NCBI RefSeq assembly: GCF_016905445.1
Contig: NZ_JAFEXF010000005.1
Span: 1 to 64,000 of the forward strand
Direction: 5' to 3'
DNA length: 64,000 nucleotides
Source: Streptomyces sp. G44
GTDB taxonomy: Bacteria > Actinomycetota > Actinomycetes > Streptomycetales > Streptomycetaceae
Shown: in pieces, positions 1 to 64,000 of the stretch
Numbering within the stretch: the stretch's first letter is position 1
How the letters are laid out: every line of letters begins with the position of its first letter
Notes under the pieces: generated by a model
What the model was told of the DNA's origin: nothing
Seen by the model: only the letters and a program-made list of their open reading frames with translations
The model's database searches: none
Program-made: the position numbers and the translations under genes

Positions 1-162
1 GACAAGGTCACCTACCGCGACCGCAACGTCGTCGAACGATGCTTCGCCCGCCTCAAGCAGTTCCGCGCGATCGCGACCCGGTTCGACAAGCTCGGCGACC
101 GCTACCGTGCCGGAGTTGTCCTGGCTTGCTTGATCCTCTGGCTTCGCGAGTCCACGGGGTAA
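1..162 (+). CDS. IS5-type transposase, C-terminal part (cut by window edge)
   Basis: The reading frame is open from base 1 to TAA at 160-162 and encodes 53 residues. It contains YRDRNVVERCFARLKQFR and ends ILWLRESTG. The RNxVERxFxRLKxFR block with a downstream hydrophobic helix is characteristic of the C-terminal catalytic end (the DDE glutamate region) of IS5-family transposases in actinomycetes. The N-terminal part lies outside the window. The sequence just after the stop (161-184) may be the right end of the insertion sequence, but its partner end is not visible. Confidence 0.8.
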   Translation, partial: DKVTYRDRNVVERCFARLKQFRAIATRFDKLGDRYRAGVVLACLILWLRESTG

Positions 163-216
163 ACATTTGTCAGACAGGCCCTAGGCCTCACTTCGTTCTT
201 GCCCCTGAAACACAAG

Positions 217-260
217 AAGGCCCGGCACTCCCACGATCGTCTGCGGGAGTGCCGGGCCTT
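217..260. terminator. 16-bp perfect hairpin after transposase
   Basis: AAGGCCCGGCACTCCC (217-232) and its exact reverse complement (245-260) enclose a 12-base loop. There is no T-tract, but such G+C-rich stems commonly terminate transcription in Streptomyces. It could act in either direction. Confidence 0.6.
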
Positions 261-482
261 CGGCTGTCAGGCCGTCCAAGTCGCGGGCGTGCCGTCTTTG
301 CCGGGGTTGGGGATCCCGGCGGCGGTCACCGCGGCCGCCGGGTGTCGTAGGGCGGTGACCGGGACGGCGCCGGGTTCGGTGGGCGGTACCCAGACCAGAC
401 GCCACTGGTTGTCCCAGGCGCAACCGCAGGGGTGGGCTGGGTGCTTGTGGCCAGGGTTTGCCGTTGACCGTTGACCACCTCC

Positions 483-941
483 TCAGCTGGTCGCCGGTCG
501 CCTGGAGGGGGTGGGGGTCAGGCGAGTGACGCCCGTGGCTGCCTCAAGTTCTTCTCTCAGCTTCTGGTTCTCCAGAGTGATTCGCTGGATGTGGCAGGCG
601 GCGAGGGTGAGGGTCTCGGTGAGCTCGCGGTTGTGACGCTTGAGCTTGGCGTTTCGGGCGACGAGCCTGTCGTAGCGGGTCGGTTCGCTTGGGGATCCTG
701 GCGTCGGCGGTGCTGATCGGAGGGCGGCGATCTCCTGTGCGATGTCGGGGAAGTGGCGGCGGAAGGTGGTGTTCGACCGGTGTCCGAGCCTGCGGCGGAC
801 CCAGTCCAGCGGGTCGCCGAAGATCCGGGTGTAGTGCCCGCGCTGTCGGGGGTTGAGTTCGGCGAGCTGAGCGATGTGGGCCCGATGGAGCTGTTCCAGG
901 GTGACCACCGCGAACGAATGTCTTGTGTCCGCAGAGGCCAT
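483..941 (-). pseudogene. Tyrosine-recombinase C-terminal fragment (Tn554-like)
   Basis: The frame starting at ATG 941 encodes about 152 residues. It begins SADTRHSFAV, then GHYTRIFGDPLDWVRRRLGH, which matches the catalytic RH...LGH section of large site-specific integrases. It continues into a charged helix (NAKLKRHNRELTETLTLA, then NQKLREELEAA) resembling the C-terminal coiled coil of DUF6262 (TnpC-like) proteins. The catalytic tyrosine and the entire N-terminal half are missing. I infer a deletion fusion of the tnpB and tnpC parts of a Tn554-type transposon. The same frame stays open to 1850, but its middle is only the antisense of the YunG gene. Confidence 0.5.
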
Positions 942-1106
942 GTGCGGATGGATCCGTGTGGCGATTGAGCAGGTCGCTCCCCGGCGCGCTGTTTGCGACG
1001 CACGTCGTCGAGCGTGTTGCATTCCGCAGAAGTATGAGTGATACAGATCACCTCCCTGTGGTGCTCGCCGGATCACATTGTCAGTGGCGGATGCAAGGCT
1101 GCGGAC

Positions 1107-1511
1107 ATGACCCCTTGGAACCTGCTCGTCCTCGACGAAGGCCTGCGTGCCAGTTGGGCCGCCGACACCTGCTCCCCGGACGATCTGGCTCGCGCCGGCT
1201 GGCAGCCGGGCAACCCTGCCTGGGGCCACTGCGACATCACGGCCTTGGTCGTCAACGACATCTTCGGCGGCGACCTCATGGTCGGCGAGGTCCATCTCGA
1301 TGGGGAACAGCACGGCTTTCACTGGTGGAATCGGCTGCCCAGCGGTGTCGAACTCGACTTGACGCGCGAGCAGTTCCAGCAGGGCCAGACTGTCACCGCA
1401 GCTCGTGTCGTCGAACGCCCGCCGGGCCCTCTTCGCCGTTGGGACGAGTACCTGCTCTTGCGTGAGCGCGTCGTCAAGCACCTCGGTCACCTGCCGGAGC
1501 CTGCCGTCTGA
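1107..1511 (+). CDS. YunG-family protein
   Basis: This is a 134-residue protein starting at ATG 1107 (MTPWNLLVLDEGL). An upstream in-frame ATG at 1038 would add 23 residues that do not look like the family. Recognisable segments are PAWGHCDITALVVNDIFGG, FHWWNRLPSGVELDLTREQF and the terminal LRERVVKHLG. These match the compact YunG-like family, which has a papain/NlpC-like Cys-His arrangement (C in WGHCDITA, H in GFHWWN). The function of the family is not established. It lies between two fragments of a Tn554-like element on the opposite strand, which suggests passenger DNA. Confidence 0.7.
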   Translation: MTPWNLLVLDEGLRASWAADTCSPDDLARAGWQPGNPAWGHCDITALVVNDIFGGDLMVGEVHLDGEQHGFHWWNRLPSGVELDLTREQFQQGQTVTAARVVERPPGPLRRWDEYLLLRERVVKHLGHLPEPAV

Positions 1512-1589
1512 CCGGGCGGAGATCGTGCTGCAACTGCAACTCCCGATCACGGTGGTTCGCGGAGCGGGAAGGCGACTGACCCGGTCCGT

Positions 1590-1790
1590 CTCAGCGGCGG
1601 ATTCTCGAAGGTGAACGATCTCCTCGTGCTGGGCAGCAAGCCGGGGCAGGGCCTGGCTGCAGAAGCCGGTGAGCTCGTCGACCGTCTGCTCCGACTGGGC
1701 CAGCCGTTCCCGGAGCTTGGCGTTCTCGGCCTTGAGCCGAGCGATCTGGGCCTCGCGAGGGTTGGGGATCTCGCCGGCATCCTGCATCGC
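1590..1790 (-). pseudogene. DUF6262 (TnpC-like) C-terminal fragment
   Basis: The minus frame from ATG 1790 encodes a heptad-rich helix (QIARLKAENAKLRERLAQSE) followed by LTGFCSQALPRLAAQ. This style of coiled coil ends the DUF6262 proteins that accompany tandem tyrosine recombinases in Tn554-like transposons. There is no upstream N-terminal HTH and the reading degenerates after about 1590. I infer a second remnant of the element seen at 483-941. Confidence 0.4.
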
Positions 1791-1864
1791 CTGGAGCCCT
1801 GCCCCGCCGGGCGGTCCGGCTGCTCGAACAGTGGCTCGCGCACTCGGCACTGCTGCGGACCTTT

Positions 1865-2236
1865 ATGCCGCCGGAAGAACGCCGCAAACTGTGGGTGGGG
1901 GTGAGCCGGGCCGGCGGGTCACGCCGGGTGACACTGGCCTGCTCGGTCAGTCGCAGCCCCGTGCGGACCATGCTGCCCGAGTGGCTGCAGACCGTCGGCC
2001 AGATCTTTCCCGTGTACTGGCTCGGCCTTGGTCTCCGCTCGGCGCTGCTGCCGGCCGATGCGGTCGCCGCCGAGATCGGCGATTCCTGGCGGCACCTGGA
2101 GACAGCGGGCATGCTGGGTGTCTGGGCAGTCGCCGGGCTGCTCCTCGCACCATCCGTCCTGCGCAGGATGGCCCGCCGCGAGTCCGGGGCCGCGATGGCG
2201 GAACGGCGCCAGAGGGCGATGCAGCGGGTCGGCTAG
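1865..2236 (+). pseudogene. ABC-2 transporter permease, C-terminal fragment
   Basis: The frame ends MARRESGAAMAERRQRAMQRVG and contains MLPEWLQTVGQIFPVYWLGL and a hydrophobic segment (MLGVWAVAGLLLAPSVLRRM). This is the usual end of ABC-2 type permeases, in which PEWLQ...FPVYW precedes the last transmembrane helix. Only the last third of the protein remains, and no ATPase gene is nearby, so it cannot be functional. The first residues (up to about 1940) are probably not part of the original gene. Confidence 0.65.
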
Positions 2237-2429
2237 TGAGGTGCCGGGGATGTCGGCCGGGTTCCTGGTCAGACCGCGTTGGGCAGAGGGCGTCCGCCCC
2301 AGCGGATGCCCTTTCTCGCTGCGGATACGGGCGTGTTCCTTGCGCTGGGCGGCGAGCACGTCGGGGCGGCGGCGTTCGCGTTGCGCCAGCGCAGGTAGCG
2401 GTATAAGGCCCCCACCACGCCGCGGCTGA

Positions 2430-2930
2430 ACGCATACACTGCCTGTCCGGCACGGCGTCGACACCGAGCAGGCACTTTCACTGCTCACCTCCGGCATCAC
2501 CTCCCGCCGCCTTGCCCACCTTGCCGGTCGAGAGGCCGCCGCCCACCTGCGTCGACCAGCTGACCTACGCCGCTGGCTCGCAGAGCAGCACATCGACGGG
2601 TGGACGAATCGCTACCAGGCGAACGAATACGAGATCGAAGACCTCCTCGACTACGTCCGTTCTCACTTGAACCTGGTCAACCAGTTGCTCAACGACCGCC
2701 GCGTGATCACCCCACTGGTCCGTCTAACACCCGGCGCATCTGACGGTCCGGTCGCAATCGCTCCACCAAGCGCAACGAGCCCTCTGATCAGGGTCGGTCG
2801 CAACAAGCAGCGCCTGGGCACCGTGCCGGCCGACAGACACCTCGATGTCCTGGCGATGCTCGACAGCGGCCTCGACCTTGCCCATCATCTCCAGGACGGC
2901 CAACTCATCACCACCCGGCGCAGCCACTAG
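2430..2930 (+). pseudogene. 5'-truncated gene of unknown family
   Basis: The frame is open from after a TGA at 2427 to TAG ending at 2930, but no ATG, GTG or TTG lies in its first 200 bases. The translation includes LLTSGITSRRLAHLAGREA, WLAEQQHIDGWTNRYQANEY and VRSHLNLVNQLLNDRRVITP. It looks like a helical, soluble C-terminal part. I do not recognise the family. Bases 2931-3154 hold no gene that I can support. Confidence 0.3.
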
Positions 2931-3154
2931 GGTCCGTCTTCAGAGATCATCGAGTGGGTGATAGATCATGCTGGGGTGATATGCCGTGCACCCAGACCGC
3001 AGACGCCCGCCGCTGCGCCCCGTGGCCAAGCTGGGGTTCACCGACGCGGAGAACCCTTAGCGGGTTCGACACCGAGCAGTGGTTCGGTATGTGGTCCTCG
3101 GTGTAGTCACCGGCCGGCCCCGACGTATCCCTTACACAACTGGTCCCTGACCGC

Positions 3155-3517
3155 CTACACACAAGGGTGTGGGTGGTGCAGGACCGCGGTGTGCGTGTGA
3201 ACGGCGCGGGGGATCCGTGGGGTGACGTCGCCATGGTCAGCGTGCGGGTAGGTGTGGAGCTCCCGCCAGTTGTAGATCTTGGCCATGTAGGCGGCTGCGG
3301 CCTCGATGACATGACCCCAGCGGTGGTGTCCGAGCGCGATGAATCCGACAGGCGGTTCGTCCTCTGCTCCGTAGCCGGTGATGGTTATGCCGTTGTGGGT
3401 GATGAATCCGAGTCGTTTCGGGTCGCCGTGATCCGGTGTCCAGAGGTGTTCGATGGGGCGCATGGTCCCGTCGTCGCCCTCGCTGGTCTCGATCTCGTAC
3501 AGGGCCGGGGCGGTCAT
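3155..3517 (-). CDS. Hypothetical protein, last gene of coupled operon
   Basis: This is a 120-residue protein from ATG 3517. The ATG overlaps the TGA of the upstream gene (ATGA, 3514-3517), so the two are translationally coupled and the start is well supported. It reads MTAPALYEIETSEGDDGTMR, then GFITHNGITITGYGAEDEPP, and ends in a His-rich tail. I see no motif that gives a function. It belongs to the operon that once contained the split Nudix gene. Confidence 0.6.
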   Translation of the reverse strand: MTAPALYEIETSEGDDGTMRPIEHLWTPDHGDPKRLGFITHNGITITGYGAEDEPPVGFIALGHHRWGHVIEAAAAYMAKIYNWRELHTYPHADHGDVTPRIPRAVHTHTAVLHHPHPCV

Positions 3518-4204
3518 GCGCTCGCCCCCGCAACTGAGGCGTCCAGGAGCGCGACGGCGTCGGCCTTGTAGGGGTCGGCGAACAGCTGGTGGTCGCTGAC
3601 GTCGAACGGCCCGAACCTCGTGGAGATGCGGAACTCGGGTACGAGGGTGGTCTCGCGTCCGTCCAGTGCGGCGGTGAGCCGGTCGTAGTCCTGCTGGGCG
3701 TGCCGGGTCTGGGTGTACGGGCCGAGGCGCAGCAGGGTGTAGCCGTCGAGGCCCGTCGTCGCGCCGACGGGCCTCGATGTAAAGGGCGTAGTGCGCGAGC
3801 TCCATGCCGATGTCGTCGGGCAGGGGGAGGTTCGCGGCGGCGTGGGTGAGGATCGCGTAGCCGGGCTGCCAGATGCCGAGGATCGCGCTGGTCTCGCATC
3901 GGAGCCAGCCGCGGTCGGTGTGGCCGAGCCGGCGGCCGTGAAGGTAGCCCGTGGCGTACAGGGTGCCGGGGTGGTCCAGCGCAACGGCGATCAGGTCGGG
4001 GCCGTGGTCGTCGCCGGGCCGAGTCTGCGCGCGTTCCACGAACGGGCCGACGCGTACGGCGATGTCCTGGGCGCCGCCGGGCGTCCAGGGCTGTGGGTTG
4101 CGTACGGCGGTGAGCATCGCGCGGAACTGGTCGATGACGGCCTGGTCCTTGGGGGAGAGGGTGCCGGGGGCGGTCCCGCAGCGGCGGAAGGTGGGGCGCT
4201 TCAT
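3514..4204 (-). pseudogene. Hypothetical gene with one frameshift
   Basis: It starts at ATG 4204 (MKRPTFRRCGTAPGTLSPKD), overlapping the stop of the Nudix remnant as ATGA. The frame runs through LYATGYLHGRRLGHTDRGWL to YALYIEAR near 3768. The homologous reading then continues in another frame (VGATTGLDGYTLLRLGPYT ... DPYKADAVALLDASVAGASA) to TGA at 3514. A one-base indel in the GC-rich stretch around 3768 explains this. The repaired protein would be about 229 residues. Its function is unknown. The indel may be real or a sequencing error. Confidence 0.55.
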
Positions 4205-4543
4205 CGGGTGGGCTCCTGTTCGGGGGTGCGGGTGGCCGTCAACGGGGTCTGGCTGAGGGCCGCGCGGAGGATGTCGGCGTGGTCGAACGCGAGTCGTTCC
4301 GGCAGGGCGTCCAGGGGCCACCAGCGGGCGGTGCGGGCGTCGGGCCCGGCGACGATCGGCGCGACGGCGGGAACGACGGCGAGGTAGGCGTCGGTGCTGT
4401 ACCTGCCCCGCGGGTCACGGCCGGGCTGGTCCCATGTCCCGATCTCGCAGGTCGTCGGTGGCCACGTGGACACCGGTCTCCTCATCGAGCTCCCGAGCAG
4501 CGGCCTCTCGGCTGGATTCTCCCGGGTCGACGTGGCCGCCGGG
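4201..4543 (-). pseudogene. Nudix hydrolase, 3' part (split by insertion)
   Basis: The minus frame resumes at PGGHVDPGESSREAAARELD and continues EETGV, a full Nudix box (G-x5-E-x7-RE-x2-EE-x-G). After VATDDLRD the frame slips by one base near 4447 into GTWDQPGRDPRGRYSTDAYL and ends at TGA 4201. The matching N-terminal half is at 8605-8727 on the same strand, so an insertion split one gene. Nudix enzymes hydrolyse nucleoside-diphosphate-linked substrates. In the pSAM2 element a Nudix protein (Pif) acts in transfer immunity; a similar role here is only an inference. Confidence 0.8.
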
Positions 4544-4579
4544 CGAAGCGGGCGGGTTCGCGAATTTCTGGCCGCTCAG

Positions 4580-4596
4580 TCGTGAGAACCCGCGCG
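4580..4596 (+). repeat. Left imperfect direct repeat of the mobile module
   Basis: TCGTGAGAACCCGCGCG matches the right copy (8579-8595) at 15 of 17 positions, in the same orientation and 3999 bases apart. It lies about 37 bases inside the inferred left border. It may be a recombinase arm or core site. Confidence 0.5.
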
Positions 4597-4647
4597 TTGG
4601 TGGGCAGCAGATCGCTCTGCATCGACGAGTTCAGGGGCACCCGCCTG

Positions 4648-6933
4648 TCAACGAGGGATGGGGCCGCCACGGTGGGGGTGAGCCGTGTGGATGTATTTCA
4701 TGGCAGTGGTGATGGAGATTCCGAAGACACGGACGAGGTGGACGGGATCTTCGGTCTCGCGGGCCTCATCGAGGATCCTGTCGGCGCGAACTGCGCGGAG
4801 AGTCAGACCAGCGGGAGCGAAGCGCCTGGAGACGTAGTCCGCAGAGATCGGATCGGTCGAGTTGGCCGTCTGTTGAGTGACCAGAAGGTGTGAGTTGACG
4901 GTGCGTGGCCAACGCTGATGGCGGTAGCGGAGCCAGGCATGCAGTAGGGCGGCTGTGGTGTCGTCGAGGTGGACGACATGACGGCCGTGGGGGCGGCGGA
5001 ACAGAAGTTGCTGTCGGGTAAGCAGCACGTCGGAGAGGACGAGGTTGCGCAGGTCAGTGCCGCTGGTTGCGTGGAGGGCGACCAGGGCGAGAACCAGGCG
5101 GGTGGCGGGGTTGGAGCTGGTCTCCAATAGCCCGGCCAGCCGGTCGGGGGCCAGGGTTGTGGGCAGCAGTTCCTGACGGGTGATGTGGAGGCCACGGGTG
5201 GGGTCGACGAAGACGAGCTTGGCGTGTTTCAGGGCTCGAAAGAGCGACCGGACCGCCACTGCGCGCTCGTGGGCGCGTGGGCCTTTGACCGCGGTGAAAG
5301 CGGCCGTGATGTCAGCCTCTGTCACCTGGCGCAAGGTGGTGTAACGGGTGGTCCAGTCGGCGAGTGGCTTGGCCAGGTAGATGAGGTAGCGGCGCAGGGT
5401 GGCGTAGTCGGTGACGCGGTGGTGGGGCCTGCTGGCGCCACGCAAGACCCCGACCCACGTGCCGATTTCGTCGCTGATTCGTGGAGGGAGGGCGGCGATG
5501 GTGCGCTGGGCGAAAGCCTCGTCTCTGCTGCGCCGCGGCGACGAGGCGACGAGCTGCCCACGTTGATCCAGGAAGGCGACAAGCCCGCGAACGCGCCCCA
5601 GGCTGCCGAACACGCGGTGCAGCGCCCGAAGATCGTCCTCACGGAAGACGGTGTCGGCGCCCAGCCAGGTGGCGGCCACTCGTAGAATCCGAGCACTGGA
5701 CTCGTGGACTGACCGGTCCCAGCGGTTCTCGCTGGTGTACCGGGCGAAGTCCGCCAGCAGGGACTTCACCGGCGGCAGCGGGGCCGGCAGCAGGGCTCCA
5801 GCCAGCGGGCGCCAGTCCCGCTCAACCTCGAAGATCGTCGCCTGACCTTCAAGTATGGCTGGCGGACTGAGCTCCGGGCGATCCGCGTGGAGCTCGCGAC
5901 GGGTCGCGCTGTCGTTCACCAAGGACGGTCCGGCGAACCGTAGTTGTCGCCAGGTAGAGGCGTCGGCGTCAGGTCCCAACTGACGGCGCTGTCGAGTGCA
6001 GTCGCGGCATCGACCGTTCCGCAGGGGAAGCGGCCCGGCGCCACACCGACTGCAGCATCCTCGCTGGTCAGCGTATGTGTGACGCCAGTACCTACAGGCT
6101 TCGCATATGTGGTTTCGTCCCCACGAGAGGCAGTCATCACAGCTTCGTGGCTGAGGTTGGGGGCGGGCCCGTCGGGCGTGCGGCAGTACGGCCACCCCGT
6201 GCTCGATATCAGGTGCCAGCAGCCCGGCCTTGTTGAGGACCGCAGTGACTCCGGAGGGCCGGTGAGGCAGGGCGTCAAGGATGGTGGCATCGACCAGGTC
6301 GTGGCCTGCGGCGTCGCGGGCCGCCAGAGCAAGGGCCAAGGCGTCCATGGCACTAACGCGCCAGGTGCGGCTCAGGCGGTGTTCGGCCTGTATTTCGTTG
6401 ATCAGCGGTTTCAGTCGTTCCAGATCGTCTTGGAGTCGGTCTCGGAGCAAGACTGCGTGGTGTTCCAGCAGTCGGTAGGGCGCGGGGAACATGGCCATCA
6501 GTCCGCGCACTGCCGGCGGGCAGACGCGCCCATCGTCCAGGACGGCGGCCGGGCGCTGGGCGCGCGCCCAGCCAGGTGCGTGGTAGCGGCCGTCGGTCTG
6601 CAACCGGTAGGTGCCGGTCGCCTTCGCCTGCCGCCGGATAGATGCCGGCAGGCAGAACGACAGTTGGGTCCACACCGGCAGGCGTGCGGCCCGGACGGGC
6701 TCGTAGTACCAGGCCGCGTCGTACTCGGTGATCGCCACGACGCATGCACGGCAGAAGCCTTCCTTGTTGACCCGCCACAGTCGCTTGCAGCGTCTGCACT
6801 CGGCTGCCGGGTGGTAACGCTTGGAGCGCCACTGGTGGCACGGGGAACAGAACGGCGGTTGCGCTCGCGGTCCCCAGCCGAGACACCCCGTGCACTGCCC
6901 CAGCGAAGGAAGGCGTATGCGTGATCGGGCCAT
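4648..6933 (-). CDS. Recombinase-like protein with N-terminal zinc ribbons
   Basis: This is a 761-residue protein from ATG 6933, one base after the stop of the HTH gene. The N-terminal half has CxxC pairs (CTGCLGWGP, CSPCHQ, CRRCKRLWR, CRACVV) and a second set around residue 270 (CDDCLSWG, CEACRYWR, CSRCGAGPL, CRDCTRQ). The C-terminal 350 residues have a tyrosine-recombinase layout: a core-binding helical part, then ATSGTDLRNLVLSDV (the first catalytic Arg), LTLRAVRADRIL and FGISITTAMKYIHTAHPH (the Tyr). The His of the usual HxxR is absent and the second His (GH) is replaced. It therefore probably assists the intact recombinase, for example by binding DNA, rather than acting alone. Confidence 0.75.
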   Translation of the reverse strand: MARSRIRLPSLGQCTGCLGWGPRAQPPFCSPCHQWRSKRYHPAAECRRCKRLWRVNKEGFCRACVVAITEYDAAWYYEPVRAARLPVWTQLSFCLPASIRRQAKATGTYRLQTDGRYHAPGWARAQRPAAVLDDGRVCPPAVRGLMAMFPAPYRLLEHHAVLLRDRLQDDLERLKPLINEIQAEHRLSRTWRVSAMDALALALAARDAAGHDLVDATILDALPHRPSGVTAVLNKAGLLAPDIEHGVAVLPHARRARPQPQPRSCDDCLSWGRNHICEACRYWRHTYADQRGCCSRCGAGPLPLRNGRCRDCTRQRRQLGPDADASTWRQLRFAGPSLVNDSATRRELHADRPELSPPAILEGQATIFEVERDWRPLAGALLPAPLPPVKSLLADFARYTSENRWDRSVHESSARILRVAATWLGADTVFREDDLRALHRVFGSLGRVRGLVAFLDQRGQLVASSPRRSRDEAFAQRTIAALPPRISDEIGTWVGVLRGASRPHHRVTDYATLRRYLIYLAKPLADWTTRYTTLRQVTEADITAAFTAVKGPRAHERAVAVRSLFRALKHAKLVFVDPTRGLHITRQELLPTTLAPDRLAGLLETSSNPATRLVLALVALHATSGTDLRNLVLSDVLLTRQQLLFRRPHGRHVVHLDDTTAALLHAWLRYRHQRWPRTVNSHLLVTQQTANSTDPISADYVSRRFAPAGLTLRAVRADRILDEARETEDPVHLVRVFGISITTAMKYIHTAHPHRGGPIPR

Positions 6934-6934
6934 C

Positions 6935-7270
6935 TCAGTTCGGCGGGAGCGACCTCGGCCGCCCCGCTCCGCCCGGCCGACGTGGCACCGGTCGCGGCAG
7001 CTCTCCCGCCGCCTTCGCCAGTTCCTCGCCTTGGACTGCCGGAGTCCTCCGGGCCACGGGCTCGGCGACCAGAAGGTCCCCGACCGTGCAGTCCAGCGCG
7101 GCGCAGATCAGGTCGAGGTCCTCCAGCCGCACCGTCACCGGCGTACCCGACCACAGCGCGGAGACCTTCGACAGCGACGGAGTGAACCCGACTTCTTCGA
7201 ACACGGGCATCAGCTCGCTTGGCCGCCAGATGCCCCGGTTGGCCGCCGCCCACCGCAAGTTCCACTTCAC
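6935..7270 (-). CDS. XRE-family helix-turn-helix protein of the module
   Basis: This is a 111-residue protein. Its ATG (7270) overlaps the recombinase stop as ATGA. It contains MKWNLRWAAANRGIWRPSEL and a Cro/C1-like helix pair (SLSKVSALWSG, then VRLEDLDLICAALDCTVGDL). The CTVGDLL end is typical of XRE proteins of the MWK/YozG type. A basic Pro-rich tail follows. Its place between the two recombinase genes suggests it controls their expression or acts as an accessory DNA-bending factor. Confidence 0.8.
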   Translation of the reverse strand: MKWNLRWAAANRGIWRPSELMPVFEEVGFTPSLSKVSALWSGTPVTVRLEDLDLICAALDCTVGDLLVAEPVARRTPAVQGEELAKAAGELPRPVPRRPGGAGRPRSLPPN

Positions 7271-8454
7271 GACAGACCCCCCGCGTCCACGCGCAACCGC
7301 TGTGCAGCCCGATCCGACGAGCGCCGGCTCGCCATCTCCGGATCACCTTGAGCAGACAAAATGTACCGAACCGTGGTCGTCGTCCAATCATGGCCAAGCA
7401 ACTTCTGCACCTCCCACAGCGACATCCCCGCCTCGTAGCGGTGCGTGGCACAAGCGTGCCGAAGCAGATGCGGAAAGATCCGCTCGACCGGACCCGACAG
7501 GTGAGCCGCCGAGGCCCGCGCCAGCGCCTTCCGCAACGTCGATGTCGTCACCGCCGGCCCCACCGGACTCGGCCCGCCCCTGAGATCCCGGGCCAGGCGC
7601 TCCGAGGGCCAAACTGGCGACTCGGGGTGCTCCGGGTCGTCCGAGAACAACCCGCGCACCTCCTCCACGTACCACCACAACAGCTCACGACCCTCGGCGA
7701 ACAGGAACGCCTCGCGCTGCCGCGGCCCCGATCCTCGGGCGCCCTTGCCCTGGACGACGAATCGCCCGAAGTCGCCCGCCTCCCAGTGCAGGTCCTTCAT
7801 ACGCATCTGGCACAGCTCCGAAGCGCGTACCCCGGAGATGTAGATCAACTTCGCCATCACGTAGTCCCTGCACGCCACGGCCTCCTTGCGGGCGTGCGCC
7901 AGCTCCCGTCGCCAACCGGTGAAGAACTCGCCAACCGCCCGCGCCGACGGCGGCACCCGCAGGCCGAAGTCGCCGCGGTGTGCGTGCCGGTTGAACGGAT
8001 CGATCGGCGACTCGACCGTCGCCCCGAACCGCCGGAAGATCTCGTGTGCGTAGCGCTGCTCCAGGAACGCGAAGAAGTGATCGATCCGATTCAGCTTCGA
8101 TCGGACTGTCGGCGCCTGGCGCTTGCCGATCCCGGCGAAGTAGGCATCGACATGACGAGGCGACAACCGCCACGGCACCACGCCGTAGTGGTCACACACC
8201 TCGATCACCGGCTTCGTCAGCCCGTCCAGCGTCGAGGACGCCAGGCCCGCCACATCCCGTGCCCACTGGTACTCGACCAGCGTGTCCATGAAGAACAGCT
8301 GCTCGTCCTCCCGGTCTGCCCCGCCGGCATACCTGCGCTGCAGCGACAGGACATCACTCAGCCCCGGCTCGTCGCCCGGCAACTCCCGGTCTGCGGAAGG
8401 CGGTTCGCTGAGCGGCGGTACAAGGGAGAGCACGCGCGTCCTGAGATCTGCCAT
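7267..8454 (-). CDS. Tyrosine recombinase/integrase
   Basis: This is a 395-residue protein from ATG 8454. It has an N-terminal SAM-like core-binding domain (about 60-170) and a catalytic domain with all expected residues: Arg210 in ISGVRASELCQMR, Lys in VVQGKGAR, His329 and Arg332 in FPHLLRHACATH, His355 in LLGHDWTTTTVRY and Tyr364. It is therefore predicted to cut and join DNA through a 3'-phosphotyrosine. It is the first gene of the module, and the palindrome at 8479-8493 lies 25 bases upstream. Confidence 0.9.
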   Translation of the reverse strand: MADLRTRVLSLVPPLSEPPSADRELPGDEPGLSDVLSLQRRYAGGADREDEQLFFMDTLVEYQWARDVAGLASSTLDGLTKPVIEVCDHYGVVPWRLSPRHVDAYFAGIGKRQAPTVRSKLNRIDHFFAFLEQRYAHEIFRRFGATVESPIDPFNRHAHRGDFGLRVPPSARAVGEFFTGWRRELAHARKEAVACRDYVMAKLIYISGVRASELCQMRMKDLHWEAGDFGRFVVQGKGARGSGPRQREAFLFAEGRELLWWYVEEVRGLFSDDPEHPESPVWPSERLARDLRGGPSPVGPAVTTSTLRKALARASAAHLSGPVERIFPHLLRHACATHRYEAGMSLWEVQKLLGHDWTTTTVRYILSAQGDPEMASRRSSDRAAQRLRVDAGGLS

Positions 8455-8478
8455 GGACAGCGAAATTACAGCAGCAAT

Positions 8479-8493
8479 TCCTGAAATTCAGGA
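8479..8493. promoter_or_regulatory. Palindrome upstream of recombinase gene
   Basis: TCCTGAAATTCAGGA is a perfect palindrome around a central A. It lies in a locally A+T-rich stretch, 25 bases before the recombinase ATG. It could be an operator for the module's HTH protein or a recombination site. Confidence 0.4.
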
Positions 8494-8571
8494 GAACAGC
8501 CTAAAATCCGGGAGGTCCGCTCATCGAACCCAGCGAGCCTCCTACCAGCTGAGATGGCACGACGTACCGCT

Positions 8572-8727
8572 TCAGCACTCGTGGGAACCCGCTCGTACTC
8601 CAGTTAGGGCCCAGACGCCCTCGAACGGTGCCCAGTCGCGCTCGATCAGCAGGACGTTGCCGTCGGAGGTCAGGGCGACCACGTCGGCGGTGTAGCGGAT
8701 GGTCTCGAACGTCTCGGTCTCGGTCAT
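8572..8727 (-). pseudogene. Nudix hydrolase, 5' part (split by insertion)
   Basis: It starts at ATG 8727 and reads TADVVALTSDGNVLLIERDW, then APFEGVWAL. This is the usual first strand of Nudix domains, immediately before the PGGHVxPGE box. At about 8605 it changes to unrelated residues (TGVRAGSHEC) and stops at 8572. The missing Nudix box and C-terminus are found 4 kb away at 4201-4543 on the same strand. Residues after WAL come from the inserted element. Confidence 0.8.
8579..8595 (+). repeat. Right imperfect direct repeat of the mobile module
   Basis: TCGTGGGAACCCGCTCG matches the left copy at 4580-4596 with two mismatches. It lies about 10 bases inside the inferred right border of the insertion. 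Confidence 0.5.
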
Positions 8728-8749
8728 GCGCACCTCTCGGTTGGACGGG

Positions 8750-8929
8750 TTAGCGGATGGCGGTGTCGGTGACGACGAGGAACTGGTCGGTGGTCAGGTC
8801 CATCACGACGTGGGCGTCGATGCCCTGGGCACGCTGGGCGGCGGCGTAGTCGTCGGCGGGCCAGGAGCCGCGGGGGTGGCCGGCGGGGAAGCGTTCGAGG
8901 ACGGTGCGCGGCGCGGCGGCGGTCGTCAT
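8750..8929 (-). CDS. Small hypothetical protein
   Basis: This is a 59-residue protein from ATG 8929, whose ATGA overlaps the stop of the upstream gene. It reads MTTAAAPRTVLERFPAGHPR and then GSWPADDYAAAQRAQGIDAH, ending FLVVTDTAIR. No family is recognised. It sits directly upstream of the split Nudix gene and was part of the same coupled operon. Confidence 0.6.
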   Translation of the reverse strand: MTTAAAPRTVLERFPAGHPRGSWPADDYAAAQRAQGIDAHVVMDLTTDQFLVVTDTAIR

Positions 8930-9618
8930 CGCGTGTCGCCGCCGTTCTCGTACGTGTGGATCAGGTCGAGGATCGCGTCGGGGTTGGCGGCCTCGCCTAC
9001 CCAGGCTCCGGCGGCGGTGAAGACCGGCACGGTGTCGCGGTCCGCGTCGAACACGGCCGCGTAGCCGCCCCACCGCTCCAGCACCAGGTCGTACAGGACC
9101 GGGGCCGGGGCGGCTTCCAGCACCTCCATGGCGTCGACGGTGAGCAGGGCCGGGGCGGTCGGGTCGTCCGGCTGGGCGACGGTTCCGGTGACGCGCAGGA
9201 GGTCGCCGGGCTGGATCTCGTTCAGCAGGGCGTGGGCGATGCGCGGGTCGCCGGTGGTGCAGGCGTACACCGTGTCCGGGGTGTCGGGTGCAATCCGGTC
9301 CGCGTCGGCAGGGGAGTGGATCAGGTCGAACGTCGCGGTGCCCCACCGGGGACCGGGGGCCGGGATGGCGTCGACGTAGCCGTCTATGGCGAGGTGCGTC
9401 TGAGAGGTCATGAGCGGGGCCTCCGCCCGGGTCTTGGTAGTGCGGGAGCGGGGTCGGGGGGTGTGCTGAGCGAGATCCAGGAGTTCGCGGTTGCGCCGCT
9501 GCTGCTCGGGGGTGAGCGGCCGGGGCTTCGTGCCGCGCCGGTGCCAGAGCGGCGAGGCCGGCGGCTCGGGGTAGGCCAGGGTGTGGTCGGTGCCGTGCTG
9601 GGGTGTGCTGCTGCTCAT
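8926..9618 (-). CDS. Hypothetical protein (possible OB-like domain)
   Basis: The frame has two plausible starts. One is ATG 9618, preceded by GGAGG. The other is ATG 9411 (MTSQTHLAIDGYVDAIPAPG), also preceded by GGAGG. The 161-residue shorter form is compact and strand-rich (DLLRVTGTVAQPDD, ALLTVDAMEVLEAAP), suggestive of an OB-like fold. The 69-residue N-terminal extension is basic and Pro-rich and may be a separate small gene fused by an indel. Function is unknown. Confidence 0.55.
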   Translation of the reverse strand: MSSSTPQHGTDHTLAYPEPPASPLWHRRGTKPRPLTPEQQRRNRELLDLAQHTPRPRSRTTKTRAEAPLMTSQTHLAIDGYVDAIPAPGPRWGTATFDLIHSPADADRIAPDTPDTVYACTTGDPRIAHALLNEIQPGDLLRVTGTVAQPDDPTAPALLTVDAMEVLEAAPAPVLYDLVLERWGGYAAVFDADRDTVPVFTAAGAWVGEAANPDAILDLIHTYENGGDTR

Positions 9619-9672
9619 TGGGGCCTCCGGGTGGAGGGGTTCAGGCGGGGTCGCAGCTGCGGCTTCTGCGGG

Positions 9673-10113
9673 TCACGGCCGCAGGTGGGGCAGCTGCTGG
9701 AGGACCTGGTCCACGAGGTCCTGCGTCGGCTTCCAGGCCGGGAGCGCGCCCGTGGCGGGCACGGGCAGCGGCAGCTCGTGGACGTCGCCGAGGACCAGGT
9801 GGTGAACGTTGCGCTGCGCCCAGGGGCTGGTGCACCGCTGGGGGCCCTGGTCCGGGTGGCAGTCGGTGAGCCGGGCGACGCCGATGACCGCGCCGCGGTG
9901 GAGCTCGCGGCCGCGGATCGCGGTGGCCACCAGCGGGTCGCGCAGCAGGGCGGAGTCCGGCTTCGCCTTCCCGGCGTGAAGGAGGACCCAGCCGCGCCAC
10001 GGCCAGTTCGCCGGCCTGTTCTCCGTGCGCTTCCCGGCGAGGATGCAGGTGGCCCACGGCTGGCGGATCGTGATGCCGCGGATCCAGTCGCCGCCTTCGA
10101 GGTCGGCGGTCAC
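9673..10113 (-). CDS. ASCH-domain protein
   Basis: This is a 146-residue protein from GTG 10113, overlapping the GGDEF gene's stop as GTGA. It contains GITIRQPWATCILAGKRTEN and RPANWPWRGWVLLHAGK, the strand-loop pattern that opens ASCH domains (a PUA-related RNA-binding fold), and GAVIGVARLTDCH later. ASCH proteins bind RNA or act on modified nucleosides. It follows a GGDEF gene in a conjugation region, but a partner cannot be named. Confidence 0.75.
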   Translation of the reverse strand: MTADLEGGDWIRGITIRQPWATCILAGKRTENRPANWPWRGWVLLHAGKAKPDSALLRDPLVATAIRGRELHRGAVIGVARLTDCHPDQGPQRCTSPWAQRNVHHLVLGDVHELPLPVPATGALPAWKPTQDLVDQVLQQLPHLRP

Positions 10114-10793
10114 GCGGCGCGCTCCAGCGCGGTGCCGGGGCGGCCGGCGCGGCGGCCGTTGACGGTGGACGTCTCCAGGTCCTCGATCTCCGCCCAGCCG
10201 TACCGGCCGGAGTGCTTGGTCCGGTACATCGAGACGTCCGCGCCGCGCAGCAGGGCGGGCAGGGCGTGGATGCCGAGGTAGCCGGGGACGGCGGCGCCGA
10301 CCGACGCGGCGACGGCGAGGGGCCCGGCCCCGGTGGGCACGGGCTCGTGCAGCACGCCCATCAGCTCCGTCAGGCGCTGCTCTATCGCCTCGTCTCCGGC
10401 CCGGGTGTCCACCCGGGCCGCGACCGCGAACTCGTCTCCGCCCAGGCGGCCGACGACTCCGTGCGGTCCGGCCCAACGGGCGAGGCGCTCGCCGGTCGCG
10501 GCGAGGACCTTGTCGCCGGCGGCGTGGCCCCGGCTGTCGTTCAGGCCCTTGAAGTTGTCGAGGTCGACCAGGCAGAGCAGGGAGTCCTGCCGGTGGCGGG
10601 CGAGCAAGCGCTGGGCGCGGCGCTCGAACGCCGCGCGGCGCTGGGCTCCGGTGAGGGGGTCGCGACGTTCGGCGGCGAGGCGCCGGTGAAGGGTGAGCGC
10701 GTGAACGGTCCAGCCGGTGAGCGGGACCGCGAGGGTGGTGATGATGAGGGCGCGCTGCCCGATCGGGGACACAACGCGGGCGACGGGGTCCAT
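10110..10793 (-). CDS. GGDEF-domain protein (putative diguanylate cyclase)
   Basis: This is a 227-residue protein from ATG 10793. One hydrophobic segment lies at residues 11-33 (RALIITTLAVPLTGWTVHAL). A GGDEF domain follows, with RDPLTGAQRRAAFERR, LCLVDLDNFKGLNDSRGHAA and the active-site GRLGGDEFAV (GGDEF at 118-122). The signature is intact, so GTP-to-c-di-GMP activity is plausible. No EAL or sensor domain is present. Short GGDEF proteins of this kind occur in Streptomyces conjugative elements, where their role is unclear. Confidence 0.85.
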   Translation of the reverse strand: MDPVARVVSPIGQRALIITTLAVPLTGWTVHALTLHRRLAAERRDPLTGAQRRAAFERRAQRLLARHRQDSLLCLVDLDNFKGLNDSRGHAAGDKVLAATGERLARWAGPHGVVGRLGGDEFAVAARVDTRAGDEAIEQRLTELMGVLHEPVPTGAGPLAVAASVGAAVPGYLGIHALPALLRGADVSMYRTKHSGRYGWAEIEDLETSTVNGRRAGRPGTALERAA

Positions 10794-10885
10794 ACTTGGG
10801 ATCTCCCTCTCTCGTCTCGTACGGGGTGGGTAGGCCCGGGGCAGGCGGTTGGTTTGGACGCCTTGTCGCCTGTCCCGGGGCGGAG

Positions 10886-11191
10886 CTAGAGCGTGAAGTC
10901 GCTGCGGCGGGTGCAGCTGAGCGGGTTGTGCCAGCGGCCGGCCTTCGCGGCGTGCCAGTCCAGCTCCCAGCCGGGCCGCAGCCCGCGCGCTCCCCAGCTG
11001 TCCGGCTCCTTGCCGGGGATCTCGAGTCCGGCCTGCTGTGCGGCGAGCGCGGCGTCGTACACCTCGTGCGCGCGGCGCAGGGCCGTGGTGGGGGAGTCCG
11101 CCTCGCCGGTGAAGACGTGCAGCCCCCGCAGGGCCGGGTTGGCGGTGTCGTGTATCGGGACGTCTACCTCGTAGAACTCGCGGTTCGGCAT
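10886..11191 (-). CDS. Hypothetical protein
   Basis: This is a 101-residue protein from ATG 11191 (MPNREFYEVDVPIHDTANPA). It contains LRRAHEVYDAALAAQQAGLE and ends with the Trp-rich GLRPGWELDWHAAKAGRWHN. No family is recognised. The frame happens to stay open far upstream because of an indel in the neighbouring gene; the local ATG preceded by GGAGATGGGC is the sensible start. Confidence 0.55.
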   Translation of the reverse strand: MPNREFYEVDVPIHDTANPALRGLHVFTGEADSPTTALRRAHEVYDAALAAQQAGLEIPGKEPDSWGARGLRPGWELDWHAAKAGRWHNPLSCTRRSDFTL

Positions 11192-11260
11192 GACGGCCCA
11201 TCTCCTTCCGTGCCTGGTGCGTGAGGGGCCACCGCGCCGCCCTGATCTCGGAGGTGACGC

Positions 11261-11270
11261 CAGGGCGGCG
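11261..11270. terminator. Hairpin 11235-11270 between genes
   Basis: CGCCGCCCTG (11235-11244) pairs exactly with CAGGGCGGCG (11261-11270) across a 16-base loop. It lies in the gap between 11191 and 11308 and may end or attenuate the upstream minus-strand transcript. Confidence 0.35.
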
Positions 11271-11307
11271 GGGAAGCCCGTCAGATCGCCGTGGGGCGGA
11301 GACGGTG

Positions 11308-11347
11308 GAGCCGTTCCGGCCCGGCATGGGCAGGACCGGAACGGCTC
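11308..11347 (-). terminator. 12-bp hairpin downstream of HTH-like gene
   Basis: GAGCCGTTCCGG (11308-11319) pairs exactly with CCGGAACGGCTC (11336-11347). It begins 9 bases past the repaired stop of the HTH-like gene at 11356, consistent with a terminator on the minus strand. Confidence 0.5.
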
Positions 11348-11355
11348 CGTGGGGT

Positions 11356-11602
11356 TCAGTCGTTGGCGGCAGGCTGGTCCGTGGACCGGTAGCGCTTGGG
11401 TCTGCCGCAGGACCTGGTTGCGCTTGACGCCCAGGGCGTCGGCGATGTCCTGCTGCGCGCCGTGGTACCGCTTCTGCAGGCGGTCGATCTCCTGCCAGAA
11501 CTCGGTTTCGATGCGCTCGTGGCCGTCGTCGCGGCGCTGGCTGGCCTGGGCGACCAGGCCGCGCAGCTCGGTGCGGGCCTCCTCGTCGGGGCGCGGGGTC
11601 AT
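11356..11602 (-). pseudogene. Small HTH-like protein with a frameshift
   Basis: It starts at ATG 11602 (MTPRPDEEARTELRGLVAQA) and contains a helix-turn-helix-like segment, HGAQQDIADALGVKRNQVLR. At about 11394 the sequence reads ACCCAAG where ACCAAG would give QTKRYRSTDQPAAND and a TGA at 11356. One extra C therefore abolishes the natural stop and fuses this frame to the next gene. The repaired protein has about 81 residues. It is probably a DNA-binding protein. The extra C in a C-run could be a sequencing error. Confidence 0.6.
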
Positions 11603-11669
11603 GTCGGGCTCCTGGGGAGTTGAGGGACGATGTGTCTGCCCCCTGCTCCTGTTGGAGCGGGTTGGGAGG

Positions 11670-11715
11670 CCCGGGGTGGCCGGTGAAGTTTGGCGACTGT
11701 GGCGGCCACCCCGGG
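11670..11715 (-). terminator. 12-bp hairpin after DUF4097 gene
   Basis: CCCGGGGTGGCC (11670-11681) and GGCCACCCCGGG (11704-11715) are exact complements with a 22-base loop. The hairpin lies immediately past the stop of the DUF4097 gene at 11722. Confidence 0.5.
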
Positions 11716-11721
11716 ACGAAG

Positions 11722-12579
11722 TCAGCGGCGGCGGTGCTTGCCGGAGACGGTGCCCACGCGCTCGCACAGGTGGCCCGTGCCGCGCGTGGTGACGTTGCCG
11801 GAGACCGTGTTGGCGTCGATCGAGCCGGTGGCGGCCGGGGTCGCGCTGACGTCGACGTCGCCGGAGACGGTGTTGGCGCGGAACTCGGTGCCGTTGTACG
11901 CGCCGATCTCGATGTCGCTGGAGACGGAGTTGACGTCGACGCGGGCGTCGACCCGGTCCACCTCGAAGTCGCCGCTGGTGGTGTTGCCGCGCAGGGTGTG
12001 CACTCCGCGGGCCTGGATGTCGCCGGAGACCGAGTGGACGTCCAGGACCTGGATGTCGCCTTGGACGGTGATGTCGGCGCTGGTGGTCTCCAGCCGGACC
12101 GAGGACTGGTCGCTGGGCAGCTTCACGTCGACGGTGATGGTGCCCATGCCGCCGCCGGAGACGACGGTGCCCGCCTCGGCGACGACCACCCCGTCCGAGA
12201 CGACCTTGCGGCCGCCGATGATGACGTCGCCGTCCGCGATGGTCATGCCGGTCACGGAGCCGCGGACGACGCCGAAGTTCTGGCGGACCACCATGTTGCC
12301 GCCGCTGAAGCGGTACGTGCAGTTGCCCATCGTCATCGTGTTGCCTTCGACCTCCGGCACCCGGACGGTGACGCAGTCGAGGTTCTGGTAGCGGCTCTCC
12401 CGCTTGGTCGCGCCGCGCACCGCGTCGGCCAGCGGGCCGTCGTCGTCGCCCGTGCTCACCGTGATGACGGCGTGCTTGATGGTCGGGTCGACGGTGACGT
12501 TGACGGAGCCAGCGTGGCTGATGATGTCGGTCCACACGGAGCCGGCGGCGGTGGCGGTGAAGGTCTGGGAGGTGCTCAA
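11722..12579 (-). CDS. DUF4097-like beta-solenoid protein
   Basis: This is a 285-residue protein. The start is TTG 12579 (LSTSQTFTATAAGSVWTDII), chosen because AAGGAG lies 6 bases upstream and no ATG or GTG fits. The C-terminal half is a repeating beta structure with turns such as TTSADITVQGDIQVLD, HSVSGDIQARGVHTL, NTTSGDFEVDRVDA and ANTVSGDVDVSATPA. This is the right-handed solenoid pattern of DUF4097/adhesin-like proteins. There is no signal peptide, so it is probably cytosolic. The role in the element is unknown. Confidence 0.75.
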   Translation of the reverse strand: MSTSQTFTATAAGSVWTDIISHAGSVNVTVDPTIKHAVITVSTGDDDGPLADAVRGATKRESRYQNLDCVTVRVPEVEGNTMTMGNCTYRFSGGNMVVRQNFGVVRGSVTGMTIADGDVIIGGRKVVSDGVVVAEAGTVVSGGGMGTITVDVKLPSDQSSVRLETTSADITVQGDIQVLDVHSVSGDIQARGVHTLRGNTTSGDFEVDRVDARVDVNSVSSDIEIGAYNGTEFRANTVSGDVDVSATPAATGSIDANTVSGNVTTRGTGHLCERVGTVSGKHRRR

Positions 12580-12615
12580 GGTGGGCTCCTTGGTCGGAGA
12601 GTGCGGGGGCCGTTT

Positions 12616-12640
12616 GGCATCTTTCGAGGATGCCTTTTTT
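12616..12640 (+). terminator. Intrinsic-terminator-like hairpin with T6
   Basis: GGCATC (12616-12621), a 7-base loop, GATGCC (12629-12634) and TTTTTT (12635-12640) form a classical rho-independent terminator on the plus strand. All neighbouring genes are on the minus strand, so it may block antisense transcription. Confidence 0.5.
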
Positions 12641-12646
12641 GTTCGA

Positions 12647-13425
12647 TCAGGCGGCCACGGCCGGGGCGGGGGAGTCGAGGCCGACGCCACGCAGCGCGTC
12701 CAGGACGGACGCCTCGAAGCGGTTCTGGTGCTGGGCGGCGACCCGACCGCGCAGCCGATGGCGCGGCTGTAGGCGTAGCAGCACGCCATCATGCTGGCGT
12801 CGGTGTTAGCGAGGGCCTGGTCGACGGCGTTGCGCGCGAGGTGCTCGATCCAGGTGTGGGCGGCCGATTCGCGGCGAGCGTGCGAGGTCGACATGGCGAC
12901 GGAGTCCGCCCATCGGCCGCTGCCGCAGGTGGGGCTGCCGCACTGCTCCCAGTCCCACTTCCGGTCGCGCATGCCCTCGGGATCGGCGTCCCAGTCCGCC
13001 GCCCAGCGCGCGGCCCGCTCGGGGATCTCCTGCTGGATGACGTTCAGGACATCACGGCCGCAGGGCCCGAGCGCGGGGTGGGCGTCGGTCTCCTCGAGGA
13101 CGCGGATCTGGTGGGAGAGCAGCCGGTAGGGGTAGTAGCGCTGGCTCCAGTTGCCGGTCTCGCCCAGCGGCTCCACGATCCACAGCCGGACGGGCCAGGT
13201 GACGGGCCAGATGCCGGTGCCCTCCAGCGCCTCGCCGACGCGCTTGACCATGCGGAAGTAGGAGAAGCGGTTCTCGTCGTACCACTTGTTGCGGCAGGGG
13301 TTGGGGTGGTCGATGACCTTGCCGACGTTGGCGGAGAGGTTCACCGGCGTCCCGGCCTCGCGGGACATCTCGATGATGCCGTCGGCGGGGGTGGCGATGT
13401 ACCAGGTGACGGGCTTGCGGGCCAT
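12647..13425 (-). pseudogene. Hypothetical gene with a frameshift near its 3' end
   Basis: It starts at ATG 13425 (MARKPVTWYIATPADGIIEM) and runs through FSYFRMVKRVGEALEGTG, WSQRYYPYRLLSHQIRVLEE and DASMMACCYAYSRAIG. Near 12751 the natural continuation moves to another frame (AAQHQNRFEASVLDALRGVG, then SPAPAVAA) and stops at TGA 12647. As read, the frame instead continues past the stop for about 50 unrelated residues. The repaired protein has about 258 residues. Its function is unknown. Confidence 0.55.
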
Positions 13426-13462
13426 GCGAGCCTCCGTGAAGGGGTGAGAGCGGACGGGCCGC

Positions 13463-13657
13463 TCATAACTGGATGTTGATCTGGCGGCGCGGGTCGCCCG
13501 CGCTGGTGTGGACGGTGCGGCGGTGCGCGGCGAGGCCGACGCTCCCGCCCTGGATCGGGAGGTGACAGTCAGGGCACCCGTGCGCCCACTCATCCCCGGC
13601 CGGCAGATCGGCCGGGGTGAGCGGGTGCGGGTGCGGACCGTCGGCGGCGCGGCTCAC
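13463..13657 (-). CDS. Small C2H2-like zinc-finger protein
   Basis: This is a 64-residue protein from GTG 13657, which overlaps the upstream stop as GTGA. It contains CPDCHLPIQGGSVGLAAHRR followed by TVH, a C-x2-C-x12-H-x4-H arrangement that resembles a C2H2 finger. Such small zinc-finger proteins are common in actinobacterial conjugative elements. The DNA-binding role is an inference. Confidence 0.6.
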   Translation of the reverse strand: MSRAADGPHPHPLTPADLPAGDEWAHGCPDCHLPIQGGSVGLAAHRRTVHTSAGDPRRQINIQL

Positions 13658-14612
13658 TCGCGGACCGCGGCCGCAAACTGCTCTTCCAGGTCGGCGCGGC
13701 CCTCGGGGTCGTCGTCCTGGTCCTCGTCGGTGTTCGGGCCGTGGACGGTGCAGACGATGTCCTCGTCGTCGTCCAGGTCGCCGTTGAGCGCACGGAACAG
13801 GCAGGTGACGCTGTAGGCGGGCACCCAGGCGTGGCCGGTGCACTCGTCGTCGTGCGGGCACGGCACCATCACGTCGAACCCGACGTCGCCTTCGCCGTCG
13901 ACGTCGGTGCGCAGGGCGAGGGTGAGGTACTGCTGACCGAGGCGGATCTCTGCGACGCGGTCGCCGCCGGCGATGTTCGAGCCGGGCTTCCACTGCCACA
14001 GCGGCAGGATGTCCTCGCCGAACACCCGGGAGACGAGGTTCAGGTCACCGAGGCCGTCGCTGCCGTCCAGTCCGAGGTCGGCCTGCCGCGTGCCGCTCAG
14101 GCGCTCCAGGTACGGCAGGAGCCGGTAGAGGCTGTCGGAGAAGACAGCCTCGGGGAATCCCTCCGCCTTGAGGGTCCGGTGCGAGCGACCATGTCCTGGC
14201 GCTGCTTGACGACCACGTGCTCCGGCACCGTGCGGTTGGCCGGCCTCGGGCCCTGCCGCTCGATGCAGACGCTGCCGGGCGTGGTGACCATGACCGCGAT
14301 GGGCAGCATGTCGTGCCGCTTGGCGGCGGCGACTAGCGGCTCCCTGGCGAACCTGGTGACGTTGGTGGCGTCGACGACGGTGAACAGCTGGCGGCGCATC
14401 CTCGCCTCCAGGAGCAGGTGCAGGGCGGCGACCGCGTCGCCGGTCGCGTCCTGGTCACCCGCGTCGTCGCTGACGACCTCGCGCAGCGCGTCCAGGGACA
14501 GGACCTGCGAGGCGGGCCAGGTGCGCGCGATCGTGGACTTCCCGGCGCCGGACGGGCCGATGAGGACCAGGAGGCTGTGCTCGGGCATCTCGGGATAGAT
14601 CAGCTCGGTCAT
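13654..14612 (-). pseudogene. P-loop (polynucleotide-kinase-like) ATPase, frameshifted
   Basis: It starts at ATG 14612 (MTELIYPEMPEHSLLVLIGP) with Walker A GPSGAGKST at residues 19-27, then VLSLDALREVVSDDAGDQDA and TVVDATNVTRFAREPLVAAA. This is the layout of PNK-like AAA kinases. Near 14177 (MVART) a one-base slip leads into TLKAEGFPEAVFSDSLYRLL and on to a distinct C-terminal domain (FGEDILPLWQWKPGSNIAG ... ALRTDVDGEGDVGFDVMVPC), ending at 13654. The repaired protein is about 319 residues. The substrate of the kinase domain is unknown. Confidence 0.65.
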
Positions 14613-14712
14613 GCGAGATCTCCTAGCGGGTGAGGGTGCCGGTGCCGGGCAGCCCGGGTGAGGCACTGCCCGGCGTGGGCGGTGAGCAGTACGGCGGCTT
14701 CGCGCAGCGCCG

Positions 14713-14880
14713 TCAGCGGACGATCATGTGGTCGGGGTGGCCGTTCTTCATGTGGTCCACGCACTGCGGGCAGTCCTGCCGCGGACCGAGCCCGGCGTGG
14801 GCCTGGCGGCTGGCGTACGCGTGGAACCAGCACTGGGAGCACTGCCCCCGGGGCGGATTCGTCGCCTTCGCGCTCGCCAT
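14713..14880 (-). CDS. Small CxxC protein (pRL2-8-like)
   Basis: This 55-residue gene runs from ATG 14880 to TGA 14713. It reads ATNPPRGQCSQCWFHAYASR, then GPRQDCPQCVDHMKNGHPDH. The two CxxC knuckles separated by about 20 residues suggest a single zinc-binding fold. The same type of protein is often annotated in Streptomyces plasmids as a mobile-element or pRL2-8 protein. Its function is unknown. Confidence 0.7.
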   Translation of the reverse strand: MASAKATNPPRGQCSQCWFHAYASRQAHAGLGPRQDCPQCVDHMKNGHPDHMIVR

Positions 14881-14893
14881 TTCAGATGTCTCC

Positions 14894-15218
14894 TTACGGG
14901 TGAAGGGCGCGGGCAGCCCAGAGGAGCCGCTGCCCGGCGTGGTCGGTGATCAGGGCGGCCGCCTCGTGCAGCGGGCAGGAGGCGTCACCGTCGCGGTCGG
15001 GTTCGATCTGCTCGGCCCGGCGTGCGGCGACGGTGAGCAGCTGCGCGACGGCCGCCGGGCGGGTCGGTGTCCTCGATGAGCTCGCGCAGGATCGCGGCGA
15101 GCTCCTCCTGGTCGACGTCGGCGGTGACGTCGTCCTCGATCTGCTGGAGGGCCAGCGAGGCGATATTGACCGAGGCGCGGATGCGTTCCAGGCGCGTGCG
15201 GGTCGCGGATGCCGTCAC
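14894..15218 (-). pseudogene. Hypothetical gene with a frameshift
   Basis: It starts at GTG 15218, overlapping the upstream stop as GTGA, and reads TASATRTRLERIRASVNIAS. At DTDPP a run of Cs (GACCCGCCCGG) has one base too many. Removing it gives AAVAQLLTVAARRAEQIEPD and DASCPLHEAAALITDHAGQR, ending at TAA 14894. The repaired protein is about 107 helical residues. Its function is unknown. Confidence 0.55.
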
Positions 15219-15676
15219 AACGCGAGTCCAGCCGCAGCCAGCGCGAGCAGGGCCAGGGCGGCGAGCGACAGGTCGACCGCGCGCCGCAGGTGGGTGAACT
15301 TTCGTACGGCGAGGGCGGACAGGACCCGGATGCGGGCAGCCCGGGTGTCGCCGTCCATACAGGCGCGGATCTCGTCTTCGGTCAGGCGCGCCCAGTACGG
15401 GAAGGACCCGCGGTCGGCGCCGCTGAGGCGGGGACGAACGACCAGGAGCAGCAGTACGGCGGCTGCGCCCAGGGCGAGGACGGCTGACGCGCCGAACACC
15501 TTGGTGAACACGGGCAGGTCTTTGTCGGCGACGGACGCAAGGCCTGCGAGGACGGCGCCATTGAAGGCGAGCAGTAAGGACGACTTGCTGTCCGTGCGGC
15601 TGATCTCGCCTGCGACCGAGGCACAGGCGGCGTCCATGTTCTTGTCGAGGCCGGGAGAGGAGACCGTCGAGGTCAT
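15215..15676 (-). CDS. Pycsar-effector-type membrane protein (PycTM/DUF5706-like)
   Basis: This is a 153-residue protein from ATG 15676. It has the PycTM layout: an N-terminal helix (MDAACASVAGEISRTDSKS), SLLLAFNGAVLAGLA, a long hydrophobic segment (SAVLALGAAAVLLLLVVRP), a polar middle, then VRKFTHLRRAVDLSLAALAL and a last membrane helix. In Pycsar systems such proteins disrupt the inner membrane when cyclic pyrimidine nucleotides are made. No uridylate or cytidylate cyclase gene is visible nearby, so it may be a solitary effector or a conjugation accessory. Confidence 0.75.
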   Translation of the reverse strand: MTSTVSSPGLDKNMDAACASVAGEISRTDSKSSLLLAFNGAVLAGLASVADKDLPVFTKVFGASAVLALGAAAVLLLLVVRPRLSGADRGSFPYWARLTEDEIRACMDGDTRAARIRVLSALAVRKFTHLRRAVDLSLAALALLALAAAGLAL

Positions 15677-15753
15677 GGGCGTGGCATCTCCTTGAGGGGA
15701 GGGGGCGTTGCTCTGGGGCGGCGGGGTTCGATGCCTGCGGCCGCCCCGGGCGT

Positions 15754-16134
15754 TCAGCTGGCCGCGTGGAGCGCGGCAGTGGTGCGGGCGATGTCCGCGA
15801 ACAGCACGGTCATCTCGTGGCCGTGGGCGACGGCGTCCTCCAGGCGCTCGATGAGCTCCGGGGGCAGGCTGCAGTTGCGGGCGCCGGTCAGGACGCCCTC
15901 GAGGTAGAGGGCGTCGGCGAGGACACGGCCGCGGACGTCCAGGACACCGGGTTGCACGGCGAGAACGTCGGTGTTCTTCGCGGTCGCCAGGGCCGCGTGG
16001 TCGGCGGCCTGGGTGTATACGGTCTCGGTCTGCTCGGTGAGCAGCGCGTCGACGGCGGTGGTGTCGCCGTAGGCGTGGCGCCATCCGAAGCGGGCGGCGG
16101 CGGCTTCCATGAGGGGGCAGCGGGCAAGGGACAT
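15754..16134 (-). CDS. Hypothetical protein
   Basis: This is a 126-residue protein from ATG 16134 with GGAGG upstream. It reads MSLARCPLMEAAAARFGWRH, then a helical body (VYTQAADHAALATAKNTDVL) and SLPPELIERLEDAVAHGHEM. No known domain is recognised. It is one of the uniformly oriented small genes of the conjugation region. Confidence 0.6.
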   Translation of the reverse strand: MSLARCPLMEAAAARFGWRHAYGDTTAVDALLTEQTETVYTQAADHAALATAKNTDVLAVQPGVLDVRGRVLADALYLEGVLTGARNCSLPPELIERLEDAVAHGHEMTVLFADIARTTAALHAAS

Positions 16135-16243
16135 GATGACCTCCGGGGGAGGGCCGGTCGTCCGGTCTTGGCTGATCGGACGGACACCGCCCGGCCCCGG
16201 CCGCTGGCGTGCGACGGGCGGGGCCGGTACGGAGAGCGTCCGG

Positions 16244-16779
16244 TCAGGGCCGGCCGAAGGGCTGGACGGTGAAGCGGGTGCCCTCGCCGAAGCTGGTGGG
16301 TGTCGCGGTGAGGAAGCCGGGGTCGGACTGCGCGAGATCGGTCAGCAGCGCCTTGATCCAGTCGGTGGGGCGCTGGAGGTCGACCCGGATCGCGTTGAAG
16401 TCGCTGATGTGCACCGGGTGCGGGGTCTTGCCGTAGCGGCGGGCCCACAGCCGGGTGTGGATCATTTCGGTGGCCTCGGTGTCGTCGGGCCAGGCGGGGA
16501 TGCCGCGCGGCATCGCCCGGCATCCGGCCGCGTGTACGTTGGCGTCCTTGGCGGCGTCTGCCTCGGACATCGGGTTGTGCGCGGCGTTCGTCGCGGCGCG
16601 GTAGATGCAGCCGAGGCAGGCGACGGCGTGCTTGGCCAAGCCCCGGTCGGCGTCGGCGGTGTAGACGAGCACGATCGCGCCCTCCAGCGCCCGGTAGCGT
16701 GGGAGACGAGCGTGCCTTCCGGCGTCCAGGTCTCGGGCACGAGAGCGGGGGCGGGGGCGGGGTGGGTGAACAGAGCCAT
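16244..16779 (-). pseudogene. Hypothetical gene with a frameshift near its 5' end
   Basis: It starts at ATG 16779 (MALFTHPAPAPALVPETWTP, EGTLVSHA). Near 16707 the homologous reading continues in another frame as RYRALEGAIVLVYTADADRG, LAKHAVACLGCIYRAATNA and ARRYGKTPHPVHISDFNAIR, ending at TGA 16244. The repaired protein is about 178 residues with a possible metal-binding CLGC. Its function is unknown. Confidence 0.55.
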
Positions 16780-16806
16780 AGTGACTCTCCTTCAAGGGTT
16801 CGTTGA

Positions 16807-17253
16807 TCAGGCGGCTAGCCGGTGGATGACCGGGGCCGTGGAGGCGAAGTAGGTGTCGGGGCTGGGCTCGTAGCCCCGGGCGCAGGCATCGCAGCGGCCC
16901 TGGGTGCGCAGCGGGAGGCAGAAGTAGTACCGCCGACTGCATTCCGGGCACGTGGACCTCGCGGCCATCGCCCGGTCCAACGCCCATTCCTGCGCAAGCG
17001 TCGGCACACGCTTGGGCCGGGCGAGGCTCACGTCGTAAAGCCAGGCCCGGGTGGGGTGGTTACACGACTGGTCGGGCCGGTACGCGCATCCTTTGCAGCG
17101 CAGGACCGCGACCGGGGCGTGTCCGCCGGGGCTGAGGCCCTGCTTGCGCAGCTGCCTGCGGGTGACCAGGCCCTCGGGCCAAGTGCGCCGGTCGAACTCT
17201 TCCAGGGTCGCGTCGCTGCGCTCGCGTCGGCGCTTCTTCCGGGGGCGGGGCAT
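16807..17253 (-). CDS. RRQL-type zinc-ribbon protein
   Basis: This is a 148-residue protein from ATG 17253, overlapping an upstream TGA as TGATG. A basic start (RPRKKRRRERSD) leads to LVTRRQLRKQGLSPGGHAPV, the signature of a family common in Streptomyces mobile elements. Cysteine pairs follow (CKGCAYRPDQSC, CPECSRRYYFC, CDACARGYE). It probably binds zinc and nucleic acid. Confidence 0.65.
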   Translation of the reverse strand: MPRPRKKRRRERSDATLEEFDRRTWPEGLVTRRQLRKQGLSPGGHAPVAVLRCKGCAYRPDQSCNHPTRAWLYDVSLARPKRVPTLAQEWALDRAMAARSTCPECSRRYYFCLPLRTQGRCDACARGYEPSPDTYFASTAPVIHRLAA

Positions 17254-17483
17254 CACCGGTGCCAGACGCCGGGGAGCTGGTGGGGGCGCTGCGGGTAGCG
17301 GGGACCGGGGCGCTGCGGGCGGGGCTGGCCGATGCGGCGGCGCGGGCGGGGGATGAGCACGGGCTGTTCCTCCAGCGGGTCGGTGGCAGGACAGGAGGTG
17401 GTGGTGTGGGGCCCGGGCGGCCTGCCGGTCCTCGCCGAGTCCCTGGGTGCGGGGCGGGCGAGGATCAGGCAGGGCGTCAGGTC
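17253..17483 (-). other. Possible small coding frame without a clear start
   Basis: The frame ends HQLPGVWHR with a TGA that overlaps the next gene's ATG (TGATG), and it contains ATDPLEEQPVLIPRPRRRIG. The coupling suggests a real gene. However, no ATG, GTG or TTG lies between the preceding in-frame stop at 17484-17486 and this segment. It may be another gene damaged by an indel. Confidence 0.3.
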
Positions 17484-17581
17484 TCAGCGGGCGCTGCGGG
17501 TCCGCAGCAGTCGGGCAGCTTTCTGCCGCAGCTGAACGGCCTGGCCCGCACCCGACCGCGTAGGTTCGGGGCGAGGCAGGG

Positions 17582-18124
17582 TTAGAGGCCGCGGGCGTCG
17601 GCGAGACCGGCGGCCTGGTCGAGCATTCGCATCGGGACGCGGCCGGAGCCGTGCGCGTCGTTGAAGCGCGGCACGGAGTCGACGTCGCCGAACTCGCGGC
17701 GGATTGCGTCCAGGAGCACGGCGGCCGCGCTGGTCTCCAGGCCGCCGTCACCGCAGGCCTCGATCCGGATGGCCCCGAGCATGCAGCGAGCTCCGTCCTC
17801 ATCGACCAGGGCGTCCCTGCACCAGCCGTCGGTGAGCAGCCGGTGGTGGGCGCGCTGCAGAAGGGCCGCGACTGGGGTCGGGTAGGACTGCGGTGGTGGC
17901 TGGAGCGTCGGGGTCAGCGGGACGGTGACCACGTCGGCCAGGTCCACGGGCTCGGTGTCGATGTGCGCCGTGTTGACCTCGTAGGCGACCTTCGCTTCGT
18001 CCAGCCGCACGCTCATCGCCGCGTTGATGAATGCCAGGTGTTCCTCGAGGGACAGCGCTGTCGGCTGCGCGGGCGGCGCGGTGGCCGGGGGTGCCTGGTC
18101 TGTGGCGGGGTGGGTCTGAGGCAT
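17582..18124 (-). CDS. DUF6197-family protein
   Basis: This is a 180-residue protein from ATG 18124. The C-terminal half has the DUF6197 pattern: LLQRAHHRLLTDGWCRDALV, GARCMLGAIRIEA, a variable loop and VPRFNDAHGSGRVPMRMLDQ, AAGLADA. The N-terminal 80 residues are Pro-rich. The family is widespread in Streptomyces and its function is not established. Confidence 0.75.
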   Translation of the reverse strand: MPQTHPATDQAPPATAPPAQPTALSLEEHLAFINAAMSVRLDEAKVAYEVNTAHIDTEPVDLADVVTVPLTPTLQPPPQSYPTPVAALLQRAHHRLLTDGWCRDALVDEDGARCMLGAIRIEACGDGGLETSAAAVLLDAIRREFGDVDSVPRFNDAHGSGRVPMRMLDQAAGLADARGL

Positions 18125-18193
18125 CGGGGGTCCCTGGAGGCGTCGAAGGTGCGGGGTGGGGTGGCGCCTTCGACGTTGGCGGCCGGGGCGGTT

Positions 18194-18382
18194 TCAGATG
18201 CTGGAGATCCAGCCGGTGATGCCGCTGATCGCGTTGGTGATGTGCGGTGCGGCGCCGGTGGAGGCGAGGAAGAAGCCGAACAGGCCGCAGGCCAGGGCCG
18301 GTCCGAGGCGTACGTGGCCGCCCCGGATGAGGACGAAGACGACGATGCCGAGCAGGACGACGGCGGAGATCGATACGGCCAC
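18194..18382 (-). CDS. Small membrane protein next to traB
   Basis: This is a 62-residue protein from GTG 18382 (GGGAGGTGT lies downstream of traB as upstream context). It has two hydrophobic helices, VSISAVVLLGIVVFVLIRG and ALACGLFGFFLASTGAAPHI. Small double-membrane-span Spd-like proteins commonly follow traB in Streptomyces elements and aid intramycelial plasmid spread. Assignment to that group is by context. Confidence 0.65.
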   Translation of the reverse strand: MAVSISAVVLLGIVVFVLIRGGHVRLGPALACGLFGFFLASTGAAPHITNAISGITGWISSI

Positions 18383-18407
18383 GGGAGGTGTGTCCTTCCA
18401 GGTGTGC

Positions 18408-18438
18408 GCAGGGCCCGGCCGGTGCGGCCGGGCCCTGC
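18408..18438 (-). terminator. 13-bp hairpin after traB
   Basis: GCAGGGCCCGGCC (18408-18420) and GGCCGGGCCCTGC (18426-18438) are exact complements with a 5-base loop. The hairpin lies between traB and the small membrane gene and probably attenuates transcription there. Confidence 0.6.
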
Positions 18439-18462
18439 GGGGGTTGCGATACGGGGGGCGGG

Positions 18463-20583
18463 TCAGACGCCGGAGAGGTTCCTGATGGCCTCCAGCGCCT
18501 GGCGGGGGGAGGTGACCGCGTCGCGGCGCGCGGCGGACTTCCCCTCGCCACGGCGCGGGCCGCCGCCGCCCTTCTTGGGCGCACCGTCGTCCTCGCCGTC
18601 CTCGTCGTCGCCCGGCTCGGGGCCGAACTCGCCGGGCCGGGGCGGCTCGGTCCAGTCGAACCACAGGTCCCGCGCTTTGAGCTCGCGGATCTCGTGGTCG
18701 GTCAGGGTGGCGATGGTGTCGGGGAAGTAGTCGTCGAGGCCGTCCTTGAAGTCCATGAACAGCGTGCGCAGGACCTCGGGATGCTTGGCTTCGACGATCC
18801 AGCCGGCGCCGCCGGTGTTGGAGTTGGCGGGCGGCTCGGGCTCGCCGCGCATCACTCGCTCGATCCGGCCCGCCTCCTCGGGGGAGAAGGAGCGGGGGAG
18901 GGGGTCGGGGGTGTTCTCGGACGGGATGCCCAGGGCCTTGAACATCGCGCCGACCTTGGCGGGCGCGACCTTCAGCACGACCGGGATGCAGTTCTCGCGC
19001 AGGTTCTCGCACAGCAGCTGCGTGAACCCGTCCTGCACGTAGATGGACTGGCCGGCCACCTTGACGCCGATGCCGTACTTGCGGCCCTTGACCGACACCT
19101 TCTCGGCAAGGTCCATGATCTCCGCGCCGTAGTCGCCGTGGCGGGCGGCGGAGAGGAACTCGTCGAGGTAGGCGGACAGCATCTGGTAGGGGCAGCCCGG
19201 CAGGTTCGGGTCCCAGTCGTGGACCCGGCCGTCCTCCCACGGCATCTCGCCGCGGATCTCCATGAGGGCGTCCAGGGCCCGCAGGAGCCGGATCATGTAG
19301 AGCGCGCCGACGCCGTAGCGGTCGGTGTACTGGCCGAGCTTGGCGGCCTTCTCGTCGGGTGCTTCCGCCGCCAGCCAGACCACTGCGCCAAACAGGGCGT
19401 CGGCCGCGACGTGCAGGCCCATGAGCTGGGTCTTGCCGCCGCCGGACGGGGCGACGAACAGGCCGTGGGCTGCGCCCCGGTCGGTATAGACGCGGTTACG
19501 GGCGGGCTGGCCGTTGCCGAGGTAGCCGGTCACCCACCGGCCGTCCTTGTCCGGGGTGAGCAGCTCCCTGGTGGCGGGGAAGACCCGGGCGAGCGGCGAG
19601 CTGTCCCACAGGGAGATCAGGATCTGGCTGCCGTCGATGGTGACGAACAGGCGGCCTTCGTCGTACTTGGTCTTCAGCGCGGCCGCCAGGGCGTGCTGGT
19701 TGACGCGCGGCTCGCCCGCCTCGTCCGGTACCTGGGCGATGTAGTGGGTGACCTTGCGCTCCGTGTCGCGGACTTCCTTGACGAACTCCGAGCCGGGCAG
19801 GGCCCCGCCGACGGCGCCGATCCGGTCGGCCCACCACTCGCGGGCGGTGGGGGCCTTGCGGCGCCGATCGTTCGCGTCGGGGGTGACGTGGACTTCCCGC
19901 CAGGCGGGGCCGCCCTCGCGCCCGGCCTGCCGGACGATCTCCTTGATGGTCACGTCGGTGACGTCGACGCTGAACGCGGCGGCGATGTCGTCCTCCTTGA
20001 GGCCGGAGATGGCCCGGCCGGCCTCGGAGGCGCGCAGCAGCAGCGTGAGGTCGTGGGGCATGCCGTCGTGCGGGGTGGCCTTGACGACGATGGTGCGGCC
20101 GGGCATTCCGCGGTTCTCCCACAGCCAGCGGACCTGCCGGGTGAAGGCGTCCGCGCCGTCGTCCGGCTGCGCCGGGGACGGCTCGGGGGTGGGCTGGAGT
20201 TGTGGGGCGGGGGCCGGGGCGGCGAGCGCGGGCCGGTGGCTGCGGCGGGTGTGCCGGGAGAACGGCATCACGAGCAGGCCGGCCGCCGCCCACCCGGCCG
20301 CCAGCAGGGCGTCCAGGCAGTAGGGGCCGAACCCGATCGTGTGTCGAGCGGCGACGTCGATGGCAGCGGCGGCCACGAGCGGGGACCAGCGCAGGATTTT
20401 GCGTCCGGTGCCGGGCCCCTCGCTCTTGTAGGCGACGAACCAGCCGCCGACTCCGGCGGCGCCCGCCAGCTGCACGACGGTGTTGACGGGGCTGTCGGGG
20501 TAGAGGTTGGGGGCCGCGGCGATGACCGGGGCGGCCAGGGTGTAGAGGGTGCGCTCCAGGGCGACGCTGCGCGGCACGGACAC
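18463..20583 (-). CDS. traB: TraB-type FtsK/SpoIIIE conjugation translocase
   Basis: This is a 706-residue protein from ATG 20583. An N-terminal membrane part (VIAAAPNLYPDSPVNTVVQL, CLDALLAAGWAAAGLLVMPF) precedes a RecA-like motor with Walker A LFVAPSGGGKTQLMGL at about residue 380 and Walker B-like MLSAYLDEFL. FtsK-like segments ENLRENCIPVVLKVAP and an acidic C-terminus follow. In Streptomyces a single TraB hexamer moves double-stranded plasmid DNA between mycelia. The surrounding genes fit a conjugative element. The gene symbol follows the family and not a specific orthologue. Confidence 0.9.
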   Translation of the reverse strand: MSVPRSVALERTLYTLAAPVIAAAPNLYPDSPVNTVVQLAGAAGVGGWFVAYKSEGPGTGRKILRWSPLVAAAAIDVAARHTIGFGPYCLDALLAAGWAAAGLLVMPFSRHTRRSHRPALAAPAPAPQLQPTPEPSPAQPDDGADAFTRQVRWLWENRGMPGRTIVVKATPHDGMPHDLTLLLRASEAGRAISGLKEDDIAAAFSVDVTDVTIKEIVRQAGREGGPAWREVHVTPDANDRRRKAPTAREWWADRIGAVGGALPGSEFVKEVRDTERKVTHYIAQVPDEAGEPRVNQHALAAALKTKYDEGRLFVTIDGSQILISLWDSSPLARVFPATRELLTPDKDGRWVTGYLGNGQPARNRVYTDRGAAHGLFVAPSGGGKTQLMGLHVAADALFGAVVWLAAEAPDEKAAKLGQYTDRYGVGALYMIRLLRALDALMEIRGEMPWEDGRVHDWDPNLPGCPYQMLSAYLDEFLSAARHGDYGAEIMDLAEKVSVKGRKYGIGVKVAGQSIYVQDGFTQLLCENLRENCIPVVLKVAPAKVGAMFKALGIPSENTPDPLPRSFSPEEAGRIERVMRGEPEPPANSNTGGAGWIVEAKHPEVLRTLFMDFKDGLDDYFPDTIATLTDHEIRELKARDLWFDWTEPPRPGEFGPEPGDDEDGEDDGAPKKGGGGPRRGEGKSAARRDAVTSPRQALEAIRNLSGV

Positions 20584-20663
20584 GGGATGTTCCCTTCAGA
20601 GATGGCGATGGGCGACCTGCCGTCGGTGGCGGGCCGCCCATCAGGCGAGCGGGGTGCGGGGGT

Positions 20664-21077
20664 TCAGCGGAGGAAAAATCCCGGCTTGGGGGTGCGCTCG
20701 CGGCGCCTGGAGCGGATGCGGTCCAGGCCCTCGTACATCCGCGCGTGCCTGCGCCGCGCGTGCTGGGCGCGGGCGGAGACGTCCTCGGCGGCGGCATGGA
20801 GCTTTTGCACCTCCACGCAGGCGCCGTCCAGAGCAACAGCCACCTGGTGCGTCATGTCGATGAACACGGTGTCCAGCTGCGCGTTGGCGATGTCCACGGC
20901 CAGACCGTCCGCGTGCCGGGCGCTGACGCTCATCGCGCGTACCAGCGCCTGGAGTTCGTTGTTGGACTGCTCCATGGCCGTGCTCAGCGTCTTGAGCTTG
21001 TGCTGGACGGCCTTGTAGCGGTTGTCGCCGTCCGTGCGGACTGCAGCAGCGCCGGTGGAGGGGGTGAGGTTGCTCAT
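20664..21077 (-). CDS. Transfer-associated coiled-coil protein
   Basis: This is a 137-residue protein from ATG 21077. It is mostly helical (YKAVQHKLKTLSTAMEQSNN, ARHADGLAVDIANAQLDTVF) and ends DRIRSRRRERTPKPGFFLR. This ending and its position just upstream of traB match a family often mislabelled as conjugal transfer protein TraB. It has no ATPase motif. It is probably an accessory of the translocase. Confidence 0.7.
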   Translation of the reverse strand: MSNLTPSTGAAAVRTDGDNRYKAVQHKLKTLSTAMEQSNNELQALVRAMSVSARHADGLAVDIANAQLDTVFIDMTHQVAVALDGACVEVQKLHAAAEDVSARAQHARRRHARMYEGLDRIRSRRRERTPKPGFFLR

Positions 21078-21091
21078 CAGCGGATCTCCTT

Positions 21092-23326
21092 CTAGTGGTG
21101 GGCGGCAGCGGAGGCCTGGGCCAGGCCTGCGTCGTCCATGGCCTGGATATCTGCGCTGTAGGTCCGGGCGACTGCGGTGGCGGCGATCCGGGCGGCCTCC
21201 GAGGCGTTCTCGCATTCGGCCGCGCACCGCTCGGCCAGCAGCTTCATGCGGGATGCTTCGTCGGCCAGGTCCGCGATCTCCTCGACAGTGCTGCTGTCGA
21301 TGTTGTGGTCATCGATCAGGTCGGCCGCCATATCCCGCAGGGCGTCAGCGACCTTGCCGAGCGCGGCTGCCAGATCCTGGGCACGGTCCTTGTTGAGCGC
21401 GGTACCGAGCGCGATGTTCGCGATCTCCATCAGGTACTCGCTGAACGTGATGTCGGTACGGTGTTTGGCCGCCATGCCGGCCTGGCTGGCGGGCCTCTTG
21501 ACCTGTGCTGCCACGGGGTCCTCCTCTGAGGTGGGGCGGGTGGTGCCGGGACGCTGGGTATGGGGTTCCGGGGCCCGGGGGAGGCTCGCCGGGCGGGAGA
21601 CGGTGGCCCCGAAAGGGTCGGAGGGGTCATCGACGATGACCGCGTCCGGGATGTCGTCCTCAGCCGGTTCGGGCTGCGGGGACCGGGTCGGGCCGCCGGG
21701 GCGGTCCACCGTGACGTCGCCGAGGTCCTCGGGCCGAAGCCTCGAGGACTTCTCCGGGTCGGGCGGGGCGAAGCCCTCACGGGCCTTGGTGAAGAAGTCC
21801 TTGATTCGTTCCTTGAAGGAGCCCTCGCCCTCGCCGTCGCTGTCGTCGGCGTCCGGCGGGTCCTTGACATCGTCGGGCTTGGAGCCGTCTGCCGTCCCGG
21901 TGGCGTCCTTCGGGTCCGTGTCACCAAAGCCGTCCAAGGGCTTCTCGCCGGTCTTCTTGCCGTCGTCCGGCTCCTTGGTCGCCTTGGTCGCGGAGTCGCC
22001 CTTCGTGCCGTCGACGGCCATTTCAGGGCCGTCCTTGGGCATCTTCTTGGTGGTGGCCTCGGAGTCCTTGGCCTTGCCCTCGTCCTTCGCGGCCCTGTCC
22101 TTCTGGGCCGCACGGCGCTTGTCCCAGCGGCGCTGCGCCTCCTCCGCCACGGCCGCACCGAGGGTGGTGCGGCCGTCGGCGGCCCTGACGGCCTCCCGCT
22201 TCACCTTCCGCGCGGCCTTCCGCGCGGCTTTCGCCCGGCGGCGTTCCTCCCGCGCCGCTTGCTGATTGGCGCGGTCCTGGTCGCGGTCCTTGCTGCGGTC
22301 GGCGAGGTTCGCGGCCTGGCCGGCGCTGCGCCGCTGCTGCCGGGCGGCCTGGCGGGCAGCGGCGCGCTCCTGGCGGCCGCGGGCCCGTTCAGCCCGGGGG
22401 CCGGCGGCCGGCGAGTCCTTCGACTTGCCGCCGTCGCCCTTCGAGCCGCCCTTGCCGGACCTGGAACTGCCCGAGCCGTTCTTGCCGCCGGAGCCGCTCG
22501 AATTGCCCTTTCCGGACCCGGACTTGCCGGAACTGCCAGAGCCGTTCTGACGGCCCCTGGAGCCCCCGGACGACTCATTGCCCTTGGAGGGGCCTCCACG
22601 GCCGCCAGCTGAGCGATCAGAGCCCTTCCCGGTGCCCTTGGGGGAGTTGCCGCTCCCGGAGCCGCGACCGGTGCCGCCGGACCCGTTCGTTCCCGAGCCC
22701 CGGCCGCCGCCCCGGCCTGAGCCGCCGGAGCTGCCGCCCCCGCGTGAGCCACCCCCGCCGCCGGCCTTCGAGCGGCCCTTGTCGGCGCCCATGCCGGAAC
22801 TCGAGGACCGCGCCGCGTCGGCCTTCCCGCGCGCCGCCGCCCTGTCGGCTTTCGCCTTCATCTGCGCGGTGCGGAGCTTGGCGTTCTGCTCCATCATCGC
22901 GGTTTCCTGGCCGGTGCGGGCTTCCAAAAGCGCGACCTTACGCGCTATTTCCGCCTCCCGGAACGGCGCTTCGGAGGCGTGCCGGTCCCGCGCCACTTCC
23001 AGCCGGTATTCCAGCCAGTCACCGAGACGGTCAGCGAGAGAACGAGGCTGCTCGTATTCGCCTTCCTCGTATTCCCCTTCACCGGAATCCGGCGCTTCGG
23101 GCAGTCCCGTTTCCCGCAACGCGGTTTCCGGGGAAATAGGTCCGCGAACAGGCGGGAGTTCCATTGCTGTTTCCACCGAGGGCCCCTGCGGAACAACGCC
23201 GCCAGAGTCACTGCCTGACGGTTCGGAATAAAAGAGATCCCCGCCGTCGGGAGCGTCCGGCATTCCTCCGGAATCGCTGCCGCGGGTGGGGAGTCTGATC
23301 ACGTTGCTGTCGGTGTCGTCGGACAC
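21092..23326 (-). CDS. Large low-complexity conjugation-associated protein
   Basis: This is a 744-residue protein. GTG 23326 is chosen because AGGAGGAGG lies 7 bases upstream; ATG 23359 would put that site inside the gene. Residues 1-170 contain a conserved helical part (RSLADRLGDWLEYRLEVARD). Residues 170-330 are Gly/Ser/Lys repeats, then a very basic Ala/Arg helix (AARKAARKVKREAVRAADGR) and an acidic linker (DPPDADDSDGEGEGSFKERI). The last 120 residues form a folded helical domain (RTDITFSEYLMEIANIALGT). It probably acts as a flexible scaffold or DNA-binding partner of transfer. No enzyme motif is visible. Confidence 0.7.
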   Translation of the reverse strand: MSDDTDSNVIRLPTRGSDSGGMPDAPDGGDLFYSEPSGSDSGGVVPQGPSVETAMELPPVRGPISPETALRETGLPEAPDSGEGEYEEGEYEQPRSLADRLGDWLEYRLEVARDRHASEAPFREAEIARKVALLEARTGQETAMMEQNAKLRTAQMKAKADRAAARGKADAARSSSSGMGADKGRSKAGGGGGSRGGGSSGGSGRGGGRGSGTNGSGGTGRGSGSGNSPKGTGKGSDRSAGGRGGPSKGNESSGGSRGRQNGSGSSGKSGSGKGNSSGSGGKNGSGSSRSGKGGSKGDGGKSKDSPAAGPRAERARGRQERAAARQAARQQRRSAGQAANLADRSKDRDQDRANQQAAREERRRAKAARKAARKVKREAVRAADGRTTLGAAVAEEAQRRWDKRRAAQKDRAAKDEGKAKDSEATTKKMPKDGPEMAVDGTKGDSATKATKEPDDGKKTGEKPLDGFGDTDPKDATGTADGSKPDDVKDPPDADDSDGEGEGSFKERIKDFFTKAREGFAPPDPEKSSRLRPEDLGDVTVDRPGGPTRSPQPEPAEDDIPDAVIVDDPSDPFGATVSRPASLPRAPEPHTQRPGTTRPTSEEDPVAAQVKRPASQAGMAAKHRTDITFSEYLMEIANIALGTALNKDRAQDLAAALGKVADALRDMAADLIDDHNIDSSTVEEIADLADEASRMKLLAERCAAECENASEAARIAATAVARTYSADIQAMDDAGLAQASAAAHH

Positions 23327-23478
23327 GCGATCCCTCCTCCTGAGCTTGACAGTGGGCACCGGCCTCGCGTACGCGCGTGCGCGACACGCGCGGCACGCGT
23401 CACGCGCAGCACGCGTTGGGATCGCCGAAGAGTCGCCCCCGAGGATCGGGAGCGACCCTTCGTGCGGGGCGCGACGAG

Positions 23479-23715
23479 CTAGCCGGAGTGACGGCTGTAG
23501 ACGTTGTGCAGGGCGAGCGCGACCTCACGGATGAAGTCCGTTTTCCCGTCGCGGTAAGCCTGCGTGCCTCGGATATTTACGAGCCGAAGCCAGTAGTAGA
23601 AGGTGCCGAGGTCATTTCCGTGCCGAGCGATCAGATCCTGCTTGATTTTGCGCTCATATTCCGCACGGTTGAATGCTTTCCGCTCCACTTTCGTGAGCGG
23701 TCGACCTGCACTCAC
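23479..23715 (-). CDS. Small basic hypothetical protein
   Basis: This is a 78-residue protein from ATG 23715, overlapping the upstream stop as ATGA. It reads GRPLTKVERKAFNRAEYERK and LGTFYYWLRLVNIRGTQAYR. It is basic and helical with no recognised domain. Codon usage here is slightly more A+T-rich than in the neighbouring genes. Confidence 0.6.
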   Translation of the reverse strand: MSAGRPLTKVERKAFNRAEYERKIKQDLIARHGNDLGTFYYWLRLVNIRGTQAYRDGKTDFIREVALALHNVYSRHSG

Positions 23716-24203
23716 GCCGACTCCCTGCGGTCCAGGTTGTAAATCGACGTGGGCCCACCATAGCCCATATCCGGGCTCTGCGCACCCGGCTGCCCCGGGC
23801 TTTCCGGGGCCGCCTGGAGCGGCGGGCTGTTCTTACGCGCCTTAATCTGCGCCTTTTCCTTTCGGTTCTTCTTGACCTCCTTCACCTTTTCGTCGTGGGC
23901 GTGGCGCTTCTGAGCACTCTTTTCCAGTCCCAAGCTAATGCTCTTGAGGTTCTTGAGAATGCCGTTCAGGGACTTTTCCACCGGGAAAGAACGCAGGAAA
24001 GCCTGGCCCATTTTGTCGCCCTCCACGCGGGTCCCGCGGCAATGCACGCGGGTCTCGCGCTGGAGGATCTCCAGCTTGGCCTGCATGTCCAGGACGACCC
24101 TGTTGAAGTCCGCGAGGTAGTGCGCGTAGGCGGCGGAATTCTGCGCGATCTCGCGCAGCGCCGCGTTCGGGTCGTCGAAGAAGGGCTTGTCTTCGGTGCT
24201 CAC
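23712..24203 (-). CDS. Hypothetical helical protein
   Basis: This is a 163-residue protein from ATG 24203 with GGAGG upstream. It has a long helical region (NSAAYAHYLADFNRVVLDMQ, AKLEILQRETRVHCRGTRVE) and a Lys-rich stretch (KVKEVKKNRKEKAQIKARKN). It is coupled to the next gene. It probably belongs to the transfer machinery, but no function is known. Confidence 0.6.
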   Translation of the reverse strand: MSTEDKPFFDDPNAALREIAQNSAAYAHYLADFNRVVLDMQAKLEILQRETRVHCRGTRVEGDKMGQAFLRSFPVEKSLNGILKNLKSISLGLEKSAQKRHAHDEKVKEVKKNRKEKAQIKARKNSPPLQAAPESPGQPGAQSPDMGYGGPTSIYNLDRRESA

Positions 24204-24325
24204 GGGGTCCTCCGTGGGGGTCGGATCTGCTGTACTCGGGGGCTGTGGACTGCTTCCGGCAGTCGCAGCGAGGGCCAGCCCGATTCGCGCGGGCTAGCCC
24301 TCACTGGTGTGTGCCGGACGGTTAA

Positions 24326-26143
24326 TCAGGGGCGGTAGCCGCCGGCGAGCAGCTCGGCTGCCTCCTGGCGGTACTCGGAAGCAGTACCGGCAGAGGTGAC
24401 CGCCAGCTCGCGCTGAATGTCGGCGAGCGGCAACCAGTCGGCGTCGCCGCCGACGGCGAGGATCATCCGGGCGACCTTGCGGACCGCGCGCTCGCGCGGC
24501 TTGAGCTTCGCGGTGTCCTCGGCTTCGACCGCGGCCCGCTCGATTTCGGCAGCGACCCGCCGCGTTTCGGCAGCAGCCCGCTCGGCTTCGGCGGCCTCCT
24601 TCTGGGAGCGCGCGATGTCGGCGAGAGCGGCCGCCTGGCGGCGGTCCTCTTCTGCCTTCTTGCGGTCGGCTTCGGCAGCAGCGCGCCGCGTTTCGGCGGC
24701 GGCCTTCTCCGTTTCGGCGGCGACCCGATCCGCTTCGGCAGCGGCCTGGCGGGCTTCGGCGATGGCCTGGGTCTCGATGGCCTGTGCCTCCGCCGCGGCG
24801 ACCCGGTCGGCTTCCGCAGCTTCCTTCCGCTTCTGGGCTGCCTGGCGCTCCAGTTCCGCAGCCTCCAGGTCGGCGGCGGCCGTCGCCTTGTGTGCCTGCG
24901 CGATCCGCTCGGTCTCGATCGCACCGGCCTCTGCGGCGGCGACCTTGTCCGCCTCGGCCGCCGCCCTGCGCTGCTCAGCGGCCTTCCGTTCGAGCTCGGC
25001 CTTCTCCAGGTCGGCGGCGGCCCTGGCCTTGCGCTCCTGGGCTTCCTTGCACTCCGCCTCCGCCTCGCGGGCTCGGGCTTCGGCGACCACGGCATTGTCG
25101 AGGGCCTGCTGCTCCAGCTCAGCGGCCCGCTCTGCGGCGCTGACCTGAGCTCGGGCGTGCGCGCGGGCCTGGCCGGTCTGCCCGTCAACCTCCGCCTGCA
25201 CCAGGTCGACCTCACCCTTGGCGCGCAGCTTCTCGGCCTCCGCCTGGGCCTTGGCGACCTCGCTGCGGGTCTCCGCCTCCAGGCGGCGCCGCTCGGCCTC
25301 CGCCTTGCGCTCCTGGGCTGCCCGTTCCTGCTCGTCGGGCATGGCCAGGGCCTGGGCGACGGTGTAGCCGTAGGGGGCCATCTTCATCGGCAGCAGCTCG
25401 TCCTCGGTGGCCTTGGAGATGTCGCCCGTGTACTTGCGCTTGAGCCACTGCTCGTAGGCGATGAGCTCCTGCTGGCGCCGGATCATCTCCGGGTAGGAGG
25501 TGACGTTGTGCAGCCGCATCCGGCGGTAGAACCGCGGCGTGGCGACGGGGGATAGGAGCCAGCGGTGCAGCGGAATCCGGTCGGCGACCGTACCCGCCTC
25601 CAGCCTGGCCTTCTGGATGATCAGGCGGCGGGTGGCCTCCACGCCGATCACGAACAGCACCGGCATGACGCCGTGGCTGGCGGCCTGCACCGGGTCGGAG
25701 GCGATCTGGCCCTGTGAGCTGGCGTTGAACCAGATCGTCGCGCCGGTCATCGCGTGCGCGGCCATCCGTAGGAGCGGCCACGCGGTGTTCTTGCGGATCA
25801 GGTACAGGTCGAGCGCGAGGAACGCGATGATGCTGGCATCGACGCCGACCGGGAACCACGGGGCCAGTTCCGTGCTGAACCCCCAGCTCAGAGCGACCTT
25901 GGCCAGAGTGCTGTAGGACATCGCGAAGCCGATGACACCGACCAGCGTTCCGCCGACCGCGGCAACGAGCGACAGCGCAGTCATCAGCCGGTCACGGGCG
26001 GGCTTGATCGTCTTCCGCTTGTCCGGGCTCGAAACGCCCCGGGCCGACCCCGAAACCTTCTCGGGCGCGTCCGAAACGCGGCCCGGCGGGCGCGAAACGG
26101 GGGTCTCGGGAGCTGCGGTCTGCGGCATGTCGGTGATCGTCAT
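24326..26143 (-). CDS. DUF2637 membrane protein with long coiled coil (spread-type)
   Basis: This is a 605-residue protein from ATG 26143. After a 50-residue tail come four hydrophobic helices (LMTALSLVAAVGGTLVGVIG, VGVDASIIAFLALDLYLIRK, HAMTGATIWFNASSQGQIA, HGVMPVLFVIGVEATRRLII), the DUF2637 pattern. Residues 280-550 are a near-continuous Ala/Glu/Arg coiled coil with ~35-residue internal repeats (AAEADRVAAAEAQAIETQAI). The C-terminus is a small winged-helix-like domain (DWLPLADIQRELAVTSAGTA). Such proteins accompany traB and act in plasmid spread. Confidence 0.75.
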   Translation of the reverse strand: MTITDMPQTAAPETPVSRPPGRVSDAPEKVSGSARGVSSPDKRKTIKPARDRLMTALSLVAAVGGTLVGVIGFAMSYSTLAKVALSWGFSTELAPWFPVGVDASIIAFLALDLYLIRKNTAWPLLRMAAHAMTGATIWFNASSQGQIASDPVQAASHGVMPVLFVIGVEATRRLIIQKARLEAGTVADRIPLHRWLLSPVATPRFYRRMRLHNVTSYPEMIRRQQELIAYEQWLKRKYTGDISKATEDELLPMKMAPYGYTVAQALAMPDEQERAAQERKAEAERRRLEAETRSEVAKAQAEAEKLRAKGEVDLVQAEVDGQTGQARAHARAQVSAAERAAELEQQALDNAVVAEARAREAEAECKEAQERKARAAADLEKAELERKAAEQRRAAAEADKVAAAEAGAIETERIAQAHKATAAADLEAAELERQAAQKRKEAAEADRVAAAEAQAIETQAIAEARQAAAEADRVAAETEKAAAETRRAAAEADRKKAEEDRRQAAALADIARSQKEAAEAERAAAETRRVAAEIERAAVEAEDTAKLKPRERAVRKVARMILAVGGDADWLPLADIQRELAVTSAGTASEYRQEAAELLAGGYRP

Positions 26144-26394
26144 AGGGGCCTCCGAGAGGGGCGTTCAGGGCGTGCGCGAAACGGTGGCGGCTGCTCCCGA
26201 AACGCGGCGAGGCGTTCCCGAAACGGCCCGTGGTGCGGACGGTTGCTTGCGAACCGGACACCGGCTCTACCCGCTCCGCGCGCATGAAAAGACCGGCGGC
26301 CCGGGGGGCGGGCGGCCGTACTCGCGAAGCGTCACGGGGCGGGCTCGAAACTGGGATCGGCTCCCGCCTGGCGGGCACGAAACAGCGGCCGGGT

Positions 26395-26762
26395 GGCTGT
26401 CCGGCTCCCCTTCACCGCTCGTCCCCACCGCCGTGGTGTGCAGCGGCCCGACGAGCGGATCAGGCAACCGGCAGTCCGTCACTGCGGGTCGGTGGTGACC
26501 TCGTCGCGGGTGGGGAAGTTGTGGCGGCCGTCGTCCATGCGAACCGTCAGGTGGCCTCCCGCGTGCACCTCCTCGACGGTCCCCTGCTCCCCGGCGCGGT
26601 GCCGGGTGCCCAGGGCCTCGATGTCCGCGGTGAGGGTGATGCGGTTCCCGCGCATGTCTGTCCTGCCTTTCAGGAATCGGTCCGGGCTGTCCGGCCCCCT
26701 TCACCGCCCGTCCCGGCCGCCGTGGTGGTGGGCGGCCGGTACGGGCGTATCAGGCAACCGTC
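26395..26762. repeat. Direct repeats of about 70 bp flanking a small gene
   Basis: The segments 26395-26470 and 26688-26762 share CTGTCCGGC, CCCCTTCACCGC, CCGCCGTGGTG and ATCAGGCAACCG in the same order with only small changes. They flank the 58-residue gene at 26479-26655. This looks like a duplicated intergenic region. Confidence 0.6.
26479..26655 (-). CDS. Small hypothetical protein, KOW-like strand pattern
   Basis: This 58-residue gene runs from ATG 26655 to TGA 26479. It reads MRGNRITLTADIEALGTRHR, AGEQGTVEEVHAGGHLTVRM and HNFPTRDEV. The G-x-GTV-x-EV...LTVRMDDG pattern resembles a small SH3/KOW-like barrel. Its function is unknown. Confidence 0.6.
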   Translation of the reverse strand: MRGNRITLTADIEALGTRHRAGEQGTVEEVHAGGHLTVRMDDGRHNFPTRDEVTTDPQ

Positions 26763-26952
26763 AGGCCGTGGCCACAAGGGGGCGGTGCGGGTCGACGACC
26801 CGGCCGTCGGGAAGCAGTTCACCGGTGTCCTCGAACAGAAGTACGGCATTGCACAACAGGCTCCAGCCCTGCTCCGGGCAGGCCGCCACGACACGCGCGG
26901 CCTCCCGGTCCGGGCTGTCGGCCGTCGGACACTCAGGGCTGTGCGTGCACAG
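26761..26952 (-). CDS. DUF5999-family protein
   Basis: The reading CTHSPECPTADSPDREAARV, then ACPEQGWSLLCNAVLLFEDT and GELLPDGRVVDPHRPLV, is an unmistakable DUF5999 sequence of about 63 residues ending at 26761. The expected start position holds CTG (26950-26952) rather than ATG or GTG, and an in-frame TAG lies 14 codons further upstream. It may use CTG or carry a start-codon mutation. DUF5999 genes are often near WhiB and BldC-type regulators. The function is unknown. Confidence 0.65.
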   Translation of the reverse strand: MCTHSPECPTADSPDREAARVVAACPEQGWSLLCNAVLLFEDTGELLPDGRVVDPHRPLVATA

Positions 26953-27114
26953 CGAATCCGGCAGCGTGGCGCCGACCGTCGCGCTGTCGAGCTAGGTGCT
27001 GCTACGCATGGGCTCTCCTGCGGAAATGCGCGCCCGAGACTCTCCCGGGCGGGAGGCGTGCGGAAGACCGGCCGCCCATGGTGCGGACGACCGGCCTGGT
27101 GGAGCAGCGCGGTC

Positions 27115-27318
27115 TCAGCGCTTCTTCTTCTGCTGCTTGAGATAGGCGTCCTGGAGCCGGACGAAGTCCGCCTCCAGCCGCTGGCCGGTCTCACACCGCG
27201 CGCCCGGCGAACACCCGGAACAGGTCGCACCGTGCGCACGGCAGGCGGCCGCGGCCTTCATGTACCGGGCGTACAGATCCTCAGCCACGGCAGCGCTGTC
27301 CGAAGTCGCGGTCGGCAT
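27115..27318 (-). CDS. Small Cys-containing hypothetical protein
   Basis: This is a 67-residue protein from ATG 27318. It reads AEDLYARYMKAAAACRAHGA and TCSGCSPGARCETGQRLEAD, ending in Lys (KQQKKKR). Four cysteines (C-x6-C-x2-C-x6-C) may bind a metal. It follows the WhiB gene in the same direction, and its ATG overlaps the tail of the 28-codon frame at 27281-27367. Confidence 0.55.
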   Translation of the reverse strand: MPTATSDSAAVAEDLYARYMKAAAACRAHGATCSGCSPGARCETGQRLEADFVRLQDAYLKQQKKKR

Positions 27319-27367
27319 TGATCCGATGGACCTTGTCAGCGAGCTGCTGGCGCTCGGTGTCGCTCAT
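27281..27367 (-). CDS. 28-residue coupled peptide
   Basis: It starts at ATG 27367, which overlaps the WhiB stop as ATGA, and reads MSDTERQQLADKVHRINADR and DFGQRCRG. The coupling is the main reason to believe it. It overlaps the next gene in another frame, so it could instead be a fortuitous frame. Confidence 0.35.
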   Translation of the reverse strand: MSDTERQQLADKVHRINADRDFGQRCRG

Positions 27368-27630
27368 GCCAGCCTCCGCGCCGCCCGCTTCCGAGCGGCC
27401 CGACGCCTCATCAAGCGCCGGTCGTCCTCGGACAGGCCACCCCAGACGCCCTCCTCCTGGCCGGACTCCAGCGCCCACTGCAGGCACTGCTCCATGACCG
27501 GGCAGCGGCGGCAGACCGCCTTGGCCTCCTCGATCTGCAGGAGCGCCGGTCCGGTGTTGCCGATGGGGAAGAACAGCTCGGGGTCCTCTTCGCGGCAGAC
27601 CGCGTTGTGTCGCCAGTCCATTGCGGTCAC
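27364..27630 (-). CDS. WhiB-family iron-sulfur transcription factor
   Basis: This is an 88-residue protein. GTG 27630 is preferred because it overlaps the upstream peptide's TGA (GTGA); ATG 27621 is an alternative. Four cysteines (NAVCREEDPELFF, then AVCRRCPVMEQC) bind a 4Fe-4S cluster. The turn EGVWGGLSEDDRRLMRRRAA is the WhiB beta-turn and basic C-terminus. WhiB proteins modulate the principal sigma factor. Copies on conjugative elements probably tune transfer or host development. Confidence 0.9.
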   Translation of the reverse strand: MTAMDWRHNAVCREEDPELFFPIGNTGPALLQIEEAKAVCRRCPVMEQCLQWALESGQEEGVWGGLSEDDRRLMRRRAARKRAARRLA

Positions 27631-27716
27631 TTCTCCTGCCGGACGCGGCGCAGGGCCTCATCCATGTCAGGGTCGGAATCGGTGGTCGCGATCGGGCGTG
27701 CGATGCTGGTGGGCAT
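27627..27716 (-). CDS. 29-residue peptide upstream of WhiB gene
   Basis: It starts at ATG 27716 with GGAGG 5 bases upstream and encodes MPTSIARPIATTDSDPDMDE and ALRRVRQEK. Its TGA overlaps the WhiB GTG. The strong ribosome site and the overlap suggest it is translated and couples WhiB synthesis to its own translation. Confidence 0.5.
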   Translation of the reverse strand: MPTSIARPIATTDSDPDMDEALRRVRQEK

Positions 27717-27782
27717 CAGGTCCTCCAGTTCGGGTCCTGGACAGCCCCGGGGGTCTCAAGTCGCCGGGGCTGTCGCTTTGCT

Positions 27783-27862
27783 GACTGCACGACGAACGAC
27801 CGCGGCCCCGGCCTTCCCGAGCGATCGGGAAGGCCGGGGCCGCGGTCGTTCGTCGTGCAGTC
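27783..27862. terminator. 36-bp perfect inverted repeat (strong hairpin)
   Basis: Bases 27783-27818 and 27827-27862 are exact reverse complements around an 8-base loop (GAGCGATC). The arms begin GACTGCACGACGAACGACCG. The right arm ends one base before the stop codon of the 27863-28708 gene. This is the longest perfect stem in the window, most simply a terminator insulating two operons. Confidence 0.75.
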
Positions 27863-28708
27863 CTACCGGGTGAGCTGCTCTTCCTGCGTCGCCAGAAGAG
27901 CGATCGCGCTCATCAGGTCGGCGCGCTCCCAGTCGTTGAGCTGCGGGGCGTCGGCCTTGCGCGGGTTGAGCGTCTGGATCAGCGCGGCCAAGGTGTCACG
28001 GACGCGCCGGAGGTCGGCATCAGCGACCGTCTCAGAGACGTTCTGCCACTGCTGCTCGTGCAGCAGGCGCAGACCCCACGCCCGGCGGTCGTGCCAGTCC
28101 TCGCGGTCCATCTGCGCCTTGCGGCGGGCGGGGGCGAGGCGCTTGGTGTGCGCGGCAAGCTGGGCGAGGCGGCGGCCGTCCGTGCACCGGGAGGTGAGGT
28201 CGGCGGCGCGCAGAATGTTGCCCTTGTCGTCCCGGACGGCGCAGGCGGAGCAGCCGCGGACGTGGGATTCGTCCAGCTTGCGGGCCGTCTTGTCGTCTAC
28301 CGTGCCGCCGACGATCTGCATGACGGCCGGGGCGGAGCCGGTCTTGGGCTTGCGCAGAACGCGGGTGGAGCGGCGGCCGTGGGTCTGCGTGACGCCCTCT
28401 TCGAGGCGCTGGTGCCAGCGCTGCACGTCGATGTTGAGGACGATCAGGCGGTAGCTGCCAGGGCAGCGGACCGGGTTTTCGGTACCAACCGGCTCGGTGT
28501 GGTGGGGCACAAGTTTGGGTTGCCGGGTGCCCGGCGAGTTGATCGGCACCCAAGTACGGCAAGTTGGGCACACCAGCGTCATCGTCACGGGGTCGATCTC
28601 GTGCGGGGGGAGGCTGGAGGCGGAGAGGGTAGGGAGAGGGCTTTCGGCGCGGGACCGGGTCCGGCGTGGCCGCTTCAGGGCAACGGGATCGTGGACCGGT
28701 GCAGACAT
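27863..28708 (-). CDS. Hypothetical protein with zinc-ribbon-like start
   Basis: This is a 281-residue protein from ATG 28708 with AAGGAG 7 bases upstream. Residues 40-85 carry VTMTLVCPTCRTWVPINSPG and NPVRCPGSYRLIV, a possible zinc knuckle. A second Cys cluster follows (GCSACAVRDDKG). The C-terminal 120 residues are helical (ARRKAQMDREDWHDRRAWGL, LNDWERADLMSAIALLATQE). It is the first gene of the minus-strand block, facing the GntR regulator. Its function is unknown. Confidence 0.6.
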   Translation of the reverse strand: MSAPVHDPVALKRPRRTRSRAESPLPTLSASSLPPHEIDPVTMTLVCPTCRTWVPINSPGTRQPKLVPHHTEPVGTENPVRCPGSYRLIVLNIDVQRWHQRLEEGVTQTHGRRSTRVLRKPKTGSAPAVMQIVGGTVDDKTARKLDESHVRGCSACAVRDDKGNILRAADLTSRCTDGRRLAQLAAHTKRLAPARRKAQMDREDWHDRRAWGLRLLHEQQWQNVSETVADADLRRVRDTLAALIQTLNPRKADAPQLNDWERADLMSAIALLATQEEQLTR

Positions 28709-29174
28709 GAGCACTCCTTCGTACGGCGGGGCGGGGCGGGGTGTGCATCGCGGATGCTCTCTCCGTCCTCCAGGCCGAACGGCGAACCGGTGTCCTGGAG
28801 GACAGACAACGCAACTGCGCTGCGGGTGGTGCTCGCTGCAAACCATGGGCGGAGGAGTTAGAGGTGCCTCGGGCTCTGGCCACCAAGGTGGCTTTCGCTT
28901 TGGACTCCGGCCACCGAAGTGGCGATCTGCTGCGATGGTTCTTGGGCACTGCGGGCGAACAGGGAACCGAGGGTCCGGCTCCCACATCCGGCGCCGTACG
29001 AGACGGTGCCGGGTGGGGGAGCCGGGTCCGTGAGGACCCGGTGGCGGGTAGGCCGTGGATTCCAGCCCAACAACTTCGTCGACATACCTAACTTAACTGA
29101 TACAGTCAGGGGCGTGTCAAGCAGTTCATTGGGGAAGTTGAGGAAGCTAGCTAAGTCGAAGGAGCCGACCTACG
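28709..29174. promoter_or_regulatory. Divergent control region between transfer block and GntR gene
   Basis: This 466-base gap separates minus- and plus-strand blocks and holds no convincing gene. It contains tandem GGGGC units (28724-28741), an A+T-rich TAACTTAACTGATACAGTCA (about 29090-29110) and the palindrome AGCTAGCT near 29150. The last two are candidate promoter or operator elements for the GntR repressor. The boundaries are not resolved. Confidence 0.4.
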
Positions 29175-29516
29175 ATGTCGCTCATGAGCAGCGAGGCCGT
29201 GCAGCCGTACCAACGGATCGTCCAGGACGTCCGCGACAAGATCCGCTTGGGTCAGCTGACCGCCGGGGCGAAGTTGCCAAGTACGCGGGAGCTCTCTGAG
29301 GAGTACGGCGTGGCGGCTGGCACCGTCCAGCGCGCACTCACCGAGCTGCGAGCCGCCGGCTTGGTCTACTCCCACCAGGGCCGCGGATCGTTCGTAACCG
29401 AGACCGCCAGTGAGACCACCGAGGACTCGACTGCCCGTGCTCTCAAAGCACTTGAGGATCAGGTCAGAGACCTGTCCACCCGCCTCGATCGGATCGAGAA
29501 GGAACGCAACGGCTGA
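29175..29516 (+). CDS. GntR-family transcriptional regulator (KorSA-like context)
   Basis: This is a 113-residue protein from ATG 29175. It has the GntR winged helix: YQRIVQDVRDKIRLGQLTAG, LPSTRELSEEYGVAAGTVQR and LVYSHQGRGSFVTE. In place of a large effector domain there is a short coiled coil (LEDQVRDLSTRLDRIEKERN). Regulators of this size in actinobacterial conjugative elements repress transfer and replication genes. Its position facing the transfer operon fits that role. Confidence 0.85.
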   Translation: MSLMSSEAVQPYQRIVQDVRDKIRLGQLTAGAKLPSTRELSEEYGVAAGTVQRALTELRAAGLVYSHQGRGSFVTETASETTEDSTARALKALEDQVRDLSTRLDRIEKERNG

Positions 29517-29670
29517 CGTCCTTCCCTTCGTCTCGTTGCGCATGTTCGTTCCTCCTTGGCGGGGTCAACTTCGCTAGCAAATTTGTAGGCCCACCCCGGG
29601 AGCGAGTTCTAGATCGGACGTGTATCCACCCGCTGGATACACCGAGTGGAGACATGGAGGGGGGCACCAA

Positions 29671-31098
29671 GTGGGGCAGCAGGCGAACGTTTTGAGGCCG
29701 GAGCAGTCGCCCCAACACCGCTTCGGGTACACGCTTCGGGAGCTCCGAAAGGCCCGACACTTCTCCCTACGTGGGCTGGCCGAGAAGGCCTTCATGTCGC
29801 ACTCCAAGCTGCAGAAATGGGAGAACGGCGACAGGCCCCCGAAGGAGCGGGCAGAAGTCGAACTGGTCGATGCGCTGCTCCGAGCTGGCGGCATCCTGGT
29901 TGATCAGTGGGAGCGAATCAGCCCGTCTGTATCCGCTCCCACCGATGTATCCGTTTCCGCCCCCCATGTATCCGAAGGGTCGATTGGGCTGGCCACAGCA
30001 GCGTCCCAGCAGGCAGCGTCTGATCATGAGGGGATTTTTGTCCCCGCTCGCCTACAGGACGGATCGGTGGTATTCGTGACGCTTGATCGACGCGCGCTAC
30101 TGCGCGGTGGGGTGGGGATCAGTGCAGCGGCTGCGCTGGGCGTGGGAACGCCGGCCGTCGCGGAAGCCGACGTCTTGGCAAAGCGGCCCGCAAGATCTGC
30201 TGCCGCGTACAGCGACACCCCCGTGGAACATCTTCAGCGCGCACGGCGCCTGCTGATCGACAACGACAACCTCCTCGGGCCCCGCCACGCCATCAAGGCC
30301 ACCCTCGAGCACATCCAGGCAATCAAGGATCTGAGGCAGGACAGCCAGGGCGTCGACCGCCAGTCCCTCATGGAACTGCAGACGCAGTACGCCGAATTCG
30401 CCGCCTGGCTCTTTCAGGACCTGGGCGACTTCGACAGCGCACAGTTCTGGCTTGACAGGGCATTCCAGTGGAGCCACACCGTCGGTGACGTTGACCTGAC
30501 CTCGTACGTCATGGCCCGTAAGGCGCAGCTCGCCGGCGAGACCCGGGATCTGGTCGATGTCGTCGACCTCGCCGAGGCCGCTCAGCGCATGGCGCGTCCC
30601 CGGAGCCGACTCGCTGCCGTCGCCCGGACGTACGAGGCGTACGGCCACGCGCTGCGTGGTGAGTCGACGGACAGCGAGCGCGCGATCGATGACGTACGCA
30701 ACTCCCTCGATCGCGTGTCCGGCGACGCAACGCCCTGGGGCGTGTGGTTGAACGAGCAGTACGTCGAAGTGCATCGGGCACATGGTCTGGAGGCGCTGGG
30801 CAAGCACGCTGAGGCCGCGGAGATCTTCACCAGTGCCATCAGGGCACTGCCTCAGGGGTACCACCGCGACCGCGGGGTCTACCTGGCTCGGGCCGCTGTT
30901 GCCCATGCCGGTGCTGGCGCCCCGGACGAGGCGGCTGCGGTCGGCTCCCAGGCGCTGACGGTAGCGAATGACACCGGGTCCGGCCGAATCATCCGTGAGC
31001 TCGTGCGCCTGGACCAGTCGCTCATCCCCTGGCAGCGCCAGGTAGAGGTTGCCGAGTTCCGCGCCACTTTCGACGCCGTACTCGCCCACGAATCCTGA
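29671..31098 (+). CDS. XRE-family regulator with helical-repeat C-terminus
   Basis: This is a 475-residue protein. GTG 29671 is chosen because GGAGGGG lies shortly upstream; ATG 29620 would add 17 atypical residues. The N-terminal HTH reads FGYTLRELRKARHFSLRGLA and MSHSKLQKWENGDRPP. A twin-arginine-like stretch (DRRALLRGGVGISAAAALGV) occurs mid-protein, as is usual in this Streptomyces regulator type. The rest is TPR-like (FQDLGDFDSAQFWLDRAFQW). It lies 21 bases before a RibD-type gene pair and probably controls it. Confidence 0.8.
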   Translation: MGQQANVLRPEQSPQHRFGYTLRELRKARHFSLRGLAEKAFMSHSKLQKWENGDRPPKERAEVELVDALLRAGGILVDQWERISPSVSAPTDVSVSAPHVSEGSIGLATAASQQAASDHEGIFVPARLQDGSVVFVTLDRRALLRGGVGISAAAALGVGTPAVAEADVLAKRPARSAAAYSDTPVEHLQRARRLLIDNDNLLGPRHAIKATLEHIQAIKDLRQDSQGVDRQSLMELQTQYAEFAAWLFQDLGDFDSAQFWLDRAFQWSHTVGDVDLTSYVMARKAQLAGETRDLVDVVDLAEAAQRMARPRSRLAAVARTYEAYGHALRGESTDSERAIDDVRNSLDRVSGDATPWGVWLNEQYVEVHRAHGLEALGKHAEAAEIFTSAIRALPQGYHRDRGVYLARAAVAHAGAGAPDEAAAVGSQALTVANDTGSGRIIRELVRLDQSLIPWQRQVEVAEFRATFDAVLAHES

Positions 31099-31119
31099 GC
31101 AGAAACGGATCACACGCCC

Positions 31120-31800
31120 ATGACTACGCGTCCGTACGTCCTCCTCTCCGCCGCCATGTCCGCCGACGGCTACCTGGACGACACCAGCGACAACCGCCTC
31201 CTGCTCAGCAACGCGGAGGACTTCGACCGCGTTGACGAGGTCCGCGCGTCGTGCGATGCCATCTTGATTGGCGCCACCACCATGCGCCGCGACAACCCTC
31301 GCCTCCTGGTGAACTCAGAGGACCGTCGGGCTGCCCGCGTCGCGGCGGGGAAGCCGGCGTACCCGTTGAAGGTGACGGTCACCGCGTCCGGGGATCTGGA
31401 CGCCGACCTCAAGTTCTGGCACCACGGCGGCGACAAGCTCGTGTTCACCGTGGACAGCGCGCTCGACGAGGTGAAGGCCACGCTCGACGGCCTGGCCGAC
31501 GTCGTCAGCACCGGCCCGGAGCTCGACTGGGGCCTGGTCCTCGATGAGCTCGCTCGCCGTGGTGTCGGCCGGCTCATGGTCGAGGGCGGCGGCACAATTC
31601 ACACCCAGCTCATGGCGCATGACCTCGCAGACGAAGTCCACCTCGCCGTCGCACCGCTCCTGGTCGGTCAGGCCGACGCCCCGAAGTTCCTGGGCGCCGC
31701 CGACTATCCGGGCGGATCGACCGCCCGGATGAAGCTGTTGGAGGCCCGCGCGGTCGGCGACGTCGTACTGCTCCGCTACGCCCCGAAGGACCGCGCCTGA
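31120..31800 (+). CDS. RibD C-terminal (dihydrofolate-reductase-like) reductase
   Basis: This is a 226-residue protein from ATG 31120. It reads RPYVLLSAAMSADGYLDD, DAILIGATTMRRDNPRLL and GRLMVEGGGTIHTQLMAHDL, the NADPH-binding signatures of the RibD reductase domain. It is coupled to the deaminase-like gene through TGATG. Together they form a split RibD, which in riboflavin synthesis deaminates and reduces a pyrimidine. Outside rib operons such pairs act on other pyrimidine or nucleoside substrates, unknown here. Confidence 0.85.
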   Translation: MTTRPYVLLSAAMSADGYLDDTSDNRLLLSNAEDFDRVDEVRASCDAILIGATTMRRDNPRLLVNSEDRRAARVAAGKPAYPLKVTVTASGDLDADLKFWHHGGDKLVFTVDSALDEVKATLDGLADVVSTGPELDWGLVLDELARRGVGRLMVEGGGTIHTQLMAHDLADEVHLAVAPLLVGQADAPKFLGAADYPGGSTARMKLLEARAVGDVVLLRYAPKDRA

Positions 31801-32273
31801 TGAACGCCGACTCCGCCGCACACGAGCGTGACCTGTACTGGATGCGCCGGGCGATCGACCTGTCAAAGTTGTGCCCGCCAGCTGAGGGTGCGTACTCGGT
31901 CGGCGCGGTCATCGTCGGCGACGACGGCACCGAGTTGTCGTACGGGTACAGCAGGGAGACCGACGCACACGTGCACGCGGAGGGGGCGGCGCTCACGAAA
32001 CTGCCCGTGGACGATCCACGGCTCGGGACCGCGACGATCTACAGCTCGCTGGAACCCTGCTCCCAACGGAGTCACTCGACGACGCCGTGCGCACGGCTAA
32101 TCCTCGAGGCCGGCATCCCGCGGGTCGTCATCGCCTGGCGGGAGCCAGCGCTGTTCGTCGACAACTGCGTCGGTGTCGAGCAGCTGGAGGAGGCTGGTGC
32201 CACTGTCGTGGAACTGCCGGAACTGGCGTTGGCGGCAAAGGCCGCCAATTCACACCTCGGACGACTCTCGTGA
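31800..32273 (+). CDS. RibD-type/CMP deaminase-like zinc enzyme
   Basis: This is a 157-residue protein from ATG 31800. It has the zinc deaminase motifs: His-Ala-Glu in TDAHVHAEGAALTKL and a PCxxxxHxxxPC variant in YSSLEPCSQRSHSTTPCARL. The family usually has PCxxxGxTPPC; the longer loop here is odd but keeps both cysteines. It is translated with the reductase upstream, so the two probably act sequentially. Confidence 0.8.
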   Translation: MNADSAAHERDLYWMRRAIDLSKLCPPAEGAYSVGAVIVGDDGTELSYGYSRETDAHVHAEGAALTKLPVDDPRLGTATIYSSLEPCSQRSHSTTPCARLILEAGIPRVVIAWREPALFVDNCVGVEQLEEAGATVVELPELALAAKAANSHLGRLS

Positions 32274-32929
32274 ACGATCGCAGTGGTGTTAGGACCGAGC
32301 TGACGTCGTGCCGGGATCGAGCGGGGATCGTGAGGCTGACGGGACGTCACGTGAGGGCCCGACACGTTGTCACCTGGAGTCACTCTATGGGGTGTCAGGG
32401 GGGTAGGCTGGCCGCGGACTTGATCCGCAGTTATGCGAAAAAAGCCCCCTGGACCTTAGGCAAGTCCTGGGGGCTCTCGGTCGGGAGAAGACTCCCGACC
32501 CGGCGACCCACCTTTTCGAGAGAAAGGCGGCCGCGTGATGCAGGGTACCCGTACCCACGCGTGGACACACACCACCCCACCGGTGCAGCGATGCCCGAGC
32601 GTCGCTCCGGCGGGGTGCCCGCATATGCGCACTGCCGCCTCCTCCACGCCAGCAGCGGTGAGCCGCCGGGCTCGTGACAGCTTCTGCGCCTTTTCTGATC
32701 TTCCGCGCCAGGTCGGCTGCGGGTACACGACGCCCCCTGCGGGGGTCGCGATGAGTTAGTGGATACGGGCGGCCTACCCGCCGCCGGGCCCGGCCCCTCG
32801 GTGATGCCACTCACCTGGGCACGGCGCCCCTTCTGATCTCCGGTTTGGCCTGCCACAGCCTCCCGGAGGAGTTGCCCGCCCCGGTGCCAGCCGGCTGCGA
32901 GCGATTCAATTTTCGGTTCTCCCAGAACC
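32274..32929. other. Structured intergenic region without a supported gene
   Basis: No convincing reading frame is seen. Several stem-loops occur: AGCCCCC/GGGGGCT (32443-32475), GGTCGGGA/TCCCGACC (about 32480-32501), CCTTT/AAAGG near 32512, and CCCCCTGCGGGGG near 32730. The dense structure could belong to a small RNA or a replication-control region upstream of the replication-like gene. Confidence 0.4.
32438..32475 (-). terminator. Minus-strand terminator-like hairpin
   Basis: AGCCCCC-TGGAC and its partner GTCC-TGGGGGCT pair with one mismatch. On the minus strand the stem is followed by T6 (complement of AAAAAA at 32438-32443), so this reads as an intrinsic terminator for a leftward transcript. 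Confidence 0.5.
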
Positions 32930-32953
32930 ACGAAGCCGTCAGGGGGGCTTCGT
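32930..32953 (+). promoter_or_regulatory. Hairpin in leader of replication-like operon
   Basis: ACGAAGCC (32930-32937) and GGCTTCGT (32946-32953) form an 8-bp stem. A second stem, GGTTCT/AGAACC (32914-32928), precedes it. Both lie just before the coding region and may regulate translation of the downstream genes. Confidence 0.4.
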
Positions 32954-32992
32954 CATGCCGTCTCGGCGATGCCTCCAACGACAGGAGTCATT

Positions 32993-33454
32993 GTGCAGGA
33001 CTGCTATGCCGTTTTCCAGCCCACCTATGCCCGTTTCGCCCTGGTTCGCCAGGAATGCGGGGCTGGCCGAGTGGGATGCCACACGTCGGTTCGACCGTTT
33101 CCTCCCGTAGAAGCCGCACCGGGAGTGGATTCACCACGCCGACCTGTCACACCGGGCACGTTTTTCGCACCTGTAGCAGGTGTGACGACCCCTACCACTC
33201 TGTTCGCCAACACCATTCCGTCTGGCGGGACCAACACCAAGATCAATATCCGTCGGACGGGAGCGCCAGCGGTCTTCGCGGCTGGACAGCCTCTGTTCAC
33301 AGGCCGCCTGATGCAGGGTCGGCGGATGGATCACGAGGCATGCGTTCTGCCCGCTGCGGGGGGTGTCTGCTTTGGCGTGTACATCGGCTCGATGATGCAG
33401 ATGGCTTCGGCCCTGGTTTTGGCCACCGCTCCCGTCGGGGCGGTGGGTCGATGA
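32993..33454 (+). other. Coding region upstream of replication-like gene, frame unresolved
   Basis: One frame starts at GTG 32993 with AGGAG 6 bases upstream and ends in an ATGA overlap with the next gene (33451-33454). A second frame in the same DNA reads FSSPPMPVSPWFARNAGLAE and WDATRRFDRFLP, then stops. A third reads PTCHTGHVFRTCSRCDDPYH, which looks like a zinc knuckle. The mixture suggests one small zinc-binding protein broken by indels. I cannot choose the frame. Confidence 0.35.
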
Positions 33455-35217
33455 GCGCCGTGGCGGCGTCAGCCGCTGCCGTGGACGGGAGTGCGCCGGT
33501 TCGGCGGCAGCGGGTGCGGGTGCCGATGCGTCTGGTGTCCTCGCCGCACTACCAGGACGTGGCGCTGTCGGTGTACGTGAAGGTGAAGGCGCTCGGGATG
33601 CGGCCGGAGGGGTGCCAGGCGAAGTCCACCACGATCGCCTCCTACCTGGGCCTGTCGAAGGCATCGGTGGAGCGCGGCATGACGCAGCTGCGCCGTCCGG
33701 GCCCGGACGGCGTGGTGGAGCTGGTCTCGGATCGTCGGACGCTGCCTGGTGGCACGGGCACGTCGGCGGTGCGGACGGTGCGGGTGATGACTCGTACGGA
33801 GGCATTCGTATGGCTGCCGGTGGCGGCCGCAGAGGATCTCACGCCCCGGCAGTTGCGTGCATTCGCGCTGCTCTCGTATGCGCAGGCGCGGGGCATCGCG
33901 CTGACAGAGGCTGAGCTGGCGGCCGGCCTGCGGCACCACTCGGGCCAGAAGGCCGGTCAGCCGTTGTCGGTGACGGCGGCGTCGGCGGTGGTGGACGAGG
34001 TGGAGTCGGCGCGCTGGGTGACGGTGCAGCGGCGTGCGGGGGCTCAGGGTCGTCATCGCTACATCGCGCACGACATTGCTCCCGAGGCCCGTCCGGAGGG
34101 TGGCTGCGCGGCGGTTGCTGGGGTTGCTGAGGCGACGGTGCCCAGTGGTGCGTGGGAGTCGGTTAGTTCCCTGGTTGGTGAGGGGTCGGGTTCGCCGGTT
34201 GGTGAGGGATCCCTCGCGAATAGGGAATCACCTAGGACTGACTCACCAGATGACGAGGGCGCGTTCTTCTCACCCGCCGCAGGCGAGGTACCGGTAGTTG
34301 AGGGTGCTCGGGCTGTGGAAAACCCGGCTGCTGCGACTGCGCGTACGGAAGCTGGCGGTGGCTTCGCGCTTCGCGCGGGTGGAAACAGCCAGCCCTCCCC
34401 CTCGAAGCGTGAAACCGCAAAGCGCAGCAGCAGGGGCGGGCGGTCGGCGCGGTCGTCGTACGACGGACCGCAGTTGACGATGAGCCAGGAGATCTACGCC
34501 GTGCTGGAGCCGGTGCACCTGCTGCTGGAGCGGGTGGACAGCGACTTCGTCGTCCGGCAGATCGCCCGTGAGGTGGGCCGCCAGCTACGAGAGGGCACCG
34601 ACGCCGAGCGTCTGCGCCACCGGCTCACCGCCCGGTTCGCCAGGGTGATGCTCTCGGAGATCCGCGACCCGGGCCGTTGGCTGCTGGGGGTGGCTCTGCC
34701 GCGCTGGGGCTGCGGCTTTCGGGACTGTGAGGCCGGTGTCCTGTGGTCGACCAGCAAGGACTGTGAGGTGTGTGCCGAGATCGTCCAGGACAGGACCGCT
34801 GCCCGGCGGCGTGCCCAGCGCATCGAGCAGAGCCTGTGCCCCGAACACGGCACCCGTCCCGGCCCAGGCGGCCGCTACATCGGCGGCATGCTGGACGACG
34901 CGACCCGCACCCCGGCCCCGGTCCCGGTCCCGGCGCAGCGTGGGCCGCAAGGTCCGCCGCGCGGTTCCTGCGGGGGCTGCGGCGCCCGGATCCTCGTGGT
35001 CGGCCGCGCCCTCGATGACAGCCTGTGTAAGCCCTGCCGCGAGGAAGCCGTCGCGCTGGCCGCGCCCTCATCTGCTGTGCCTGACTGCCTGGCCCGGGCG
35101 GCGTCCTGCCGTGGTGTGGACGGAGTGCCGTGTGGCCGCCGGTCCTTGCCGACACGCAGCGTCTGCGCACGCCACCTGGCTCAGGAACTGGCCTTGACCA
35201 GTGCGGAAGCATCGTGA
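33451..35217 (+). CDS. Winged-helix, replication-initiator-like protein with zinc ribbon
   Basis: This is a 588-residue protein from ATG 33451. The N-terminal part has two winged-helix segments (VALSVYVKVKALGMRPEGCQ with TIASYLGLSKASVERGMTQL; AEDLTPRQLRAFALLSYAQA). A disordered linker follows (about 215-340). The C-terminal part is helical (EIYAVLEPVHLLLERVDSDF) and ends in zinc knuckles (CSTSK-like CEVC; SCGGCGARILVV; LCKPCREEA). Tandem winged helices with this layout are typical of plasmid replication initiators. A transcription-factor role cannot be excluded. Confidence 0.55.
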   Translation: MSAVAASAAAVDGSAPVRRQRVRVPMRLVSSPHYQDVALSVYVKVKALGMRPEGCQAKSTTIASYLGLSKASVERGMTQLRRPGPDGVVELVSDRRTLPGGTGTSAVRTVRVMTRTEAFVWLPVAAAEDLTPRQLRAFALLSYAQARGIALTEAELAAGLRHHSGQKAGQPLSVTAASAVVDEVESARWVTVQRRAGAQGRHRYIAHDIAPEARPEGGCAAVAGVAEATVPSGAWESVSSLVGEGSGSPVGEGSLANRESPRTDSPDDEGAFFSPAAGEVPVVEGARAVENPAAATARTEAGGGFALRAGGNSQPSPSKRETAKRSSRGGRSARSSYDGPQLTMSQEIYAVLEPVHLLLERVDSDFVVRQIAREVGRQLREGTDAERLRHRLTARFARVMLSEIRDPGRWLLGVALPRWGCGFRDCEAGVLWSTSKDCEVCAEIVQDRTAARRRAQRIEQSLCPEHGTRPGPGGRYIGGMLDDATRTPAPVPVPAQRGPQGPPRGSCGGCGARILVVGRALDDSLCKPCREEAVALAAPSSAVPDCLARAASCRGVDGVPCGRRSLPTRSVCARHLAQELALTSAEAS

Positions 35218-35398
35218 TGGTCGCTAGCACGGCTCGGCTCCATGGTGGTCCGATCGGTTCGGCCGCTTGTCGCCAGCGGGAGCAGGGCCGTCGGTGGGCT
35301 GCGGACCCTGGCGCCCGGATCCGCAGTTGCAGCCGCGGTGGCCGCGTGAACGGCGGGCGAAGCGGCCTCAACAGCCTTGTTTCAAACAGGAGTTCGAT

Positions 35399-35545
35399 AT
35401 GGGAGTGTGGCAAGGAACCGGATGCGGTCGGATACCGGCGTACGTATCCCGCGACTCCGGCTGGGACGGCATCGTTAGGCAGCGCACCGTGATAGTCGGC
35501 CACAGCAGTGGCATCACGGGCATGAGGGTGGGAGGGGACCGGTGA
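35399..35545 (+). CDS. 48-residue peptide coupled to DUF5131 gene
   Basis: It starts at ATG 35399 with AGGAG 6 bases upstream and reads MGVWQGTGCGRIPAYVSRDS and DGIVRQRTVIVGHSSGITGM. Its TGA overlaps the GTG of the DUF5131 gene (GTGA). The ribosome site and coupling support translation. A competing frame begins at 35217 overlapping the upstream stop. The function is unknown. Confidence 0.45.
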   Translation: MGVWQGTGCGRIPAYVSRDSGWDGIVRQRTVIVGHSSGITGMRVGGDR

Positions 35546-36309
35546 GCGACCGCAGCTCTATCGAGTGGACTGAGGCGACCTGGAATCCGACGACCGGATG
35601 CGACCGGGTATCGGCCGGCTGCGACCACTGCTACGCCCTCACCCTGGCCAAACGGCTGAAGGCAATGGGATCGGCGAAATACCAGAACGACGGGGACCCG
35701 CGCACCTCGGGCGCGGGGTTCGGGCTGACTCTGCACCCGGACGCACTGGCCGTGCCGTATGGGTGGAAAAGTCCGCGCACCGTGTTTGTGAACTCCATGA
35801 GCGACTTGTTCCACGCGCGAGTCCCGCTCGACTATGTGCGGCGTGTCTTCGAGGTGATCTCGGATACGCCGCAGCACACGTACCAGGTTCTGACCAAGCG
35901 GGCGCGGCGGCTGCGGTTGGTCGCGGACCGCCTTCAGTGGCCTGCCAACCTGTGGATGGGCGTGTCGGTGGAGACTGATAAGGAACTTCCGCGCGTGGAC
36001 GACCTGCGGCTCGTCCCGGCGGCTGTGCGGTTCCTGTCGTGCGAGCCGCTGCTCGGGCCGCTCACCGGCCTGGATCTGACCGGCATCGACTGGGCGATCG
36101 TCGGTGGCGAATCCGGCCCGGGTGCCCGGCCAATGCGGGAGAAGTGGGCCGCTGACATCGTCGAACGGTGCCGGCGCTCCGGGACGGCGCCGTTCGTCAA
36201 ACAACTCGGCTCCTGCTGGGACCAGCGGCATCACAAGGACATCGCCCGCTTCCCTGCGGATCTGCGGGTGCGCGAGTATCCGAAACTCAAAGACAGCACC
36301 TCGGTGTGA
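35542..36309 (+). CDS. DUF5131 (phage Gp37/Gp68-type) three-cysteine protein
   Basis: This is a 255-residue protein from GTG 35542. It opens SSIEWTEATWNPTTGC and continues DRVSAGCDHCYALTLAKRL: Cys20, Cys27 and Cys30 form the C-x6-C-x2-C cluster that names the three-Cys-motif. Further family blocks are VFVNSMSDLFHARVP, TYQVLTKRARRL, LPNLWMGVSVET-like NLWMGVSVETDKE, FLSCEPLLGPL and IVGGESGPGARPM. The fold is thought to be TIM-barrel-like, related to radical-SAM enzymes. It converges with the TcmP gene 12 bases away, a recurring pair. Confidence 0.85.
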   Translation: MSDRSSIEWTEATWNPTTGCDRVSAGCDHCYALTLAKRLKAMGSAKYQNDGDPRTSGAGFGLTLHPDALAVPYGWKSPRTVFVNSMSDLFHARVPLDYVRRVFEVISDTPQHTYQVLTKRARRLRLVADRLQWPANLWMGVSVETDKELPRVDDLRLVPAAVRFLSCEPLLGPLTGLDLTGIDWAIVGGESGPGARPMREKWAADIVERCRRSGTAPFVKQLGSCWDQRHHKDIARFPADLRVREYPKLKDSTSV

Positions 36310-36321
36310 CCGGCGACTCCG

Positions 36322-37455
36322 TCAGGCCGCAGCAGGCGGGCTGATCCAGCTTTTGCTGGTCAGCTTGCCTGGCGACTGGACCACGACGGAGCCGTCCTGC
36401 CGCATCTGCCGCACCGCCTTCAGCGCGTGGGTCGGCAGCCAGCGGGCGGTCTCCGTCAGCAGCCACTGCCCGACCGTCTCCACCGTGGCTTTACCGAGCG
36501 TGAGCCGCTGCGTGACCAGCTCCAGCAGCTCCGGATCGCAGGCGTCGACGGACTGGAAGAAGTCGAGCTGGCCGACCGGCTGGGCCCCGCGGGTGCGGGG
36601 GTCTTGGAAGCTCTCGCCGTCACGGTCGTCGACCTTCCACATCGCTTCCTTCATTGCCTTTAGCCCCGCGTCGCTGCCAGTGCCGAAGACCAGGTACAGG
36701 GGCTGCCCAGTGCGAGGCACGAGCCGGAACTGCAGTTGGTAGCCGAAGCCCGCCCGACGGAGTGCACTGCGGTAGGTGCCCAGCCATGCACGCCAACGTT
36801 CGTCAGGCCTAGCCTCTTCGGCAGCTGGCGCCCAGTGCTCACGTCCACCAAAGACCTCGTCAAGAATGTCGCCGTTCAACTCCTCGCGGCGACTGAACCA
36901 GTTGGGGCCGAAGGTGGTGATGACTTCGCTGGAGCGGTTGTGTGCTATCCGGTGCATCACCTCCAGCGGCACGTTCACGCTGCCCCAGCTGTCGAAGATG
37001 CCGAGGATCGGATGCCCCCACGCGCCCAGCTCGGTCAGCACCGGCAGACTGTCTCGACCCGCCTCGCCACGCCGAACCTCTACCCGAACCGGCAGGTCGG
37101 CGAGCTTCCCGAACCGGCCCGTCAGCTCGGTCAGGAGGTGTTCATGGCGGATCCTGTCCTTTTCGATGAAGATCAGGTGCACCCGGTGCGGACTGAGGTT
37201 CATCCGCTCTACCGCGGTGTGATGCAGGAGCCGGTCCAGGATGAACACCGGCGAGCCGGGTTCACCGCCCTCATAGCGGCCCGGGCCAGCGAACGCGTCC
37301 AGCAGCGTCACCCGCGGCCTGCTGAAGCCGGTGCGCTGGGACGTCTGCAGCAGGATCGGCCACCAAGCATCCAGATACCGCTGGTACAGACGGTGCTTGG
37401 CCGCCGTAGCGGGCTCCAACCGCCACAGAACACCCATGCCAGCCCTCTCAGACAA
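36322..37455 (-). CDS. tcmP: Three-Cys-motif partner protein TcmP
   Basis: This is a 377-residue protein from ATG 37455 (ATG 37437 is an alternative). It begins VLWRLEPATAAKHRLYQRYL and DAWWPILLQTSQ, the TcmP signature. A methyltransferase-like nucleotide-binding block follows (VTLLDAFAGPGRYEGGEPGS), then HLIFIEKDRIRHEHLLTEL and GIFDSWGSVNVPLEVMHRIA. TcmP proteins are found next to three-cysteine DUF5131 proteins in bacteria and phages. Their reaction has not been established to my knowledge. Here the pair is convergent beside a CRISPR block. Confidence 0.85.
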   Translation of the reverse strand: MSERAGMGVLWRLEPATAAKHRLYQRYLDAWWPILLQTSQRTGFSRPRVTLLDAFAGPGRYEGGEPGSPVFILDRLLHHTAVERMNLSPHRVHLIFIEKDRIRHEHLLTELTGRFGKLADLPVRVEVRRGEAGRDSLPVLTELGAWGHPILGIFDSWGSVNVPLEVMHRIAHNRSSEVITTFGPNWFSRREELNGDILDEVFGGREHWAPAAEEARPDERWRAWLGTYRSALRRAGFGYQLQFRLVPRTGQPLYLVFGTGSDAGLKAMKEAMWKVDDRDGESFQDPRTRGAQPVGQLDFFQSVDACDPELLELVTQRLTLGKATVETVGQWLLTETARWLPTHALKAVRQMRQDGSVVVQSPGKLTSKSWISPPAAA

Positions 37456-37817
37456 CAGAATGTGGCACCGATTGTCCGCTGAGTACCTGTCAGGCGCCAG
37501 AGCGCCTTATGCGACAGCCACATTCGCGGAGCACGACCCTGCGCGACCTGCGGTCCGACGTTACTCGGGACCACCCAGCGTGCGCGGAGCGGACCTTGCG
37601 CAACCTGCATCAAGACGGGCCCGGGCGCCGCATTCCGGGCCCGTGCTCATCGACGGATGAGCGACATCGCCGCCCCGGCCTCTATTGCGGGCAGCAAGCC
37701 GGTGACAGGAACAGGACTCACCGATCGGCGGTGCGGCAGGCGAGGCACGGCTGGGACGTACGGCGTGCGAGAACCGGAAAGCTCTCTGGTCGCCGAACTC
37801 TGCTGATGAAAACCTGA
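37456..37817. other. Gap between TcmP gene and CRISPR array A
   Basis: These 362 bases hold no supported gene. The side facing the array is its distal (oldest) end, so no leader is expected here. The gap probably contains the TcmP promoter and decayed array sequence. Confidence 0.4.
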
Positions 37818-38090
37818 GGGACCATCCCCGCAGGCGCGGGGAGCACTTCAGCGGCAACGGAGATCGCCGCCGTCCACTGGGACCATCCCCGCACGCGGGG
37901 GGAGCAGCCCGCACCGAAGCGCGTGTTGGTCGTGGGCCGAGGACCGTCTCCGCGGGCGCGGGGAGCAGCTGCAGACGGGACTGGTAGATGAGCCGGGCCT
38001 GGGACCATCCCCGCGCGTGCGGGGAGCACAAGCCGCTGCCCTTCCTCGGAAGGCTGGCCCCGGGACCATCCCCGCGCGTGCGGGGAGCAC
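37818..38090 (-). CRISPR. CRISPR array A, type I-E, 5 repeats / 4 spacers
   Basis: Repeats of 29 bases start at 37818, 37879, 37940, 38001 and 38062, with 32-base spacers. Plus-strand form: GGGACCATCCCCGC...GCGGGGAGCAC. The functional orientation (GTGCTCCCC first) is the minus strand. The three low-coordinate repeats are degenerate and the leader sits at the high end, so the oldest spacers are at 37.85 kb. Confidence 0.95.
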
Positions 38091-38216
38091 GCTCCTCGAC
38101 CTGCAGTCTTGCTACTGCCGGGAGCTGATTTCGAGCAGTTTCGCTGATTCGGCCATAACGGTCATACGGGTCGAACGAGGGGTGGGTGCTTCCACGTTGA
38201 GTATGCGTGATGCCGG
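38091..38216 (-). promoter_or_regulatory. Leader of array A
   Basis: It shares CTCGACCTGC, GAGCTGATTTCGAGCA, TTTCGCTGATTCGGCCATA and a following CATACGGGTCGA with the leaders of arrays B-E. At 110 bases from the first repeat lies GTATGCGTGATGCCGG (38201-38216), also present at the same distance in arrays C and D. Bases 38217-38338 are not recognised. Confidence 0.8.
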
Positions 38217-38338
38217 AAGGCACTGTCCGCGCCGAGGCGTGTTTTGCCCGAACTCCTGCGTGGCCGGCGGGAGCACCAAGCGAGCGTAGGGGCCACACCC
38301 CCGGGCCGGACACGGAGAACCCAATGACTGGCCCCTGT

Positions 38339-38858
38339 AAGACCATCCCCGCGGGCGCGGGGAGCGGCGAGGCGACCGCGTGCGGAGCTGCGTCACGACG
38401 GGGCCAACCCTGCGGGCACGGGGAGCAGTGGGCCCTCCCGAGCTTCGCGACCAACGTCGAGGGACCATCCCCACAGGCGCGGGGAGCACCCCCAGCGCGC
38501 GGAGGCCTGCTCCGCATTCTGGGGACCATCCCCGCGAGCACGGGGAGCACACCACCGCCGTGGCGTTCACCGCCAGCGGGGCGGGACCATCCCTGCGGGC
38601 GCGGGGAGCACCGCAGAGCATCTTGAAGATCGCGAAGCAGACTGGGACCATCCCCGCGAGCGCGGGGGGCACGCCCCGGTCATTCGGACTCTGTCCCTGG
38701 CCACGGGACCATCCCCGCAGCGAGCGCGGGGAGCACAGGCTCGCGGCTTCGTCCATGTAGTCCGCGGCGGGACCATCCCCGCGAGCGCGGGGAGCACGCC
38801 GTTCCGTCCGACACGGCCACGGTCACGGAGGGACCACCCCCGCGAGCGCGGGGAGCAC
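38339..38858 (-). CRISPR. CRISPR array B, type I-E, 9 repeats / 8 spacers
   Basis: Repeats start at 38339, 38400, 38461, 38522, 38583, 38644, 38705, 38769 and 38830; spacers are 32 bases. Repeat 7 (38705-38736) is 32 bases long because of a 3-base insertion (GCAGCGAGC). The two lowest-coordinate repeats are degenerate, so the array reads leftward from the leader at 38859. Confidence 0.95.
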
Positions 38859-38945
38859 CTTCTCGACCTGCGGGTTTGTTACTGCCAGAAGCTGTTTTCG
38901 AGCAGTTTCGCTGATTCGGTCATAACAGTCACACCGGTCGAGGAG
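38859..38945 (-). promoter_or_regulatory. Leader of array B
   Basis: It contains CTTCTCGACCTGCGGGTTTG, AGAAGCTGTTTTCGAGCA and TTTCGCTGATTCGGTCATAA, closely matching the other leaders. Unlike arrays A, C and D, the conserved element at 110 bases is missing, because the toxin gene begins about there. Confidence 0.75.
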
Positions 38946-38970
38946 ATGTCACCGCGCTGAGGGGGGCACC

Positions 38971-39366
38971 TTAGTTGGCTGGGGTGGTCCAGGAGCGGAG
39001 GGTGGATGCGATGCCGCGGAGGGTGAGACTGTTGTCGCGGATACCGGTGACGAGTTCGGTAAGGCCTCCGGCGGGTGGTTTCACAGGGCTTCCGGATTCG
39101 CGCAGGTACCGCAGGGCCAGTGCTGAGCCGACCAGGCCGTTGTAGTCCGCCAGCGGGCGGGTGAGGACGAACATCTGCAACAGGATCGCCGCTCGTACCG
39201 GGGCTTCGAGGTAGAACGGTTCTCCGGCGTGCAGCTCGTAGGCGTGCCGGTACACGGCGGCCGCCAGAGCACCCCAGTCATCGATACCGACCTCCCGGCC
39301 GCTCCGGCGCTCGAACTCCTCCAGGGACTCCTCAACCCAGCGGGCGTCTACACGCAAAAACATCAA
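38971..39366 (-). CDS. Fic/Doc-like toxin of a toxin-antitoxin pair
   Basis: This is a 131-residue protein from ATG 39366, whose ATGA overlaps the antitoxin stop. It reads DDWGALAAAVYRHAYELHAG, PFYLEAPVRAAILLQMFVL and LADYNGLVGSALALRYLRES, ending RGIASTLRSW. This matches the short Streptomyces family annotated as the toxin component of Fic-type toxin-antitoxin systems. The canonical HPFxxGNGR motif of Fic AMP-transferases is absent, so the chemistry is uncertain. It sits between CRISPR arrays B and C. Confidence 0.7.
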   Translation of the reverse strand: MMFLRVDARWVEESLEEFERRSGREVGIDDWGALAAAVYRHAYELHAGEPFYLEAPVRAAILLQMFVLTRPLADYNGLVGSALALRYLRESGSPVKPPAGGLTELVTGIRDNSLTLRGIASTLRSWTTPAN

Positions 39367-39587
39367 CGACTGCCCGCCTCGAAGGTGTCCTCGAACTCGC
39401 CGAGCAGCTCATTCATGTCATCGACCAGCCCCGAGACGAAAGCGTCCCGGGCAGGGTCGACTTCGCTCTCCACCAGGCCGGATACATACGCCTGCACCGT
39501 CATCCCGCGCCGCTTGGCGCGAGCCGTGAGCCGCTCATGCGTGTGAACTCCCACCCGGACATTCAACTGCCTCTGCTCTGCCACCAT
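39363..39587 (-). CDS. Ribbon-helix-helix antitoxin
   Basis: This is a 74-residue protein from ATG 39587. The N-terminal RHH reads QRQLNVRVGVHTHERLTARA and KRRGMTVQAYVSGLVESEV. The acidic C-terminal tail (DDMNELLGEFEDTFEAG) would wrap the toxin. RHH antitoxins repress their own promoter and neutralise the partner. Order (antitoxin first) and coupling are as expected for a type II module. Confidence 0.8.
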   Translation of the reverse strand: MVAEQRQLNVRVGVHTHERLTARAKRRGMTVQAYVSGLVESEVDPARDAFVSGLVDDMNELLGEFEDTFEAGSR

Positions 39588-39705
39588 ACGGCCATACTAG
39601 CAATTGCTAGGAACCTGCGGGGCGGCAAAGGACAACTGGCTTGATCCACCCTCCGCGTGTGGGAGTGCCCACGCCGAGCGAGCCCGTCGTGACGAACCCC
39701 AGGTC

Positions 39706-40648
39706 GGGACCATCCCCGGGTGCGGGGAGCAGGCCGCCAGCGTCGCCGCGCGCGCTTGCTCCTGGGGACCACCCCCGCGCGTGCGGGGAGCAGGACTCCA
39801 CACCGTCGAAGTTCTGCACGAGCCGGGGACCATCCCCGCGGGCGCGGGGAGCACGATCCACGCCCCGCACTCGCCGCAGGGGCCCCGGGACCATCCCCGC
39901 GGGCGCGGGGAGCAGTCCGTGCCTTCACCCCCAGGAAGGTTCCAGATGGGATCATCCCCGCGCGTGCGGGGAGCAGGCAAGGTCGTGGGCGTCGGCCCGG
40001 GACGGCTGGGGATCATCCCCGCGCGTGCGGGGAGCAGCCGGGCGGTGAGGTCCTGGTCGCGACAGCCTCGGGATCATCCCCGCGCGTGCGGGGAGCAGCG
40101 TCACGGCGTGCATCTCCAGGTCCAGCCAGCCGGGATCATCCCCGCGCGTGCGGGGAGCAGGCAAGGTCGTGGGCGTCGGCCCGGGACGGCTGGGGATCAT
40201 CCCCGCGCGTGCGGGGAGCAGGTCGCTCCAGTACGGGACGGCCGTCGGCTGCGGGGATCATCCCCGCGCGTGCGGGGAGCAGCGAGGACCGGAAGAAGAA
40301 GCTGGAAGCCGAGGGGGATCATCCCCGCGCGTGCGGGAAGCAGCGTCACGGCGACTTCGTCCAGGCCCGGACCGTGGGATCATCCCCGCGCGTGCGGGGA
40401 GCAGGAAAGGACATGGGGCGTCACGGTCAGCCACTGGGGATCATCCCCGCGCGTGCGGGGAGCAGTGAGGCGGGCCACGCGGCCCGCCTCACGATGCGGG
40501 ATCATCCCCGCGCGTGCGGGGAGCAGCGGTTCGGCCGCGCCGGGGCGGCGAGGCTTCCGGGATCATCCCCGCGCGTGCGGGGAGCAGGTCCGGCGAATAC
40601 GGCCTCCTCGAAGATCGGCGGGATCATCCCCGCGCGTGCGGGGAGCAG
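39706..40648 (-). CRISPR. CRISPR array C, type I-E, 16 repeats / 15 spacers
   Basis: Repeats start at 39706 and then about every 61 bases to 40620. Repeat 1 is a 27-base degenerate copy. From 39948 on the repeats are GGGATCATCCCCGCG...GCGGGGAGCAG, a subtype distinct from the GGGACC form of arrays A, B and E. The spacer at 39977-40008 recurs exactly at 40161-40192. The array reads leftward from 40648. Confidence 0.97.
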
Positions 40649-40774
40649 ACTCCTCGACCTGCACGTTTGCGACTGCCGGGAGCCGCTTTCGAGCACTTTC
40701 GTCGATTCCGCCATAACGCCCATACAGGTCATCGGGTGGAGTGAGTTCTCCATGGCGAGTATGCGTGATGCCGG
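40649..40774 (-). promoter_or_regulatory. Leader of array C
   Basis: CTCCTCGACCTGCACGTTTG, GCTTTCGAGCACTTTCG and GCCATAACGCCCATAC match the other leaders with a few changes. GTATGCGTGATGCCGG lies at 40759-40774, again 110 bases from the array. Bases 40775-40876 are unassigned spacer DNA. Confidence 0.8.
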
Positions 40775-40876
40775 GAGGTGCTGTCTTGGCCGACGGAGGG
40801 AGTATCAAACCAGCACAAGAGTCGCCTGCGGGCAAGGAGCGTACCCATCACGCGACACCCAAGGGCCGACTCCTGC

Positions 40877-41935
40877 TGAGCCATCCCCGTGCGTGAGGGA
40901 AGCAGGCATCGAGCACGGTGGAGATGCTGGCCCGAAGGGGACCATCCCCGCAGGCGCGGGGAGCACACGGCGGCAAGGGGCCGATCCTCCACGTTCGCGG
41001 GGCCATCCCCGCGGGTGCGGGGAGCAGTCCACCCGCGTCGCGAGAACGTGTGTGAAGGTGGGGCCATCCCGGGGAGCAGTCGCAGAGTCTCGGAAGGGCG
41101 CGGGGGTGTTTGGGGCCATCCCCGCGGGCGCGGGGAGCACGACCGTGGCCGCCGCCAGCATCCGCGGCGTGAGGGGCCATCCCCGCGGGCGCGGGGAGCA
41201 CCCGAGCCCCCATCCGGCGCCGCCGGCCGATGCGGGGCCATCCCCGCGGGCGCGGGGAGCACTCCTGCCCCTCTTCCGCCGCGACGCCATGAAGAGGGCC
41301 ATCCCCGCGGGCGCGGGGAGCACACGCGCCCGGACGAATCGGTCCTCCACACCTGGGGGCCATCCCCGCGGGCGCGGGGAGCACTCAGCACCCCGCCACC
41401 GCGGCGATCAGGGGGTGGGGCCATCCCCGCGGGCGCGGGGAGCACAAGCGGTGGCCTGGCTGACGTTCACACATGATCAGGGGCCATCCCCGCGGGCGCG
41501 GGGAGCACTGCGCGCGGGCAGGACCCTCGCCGGGCAGCTCGGGGCCATCCCCGCGGGCGCGGGGAGCACGTCGAACGCCGCGAGGAACCCGACCGCGAAC
41601 GGGGGCCATCCCCGCGGGCGCGGGGAGCACATCCCAGATCCGCCGGAGTTCCGGCGCTTCTCGGGGCCATCCCCGCGGGCGCGGGGAGCACAGCGCGGTG
41701 TCCTGCCATCGCGGCATGATGTGGGGGCCATCCCCGCGGGCGCGGGGAGCACAGCCGCTGACCGGCGCGGCCCTTGCCGCCGCCGGGGCCATCCCCGCGG
41801 GCGCGGGGAGCACGCCGGAGCCTCATGGCCCGGCCGCCCCGCCGCGGGGCCATCCCCGCGGGCGCGGGGAGCACCCCATCAACCGGCCGTCGACGAGCAC
41901 CGGGCCGGGGCCATCCCCGCGGGCGCGGGGAGCAC
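40877..41935 (-). CRISPR. CRISPR array D, type I-E, 18 repeats / 17 spacers
   Basis: Repeats start at 40877 (degenerate), 40938, 40999, 41060, 41112 and on to 41907. Most read GGGGCCATCCCCGCG...GCGGGGAGCAC, a third subtype. The copy at 41060-41079 is only 20 bases, having lost 9 bases of its centre. Spacers are 31-34 bases. Leader at the high-coordinate end. Confidence 0.97.
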
Positions 41936-42061
41936 ACTTCTCGACCTGCGGGTTTGTTACTGCCAGGAGCTGATTTCGAGCACTTTCGCTGATTCGGCCA
42001 TAACGGCCATACGGGTCGAACGGGCAAGGGAGATCTGTACATTAAGTATGCGCGATGCCGG
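41936..42061 (-). promoter_or_regulatory. Leader of array D
   Basis: CTTCTCGACCTGCGGGTTTG, GGAGCTGATTTCGAGCAC and GCTGATTCGGCCATAACG match the other leaders. GTATGCGCGATGCCGG (42046-42061) lies 110 bases from the array. Bases 42062-42257 hold no supported gene; a weak repeat-like remnant occurs near 42190. Confidence 0.8.
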
Positions 42062-42257
42062 AACGCCTGTCCGCGCACAAGTCGTGTCGACGCGCAATCG
42101 CTGCCCGGCTGGCAAGAAGCGCCAAGTCGGCAGAGGTGCTCTCCACGAACAAGATCGGCACAACACCGACAGCATCATGCCCCGGAGGTCAGGGCCATTC
42201 CCGCGGTTGCGAGATACGGCCCCCCCGGAGCGGCCGCCCAGACGACGGAGATGGGCA

Positions 42258-42957
42258 GGGACCATCCCCGCAGGCGCGGGGAGCACCGGACCCCGTGACC
42301 ACACGTTCTGACGTGCAGGGAACCACCCCCGCGGGCGCGGGGAGCACGGAAAATGCGGCAATCCGGCGCTGTACCCAGCCGGACCATCCCCGCGGGCGCG
42401 GGGAGCACCCGGCCCGGCACCCGGCCCCGGCCGGTTACTGGGGACCATCCCCGCGGGCGCGGGGAGCACCTAGTGAAACGACAGAGTAATCCCGTGGTGG
42501 GGGGACCATCCCCGCGGGCGCGGGGAGCACACGAACGGGAAGGTGGAGAGGTTCAACGGCACGGGACCATCCCCGCGGGCGCGGGGAGCACTGGGTCACC
42601 GCCTGGGTAGGTAGGTGCACGGAGGGACCATCCCCGCGGGCGCGGGGAGCACTGCTGCGCACCACGATGACGCGTCCGGCGGGGGGGACCATCCCCGCGG
42701 GCGCGGGGAGCACGCCTGAGCCGGACTACGAGACCCTCCTACGCCGGGACCATCCCCGCGGGCGCGGGGAGCACTCGGTCGGCGTCAGCGCCTTCGTCTT
42801 GACCGCGGGACCATCCCCGCGGGCGCGGGGAGCACTGGGTCACCGCCTGGGTAGGTAGGTGCACGGAGGGACCATCCCCGCGGGCGCGGGGAGCACTCGC
42901 CGCGGCGCTCCAGCTCGTCGAGGGCCTCGGGACCATCCCCGCGGGCACGGGGAGCAG
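42258..42957 (-). CRISPR. CRISPR array E, type I-E, 12 repeats / 11 spacers
   Basis: Repeats start at 42258, 42319, 42380, 42441, 42502, 42563, 42624, 42685, 42746, 42807, 42868 and 42929. They are GGGACCATCCCCGCG...GCGGGGAGCAC, nearly identical except at the low-coordinate end. The spacer at 42592-42623 recurs exactly at 42836-42867. This array is nearest to cas3 and transcribed away from it. Confidence 0.97.
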
Positions 42958-43040
42958 ACTCCATGACCTGCAGGTTTGTCACTGCCGGGAGCTGATTCCG
43001 AGTACTTGCGCTGAGTCGGCCATAACGCCTATATGGGGTG
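42958..43040 (-). promoter_or_regulatory. Leader of array E
   Basis: ACTCCATGACCTGCAGGTTT, GGAGCTGATTCCGAGTAC and GAGTCGGCCATAACGCC match the other leaders with several substitutions. The gap 43041-43170 to cas3 should also contain the rightward cas promoter. Confidence 0.75.
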
Positions 43041-43170
43041 ACTGGGCGGTTGATTGAGTGTGTGGAAGGCCCGGGTACTACGCAATGCCATGGGCTGGGG
43101 CCTCCATTTTCCTTGATCTGTCGTACAGCGGCGCGTTTTCTCCGTATCGGCTCCGTGGCCCCGGGTATGC

Positions 43171-46104
43171 ATGTATGCCTCTGGCATGACTGTTGCGAGG
43201 GAGTCGTCCAGTGCGGGGCTCGGGGGGCGTCTGGTGGGGCCGGTGCGTTCGGTGTGGGCCAAGCACGACCGGGATGCCGAGGGGTGGCTGCCGTTGTGGC
43301 GGCACATGGCGGACAGTGCGGCGGTGGCCGGGCTGTTGTGGGATGAGTGGCTGCCCGCGAATGTCCGGGCGCTGGTTGCGGATGCGTTACCGGGTGGGGC
43401 GGGAGATGGCCGGTGTCTGGTGATGTGGCTGGCGGCTGTGCATGACATAGGCAAGGCGACGCCGGCTTTCGCGTGTCAGGTCGATCAGTTGGCTGATGTG
43501 ATGCGGGGGCAGGGCCTGCAGATGAAGACGCGCAGGCAGTACGGGGCTGATCGTGTGATGGCTGCGCATGCGCGGGCGGGGCAGGTGTTGCTGGGGGAGT
43601 GGCTGGAGGAGCGGCACGGTTGGCCGCCTCGGCAGAGCGGCCAGTTCGCGGTTGTTGTGGGCGGTCATCACGGGGTGCCGCCGGAGCATGGGCAGCTGAA
43701 TGATCTGTATGACCGTCCTCATCTGCTGCGGACTCCTGGAGCCAGTGAGCCGTTGTGGCGGCGGGTGCAGGAGGAGCTCCTGGTCGCGTGTGCTCAGGAG
43801 TACGGCGTTGAGGAGCGGCTTGGCGCCTGGAGGGCGGTGCGGGTGCCTCAGCCGGTGCAGGTGCTGCTCACCGCTGTGGTGATCGTTGCCGACTGGATTG
43901 CCAGTAATCCGGATTTGTTTCCGTATTTCCCGCAGGAGACCCGGAGTGGTGCGGAGCGTGTGGCTGCGGCTTGGCAGGGGCTGCGGTTGCCTGCTGCATG
44001 GCGGGCAGAGGAGCCGTGCGGGGATGCGGGGGAGGTGGTCGCCGCGCGTTTTGATCTCCCGCCGGGGGCGAGTGCCAGGCCGGTGCAGGAGGCGGCGGTC
44101 CGGCTGGCGAGGGAGATGCCTGAGCCGGGGCTGGTGATCGTTGAGGCTCCGATGGGGGAGGGGAAGACGGAGGCCGCGCTTGCGGTCGCGGAGATTTTTG
44201 CGGCCCGGTCCGGTGCGGGCGGGGTGTTCTTTGCTCTGCCGACGATGGCGACGGGCAACGCGATGTTTCCCCGGCTGCTGGATTGGCTCGGCCGGCTGCC
44301 CGGACGGGATGGCACCACGCATTCTGTGCTGCTCGCGCACTCCAAAGCTGCTCTCAACGATGACTACGCCGAGTTGCTGCGCAGTGGCCGGCAGCACATT
44401 GTGGCCGTCGATGTGGACGGTGAGACGCAGCGGTGGCGGCCTTCGGAGGGAGGACGGTTTGCCGCGGCGGAGCTGGTAGCTCATGCGTGGCTGCGTGGAC
44501 GGAAGAAGGCGATGCTGTCCTCGTTCGTGGCGGGGACGGTGGACCAGCTGCTGTTCGCCGGGCTCAAGAGCCGACATCTGGCGCTGCGTCACCTTGCGGT
44601 CGCCGGGAAGGTCGTCGTGATCGACGAGGCGCACGCCTATGACACGTATATGAGTGTCTATCTGGACCGGGTGCTGGCGTGGCTGGGGGCTTACCGGGTG
44701 CCGGTGGTGGTGCTGTCCGCGACACTGCCCTCGGGGCGACGTCGTCAGCTCATGGAGGCCTATGCCGGAGCCGTTGCTGAGGGTGGGGGCGGGGCGGAGG
44801 CTTTCGCACGGGTGGCCGGTGCTGTGTCGTATCCGCTGCTGACAGCTGTGTCGCCCGGTCAGGTTCCGGTTATTGCAGGGGCTGCCGCCTCGCTGCGGGG
44901 TGGTGAGGTCCATCTGGAAGCGCTGGCTGATGACCAGGAGTTGCTGGCCGGCCGGCTGGCGGCCGAGCTGGAGGGCGGTGGTTGTGTCCTGGTCGTCCGT
45001 AACACGGTCCGGCGGGTCCTGGAGACCGCGCGGGTGCTGCGTGAGCGCTTTGGTGAGCAGGCCGTGACTGTCGCCCACTCGTGTTTTGTTGATGTGGACC
45101 GAGCCGGTAAGGACGCTGATCTCCTTGCACGGTTCGGGCCGCCGGAGAGGGCGGGCGGGCAGCGTCCGGCGGGGCCGCACATCGTGGTCGCCAGCCAGGT
45201 CGCCGAGCAGTCCCTCGATGTCGATTTTGACCTGCTTGTCACTGACCTGTGTCCGGTCGATCTGATGCTGCAGAGGATGGGACGTCTGCACCGCCACCGG
45301 CGTGGTGCAGGGCAGGCGGAGCGCCCCGAGCGGCTGCGGACGGCCCGGTGCCTGGTCACCGGTGTCGATTGGGGCGGTCCGGTGCCGGTGCCGGTGCGGG
45401 GTTCGGTCGCTGTGTACGGGGCGTATGCGCTGTTGCGTTCCGCGGCTGTCCTGCTGCCTCATCTGCAGGGGGCACAGCGGCCGGTACGGCTGCCCGAGGA
45501 CATCAGCGTGCTGGTTCAGGGCGCCTACGCCGAGGAACCTGTGGGTCCCGCTGCATGGTCTGAGGCTATGGCGGTGGCATGGGAGCGGCATGAGAAGCAC
45601 CGGGCGGAGCAGGCGGGGCGGGCGCAGGTGTTCCGGCTGGATGAGGTGGGGCCGCCGGGCCGGCCGCTGATCGGGTGGGTGGCGGCGGGTGTGGGGGATG
45701 CGGATGACACCCGGGCCGGGCGGGCGCAGGTCCGCGACAGCAGGGAGAGCCTGGAGGTGGTGGTCGTGCAGCGGCGTGCCGATGGAGGGCTGGCTACTTT
45801 GCCCTGGCTGGCCAAGGGCTTGGGCGGGCTGGAGTTGCCCACCGACCGGCCTCCGTCGGCGGCTGCGGCGCGGGCTGCGGCCAGTTGTGGGCTGCGGTTG
45901 CCCCTGCAGTTCTCGCACCCCGAGGTCATGGACCGTGCGATCGCCGAACTGGAGGAGCTGTACGTACCAGCCTGGCAGGGCAGGGACAGTCATTGGCTGG
46001 CCGGCCAGCTGTTTTTGGTGCTCGACGGCGATTGTCAGACCTCTCTGGCAGGCTTCGCACTCCGCTACAGCCCAGCAGACGGACTTGAGGTGAGCAGTGA
46101 CTGA
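43171..46104 (+). CDS. cas3: Cas3 nuclease-helicase (type I-E)
   Basis: This is a 977-residue protein from ATG 43171 (ATG 43186 is an alternative). The N-terminal HD nuclease has His45 (WRHMADSA), His91-Asp92 (AAVHDIGKATPAF), His166-His167 (VGGHHGVPP) and Asp241 (VADW). The SF2 helicase has Walker A VEAPMGEGKTEAAL (326-333) and DEAH at 485-488 (VVIDEAHAYD), then LSATLPSG and SQVAEQSLDVDFDL. All catalytic residues are present. Cas3 is recruited by Cascade to degrade target DNA. It overlaps casA by 8 bases. A 982-residue antisense frame opposite it is a shadow. Confidence 0.97.
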   Translation: MYASGMTVARESSSAGLGGRLVGPVRSVWAKHDRDAEGWLPLWRHMADSAAVAGLLWDEWLPANVRALVADALPGGAGDGRCLVMWLAAVHDIGKATPAFACQVDQLADVMRGQGLQMKTRRQYGADRVMAAHARAGQVLLGEWLEERHGWPPRQSGQFAVVVGGHHGVPPEHGQLNDLYDRPHLLRTPGASEPLWRRVQEELLVACAQEYGVEERLGAWRAVRVPQPVQVLLTAVVIVADWIASNPDLFPYFPQETRSGAERVAAAWQGLRLPAAWRAEEPCGDAGEVVAARFDLPPGASARPVQEAAVRLAREMPEPGLVIVEAPMGEGKTEAALAVAEIFAARSGAGGVFFALPTMATGNAMFPRLLDWLGRLPGRDGTTHSVLLAHSKAALNDDYAELLRSGRQHIVAVDVDGETQRWRPSEGGRFAAAELVAHAWLRGRKKAMLSSFVAGTVDQLLFAGLKSRHLALRHLAVAGKVVVIDEAHAYDTYMSVYLDRVLAWLGAYRVPVVVLSATLPSGRRRQLMEAYAGAVAEGGGGAEAFARVAGAVSYPLLTAVSPGQVPVIAGAAASLRGGEVHLEALADDQELLAGRLAAELEGGGCVLVVRNTVRRVLETARVLRERFGEQAVTVAHSCFVDVDRAGKDADLLARFGPPERAGGQRPAGPHIVVASQVAEQSLDVDFDLLVTDLCPVDLMLQRMGRLHRHRRGAGQAERPERLRTARCLVTGVDWGGPVPVPVRGSVAVYGAYALLRSAAVLLPHLQGAQRPVRLPEDISVLVQGAYAEEPVGPAAWSEAMAVAWERHEKHRAEQAGRAQVFRLDEVGPPGRPLIGWVAAGVGDADDTRAGRAQVRDSRESLEVVVVQRRADGGLATLPWLAKGLGGLELPTDRPPSAAAARAAASCGLRLPLQFSHPEVMDRAIAELEELYVPAWQGRDSHWLAGQLFLVLDGDCQTSLAGFALRYSPADGLEVSSD

Positions 46105-47797
46105 TTCTGACGAACAGGGCGCTTTAGAAGCGGCGTTGACGTTCGACCTGACGAGCCGGCCCTGGATTGCGGTGCTGGATATGCACGGTGCCCAGCATGA
46201 GCTGTCGCTGCGTGAGGTGTTCGCCCGCGCCGGTGACCTCCGCAGTCTGGTGGGGGATCTGCCCACCCAGGAATTCGCCTTGATGCGTCTGCTGCTCGCG
46301 GTGGCCCATGACGCACTCGAGGGCCCGCGCGACACTGAGCACTGGGCGCGGCTGTGGGACGACGACGACTGTTTCGCGCCGGTGGCCGCCTATCTCGACG
46401 CCCACCGTGAGCGGTTTGATCTGCTGCACCCTGAGACGCCGTTCTTCCAGGTCGCGCGGTTACGCACCGCCCGTGAGGAGGTTTTCTCCCTCAACCGGAT
46501 CGTTGCGGACGTTCCTAACGGGGAGCCGTTCTTCAGCTCCCGCATGCCGGCCGTCGAGCGGCTCGGTTTTGCCGAGGCGGCCCGCTGGGTCGTGCACGCG
46601 CACGCCTATGACACCTCCGGCATCAAGACAGGGATGGACGGCGATGCCCGGGCCAGGGGCGGCAAGGTGTATCCGCTGGGGGTTGGCTGGGCGGGGGCGC
46701 TGGGCGGAGTCTTCGCCGAGGGCCGGACGCTGCGCGAGAGCCTGCTGCTGAATCTGGTGGCCGCTGACACGAGCGGCGTGCGGTCTTCTGCTGAAGACGT
46801 TCCGGCCTGGCGGCGCGAGCCGTGCGGCCCCGGCTCTTCGGGACGCATCCGTCCGATGGGCGTGCGTGATTTGTACACCTGGCAGAGCCGGCGGTTGCGC
46901 CTGTGCTTTGACGCCGAGGGTGTCTACGGCGTCGTCCTGGGCTACGGCGATCCTCTGGCCGCCCACAATATGCACGGTGACGAGCCGATGACCGCCTGGC
47001 GGCGGAGCCCGGCCCAGGAGAAGAAGCGCGGCGAGTCACTGGTGTATCTGCCGAGGCAGCATGAGCCGGAGCGGGCGGCCTGGCGGGGGCTTGAGGCGCT
47101 GGTCGTGGGGCGGGCCGAGGCAACTCAGGGGGGTGAGGCTGCCGACGTGCTGCGGCCGGGCGTCCTGGAGTGGATCGCCCGGCTGGTGACCGAGGGGGAG
47201 CTGCCGCGCGGCTTGCTGATCCGGACGCGCGTGGTGGGGGCGGTCTACGGCACGCAGCAGTCGGTGATCGACGAGGTCGTCGACGACCGGCTGGCGATGG
47301 CCGTGGTGCTGCTGCACCAGCAAGACCGAGCCCTGGCCCGCCATGCCATCGACGCGGTCGGTGAGGCAGAGAGGGCGGTCACCGCGCTGGGTGATCTCGC
47401 CACCGATCTCGCCCGCGCGGCAGGCCGCGACAGCGAGGGGCCCCGTTCGGCCGCCCGTAGCCTCGGCTTTGCCGCTTTGGACGGCCCCTACCGGCTCTGG
47501 CTGCGCGGCCTGGCCGCGGCCACAGACCCTGACGCCCACCGCATCCGCTGGCAGCAAGACGCCCATCAGCAACTGCGGCGTGTGGGCGAACAGCTCATCA
47601 GCCAGGCAGGCGACACCGCGTGGGAGGGCCGGGTGATGGCAGGCAGCAAGGGCTCCCAGTGGCTCAACTCGGCATCGGCCGACAAGTGGTTTCGCATCCG
47701 CCTGGATACCGCGCTCAGCGACCCCTACCCCCGTGACCGGCCGCCCCACGACGGTTCTGTGCCGGGGCCCGGCCCTTTGGCGAAGGAGCCCGCATGA
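46097..47797 (+). CDS. casA: CasA/Cse1, Cascade large subunit
   Basis: This is a 566-residue protein from GTG 46097. It begins near FDLTSRPWIAVLDMHGAQHE and LSLREVFARAGDLRSLVGDL, as expected for Cse1, and has HPETPFFQVARLR and RWVVHAHAYDTSGIKTGMD. CasA recognises the PAM and recruits Cas3. Its stop overlaps the casB ATG. It is full length, unlike the second casA at 58310. Confidence 0.95.
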   Translation: MTDSDEQGALEAALTFDLTSRPWIAVLDMHGAQHELSLREVFARAGDLRSLVGDLPTQEFALMRLLLAVAHDALEGPRDTEHWARLWDDDDCFAPVAAYLDAHRERFDLLHPETPFFQVARLRTAREEVFSLNRIVADVPNGEPFFSSRMPAVERLGFAEAARWVVHAHAYDTSGIKTGMDGDARARGGKVYPLGVGWAGALGGVFAEGRTLRESLLLNLVAADTSGVRSSAEDVPAWRREPCGPGSSGRIRPMGVRDLYTWQSRRLRLCFDAEGVYGVVLGYGDPLAAHNMHGDEPMTAWRRSPAQEKKRGESLVYLPRQHEPERAAWRGLEALVVGRAEATQGGEAADVLRPGVLEWIARLVTEGELPRGLLIRTRVVGAVYGTQQSVIDEVVDDRLAMAVVLLHQQDRALARHAIDAVGEAERAVTALGDLATDLARAAGRDSEGPRSAARSLGFAALDGPYRLWLRGLAAATDPDAHRIRWQQDAHQQLRRVGEQLISQAGDTAWEGRVMAGSKGSQWLNSASADKWFRIRLDTALSDPYPRDRPPHDGSVPGPGPLAKEPA

Positions 47798-48489
47798 CCA
47801 CCCTCACCACAACCACCACCCCCGTGCAGCGGGTCAGCACTCTCACCGGTGACCTCATCGTGCCACTGCAACGGGGCTACCTGAGCGATGAGTCCTACGC
47901 TGTCGCGGCACTGGCCCGGCTGCGCCGGGGCGCGGGCAAAGACGCCTCCCAGATGCCGGACCTGTGGGGGCTGGCCGACACCGGGCCCCTCTACGACCGG
48001 CCCGCTGAAGGCGGGCGGCCCTTAAGCGAGGGGCAACTCATTCGCGCTGTGAACGCGGTGCACACGGCGCTCACCTTGTGGGCCCTGCACCAGCAGTCCC
48101 GCGGCGCGGCCATGCACCGGCCCGGCTCCCGCACCGCACCAAGAGCGCTCGGTGCCGCCGTGCGCCAGATGATGCCACCCGGGGAGATCGCCGAGCCCAT
48201 CCGCAAGCGCCTCGTCCGCGCCGGCACTGCACCCGGCCTGACCGCTCTGAGCCAGCGCCTGCGCGAGCTCATCCTGCTGTTGCGGGGAGCCGACATCCCC
48301 CTGGATTACGCCCTGCTGGCCGGACAGCTCTACAGCTGGCAGGAGCCCACCGGCCGCGAGGCCGTACGCCAGATGTGGGGACGCTCCTACCACTCCTACC
48401 GGGCCCCAGAACATGCCGAGGCAGACAGCCCCGCTGCGGCCGTCGGCACCGACACCATCAACGACTTAACGGACAAGGACGCCTCGTGA
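47794..48489 (+). CDS. casB: CasB/Cse2, Cascade small subunit
   Basis: This is a 231-residue protein from ATG 47794 (ATGA overlap). It contains YAVAALARLRRGAGKDASQM and LTLWALHQQSRGAAMHRPG, then LILLLRGADIPLDYALLAGQ and RQMWGRSYHSYR near the end. These are Cse2 hallmarks. Two copies stabilise the displaced strand in the Cascade R-loop. Confidence 0.93.
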   Translation: MTTLTTTTTPVQRVSTLTGDLIVPLQRGYLSDESYAVAALARLRRGAGKDASQMPDLWGLADTGPLYDRPAEGGRPLSEGQLIRAVNAVHTALTLWALHQQSRGAAMHRPGSRTAPRALGAAVRQMMPPGEIAEPIRKRLVRAGTAPGLTALSQRLRELILLLRGADIPLDYALLAGQLYSWQEPTGREAVRQMWGRSYHSYRAPEHAEADSPAAAVGTDTINDLTDKDAS

Positions 48490-49679
48490 ACCGCATCTTC
48501 CTCGACGTGCACGCGCTGCAGACGGTGCCGCCCAGCAACCTCAACCGGGACGACACCGGCGCACCGAAGTCAGCCGTCTACGGCGGGGTGCCCCGCGCCC
48601 GCGTCTCCAGCCAGGCATGGAAGCGCGCGACCCGCACCTATTTCAACCAGGAGCACCTGCTTGACCCGAGCGAACTCGGTGTCCGCACGAAGAAGGTCGC
48701 CGAGGTCCTCGCCACCCGCATCACCGGCCTTACTCCTGGTTTGCAGGGCTCCGAGGCCCTCCAGCTCGCCGCCGACGTCATGCAGGCCGCCACCGGCTCC
48801 AAGATCGAGGTGCCCAAGCGGAAAGCTGACGCCGCCAAGGACGGCGGGTTTGAGGCAGCACCGGAATCGAAGTACCTGATGTTCCTCAGCGCCCGGCAAC
48901 TCGACGGCCTGGCCGCGCTCGCCGTCGAGGGCGCGCCCGACATCAAGACCTACCTCAAGGACAAGAACCACAAAGCGCGTGCTCGGGAGATCGCCGATAC
49001 CCGGCACTCTGTCGACATCGCGCTGTTCGGCCGCATGGTGGCCGACTCCGCCGACTTCAACGTCGATGCCGCCGTTCAGGTCGCCCACGCCATCAGCGTG
49101 CACCGCGTCGAGCCTGAGTCGGACTACTACACGGCCGTGGACGACGAGAACACCGACGCCGAATCGGGCGCCGGAATGATTGGCACCATCGATTTCAACT
49201 CCTCCACGCTCTACCGCTACGCGGCGCTCAGCGTCCACCAGCTCGCCAAGAACCTCGGCGAAGGGCTGCGCGAGGAGGAAGCGCGTACCGCACCCGTGCG
49301 GCGCGCGGTTGAAGCGTTCGTGCAGAGCTTCCTGGAGTCGCTGCCGACCGGAAAGATCAACACGTTCGGACACCACACCCTCCCCGACGCTGTGATCGTG
49401 AAACTGCGCACGACCCGTCCCATCAGCTACGTCGCCGCATTCGAGGAACCCGTCACCGCCCAAGGAGGGCACCTGCGGGAAGCGGTGACCCGCCTTACGC
49501 AGTACGCGGCGGACGTGGAAGGCACCTACGGCGACGAGAAGACCACCCTGACGTGGGTGCTGCGGGTCGGCTCCAACACCGAGCCGCTTGCCGGCCTCGG
49601 CACGCAGGCCCACCGGCTGGGCGACCTGGTCCAAGCGGTCGGCCAGGCCGTCGCCGAGCGCCTGGACGAGTCCGCATGA
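48486..49679 (+). CDS. cas7: Cas7e (CasC/Cse4), Cascade backbone
   Basis: This is a 397-residue protein from GTG 48486, overlapping the casB stop (GTGA). It reads IFLDVHALQTVPPSNLNRDD, SAVYGGVPRARVSSQAWKRA, TRHSVDIALFGRMVADSADF and GAGMIGTIDFNSSTLYRYAA. Six copies coat the crRNA spacer in type I-E Cascade. The longer frame from 48078 is out-of-frame with casB and not real. Confidence 0.95.
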   Translation: MNRIFLDVHALQTVPPSNLNRDDTGAPKSAVYGGVPRARVSSQAWKRATRTYFNQEHLLDPSELGVRTKKVAEVLATRITGLTPGLQGSEALQLAADVMQAATGSKIEVPKRKADAAKDGGFEAAPESKYLMFLSARQLDGLAALAVEGAPDIKTYLKDKNHKARAREIADTRHSVDIALFGRMVADSADFNVDAAVQVAHAISVHRVEPESDYYTAVDDENTDAESGAGMIGTIDFNSSTLYRYAALSVHQLAKNLGEGLREEEARTAPVRRAVEAFVQSFLESLPTGKINTFGHHTLPDAVIVKLRTTRPISYVAAFEEPVTAQGGHLREAVTRLTQYAADVEGTYGDEKTTLTWVLRVGSNTEPLAGLGTQAHRLGDLVQAVGQAVAERLDESA

Positions 49680-50422
49680 GCGTCCTCATCCTGCGGCTGG
49701 CCGGCCCCCTGCAAGCCTGGGGGGCATCGGCCCGCTTCGTGCGCCGCACCACCGAGCCCGCCCCCACCAAGAGCGGCGTCATCGGGATGCTCGCCGCAGC
49801 GAAAGGCCTGGACCGCAGCGACGACACCGCCCTGGCCCGCCTGGCCTCCTTGCGGTTCGGCGTCCGCATCGACCAGCCCGGTACCCGCTTACGGGACTTC
49901 CAGACCGCCCACCACGCGGTCACCGGCAAATCCATGCCGCTGTCCGAGCGCTTCTATCTCGCCGACGCCGTCTTCGTCGCCGCACTGGAAGGCGACCGCG
50001 CCTTCCTGCATGAACTCGACACCGCCCTGCGCGCGCCCGCGCACCCCCTCTTCCTCGGCCGGCGATCCTGCCCGCCGTCCCTCCCCGTAGAGCTCGCCGT
50101 CCACGACACCTCCCTCCGCCAGGCCCTGCACGACGAACCCTGGCAGGCCGCCGACTGGTACCAGCGCCTGCGCCGCAAAGAGCCCACTGTCTCCCTGACC
50201 GTTCTACGGGAGCCCGGACCAGGTGAACAGCACGGAGAAACCCTGCGCGATCAGCCCCTGAGCTTCGCCGCCGCACACCGGCGTCACGCACTGCGGCCCT
50301 TGGTCAGCACCACCGTGGAGATGCACAATCCGCGTGCAGCGGCCGTCCATTGCGGGCCGGGCGCCACCCGCCCAGTACCGCACCACGACCCGTTCGACGC
50401 CGTAACGGAGGAGGCCCGCTGA
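49676..50422 (+). CDS. cas5: Cas5e (CasD)
   Basis: This is a 248-residue protein from ATG 49676 (ATGA overlap). It reads LILRLAGPLQAWGASARFVR, RTTEPAPTKSGVIGMLAAAK, RTRLRDFQTAHH-type TRLRDFQTAHHAVTGK and LGRRSCPPSLPV. Cas5e grips the 5' handle of the crRNA. The intact reading frame contrasts with the frameshifted second cas5. Confidence 0.95.
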   Translation: MSVLILRLAGPLQAWGASARFVRRTTEPAPTKSGVIGMLAAAKGLDRSDDTALARLASLRFGVRIDQPGTRLRDFQTAHHAVTGKSMPLSERFYLADAVFVAALEGDRAFLHELDTALRAPAHPLFLGRRSCPPSLPVELAVHDTSLRQALHDEPWQAADWYQRLRRKEPTVSLTVLREPGPGEQHGETLRDQPLSFAAAHRRHALRPLVSTTVEMHNPRAAAVHCGPGATRPVPHHDPFDAVTEEAR

Positions 50423-51210
50423 TGTACTTGACCCGGTTCCGTGTGAACACCGCACGGCCTGGTGCCCGCCGCCTGCTGTCCTCACCCCAGTCCCTGCACG
50501 CGGCTGTCATGGCCTCCTTTCCCTACCTGCTGCCCACCAACGCGACAGGCACCGGTGACGGCCCCAGAGTGCTGTGGCGTCTTGACCACAACGCCACAGC
50601 CGAGGTCTTCCTCTACCTCGTCAGCCCACAACAGCCGGACCTGACCCATCTCGTAGAGCAGGCCGGCTGGCCCGCCGCCCACAGTCCGGACACCCCCGGC
50701 TGGCAGAGCCGCCCCTACACCCCCTTCCTCAACCGCCTGACCGCAGGCAGCATCTGGCAGTTCCGGCTCACCGCCAACCCGGTACACCACATCCGGCGCA
50801 AGGACGGCGAACGCACCAAACGCACCGCACACCTCACCCCCGTCCATCAGCAGGCCTGGCTCCTCGACCCCAAACGCCAGGAACACGCGGGATTCCACAT
50901 CATGGAAAAAGCGCACGAACAACGGCTGCTGCCCGGCGGCAGCACTCACCACGACCACCCCCACCACGGAGACCGGTACGAGCTGACCGTCCGCGACGAA
51001 CGCGCCCTCTCCTTCGCCAAGTCCCGGGGCGACAGGTCACCGGCCCACCGCGTCAAAGTGGTGACGGTCACCTTTGACGGACGCCTCGAAGTCACTGATG
51101 CCGACGCCCTGCGGCGCACCCTCACCCGAGGACTGGGCAAGGCCAAGGCGTACGGCTGCGGGCTCATGACCCTCGCCCCCGTCCCTACATCTTCAGTACC
51201 CGGGAAGTGA
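50422..51210 (+). CDS. cas6: Cas6e (CasE) crRNA-processing endoribonuclease
   Basis: This is a 262-residue protein from ATG 50422. The N-terminus MYLTRFRVNTARPGARRLLS places the catalytic His at position 26 (SPQSLHAAVMASFP). The Gly-rich loop near the C-terminus (GLGKAKAYGCGLMTLAP) is the Cas6 signature. It cuts within the repeat hairpin and stays bound to the 3' handle. Confidence 0.95.
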   Translation: MYLTRFRVNTARPGARRLLSSPQSLHAAVMASFPYLLPTNATGTGDGPRVLWRLDHNATAEVFLYLVSPQQPDLTHLVEQAGWPAAHSPDTPGWQSRPYTPFLNRLTAGSIWQFRLTANPVHHIRRKDGERTKRTAHLTPVHQQAWLLDPKRQEHAGFHIMEKAHEQRLLPGGSTHHDHPHHGDRYELTVRDERALSFAKSRGDRSPAHRVKVVTVTFDGRLEVTDADALRRTLTRGLGKAKAYGCGLMTLAPVPTSSVPGK

Positions 51211-51214
51211 GGAA

Positions 51215-52198
51215 ATGGCGACAGTCGGCAAGCGGGCTGCCCTTACCCCGCGTCACCTCACCCGCACCGGAGAGCGGGTCTCCTTCATCTACCTGGAACG
51301 ATGCACCATCCACCGTGACGCCAACGCCCTCACCGTCGAGGACGCCGACGGCACCACCCACATCCCCTCCGCCACCATCGCCACCCTCCTGCTCGGCCCC
51401 GGCACCCGCATCACTCACCAGGCGATGAGCGTCCTCGGCGATACCGGAGCGGCAGTCGCCTGGGTAGGCGAGCACGGCGTGCGCTACTACGCCGGCGGCA
51501 GAGCCCTGAGCCGCTCAGCCGGTCTCGTCGAGGCCCAAGCCACCCAATGGGCCAGCCGTCGCAGTCGCCTCGCTGTCGCACGCGCCATGTACAAACTGCG
51601 CTTTCCCGAGGAGGATCCAGATGGCCTGACCCGCCAGCAACTCCTGGGACGGGAAGGCGACCGCGTCAAAGACTGCTACCGCGCCCAGGCGGCCCGCACC
51701 GGCGTCCGCTGGCACGGCAGGAAATACATCCCGGGCGACTTCGGCAGCGGCGACCCGGTCAACCAAGCCATTACGGCCGCAGCCCAGTGCATGTACGGCA
51801 TCGCCCACGCCGTCGTCGCCTCGCTCGGCTGCAGCCCCGGACTCGGATTCATCCACTCCGGGCACGAACTCTCCTTCGTGCTGGATATCGCAGACCTCTA
51901 CAAGACGGAGATCGGCATCCCGCTCGCCTTCGACACCGCAGCCGAGGGGCCCGAGGATGTGGGTCCTCGAACCCGCCGCGGCCTGCGCGACCGCATCAAC
52001 GAGACCGGCTTGCTTGATCGTTGTGTCAACGACATCAAGTATCTGCTGCTGCCCGATACCCAAACTGCGGCTGATGACCAACTCAGCGGACAGGACCGCG
52101 TGACTCTCCAGACCGACCAGGGCCACGAAGTCTCAGCTGGAGTGAACTACGGCTCCAAGGACCCTGCCACAGACGCCGAAGAGGCGGTCATCTGGTGA
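51215..52198 (+). CDS. cas1: Cas1 integrase (type I-E)
   Basis: This is a 327-residue protein from ATG 51215. It shows FIYLERCTIHRDANALTVED, TRITHQAMSVLGDTGAAVAW, VRYYAGGRALSRSAGLVEAQ and the metal-binding block GFIHSGHELSFVLDIADLYK (His and Asp). With Cas2 it inserts new spacers at the leader end. It is the only cas1 in the window, so it would serve all six arrays. Confidence 0.97.
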   Translation: MATVGKRAALTPRHLTRTGERVSFIYLERCTIHRDANALTVEDADGTTHIPSATIATLLLGPGTRITHQAMSVLGDTGAAVAWVGEHGVRYYAGGRALSRSAGLVEAQATQWASRRSRLAVARAMYKLRFPEEDPDGLTRQQLLGREGDRVKDCYRAQAARTGVRWHGRKYIPGDFGSGDPVNQAITAAAQCMYGIAHAVVASLGCSPGLGFIHSGHELSFVLDIADLYKTEIGIPLAFDTAAEGPEDVGPRTRRGLRDRINETGLLDRCVNDIKYLLLPDTQTAADDQLSGQDRVTLQTDQGHEVSAGVNYGSKDPATDAEEAVIW

Positions 52199-52545
52199 CC
52201 GTCATCGTCCTCACCACCTGCCCACCCGGACTCCGCGGATTCCTCACCCGCTGGCTTCTCGAGATCTCCGCAGGTGTCTTCATCGGCGACCCCTCCGCTC
52301 GGGTGCGCGACGTCTTGTGGAACGAGGTCCAGCGATACGCGGGCCAGGGCCGCGCTCTGCTCGCCCACACCACTAACAACGAGCAGGGCTTCACTTTTCG
52401 TACCCATGACCATGCCTGGCACCCAACAGACCATGAAGGCCTGACCCTAATCCACCGGCCAAACAAAAAGCCTCCACAAGATTCTGTCGCGCCAAACCCC
52501 GGCTGGAGCAATGCTGCAAAACGTCGCCGCTTCGGCAGAGGATGA
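52195..52545 (+). CDS. cas2: Cas2e
   Basis: This is a 116-residue protein from GTG 52195, overlapping the cas1 stop. It reads MTVIVLTTCPPGLRGFLTRW, LLEISAGVFIGDPSARVRDV and NEQGFTFRTHDHAWHPTDHE, the type I-E Cas2 pattern. About 25 extra residues follow the conserved LIHRP end. Cas2 bridges two Cas1 dimers. Its stop lies 90 bases before array F. Confidence 0.95.
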   Translation: MTVIVLTTCPPGLRGFLTRWLLEISAGVFIGDPSARVRDVLWNEVQRYAGQGRALLAHTTNNEQGFTFRTHDHAWHPTDHEGLTLIHRPNKKPPQDSVAPNPGWSNAAKRRRFGRG

Positions 52546-52634
52546 CCACTTCAGGCTATTCGTCGCTTTGGCCCGATTCAGAGAAACTGCTCCGAATCGG
52601 CTTCTCAGTCTGAGAAAACAGCAGGTCGGGCAGT
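52546..52634 (+). promoter_or_regulatory. Leader of array F
   Basis: Read on the plus strand, CGATTCAGAGAAACTGCTC, GAATCGGCTTCTCAGTC and CAGCAGGTCGGGCAGT align with the reverse complement of the array A-E leaders (for example CGAATCAGCGAAAGTGCTC and CCGCAGGTCGAGAAGT of array D). It is therefore the same leader in inverted orientation. Confidence 0.8.
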
Positions 52635-53883
52635 GTGCTCCCCGCGCCTGCGGGGATGGTCCCATCGGCGTCCTCGCCCAGGGCAAGCCCGGCCGGTGCT
52701 CCCCGCGCCTGCGGGGATGGTCCCCGGGCCGGGGCCGTGGACATCACCCGCGACGTGTGCTCCCCGCGCCTGCGGGGATGGTCCCGACCCCGGAAAGGTC
52801 TTCCCCGACTTCCCCAAGTGCTCCCCGCGCCTGCGGGGATGGTCCGTGAAGACGCGCTCGGCGAGGCTCTTCGGGTAGGTGCTCCCCGCGCCTGCGGGGA
52901 TGGTCCCGGCCCCCAGTACGCCGCGAGTACGGTCCCCATGTGCTCCCCGCGCCTGCGGGGATGGTCCCGCACCGCCGAGCGGGTGCAGCTCGACGGACTT
53001 GTGCTCCCCGCGCCTGCGGGGATGGTCCCGCGCCGCTGCGCATGGCAGCCCGCAAGGACCTGTGCTCCCCGCGCCTGCGGGGATGGTCCCACGCACGTCT
53101 TCTTCTCCGACCACCTCGACACGTGCTCCCCGCGCCTGCGGGGATGGTCCCGCGCGCACCGCCTCCGCCCTCTTGGGCGCCTGGTGCTCCCCGCGCCTGC
53201 GGGGATGGTCCCGCGCCCACATCCTCTACGTCGTCCACCCCGACGTGCTCCCCGCGCCTGCGGGGATGGTCCCGCACCGCCACCGCCCCGCCCTCGACCA
53301 CCGGCGTGCTCCCCGCGCCTGCGGGGATGGTCCCGGCAGCGGCTTCGCCCTGGAGGTCTCCTTGCCGTGCTCCCCGCGCCTGCGGGGATGGTCCCGCCGG
53401 GTCGCCCCAGTAGATGTCGGTCAGCTGGTGCTCCCCGCGCCTGCGGGGATGGTCCCCAGTAACCGGCCGGGGGCGCCGGGGGCCGGGGGTGCTCCCCGCG
53501 CCTGCGGGGATGGTCCCACCCGCTGATCGGCTCCTGATTGGCAAGCCATGTGCTCCCCGCGCCTGCGGGGATGGTCCTCAGAACGCGGCCAAGAGCGGTG
53601 CGCAGACGCAGTGCTCCCCGCGCCTGCGGGGATGGTCCCCGGTGATCGACTCACGACCCGGCCCTCTAGGGGTGCTCCCCGCGCCTGCGGGGCTGGTCCC
53701 ATCAAGACCGGTGCTGATGACACCGTTGGCGGGTGCTCCCCGCGCCTGCGGGGATGGTCCCCGGTAGGCGTATCCGCGCATGGTCACGGTGTCGTGCTCC
53801 CCGCGCCTGCGGGGATGGTCCCTTTTTGACCTGCGGCTTTACAATTTTCGTTAGGTGCTCCCCGCGCCTGCGGGGATGGTCCC
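52635..53883 (+). CRISPR. CRISPR array F, type I-E, 21 repeats / 20 spacers
   Basis: Repeats GTGCTCCCCGCGCCTGC...GGGGATGGTCCC start at 52635 and recur every 61 bases to 53855, all spacers being 32 bases. Single changes occur at repeats 4, 16 and 18. It is transcribed on the plus strand, opposite to arrays A-E. A 32-base spacer at 53823-53854 is unusually A+T-rich. Confidence 0.98.
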
Positions 53884-53940
53884 GCTCGTAGAGGGCGGGG
53901 ATACGTCGCAGTGACGAACGAGGGAAGGGGAGAGGGGGCC

Positions 53941-54648
53941 ATGTTGCAGACGCGCGCCCTGACCCGTGAGGCCGGGCGGGCACGGCAGCTCCTGGTCGCC
54001 GGGGAATGGCGCCCTGCCGCGGCGGACTCCGAAGCAGCAGCGCGCGTCCTGGCCCGCCTCACAGCCCCGCTCCCAACCCGGCGGGCAGCGGCGACCACGC
54101 AGACGCTGGCCACGGACCGGGACCGGCGCCTCCAACGCATCCTGCGAACCACCATCCACCACCTCGACGCAGGCGCAGTCAGCCCGCCCGCAGCCGCCCT
54201 CCTGGCCGCCGTCGCCCGCGCCTTCTTGCCTTGGCACACCACCCCTAACCCACCGCCCGCAGCGGCGGCCCCGAGATACGGGACCCCGGTGGGAACGGCT
54301 GACGGCCCGGCCGTGCCACCAACAGAGGTGGGCGAGGCCCTGCTTCCCGATCTGATCGAACTGTTCGCCGTGCTGGCCTCGGCGAGCCCACCCGGGAGCG
54401 TCCCGCTCACGCCCCCGGTCGAGCCCTGGCAGGTCCGGTACGCGGGCCACTTCCGTCGTTACGGTAGACCCGCTTTCGGGGTGTGGACGGCGGAGACCAT
54501 CGGCTGCCCGGCATGCGGGGGTAAGGCCGGCCCGTGGACGGTGACCTGCGACTGGCGCCTGATCTCGCTGGGCTGCCCGTGCGGGGCAGTGACCCACGAG
54601 CACGGCCTTGCCTTCTCCGAGGTCTGGCTCCTCTTGCCGGACCTGTGA
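53941..54648 (+). CDS. Hypothetical protein with C-terminal zinc ribbon
   Basis: This is a 235-residue protein from ATG 53941; ATG 53911 is possible. The N-terminal 100 residues are helical (QLLVAGEWRPAAADSEAAAR). The C-terminal part has IGCPACGGKAGPWTVTCDW and LGCPCGAVTHEHGLAFSEVW, a four-cysteine zinc ribbon. No family is recognised. It lies directly after array F and converges with the truncated STAND gene. Confidence 0.6.
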   Translation: MLQTRALTREAGRARQLLVAGEWRPAAADSEAAARVLARLTAPLPTRRAAATTQTLATDRDRRLQRILRTTIHHLDAGAVSPPAAALLAAVARAFLPWHTTPNPPPAAAAPRYGTPVGTADGPAVPPTEVGEALLPDLIELFAVLASASPPGSVPLTPPVEPWQVRYAGHFRRYGRPAFGVWTAETIGCPACGGKAGPWTVTCDWRLISLGCPCGAVTHEHGLAFSEVWLLLPDL

Positions 54649-54659
54649 CCGAGTGCCGT

Positions 54660-56168
54660 GAATGACCGCCCGCACATTGGTGCCCGGTCGGCCAAAAGCA
54701 GGGCGGAGCGGATCGCGCCGTGGAGGTGGTAGGGCCACAGGGCGTAGGGGTCGTGGGTGACGATCGGGCGTTCGCTCAGGCGTCGGGCGGGGGCCTGGTG
54801 GGTGAGGCTGGCGGCGCGGCTGGCCAGGTCGAGGTCTAAGGCGTCCAGCAAGGAGACCGAACGCAGGACGTGGCGTTCGTCGCTGGTCAGGTCGGACAGG
54901 GTGCGGGCGATGAGCGCGGGGAAAGTGCAGTTGAAGTCGTCGGCGCTGGGGGTGGTGCCTGAGCGGCGGACCTTTAGGAAGCGGGCGACGGCCAGGTCCA
55001 GGTGGAGGGGCAGGCCGTGGGAGCGTGCGGTGATGACGGCGCGGATGCTCTGGTCGATCAGGGGCTGGCCGTCCTGGGTGAGGCGGCGGGCGAGGTAGTC
55101 GTCGCAGTCCTCGTCGGAGAAGTCGCCCACCAGATGCTGCCCGGCGCCGGTGTGCCCGCCGATCTGGGGCGGGGTATGGCCTGTCGGGGCGGCCAGACCG
55201 GGCCAGGCTGCGGGACCGGTCCAGTCGAGCTGGCCGTGCAGGGTCGGGTCGGCCCATTGCAGGCGGCTGCGCCCGCTGATGACGAAGAAGGCGTTCGGCA
55301 TGAGCCAGACCACGCGTTGCAGTAGGCGTTCCAGGTCGCGGTGGCGGTCGCCGGTGTCCTCGAAGGTGTCGAACAGGATCACCGGGACGAGGCGTTTCTT
55401 CGTCGGAAGGCGGCTGATCTCCCAGGCCAGCAGATGCGGGTAAAAGCTCAGTGCCTCCAGGTCGCAGGGCGCCTCCAGCAGGGCGACGGTCCGGGCGCAG
55501 CCGGCCAGTGCCTGTGCGCGCTCGCGCCGGTCCCGCAGCGCTTGTACGAGCGCCGTGGTGACCTGGCCGGCTGCGGAGCCCACCAGGCCGGGCAGCTGCA
55601 GCGCTCCGGCGACCTCGCTCACCGCGCCTTGCATCTGCTGCGGCAGCGGGGTGGAGAAGCGGCCCATCAGTCCGGTGCGGCGTACGTAGGCCTCGATCGG
55701 TTCGCCGGGGTGGACCTGTTCCCAGTACTGGCGCAGCGCCGCGTCGAAGGAGGGCAGAGGGCGGCCGATGGCTCCGGCGAGTGCGAGGCGGATGGTGAGG
55801 ATGACGCGTTCGAAGTCCGAGCCGGCCGACGCCGCGCGGGCCAGGTCGATGCGGATGGGCAGGAGCGTCTCGCCTGCCCAGGCCGGGCTGCCCCACTGGG
55901 TGGGCCGCTGCTCGGCGCCGGTGAGCGCGGCCTCGAGCTTGCGCAGCAGGGTGGTCTTGCCGACGCCGCCCACGCCGTGGAACACGATGAGGTTGGTGCG
56001 GGGCGCTTGAAGGTCTTCGACGTCGAAGGCGGGCGCCCTAATGTGCCGCAGGTGCTCATCCAGCGCGCGGGGAGACCAGGTCCCACTGGAGATGACAGTT
56101 GGTGAACGCCTCGTCGGCGTCGAAGCCGAAAGGGTCGTTCGAGCTGAACAGCGCACGCAGATCGGTCA
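54660..56168 (-). pseudogene. STAND-type ATPase, truncated and frameshifted
   Basis: ATG 56168 opens MTDLRALFSSNDPFGFDADE and AFTNCHLQWDLVS, then a one-base slip near 56067 leads to ALDEHLRHIRAPAFDVEDLQ and the Walker A block LIVFHGVGGVGKTTLLRKL. Further motor features are RLVPVILFDTFEDTGDRHRD and FFVISGRSRLQWADP. After YALWPYHLHGAIRSALLLA the sequence ends where the convergent gene begins, so the C-terminal sensor repeats are gone. STAND ATPases of this kind act as regulators or phage-defence sensors. This copy is broken. Confidence 0.75.
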
Positions 56169-56282
56169 TCGGCTACGGTCCCCCCAACGATGATCACTTG
56201 GCGTCAATCTACGCCGCACAACCGGCGGCCGGCACCATGGGGATGCAGGCAGACCGATAACCGCTGGTGGGACTGAACCAAG

Positions 56283-56651
56283 CTAGAGGTACTCACCGAC
56301 TGGGCATGTCCAGTCAGACGCTTCGCTGGGGTCTCCCCATACGGCTACGCCATCTACGATCCGTGGGGTCGCGGGCCGAGAGGTTCCCGGAACCACAGGC
56401 ACACCAACGTGGTAAATCTCGACAAATGCGTCTGGAAGCTTGTCTGCGAGAGTATAGAGAATATCGGCTTTGCCTTGTGAAACGTTGACCAGGAAACCGA
56501 CTCCCATTCCGTGCCGATCCTGCACAAGAACCTCTACATACCCCTCATCCTCTGAGTCGGTGTACGTCACCACCGGGTCTTCGATAGCTTGACCGCGAAG
56601 AAGGTCGTGCAGTACTAGGCGTGTCAATTCTTCTAGCTGTGACATCGTCAT
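56283..56651 (-). CDS. Hypothetical 122-residue cytosolic protein
   Basis: It starts at ATG 56651 (or 56645) and reads SQLEELTRLVLHDLLRGQAI, YVEVLVQDRHGMGVGFLVNV and VAVWGDPSEASDWTCPVGEY. It is acidic with no signal peptide or known domain. Its G+C content is lower than that of the cas genes. It lies beside a secreted protein gene on the same strand, so it may be an immunity-type partner, but this is speculative. Confidence 0.55.
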   Translation of the reverse strand: MTMSQLEELTRLVLHDLLRGQAIEDPVVTYTDSEDEGYVEVLVQDRHGMGVGFLVNVSQGKADILYTLADKLPDAFVEIYHVGVPVVPGTSRPATPRIVDGVAVWGDPSEASDWTCPVGEYL

Positions 56652-56679
56652 CCTGTCGATATGGCGGGTGAGTAGACGC

Positions 56680-56710
56680 TAGGGCGTGGCGGTCCAGCCG
56701 CCACGCCCTA
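56680..56710. terminator. 13-bp perfect hairpin
   Basis: TAGGGCGTGGCGG (56680-56692) and CCGCCACGCCCTA (56698-56710) are exact complements with loop TCCAG, followed on the plus strand by an A+T-rich stretch. It separates the two small genes. Confidence 0.65.
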
Positions 56711-56744
56711 AGTCTATTTTAAAGCTCGGAGTTCAGTGAAAATG

Positions 56745-57302
56745 TCACACCAGGGTGACTACAAAATCAAACGTGGTGTGGACATACCTCTTCCCGCGAG
56801 GGATGGGGAAGTTTTCATCGATGGTGAGCTTATAGCTTCCGGTCGAGACCTTGAAGGACGAGTGGACTGTGTAGGAAGCGGGAACTGAGGGATGGGAATC
56901 AGAGTAACCGAACTTCCGGCCATTCTTTGTTGCAAAAGCCTTCTCGTGCATAGGGCCTGTAGCCGGGGCTGAAATTTGCTTGTGAAGCTTGTAGCCCCAG
57001 GCGAAGTACATCCTGCGCGAATTGTAATGAACCTGACCGGTAAAGTGACCGCTCCTGTCATTGCCTCGATAGTCGGGATTCTGAGGCGTGAAGAAGTGCG
57101 TAGCTCCTATGCTCTTCGTTTTCGCCGTCTGCCCCTTTACGACTGACCGTATTTCGGAGTGCTCGGTCATCTTGATCACGTAGGACTTCGATTTTTGGGG
57201 TGACAAGTCCCCTTTATCGGATGCGGCTGTTGCCGGCATTGCGAGTGACGAAAGGATAGCGCCTGTCGCTACGGCTGCAAAGGCGACGCGTGCCCTGTTC
57301 AT
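56745..57302 (-). CDS. Secreted hypothetical protein
   Basis: This is a 185-residue protein from ATG 57302; earlier in-frame ATGs give an implausible N-terminus. MNRARVAFAAVATGAILSSL followed by AMPATAAS is a standard Sec signal peptide with an AxA cleavage site. The mature part is strand-rich (THFFTPQNPDYRGNDRSGHF, YTVHSSFKVSTGSYKLTIDE). Lower G+C content suggests acquisition. No domain is recognised. Confidence 0.7.
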   Translation of the reverse strand: MNRARVAFAAVATGAILSSLAMPATAASDKGDLSPQKSKSYVIKMTEHSEIRSVVKGQTAKTKSIGATHFFTPQNPDYRGNDRSGHFTGQVHYNSRRMYFAWGYKLHKQISAPATGPMHEKAFATKNGRKFGYSDSHPSVPASYTVHSSFKVSTGSYKLTIDENFPIPRGKRYVHTTFDFVVTLV

Positions 57303-57766
57303 GTACCCCCCTGTGAGAGTCCTCATTGAAACCTTAAGGGGGATATTAATGGCATATGCATGCATGATCAACATGACATAGATCACGACTTATGTTTATT
57401 TTTGTAGTAAAGTAGTTGGCCTTTGAAAGCTTCCTGCGGGGTTCCCGCGCTGTCTGCCTCAGCTGAGCCCGTCACGCCACGTTGCTCGGCGTTTCTTTCC
57501 CGTGCGCCGCACGAGCGGCGGCTCGCCGTCCCCGCCCTCGAATACCAGCTGCCCGCCGCACAGCATCAGACGACCGCCTTCCAGAACTGCCTCGGCCAGC
57601 GCGAGATATCTCGGCCGAAGCCCTCGCGAGCCTTGGGCAGTTGCCGCGGCTGCTCCAAGATCCCCGGCAGAGTCAAGCTGAAGGGCCAGGTCGGCCGCGC
57701 GGACGGCGCAGCCTGGGGACAGGGACAATGGCGCCTTTATGGCCCCGAGCGAGAAGGAAGAGCGAT
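57303..57766. other. A+T-rich promoter region and unassigned DNA
   Basis: Bases 57330-57415 are unusually A+T-rich and probably hold the promoter of the secreted-protein gene. Bases 57420-57766 have open frames on both strands but none that I can support as a gene. Confidence 0.35.
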
Positions 57767-58012
57767 TTGTCTGAGCACGTGAACCGCCAGGCCGCTGAGA
57801 AGCTGGTACAGCAGGTGAGCACCTGGTACTCCCAGCAGATCATCGCGGAGCGCCGGGCCCCGGCGCCCGATGCGCAGCGTCTGAAGCATCTGACCGACCT
57901 CCTGGCGGCCTGCGCCGCCGACCGGCAGGCACTTGAGGATGCCGAAGCCGATGAGATCGATGCGATCGCGGCCCGATACGCAGCCCGCGCCAAGGAGTTC
58001 GAGGGCCAGTAA
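57767..58012 (+). CDS. Small hypothetical helical protein
   Basis: This is an 81-residue protein from TTG 57767, chosen because GAAGGAAG lies 7 bases upstream; ATG 57728 is the alternative. It reads SEHVNRQAAEKLVQQVSTWY, SQQIIAERRAPAPDAQRLKH and EADEIDAIAARYAARAKEFE. It is a helical hairpin of a type common in Streptomyces accessory regions. The function is unknown. Confidence 0.55.
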   Translation: MSEHVNRQAAEKLVQQVSTWYSQQIIAERRAPAPDAQRLKHLTDLLAACAADRQALEDAEADEIDAIAARYAARAKEFEGQ

Positions 58013-58310
58013 CCGCCACCGGGTGCGGGCACGGGCAGCGGCACGTCGACAACGGCGTGGGCGAGCGCAGGCGGCTGCAGCTCGGCGGGCAGCAGCGGCC
58101 TGGCCAGCATGGCGATCTGGGCCAAGTCGGCCCGGTACTGCGGCAGCTCATGGTGGAGCCGGGTGAGGGTGGCGAAGAAGGCGGCGGCCTCGCCGGGTGT
58201 GTAGGGCCGCTGCTGCTCGGCCAGGAGCATCAGCTCGCCCACTGGCGCCACCCCCCAGGAACCGTTGGTGGTGCGGGTGTTGCGGTAGGCCGCGGTCAGA
58301 TCCCGGCGGA
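58013..58310 (-). pseudogene. Gene fragment truncated at both ends
   Basis: The minus frame reads SVIRRDLTAAYRNTRTTNGS, ELMLLAEQQRPYTPGEAAAF and FATLTRLHHELPQYRADLAQ. It has convincing coding character but no start and no sensible end. Its upstream side stops exactly where the second casA begins, marking a rearrangement junction near 58310. The family is not recognised. Confidence 0.45.
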
Positions 58311-59932
58311 TGACGGAGGTCGACGAACTCGGATGGCTTCAGGTCACCGCCTCGAAGGACCTGCCGCTGCGCGAGTACCTGCACCGCAGCCACGAACTCA
58401 CCGGCCTGCTCGGGGACCTGCCGACGGTGGCACCGGCGATCCGCTCGCAGGTCCTGCTTCCGGTCGTGCGTCACGCCCTGGCCGACACGCTCACCTATGA
58501 CACCTGGACCGCCACGCTGCAGGCCGGCCGTTTCTCCCCGGAGCAGCTCCGGGCGATCGACCGCTACCTCGATGAGCGTCTCGACCGGTTCCGGCTGTTC
58601 GACGAGGTACGGCCCTTCGGACAGGCCGCAGGCCTGAGCCACGCCAAAGGCGAGACGAAACCGTCATCGCTGCTGGTGCCGGTCATCGATTCCGGCAACA
58701 ACGTCCCCTTGTGGAGCGGGCGGACCGACGGGGACCCGCTACCGCTCACGCCGGCTGAGGCGGTGCGGTGGATGTTGCACGCACAGTGCTGGGACACCGC
58801 CGGGATCAAGGCCGCCGCAGTCAGCGATCCGCAGGCGAAAGCCGGAAAGACGGCGGGCAACCAGACGGGCCTTCTGGGTTCACTGGGTGTGGTCGAGGTG
58901 ATCGGGCGCACCGAGCTGGAGACCCTTTTGCTCAATCTTCCCTGCAATCCCCTGCCCGCGGGGGATCTGCCCCAGTGGGACCGTGAGCCGCAGAATCAGC
59001 TCTGGTCTTCCCGCCCGTGTACCGGAATCCTCCACCGCTGGACGTGGCCGTCCCGCCGCATCCGCCTCCTGCCCGAGCAGACGGAGTCGGGCGACCTCGT
59101 CGTCCGGCAGATCATCCTTGCCGCAGGCGACCGCTGCACCACCGCTCCCACTCCCGACACCGAGCCGCGGACCTGCTGGAGCAAGAAGACCGAAAAGAAG
59201 AAAGAATTTGTCTACCCGCGGCGGCACCGGCCCTCAGTCGCCGCATGGCGCGGGCTGGAAGCCCTGGTCACCCTGCACCGGGACGGCAGCAAGCACTTTG
59301 AAACCTCGCTGCTCCTGACCCAGGTCGCCGACGCCCTCGCAGACGAGGACCTGCCGGACGACTACCCCCTGCGGATCGCCCTGTCCGGCATCGAATACGG
59401 CACGCAATCCTCCATCGTCAAGGACGTCCTGGGGGACGGCATCCCATTGCCGGTTGCGGCTCTCGCCGCCGACAGCGACGTGCGGGAACACATCCTGAAA
59501 GTGGTCTTCCAGGCCGAGACGATCGCCCGGGCCGTTACCGGCCTGCACCAGCATCTGCTGCAGGCCGTCGGCGGGGAGGCGCCGCTCACCGGCAAAGGTG
59601 CCAGGGCAGGCGATCGCATCCTGCACACCATCGACCCCTACGTACGGCGTTTCTTGGCCGGGTGCCAGCGCGCACCGGACAGCGACCTGCTCACCCGCGC
59701 CCATCACGCCTACGAACAGGTCCTTGACCGGATCGCCCGCAAGGAGGCAGACAGCCTCCTGCGGTCGATGCCCAGCAAAGCGTTCACCGGTCGCACCCGT
59801 GAGAACACGGCCGGGAAGACCCTCGTCTTCCGGCAGGCCGAAGCGGAGCGGTTCTTCCACGCCGACCTGCGTAAAACGCTCACCTACCTCTACTCCGACA
59901 CCTCTGGCCACAAGGCGGAGGACGCCGCATGA
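58310..59932 (+). pseudogene. casA: CasA/Cse1 of second Cascade, 5'-truncated
   Basis: From ATG 58310 there are 540 residues: DELGWLQVTASKDLPLREYL, HRSHELTGLLGDLPTVAPAI, VRWMLHAQCWDTAGIKAAAV and LRIALSGIEYGTQSSIVKDV. Compared with the first CasA, the opening FDLxxRPWIxVL segment is missing, and the in-frame sequence upstream meets a TAG. There is no ribosome site. The rest is intact. It was probably cut by the rearrangement at 58310. Partial function cannot be excluded. Confidence 0.8.
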
Positions 59933-60525
59933 CCGACACCACCCCTGCCCCCACCGCCCCGGGCCCCGGTCCAAAACGCCGGCCCTGGTATTGGGAGGAC
60001 TACACCCCCCAGGGCACCAAAGCAGGGGAACTGCCCCCCGGTGGTGACCTGGCAGCCCTGCATCTGGGTCTCACCCTGGCCGCCGGCACCGCACCGCAGA
60101 TGTGGCGCTTCTACCGCACCCCTGTGGACGGCCGGCTCGCCGGCCGTGGCGAAGTGAGCGACGACCAGGCGGCCGAGCACATGACGCTCGCTCTGTTCGC
60201 CATGCACCAGCAGTCCAAGACCACGCTTATGCACCACAGCGGCATCCGCTTCGGTACCGCCGTACGCGCCCTGCACGAGCGGTTCAGCACCGAGGCTGTC
60301 GCCAGCCGCATGTCCGCCGCCGCCCAGGCCCGCAGCCAGAACGCGGTCTTCTTCCACCTGCGCGGACTGCTCAGCCAGCTCTCCGTGATCTCCCAGCCAA
60401 TCGACTACACCCAGCTCCTCGCCGACCTCAAGGCGTGGCCCTGGCCCGACGGCCGCTCCCGCGTCATCCGTTCGTGGGGCAGCGACTACCACGCCTACGT
60501 CAAAGAGGACCCCGTCCGCCCCTGA
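59929..60525 (+). CDS. casB: CasB/Cse2 of second Cascade
   Basis: This is a 198-residue protein from ATG 59929 (ATGA overlap). After a 25-residue Pro-rich start it reads DLAALHLGLTLAAGTAPQMW, HMTLALFAMHQQSKTTLMHH and SWGSDYHAYVKEDP at the end, paralleling LHQQSRGAAMHRPG and WGRSYHSYR of the first CasB. It is clearly diverged from that copy. Confidence 0.88.
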   Translation: MTDTTPAPTAPGPGPKRRPWYWEDYTPQGTKAGELPPGGDLAALHLGLTLAAGTAPQMWRFYRTPVDGRLAGRGEVSDDQAAEHMTLALFAMHQQSKTTLMHHSGIRFGTAVRALHERFSTEAVASRMSAAAQARSQNAVFFHLRGLLSQLSVISQPIDYTQLLADLKAWPWPDGRSRVIRSWGSDYHAYVKEDPVRP

Positions 60526-60582
60526 CCGCCCCCAGCACAGCAGCACCCCACCCGACCCGACCACTGCGCAAGGAAAATGAGC

Positions 60583-61749
60583 ATGTCCATCACGCTGATC
60601 CGCCGCGCCTTCATTGACATCCACATCCTGCAAACCACCCCGCCCGCCAACCTCAACCGGGACGACGCCGGCAGCCCCAAGGAAGCCATCTACGGCGGTG
60701 TCCGACGCCCCCGCGCCTCATCCCAGGCCTGGAAGCGCGCTACCCGCATGGCCTTCACCACACTCGGCATCAACGCCGACGACCTCGGCACCCGCACCAA
60801 GCGCATCGCCGCGGACCTCGCCGACCGGCTCGCCGCACGCACCGGCCTGAAGGAGGAGCCTGCCGCCCGCGTCGCAGCCGCCATGCTCATCCCGCTCGGC
60901 GTGACCGCTTCGACCAAAAAGGCCGCCGAGACCGCCTACCTCCTGTTCTACGGACAGCGGCAGCTCGAGCAGCTCGTCGACCTCGTCGCCGACCGGGCGC
61001 ACACCCTTGCCGGGCTGGAGGACAAGCTGCTCAAGGACGAACTGAAGGGTCTCGACGTCCACAATGCCATCACCACAGGGCATCCCATCGATGTCGCCCT
61101 TCTCGGCCGCATGGTCGCCGACGTCCCCGGCATTAATGTCGACGCCGCCTGCCAGGTCGCCCGCGCCCTGGCCACGCACGCCGCCGAGCTGGAATTCGAC
61201 TGGTACACCGCCGTCGACGACCGCAACGAAAAATCAGAGACAGGCGCCGGAATGATGGGCCGCATCGGCTTCAACTCCGCCACCTTCTACCGCTACGCCA
61301 CCGTCGGCCTCCACCAGCTCAACGCGAACCTCAGCAACCCCGTCAAGGCCATCGAGACGGCGGCCGCCTTCGTCCAGGCGTTCACCCGCTCCATGCCCGC
61401 CGGCTACGGCAACTCCTTCGGACACCGCACCATGCCCCAGCTCGTCGCCCTCAACCTGCGCACCGACCAGCCCGTCAACCTGGTCACCGCCTTCGAAAAG
61501 CCCGTCACCACCCGTACCGGCGGTTACGCCGCGCCCTCCGCACGCGCTCTCGCCCGCGAATACCAGACCATCGCCGCACAGTGGGGCGCCCCCGCGCTGT
61601 GGACCGGCATCACCCACAACTTCACCGACGACCCCGACACCACCACCGCACTCAGTGCCGCATTCGGTGAACCGCAGGCATTCCCCGCCCTCCTTGACCA
61701 GCTCACCGACCGCCTGCGCACCCTCGTCCAGGACCAGGAGACCGCGTGA
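60583..61749 (+). CDS. cas7: Cas7e of second Cascade
   Basis: This is a 388-residue protein. ATG 60583 gives the better spacing to AAGGA; ATG 60577 is possible. It reads AFIDIHILQTTPPANLNRDD, EAIYGGVRRPRASSQAWKRA, HPIDVALLGRMVADVPGINV and GAGMMGRIGFNSATFYRYAT, each matching the first Cas7 block by block. The frame is intact, so selection may still act on it. Confidence 0.93.
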   Translation: MSITLIRRAFIDIHILQTTPPANLNRDDAGSPKEAIYGGVRRPRASSQAWKRATRMAFTTLGINADDLGTRTKRIAADLADRLAARTGLKEEPAARVAAAMLIPLGVTASTKKAAETAYLLFYGQRQLEQLVDLVADRAHTLAGLEDKLLKDELKGLDVHNAITTGHPIDVALLGRMVADVPGINVDAACQVARALATHAAELEFDWYTAVDDRNEKSETGAGMMGRIGFNSATFYRYATVGLHQLNANLSNPVKAIETAAAFVQAFTRSMPAGYGNSFGHRTMPQLVALNLRTDQPVNLVTAFEKPVTTRTGGYAAPSARALAREYQTIAAQWGAPALWTGITHNFTDDPDTTTALSAAFGEPQAFPALLDQLTDRLRTLVQDQETA

Positions 61750-62547
61750 ACACCCGCACCCTCCTGCTGCGCCTGGCCGCCCCTGTGCAGGCATGGGGAG
61801 ACCACCGTGGCCAGGTCGAACGCCGCCACACGCAGCCCCTACCCACCAAATCCGGGGTGATCGGCCTGCTGGCCGCCGCCCTCGGCCATGAACGGGATAC
61901 CCCCCTCGGGGACCTCGCCCACCTCCAGATGGGTGTCCGAGTCGACCTCCCCGGCACCCTCCTGCGCGATTTCCACATCGCCTCGGATTACCGCGGCAAG
62001 CCCCTGCCCGCAGCAAAGGTCAACGCCAAAGGCATCCAGACCGCCACTTCACCGCCCAAGTACACCCTTACCTCCGAGCGCTTCTACCTCCAGGACGCCA
62101 CCTTCCTCGTCGCCCTCGAAGGACCCACCCAACGCATCGAAGATGCCGCTGCGGCCGTAGCGAACCCCGTCTACCCACTCAGCCTCGGCCGTCGATCCTG
62201 CCCACCCACCTTTCCCTTGCGCCTGTGCGTGGCCAACCTGCCCCTGGACGAGGCGCTCGCTCGCCAGCCCTGGCTCGCTTCGCCGTACGCCCGCAACGTC
62301 TGGTCACACCAGCACGGTGAAAAGAAGCCCGCAAAGCCCCCCCATCATCCACCTGCACGCCGAGGTCGAGGACGAGGCCGGTGACATCCGCCGAACCGAC
62401 CAGCCCTTTACCTCGCAAACCAGCACCACCCGCCACACCACCCGGCGCGTACGCGTCCTTCAGATCCCCATCGCCACCGGATGGGACCCCGAGCCTGACA
62501 CCGACCAGCAGAGCGGCCATGACCCGCTCGCCCTCCTCGGATGGTGA
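61746..62547 (+). pseudogene. cas5: Cas5e of second Cascade, frameshifted at a C7 run
   Basis: ATG 61746 opens LLLRLAAPVQAWGDHRGQVE and continues through TQPLPTKSGVIGLLAAALG, TLLRDFHIASDYRGKP and LGRRSCPPTFPLRLC. At CCCCCCC (about 62336-62342) the frame changes; the expected ending (IIHLHAEVEDEAGDIRRTDQ, VRVLQIPIATGWDPEPDTD) follows in another frame to TGA 62547. The short frame ends at 62384 with a basic tail. The indel may be real or a homopolymer error. Confidence 0.85.
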
Positions 62548-63386
62548 CCCGCCCCATGGCCTACCTCTCCCGCATCCCCATCGCCCCCCTGCGCGAAGGC
62601 GCACGCCGCTTCCTGAAATCCCCCCAGGCCATGCACGCCGCCGTCCAAGGTGCTGTCGCCTGGCACACCGAACCCGGCCGAACCCTGTGGCGCGTCGACG
62701 CCGACACCCCCCACCGCCCCTACCTGTACGCCGTCACCCAAATCCAGCCAGACTGGACACACCTGACTGAACAGGCCGGATGGCTCATCGATGACCCCAG
62801 CGTGAAACCCGCAATCGCCGACTACACGCCTCTGCTGGCCCAACTGGCAGCCGGGCAAGAGTACGCCTTCCGTCTCACGGCCTCACCCGTCCAGAACACC
62901 AAAACACCGCACAAAATGAGCCCCAACCAGATGAGAATCGCCGCAGAAGCCGAAGCACAAGACAAGCGCCGACGCGGCTTCCGCCTCGGACAGCACACAG
63001 CCAAGCACCAGCTCGCATGGCTGACCAACAAGGCCAGAAAGCACGGCTTCGAACTGCGTGAACTCCCCGCCCAGGCGCCTGCAGTGCCCAGCATCCTCCC
63101 GCTCATCGATCCGCCAGACGGCAACCTTGAGACCGCCTTGGACGCCAGTGTCACCAGCTCCGAGCGGCGCGTCTTCAGCAAGACGGACACCGAGGACGGG
63201 CAACCCGTCCTCAAGGACGGGAAGCCAGTCAGACGTCAGGTCACCGTCCAGACCGCCACCTTCAGCGGCACCCTCCGGGTCACCGAGCCTGTAGATCTCG
63301 CCCGGACGCTCCTCTCTGGCATGGGGCCAGCTAAAGCCTACGGATGCGGTCTCCTCACCCTCGCCCCGCTTCCTGAGAAGGCATGA
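62544..63386 (+). CDS. cas6: Cas6e of second Cascade
   Basis: It is about 280 residues; GTG 62544 overlaps the cas5 stop, and ATG 62556 is an alternative. It reads MAYLSRIPIAPLREGARRFL with the catalytic His at residue 27 of that form (KSPQAMHAAVQGAV) and the Gly-rich loop SGMGPAKAYGCGLLTLAP. A Lys/Gln-rich insertion (KTPHKMSPNQMRIAAEAEAQ) is not in the first Cas6. The protein looks functional. Confidence 0.9.
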   Translation: MTRPMAYLSRIPIAPLREGARRFLKSPQAMHAAVQGAVAWHTEPGRTLWRVDADTPHRPYLYAVTQIQPDWTHLTEQAGWLIDDPSVKPAIADYTPLLAQLAAGQEYAFRLTASPVQNTKTPHKMSPNQMRIAAEAEAQDKRRRGFRLGQHTAKHQLAWLTNKARKHGFELRELPAQAPAVPSILPLIDPPDGNLETALDASVTSSERRVFSKTDTEDGQPVLKDGKPVRRQVTVQTATFSGTLRVTEPVDLARTLLSGMGPAKAYGCGLLTLAPLPEKA

Positions 63387-63597
63387 GAATCCATGCCCGA
63401 CGGGGAGGGGAAGGCTGTTCCTCAGGAGCTGCACCGCCGCATCACCTTGTCTCCAGCATCCCGCCAATAGAAGCCGCGACCTGGCCGATAAGGCACTCGT
63501 TCGGGTCATGCCGGAACGCCAACGCCAGCCTGGCAGCAACCCAACCCGGGCCGCAGGTCGACTATCACAGTTACCTTTTTCGTGGCTCCGCAATGGG

Positions 63598-63680
63598 GCC
63601 TCCGGCCTTTGGGTCCGGCATGACTTCCCCCCCCCCTTGTTGTTGATGAATTGGGGGGTGGTGTCACCGGGTCCGGAGGC
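63598..63680 (+). ncRNA. Candidate bridge-RNA region of the IS110 element
   Basis: GCCTCCGG (63598-63605) and CCGGAGGC (63673-63680) can pair, enclosing a C10 run (63627-63636) facing G6 (63653-63658). This nested structure lies in the non-coding left end upstream of the transposase, where IS110-group elements encode their bridge RNA. Target- and donor-binding loops are not identified. Confidence 0.35.
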
Positions 63681-63790
63681 ATCGACGGACCGCTGATGAG
63701 GGGCTTGAGCACCGGCTTCACCCAGGCCGGAAGAGCTCTCCGTAACGTGGATGTGGCAGCTCGGTGCCGAGGCGAGGCCGGACGAAAGGC

Positions 63791-64000
63791 GTGAGCGGAG
63801 GGGGCCTGCACGTGATCGACACCGGCGACATCGACGTCTTCCTCGGTCTGGACGTCGGCAAGGGCGAACACCACGCCACCGCCGTCACCCCGGCCGGGAA
63901 GAAGGCGTTCGACAAGCGCCTGCCCAACACCGAACCCAAGCTCCGAAAGCTGTTCGTCAAGCACGGGACGGTGCTGGTCGTGGTCGACCAGCCGGCCTCG
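63791..64000 (+). CDS. IS110-family transposase, N-terminal part (cut by window edge)
   Basis: The frame opens at GTG 63791 (or GTG 63812) and reads VIDTGDIDVFLGLDVGKGEH, HATAVTPAGKKAFDKRLPN and VLVVVDQPAS at the window edge. The D-V-G-K start with a following DQPAS is the RuvC-like DEDD domain of IS110 transposases, such as those of Streptomyces. The serine-containing C-terminal domain is outside the window. Confidence 0.85.
   Translation, partial: MSGGGLHVIDTGDIDVFLGLDVGKGEHHATAVTPAGKKAFDKRLPNTEPKLRKLFVKHGTVLVVVDQPAS

Follow-up and report, generated by a model that had tools for sequence, protein, structure and literature searches.

Two type I-E loci on one contig

The window, by which we mean the whole stretch of 64,000 nucleotides analysed here, corresponds to the first 64 kb of contig C539 (138 kb) from a Streptomyces-like draft genome that comprises 583 contigs and is rated 100% complete. 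It holds a complete type I-E CRISPR-Cas system, hereafter system 1, which is flanked by arrays on both sides, and, close to it, a second set of Cascade genes (58310-63386) in the canonical I-E order casA-casB-cas7-cas5-cas6. The following features are referred to throughout (clade B is defined in the next section):

37819-42957, minus strand: further arrays, nearly all of the GTGCTCCCCGC type, with one CTGCTC group
43171-52545, plus strand: system 1, with open frames for cas3, casA, casB, cas7, cas5, cas6, cas1 and cas2
52634-53882, plus strand: system-1 array of 21 repeats, GTGCTCCCCGCGCCTGCGGGGATGGTCCC
54459-56156, minus strand: P-loop "ATP/GTP-binding" protein of a plasmid zeta module, 62% identical to a zeta-neighbour gene on another plasmid
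57991-58314, minus strand: C-terminal remnant of a plasmid "zeta toxin family" gene, covering residues 504-613 of the 617 of a homologue (tblastn, 57% identity)
58318-58327, no strand: junction, placed by blastn, where the truncated plasmid zeta-family gene (minus strand, on the left) is fused to casA (on the right)
58310-59932, plus strand: casA/cas8e of the second set, 540 residues, its ATG at 58310 supplied by the fused sequence (Cse1, PF09481, 256 bits; TIGR02547; N-terminal alignment with clade B)
59929-60525, plus strand: casB/cas11 of the second set, intact (Cse2, PF09485, 88 bits; TIGR02548)
60577-61749, plus strand: cas7e of the second set, intact (PF09344, 374 bits; TIGR01869)
61746-62384, plus strand: cas5e of the second set, first reading frame, native to about 62340 and followed by out-of-frame residues (PF09704, 134 bits; TIGR01868)
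62337-62343, plus strand: C7 run, site of the break in the cas5 frame
62344-62547, plus strand: conserved cas5 C-terminus in another frame, ending in GHDPLALLGW (alignment with clade-B Cas5)
62556-63386, plus strand: cas6e of the second set, intact (PF08798, 191 bits)

All five proteins of the second set score above the curated Pfam or NCBIfam cut-offs, and the frames of casB, cas7 and cas6 are whole, which bears out the preliminary description of a Cascade set beside a complete I-E system with these three genes intact. Cas6e retains its conserved histidine (..AMHAAV..), which is present in 31 of the 32 aligned sequences. Downstream, an IS110-family transposase gene begins 380 bases past cas6 (window 63764-64000, running on into L045:764-2011).

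Profiling of all contigs recovered two Cse2 genes, whereas the Cas3 HD domain and Cas1 were each found once, in system 1. The second set has neither cas3, cas1 nor cas2 attached, as had been described from the window, and the assembly as a whole therefore contains no Cas3 or adaptation genes that belong to it. One candidate for a cas3 relocated downstream was rejected: the Cas3 fragment at C539:81106-81963 (L045:18106-18963, outside the window) matches the I-E lineage of loci L077-L082 and not clade B. It encodes the C-terminal 286 residues of a Cas3 that is closest (38-44%) to those of L077-L082 and L013, so that the contig bears traces of a third system, from yet another I-E lineage.

The second set belongs to a separate I-E lineage

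The two systems of the window had been taken for diverged paralogous copies, a view that the phylogeny does not uphold. Their Cas7 proteins are 48% identical and fall, in a maximum-likelihood Cas7 tree, into separate I-E clades that each include many complete systems in other genomes; the systems are thus not paralogues, and a duplication of system 1 within this genome is rejected. A search with the second-set Cas7 across 296 genomes of the genus returned about 24 loci at 52-58% identity, against 44-51% for system-1-like loci, and further related loci were found in Frankia. We refer to this I-E lineage of Streptomyces and Frankia, which holds the second set, as clade B. Within it, the second-set Cas7 pairs with that of locus L095, on plasmid NZ_CP108865 of S. 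virginiae NBC_00831 (69% identity), with a support of 100/99 and inside a 34-row clade supported at 100/98.

In the gene maps of about 40 clade-B loci, cas3 is present in all but one, and cas1-cas2 and arrays are present in most; L072 is itself a fragment, with cas7 and casB. The cas3-less state of the second set is therefore derived, and the missing cas3 is the window's own loss, unlike the missing cas1 and cas2, which may be older than the break in the window since the S. virginiae sister lacks them too. In about a dozen clade-B systems (L059, L062-L070, L123 and L124), casB (cas11) apparently occurs twice in a row, both copies sharing about 27-38% identity with the casB of the window.

The start of casA

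The preliminary description held that casA had lost its first 30 or so residues, an impression that arises from comparison with the longer CasA of system 1. CasA proteins of clade B (e.g., MEVTGDLVRDGWLPV and VEKVDLVGEGWLAAV) start near the start of the window casA in an N-terminal alignment, so that a CasA of this length is normal for the lineage, and the replacement affects no more than the native start and a few residues. At 58310, the ATG falls within the antisense strand of the truncated plasmid zeta-family gene, of which about 110 of 617 residues are left. In blastn, the alignment with three plasmid zeta-family loci extends ungapped up to 58318, or up to 58326 with a single 5-base gap, and then ends. 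It is by fusion to an unrelated gene that casA has lost its native start. A Shine-Dalgarno match at normal spacing is found for casB, cas7, cas5 and cas6 of the second set but not for casA, which says little by itself because the cas3 of system 1 likewise has none. Neither the zeta-casA fusion nor a close copy of the second set was found in any other genome or plasmid searched.

The break in cas5

The indel that had been described in a C7 run of cas5 is present in this assembly (62337-62343), and the frame downstream of it is conserved through GHDPLALLGW. Since this other frame is maintained up to the C-terminus, the break is either a very recent event or an error of sequencing. No other C/G run of at least 7 occurs inside the cas genes of the window, where nine runs of 6 stay in frame. 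It is plausible that the break is an error of the 583-contig draft, the only frame break sitting in the longest C run. Close copies that could reveal such an error were found neither among 199 relatives and 393 genus members nor in the plasmid collection, and the viral contigs searched for close copies gave no match.

Repeats and arrays

Clade-B repeats start with GTCG in nearly all loci, the exceptions being GTTG (L058) and GTGG (L051, L053 and L054), whereas GTG opens the repeats of system 1 and of related Streptomyces systems. No clade-B-type repeat was found in the genome, where all 37 matches to the GTCGN pattern carry 2 mismatches and read GTG, and no degenerate repeats within 9 mismatches were found beside the second set, in 53951-58310 or 63387-66500. 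The array stem CCCCGCGCCTGCGGGG and the ATGGTCC that follows it are common to the repeats of system 1 and those of the S. virginiae sister, which makes it plausible that the second set could use system-1 crRNAs.

Two further observations concern the arrays themselves. A stretch of 156 bases occurs three times in the window at array ends (40619-40774, 41906-42061 and 42928-43083; 67-78% identical), and each of these arrays has its own repeat variant, which looks like repeated array-plus-leader units. In the S. virginiae locus, which is without cas1 and cas2, strongly degenerate repeats occupy the gap between cas3 and casA (L095:10780-11440) and the region past cas6 (16968-18040).

Selection and age

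Pairwise dN/dS between the second set and its sister lies at 0.35-0.49 with both branches averaged and dS at 0.7-1.0, and is uninformative on its own, as synonymous sites are strongly diverged and the branches are averaged. We therefore carried out relative-rate tests of the second set against the intact sister L095, using eight outgroups for each gene except casB, which had seven. None was significant, the largest chi-square being 2.10. With L052 as outgroup, the unique amino-acid changes in window and sister number 56 and 65 in casA, 29 and 31 in cas7, 12 and 19 in cas5, and 24 and 29 in cas6; with L058 as outgroup, casB has 18 and 15. Columns that are otherwise invariant are violated in the window 5 times in casA, once in casB, 4 times in cas7, never in the N-terminal part of cas5 and once in cas6, compared to 9, 2, 4, 3 and 2 times in the sister.

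Every protein of the second set, the cas5 C-terminus past the break included, still looks constrained. There is no sign of long neutral drift, and whatever befell these genes is therefore recent. The combination by which the preliminary description would have been refuted, a cas5 frameshift together with relaxed selection on all five genes, is half borne out: the frameshift is there in the assembly and the relaxed selection is absent.

A probable recently captured fragment

We consider it probable that the second set is a fragment of a known I-E lineage that was captured recently, without cas3 or the native casA start, and that most likely has no function. A plasmid-like element would have captured part of a clade-B type I-E operon, with a break at the casA start that left behind cas3, the native start of casA and whatever drives the operon, and fused casA to a truncated plasmid zeta-family gene in antisense orientation. 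The cas1 and cas2 genes were probably already absent before the capture, as in S. virginiae, and the cas5 frame would have been lost later at the C7 run, unless the break is a sequencing error. We would expect such a set to be expressed little or not at all; with no native start, Cas3, cognate array or, as read, full Cas5, its five genes most likely make no interference complex.

Of the two readings offered by the preliminary description, that of a decaying remnant is accordingly the better supported, by the cut-off start of casA and by the missing cas3 and cognate arrays; the decay is too young for relaxed selection to be measurable. Several observations speak against a remnant: the proteins are constrained, the C7 break may be a draft error, an in-frame casA ATG exists, and cross-use of crRNAs is plausible.

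The other reading, a Cascade that is nuclease-free or borrows its Cas3, describes an arrangement seen in no relative and hence not a conserved design. In its nuclease-free form, the cas5 break would be an assembly error, or +1 slippage on the C7 run would bypass it; the complex would load system-1 crRNAs and bind DNA without cutting it, for repression or blocking. We regard this as unlikely: constraint on the five proteins equals that in the intact sister, Cas6 retains its histidine, and the system-1 repeats agree with those of the sister in their stem and 3' part, but the arrangement is unique among about 40 clade-B loci, casA has lost its native start and ribosome site, the genome has no cognate repeat type, and the cas5 frame is broken.

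The same defects in casA, array and cas5 count against a working second Cascade that borrows the Cas3 of system 1, which we hold to be very unlikely even with that Cas3 intact in the same cell. Recruitment of Cas3 in type I-E goes through CasA, and the Cas3 of system 1 pairs with a clade-A CasA, of which the clade-B CasA is a distant relative, so that its fit to the second set is doubtful.

Still harder to credit is a misjoin in the assembly that would have created the zeta-casA fusion while a complete clade-B system is present in the cell. The draft state, in 583 contigs, would allow for it, but in this genome, rated 100% complete, no contig carries a second Cas3 HD domain or a clade-B repeat. 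The zeta module, composed of the ATP/GTP-binding gene, a small gene and the zeta-family gene, does occur twice on the contig (window 54702-58314, where the zeta gene is truncated, and C539:120732-124461), but the two copies are just 74% identical in DNA over the NTPase, too different to collapse.

Finally, the proposal that the second set is a derived minimal I-E variant, partnered with a STAND NTPase for programmed cell death, for which the missing cas3, cas1 and cas2 and a P-loop NTPase 2 kb upstream could be cited, has next to no probability: this NTPase belongs to the duplicated plasmid zeta module, has its counterparts next to zeta-family genes on other Streptomyces plasmids and does not accompany other clade-B operons, and the cas3-less minimal loci of Streptomyces form a separate deep Cas7 clade, one of them with an adjacent STAND-WD40 gene.

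As a captured fragment, the second set documents how a plasmid-like element takes up a CRISPR effector module, with the break placed in the sequence and a loss too young to have marked the proteins. Should the complex work after all, it would be a natural test of whether a Cascade can rely on the crRNAs of another system and act without its nuclease.

Comparison with known systems

Several known systems combine a Cascade with the absence of other cas genes. Derived minimal I-E variants of Streptomyces, for which a role in programmed cell death together with a STAND NTPase has been proposed (Shmakov 2018 and Makarova 2020, according to PMC12231136 and PMC8730458), share with the second set a Cascade without cas3, cas1 and cas2, but differ in their STAND partner and, in the loci sampled, in a very distant Cas7 clade. 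That clade (L108-L111, L114, L116, L117 and L119; support 100/100), in which no cas3, cas1 or cas2 was detected, probably corresponds to the published variant, judging from gene content and one STAND neighbour; in L108, a STAND-type ATPase with WD40 repeats lies directly upstream of the operon (L108:1-4497). The I-E systems of Streptomycetaceae in which tnsB/tnsC replace cas1/cas2 (Faure 2019, according to PMC12231136) resemble the second set in having no cas1/cas2, but keep cas3 and an array, whereas the second set is without cas3 and no tnsB/tnsC was noticed adjacent to it (with no dedicated model). HNH-Cascade, known for example in type I-F1 (PMC11459484), is likewise a Cascade without Cas3; Pfam and NCBIfam profiles detect only Cse1, Cse2, Cas7, Cas5 and Cas6 domains in the second set and no HNH domain in its casA or cas5.

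Measured against a complete type I-E system, the second set has the Cascade genes in order, with the cas5 frame broken, and has no cas3 or array of its own. Complete clade-B systems of Streptomyces and Frankia (e.g., L003-L010, L052 and L057-L071) have the same Cascade lineage and gene order, but also cas3, usually cas1-cas2, and GTCG-type arrays. The closest counterpart is the S. virginiae locus, which shares with the second set the absence of cas1 and cas2 and the order casA-casB-cas7-cas5-cas6. In contrast to the second set, its casA begins at a start of its own, its cas5 frame is whole, and it carries cas3, with GTCGACCCCGC-type arrays ahead of cas3 and behind cas6.

Follow-up and report, generated by a model that had tools for sequence, protein, structure and literature searches.

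The closest described system to the locus reported here is that of IS621 and its orthologues, elements of the IS110 group with a bridge RNA (Durrant 2024, PMC11208160; Hiraizumi 2024, PMC11208158), and according to the same two papers IS621 forms a promoter at its circle junction. ISEc21, also of the IS110 type, has a seekRNA (Siddiquee 2024, PMC11187229). It is very probable that the non-coding left end of an IS110 element in Streptomyces sp. G44 encodes a bridge RNA as well, with a cycle that we read by analogy with IS621. As far as the published accounts describe IS621, several features set the present element apart from it: the core appears to be AC in the donor and CC in the target, as compared to CT, the target guides are homopolymers that in most copies are complementary to each other, and a passenger stretch of 425 nt lies before the right end. 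The element resembles ISEc21, as that element is described, in its upstream non-coding RNA and in that the bottom-strand match comes before the top-strand match, but the target is another one, and the mature ISEc21 RNA, at 74 nt, is much shorter than the RNA predicted here.

The window, by which we mean the whole stretch of 64,000 nucleotides that was analysed, is bases 1-64000 of a 138,096-base contig in a genome of 8.37 Mb. The IS110 element runs from 63570 (GTTACC) to contig position 65460 (GGGGCAC), and its order is a left end at 63570-63811, the recombinase gene to 65011, an antisense ankyrin-repeat frame at 65008-65469, and the right end. The initial annotation had called the element terminal, but the contig continues and the element is cut only by the window edge at 64000. 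To the left of the element the window contains a CRISPR array and type I-E genes (52630-53884 and 58310-63386), the array with 21 repeats at 61-nt spacing and the genes being cse1, cse2, cas7 (CT1975), cas5 and cas6e. The cas5e gene (61746-62547) is broken up into two frames that overlap, close to a C7 run at 62337-62343, either by a frameshift or by a sequencing error. On the other side, two larger frames after the IS110 element had no Pfam match, and no direct repeats of at least 22 nt were found in L003:5400-10000.

A DNA search gave matches in 364 of 392 genomes of the same genus. Most of the long matches listed begin at query position 191/192, that is 63570/63571, and a few of those listed (G109, G243, G054 and G090) begin at query 119-124 because they share the flank of a second element, ISX, which is described below. 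In one genome two copies lie head to tail (L006), giving a junction of a right end with a left end. The homology limits and this tandem copy placed both ends of the element, at 63570 and at contig 65460, which the initial annotation had asked for as a check; its region of 63560-63811 was the right one, while its start was too early, as the left end proper, on the forward strand, begins at 63570. With 242 nt this is a long non-coding left end, as in the IS110 family. From 174 gathered loci, including 80 named loci and 60 further stretches, we obtained 151 distinct copies with at least 700 matched bases. The guides could be scored in 110 of these; the other 41 were dropped before scoring because of a partial left end or no right end found, an unusual left-end start, or a missed anchor pattern. 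A second copy in the genome of the window copy (L002/L004, in G000:C33) is 76% identical and has little sequence between the recombinase and the right end; as the recombinase frame is not the longest one in it, its recombinase gene looks disrupted.

The recombinase gene starts with GTG at 63812, or at 63764 in the same frame, and continues on the forward strand through 64000 to contig 65011, encoding 399 aa. It has the DEDD (RuvC-like) and Transposase_20 domains of the IS110 family (Pfam DEDD_Tnp_IS110, 4.2e-47; Transposase_20, 9.1e-24) and matches the NCBIfam model for IS110 RNA-guided transposases (NF033542, 1e-67), so that the candidate RNA region does lie just upstream of a DEDD transposase, as first annotated. 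The serine of the S-G-S/T-S motif was invariant across 14 aligned recombinases. The protein is related to that of IS621 (8wt6), but it is longer than the 328-aa chain of the latter, and phmmer and a profile search aligned the two in the C-terminal half only.

A covariance model was built from 23 relatives, each at most 86% identical to the window element, which was itself held out. It found the bridge RNA at 63582-63776 on the forward strand, with the structured part at about 63584-63768, at 170.6 bits and an E-value of 1.8e-44, which is rough, the model having been quickly calibrated; the next-best match in the window had an E-value of 0.08. A covariance search had been proposed as the check on this region, and it was the model of more distant relatives that succeeded, while an Rfam scan of 55000-64000 with E up to 1 gave no match; Rfam may hold no model of IS110 bridge RNAs. 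The single-sequence fold of the region is ordinary (z -1.63), with 14 of 200 shuffles folding at least as well.

The structure follows the order of a bridge RNA, with a 5' stem-loop, a target-binding loop and a donor-binding loop within the left end, all on the forward strand. The 5' stem-loop (63584-63600) has 6 pairs, 4 of them with changes on both sides, and the target-binding loop (63603-63684) is closed by a helix of 63603-63624 with 63663-63684, 20 pairs, 6 of them with changes on both sides. Together these 26 pairs were 96.2% paired over 33 relatives, 10 pairs showing changes on both sides; no shuffle out of 500 was as high on any of five measures, and the helices were far above slid registers. 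The donor-binding loop (63678-63768) has a basal helix of 63678-63685 with 63761-63768 that was 98.3% paired over 30 relatives, with 20 cells changed on both sides. None of 500 shuffles reached it in these cells, in the covariation score or in the percentage paired. For pairs changed on both sides and for further pair types, the two remaining measures, the helix was not above shuffles (127/500 and 280/500). The GGC at 63678-63680 falls in both the target-loop and the donor-loop helix.

The nested complementary segments on which the first interpretation was built are present, GCCTCCGG at 63598-63605, CCGGAGGC at 63673-63680, C10 at 63627-63636 and G6 at 63653-63658, but they do not pair in the way that was assumed. 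The conserved partner of CCGGAGGC is GCCTTTGG at 63605-63612, and the pairing with GCCTCCGG is shifted 7 nt from this helix. That register was 83.7% paired and not above shuffles on four of five measures (391/500 for the percentage paired), while 24 of 500 shuffles reached it on the fifth, pairs changed on both sides. A helix of the C-run with the G-run showed no excess on any measure (329/500 shuffles for the percentage paired), and instead of a nested stem the two runs are the left and right target guides for C-tract targets. It could be argued that the left end does no more than provide the transposase gene with a structured 5' leader or attenuator, whose hairpin is formed by the C-run and G-run, since it lies just upstream of that gene and C10 and G6 are complementary and paired in the minimum-energy structure of the single sequence. 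We find this very unlikely: the pairing does not go beyond that of shuffles, in 14 of the 110 copies A-runs face the C-run and match the flank instead, and covariation with the right end and with the outer flanks is not what one would expect of a leader.

The two guides of the donor loop match the ends of the element itself. The left donor guide, AGGGGC at 63699-63704 (forward strand, as are all guides), is identical to the AGGGGC of the right end, and 103 of the 110 copies have a guide identical to their own right end (AGGGGC with AGGGGC in 90, AGAGGC with AGAGGC in 10, AGGGAC with AGGGAC in 3). The remaining 7, AGAGGT with AGAGGC, differ at one position that allows U-G wobble, which makes the guide compatible in 110/110. 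The right donor guide, CGTAACGTG at 63741-63749, is complementary to the inferred circle junction CAC/GTTAC, and in 104 of the 110 copies it agrees with the bases at which the left end begins (CGTAACG with GTTAC in 61, CGTAATG with ATTAC in 37, CATAACG with GTTAT in 6), the other 6 having a mismatch. Over the 110 copies, at guide positions that were located with patterns written after viewing the sequences, the left donor guide had 653 matched nt as compared to a shuffled mean of 618.4, and the right donor guide 543 as compared to 481.8, with 0/10000 shuffles doing as well in either case.

The guides of the target loop match the DNA outside the element. The right target guide, G6, is complementary to the right flank CCCCCC of the window copy (CACCCCCCCC), and the combinations of guide and right flank in the family were G6 with C6 in 77 copies, AAAAGG with CCTTTT in 9, AAAAAG with CTTTTT in 4 and AAAGGG with CCCTTT in 1; the other 19 of the 110 are C-rich, 18 with a mismatch and 1 cut by a contig end. 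The matched total was 636 nt, the shuffled mean 535.6, and 0/10000 shuffles reached it. For the left target guide, C10, the five ISX-flanked copies were dropped, and over the other 105 it had 680 matched nt as compared to 642.8 (0/2000 shuffles); where the C-runs are below 6 (34 copies) the numbers were 209 and 187.0 (0/5000). All these tests had the same outcome with representatives at 97% identity (92 copies, or 87 and 28). In the majority of copies, with their C-tracts, the target guides are of low complexity, and therefore it is mainly the A-run clade and the variants of the left guide that are informative on the target. All 14 copies with an A-run right guide match 6/6 flank bases (84/84), the flank being the matching T-run, and within these copies alone 4 of 10000 shuffles do as well. 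The comparison of loops with target and donor that was first suggested thus holds family-wide and for the right flank of the window copy, but not for the left target of the window copy, whose flank has been replaced. The GTG at 63658-63660, which follows the right guide in the target loop, is complementary to the CAC of the right end (contig 65458-65460) and conserved in most rows of alignments A1/A4; by analogy with IS621 (as described in PMC11208158) we propose that it may be a handshake guide.

Natural empty sites were available for a subclade with A-run guides. The four copies L158, L159, L161 and L163, which are those with this left flank and both ends, all interrupt a transposase gene of the IS4/5 type at a conserved stretch; of the four target-gene frames tested, three had Pfam DUF4096 (IS4/5 family) and the fourth DDE_Tnp_1. 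The target GACCTGNNNGTTCGCC..TTTTNGC was found without insertion in 36 of 199 genomes, and the joined flanks of L159 and L161 (GACCTGCAAGTTCGCCCCCTTTTTAGC), L158 (C6T4) and L163 (C5T6) are identical to such empty sites over 27 nt. This implies that the element enters the target behind a C and duplicates nothing of it past that C, as in the IS110 family. The left flank ends in a C-run in most copies, and the right end is usually CAC, in some copies CCC, followed by the target. The left junction reads CC/GTTACC, the element ends in CAC on its right, and the empty sites put the join behind a C. The CT core of the IS621 orthologue group is not seen here, and we read the core as CC in the target and AC in the donor. 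For L096 the joined flanks give an open ABC-ATPase-like frame, but there was no exact empty site among the 20 uninterrupted homologues aligned, of which 17 are gapped by 3 nt at the site or close to it, 1 is gapped by 5 nt and 2 are ungapped; the C-run is absent from all of them. It was also possible to observe copies inserted in other copies. L037 lies in the C-run of the bridge-RNA gene of another copy, and L032 lies in the other direction, beside the G-run sequence of another copy's bridge-RNA gene; both would be expected if the guide DNA were itself to resemble the target.

The copies are related, which the shuffles ignore, and several of the A-run copies lie in the same kind of host gene. 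An explanation of the association between guides and flanks can therefore be that the two were copied together by shared ancestry, and not selected to pair. We give this very little credence, since the target flanks are host DNA and differ beyond the guide-length match in most copies, and since the genomes mentioned above have the target of L158, L159, L161 and L163 with no element in it. Furthermore, in the tree of the recombinase genes the class of the right target guide changed 4 times, and all 4 changes share their branch with a change in the class of the flank. Positions 3 and 5 of the left donor guide change alongside the right end, in 3/3 and 1/1 cases, and the right donor guide is in partial agreement, base 1 having 2 guide and 5 DNA changes, of which 2 are shared, and base 5 having 2 and 3, with 1 shared. 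These tree counts, which covered the right target guide and the two donor guides, repair the neglect of relatedness only partly.

When the two ends are joined computationally, as they would be in a circle, a promoter-like motif appears. TTGAYN-N18-TANNNT spans the join of right and left end in 116 of the 119 copies with both ends, and in the window copy the proposed -10 box is TACCTT at 63572-63577, forward strand, and the -35 box is TTGACC in the right end (contig 65439-65444). This is as expected for a junction promoter of the kind described for IS621, and the sequences thus suggest one here. Transcription, binding, catalysis and the exact core we infer by analogy with IS621. The element would excise as a circle in which the right end (GGGGCAC) is joined to the left end (GTTACC), and the junction would build the promoter TTGACC-N18-TACCTT, transcribing the RNA from about 63584. 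The recombinase would bind this bridge RNA, whose second loop, with AGGGGC as left and CGTAACGTG as right donor guide, would pair with the circle junction, while the first loop, with C10 as left and G6 as right target guide, would pair with both strands of a C-tract target. The strands would then be exchanged after the C of the core, AC in the donor and CC in the target.

The left flank of the window copy (ggtcgactatcaca) has no C-run, and near-identical flanks were observed in L009, L124, L150, L153 and L154, where they form the tip of ISX, an element of 1.37-1.38 kb that lies in the opposite orientation. We considered it as the copy's own target and rejected this, as the flank is a remnant of ISX. 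The remnant is 72 nt (63498-63569, reverse strand), the left-end tip of a second IS110-type element, and is 98.6% identical over 74 columns to the stretch that ends at the IS110 left end in L177/L178; it breaks off within what would be the left target guide of ISX. There was no other significant ISX match in the source genome, the next best having an E-value of 0.018. Because of this replacement the left target of the window copy cannot be read. The right flank, from the C-run onward (contig 65461 onward; L003:5461-5640), belongs to the inner part of a gene of which G035 has an unbroken version (L184); the identity is 74%, counted from the base that follows CAC, and L184 lacks the same C-run. 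The part of the gene left of the site had no match in the window or in the surrounding 10 kb (L003). Among 61 genomes searched with each flank, where the right flank was matched in 18 and the left flank in 16, there was no exact empty site of the window locus, and the left-flank matches that were checked (L187-L191) are only stretches within and just after the end of cas6e.

The ISX remnant and the missing 5' part of the gene suggest that ISX inserted at the window copy's left end, and that most of it was later lost in a deletion or rearrangement, along with the left target and the 5' portion of the gene on the right. With the left target lost, precise excision of this copy is probably no longer possible. 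The chances seem about even that the window copy is a relic, which encodes the RNA but cannot excise and has no left target. Its left flank is the truncated tip of ISX and not C-rich, the 5' portion of the gene interrupted on its right was not found in the window or in the 10 kb surrounding the element, and the right flank still matches the right guide. Against this, the recombinase frame, the RNA, the donor guides and the right end are all intact at the sequence level, and the copy could act in trans or use another partner site. The relic reading is compatible with a left end that encodes a bridge RNA; the two do not exclude each other.

ISX elements of about 1.38 kb were observed at L177/L178, L175, L176 and L179, and the ISX recombinase is of the IS110 type (Pfam Transposase_20, 3e-22; DEDD_Tnp_IS110, 8.5e-13). 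ISX, which we observed in L175-L179 and L192-L203, has matches in 88 of 246 genomes. We read 18 distinct ISX left ends, from the best-match loci and L175-L179, and 15 of them abut a left end of the IS110 family of the window; in L192, L197 and L203 the adjoining left end consists of about its first 20-35 bases only. Of the other three, one ISX seems to have a further ISX as its site. The sequence of ISX at the guide position is AAGGTAAC, AACGGTAAT, AAGATAAC, AACATAAC or a close variant of these, and it matches the left end next to it: in the 15 cases 110 of 120 bases agree as compared to 93.9 expected (0/10000 shuffles), and with the 11 unique guides 80 of 88 as compared to 70.0 (2/10000). IS4321 and IS5075 of the IS1111 family reportedly target the terminal inverted repeats of the Tn21 family, as Partridge and Hall are said to have described in 2003. 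Like these, ISX appears to target the end of another mobile element, but what it adjoins is the left end of IS110 elements, and the guide-like stretch of ISX lies in its own left end, upstream of its recombinase gene.

The stretch between the recombinase stop and the right end is at least 138 nt in 68 of 134 copies and less than 50 nt in the other 66. The count of 68 includes two copies (gap 270) that result from an alignment artefact, the frame there being the recombinase's own tail. The longest passenger frames cluster into 16 groups, one of them being this artefact, and the larger groups are antisense. Variable and mostly antisense passenger genes were observed in L003, L010, L012, L015, L026, L045, L073, L113 and L171. 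Among ten representatives, the Pfam matches above cut-off were to ankyrin repeats, Imm32, DUF6881, a bacterial PH domain and HEAT repeats; four had no match up to E 1 and one had a match only below cut-off. Nothing was above the NCBIfam cut-offs for the passenger proteins. The passenger of the window copy is of the ankyrin type and antisense, and lies outside the window (contig 65008-65469; L003:5008-5469). Its first codons are in or beyond the right end, and the real start is therefore probably further in.

The locus is a new example of the known IS110 bridge-RNA mechanism, and what is unusual is that guides are aimed at other insertion sequences and that the passenger slot is variable. Among the open-access titles and starts of abstracts that were listed, none named a Streptomyces bridge RNA with C-tract guides or an IS110 guide aimed at an IS110 left end. 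We somewhat favour a wider reading, in which these are RNA-guided insertion sequences that live on each other: C-tract guides would land in the guide DNA of their kin, one subclade would have been re-aimed at an IS4/5-type transposase gene, and the ISX guide would track the changing IS110 left end, with an exchangeable passenger slot in addition. The family is an actinobacterial IS110 lineage of high GC content for which the ends are mapped, a core is proposed, the four guides are placed and four copies have exact empty sites, which makes a bridge recombinase with an AC/CC core directly testable. The natural re-aiming of the right target guide, to the targets C6, C2T4, CT5 and C3T3, provides ready-made controls for reprogramming. 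If the reading of ISX is true, it would be an RNA-guided element specialised on another one, and a clean setting in which to study the co-evolution of guide and target.
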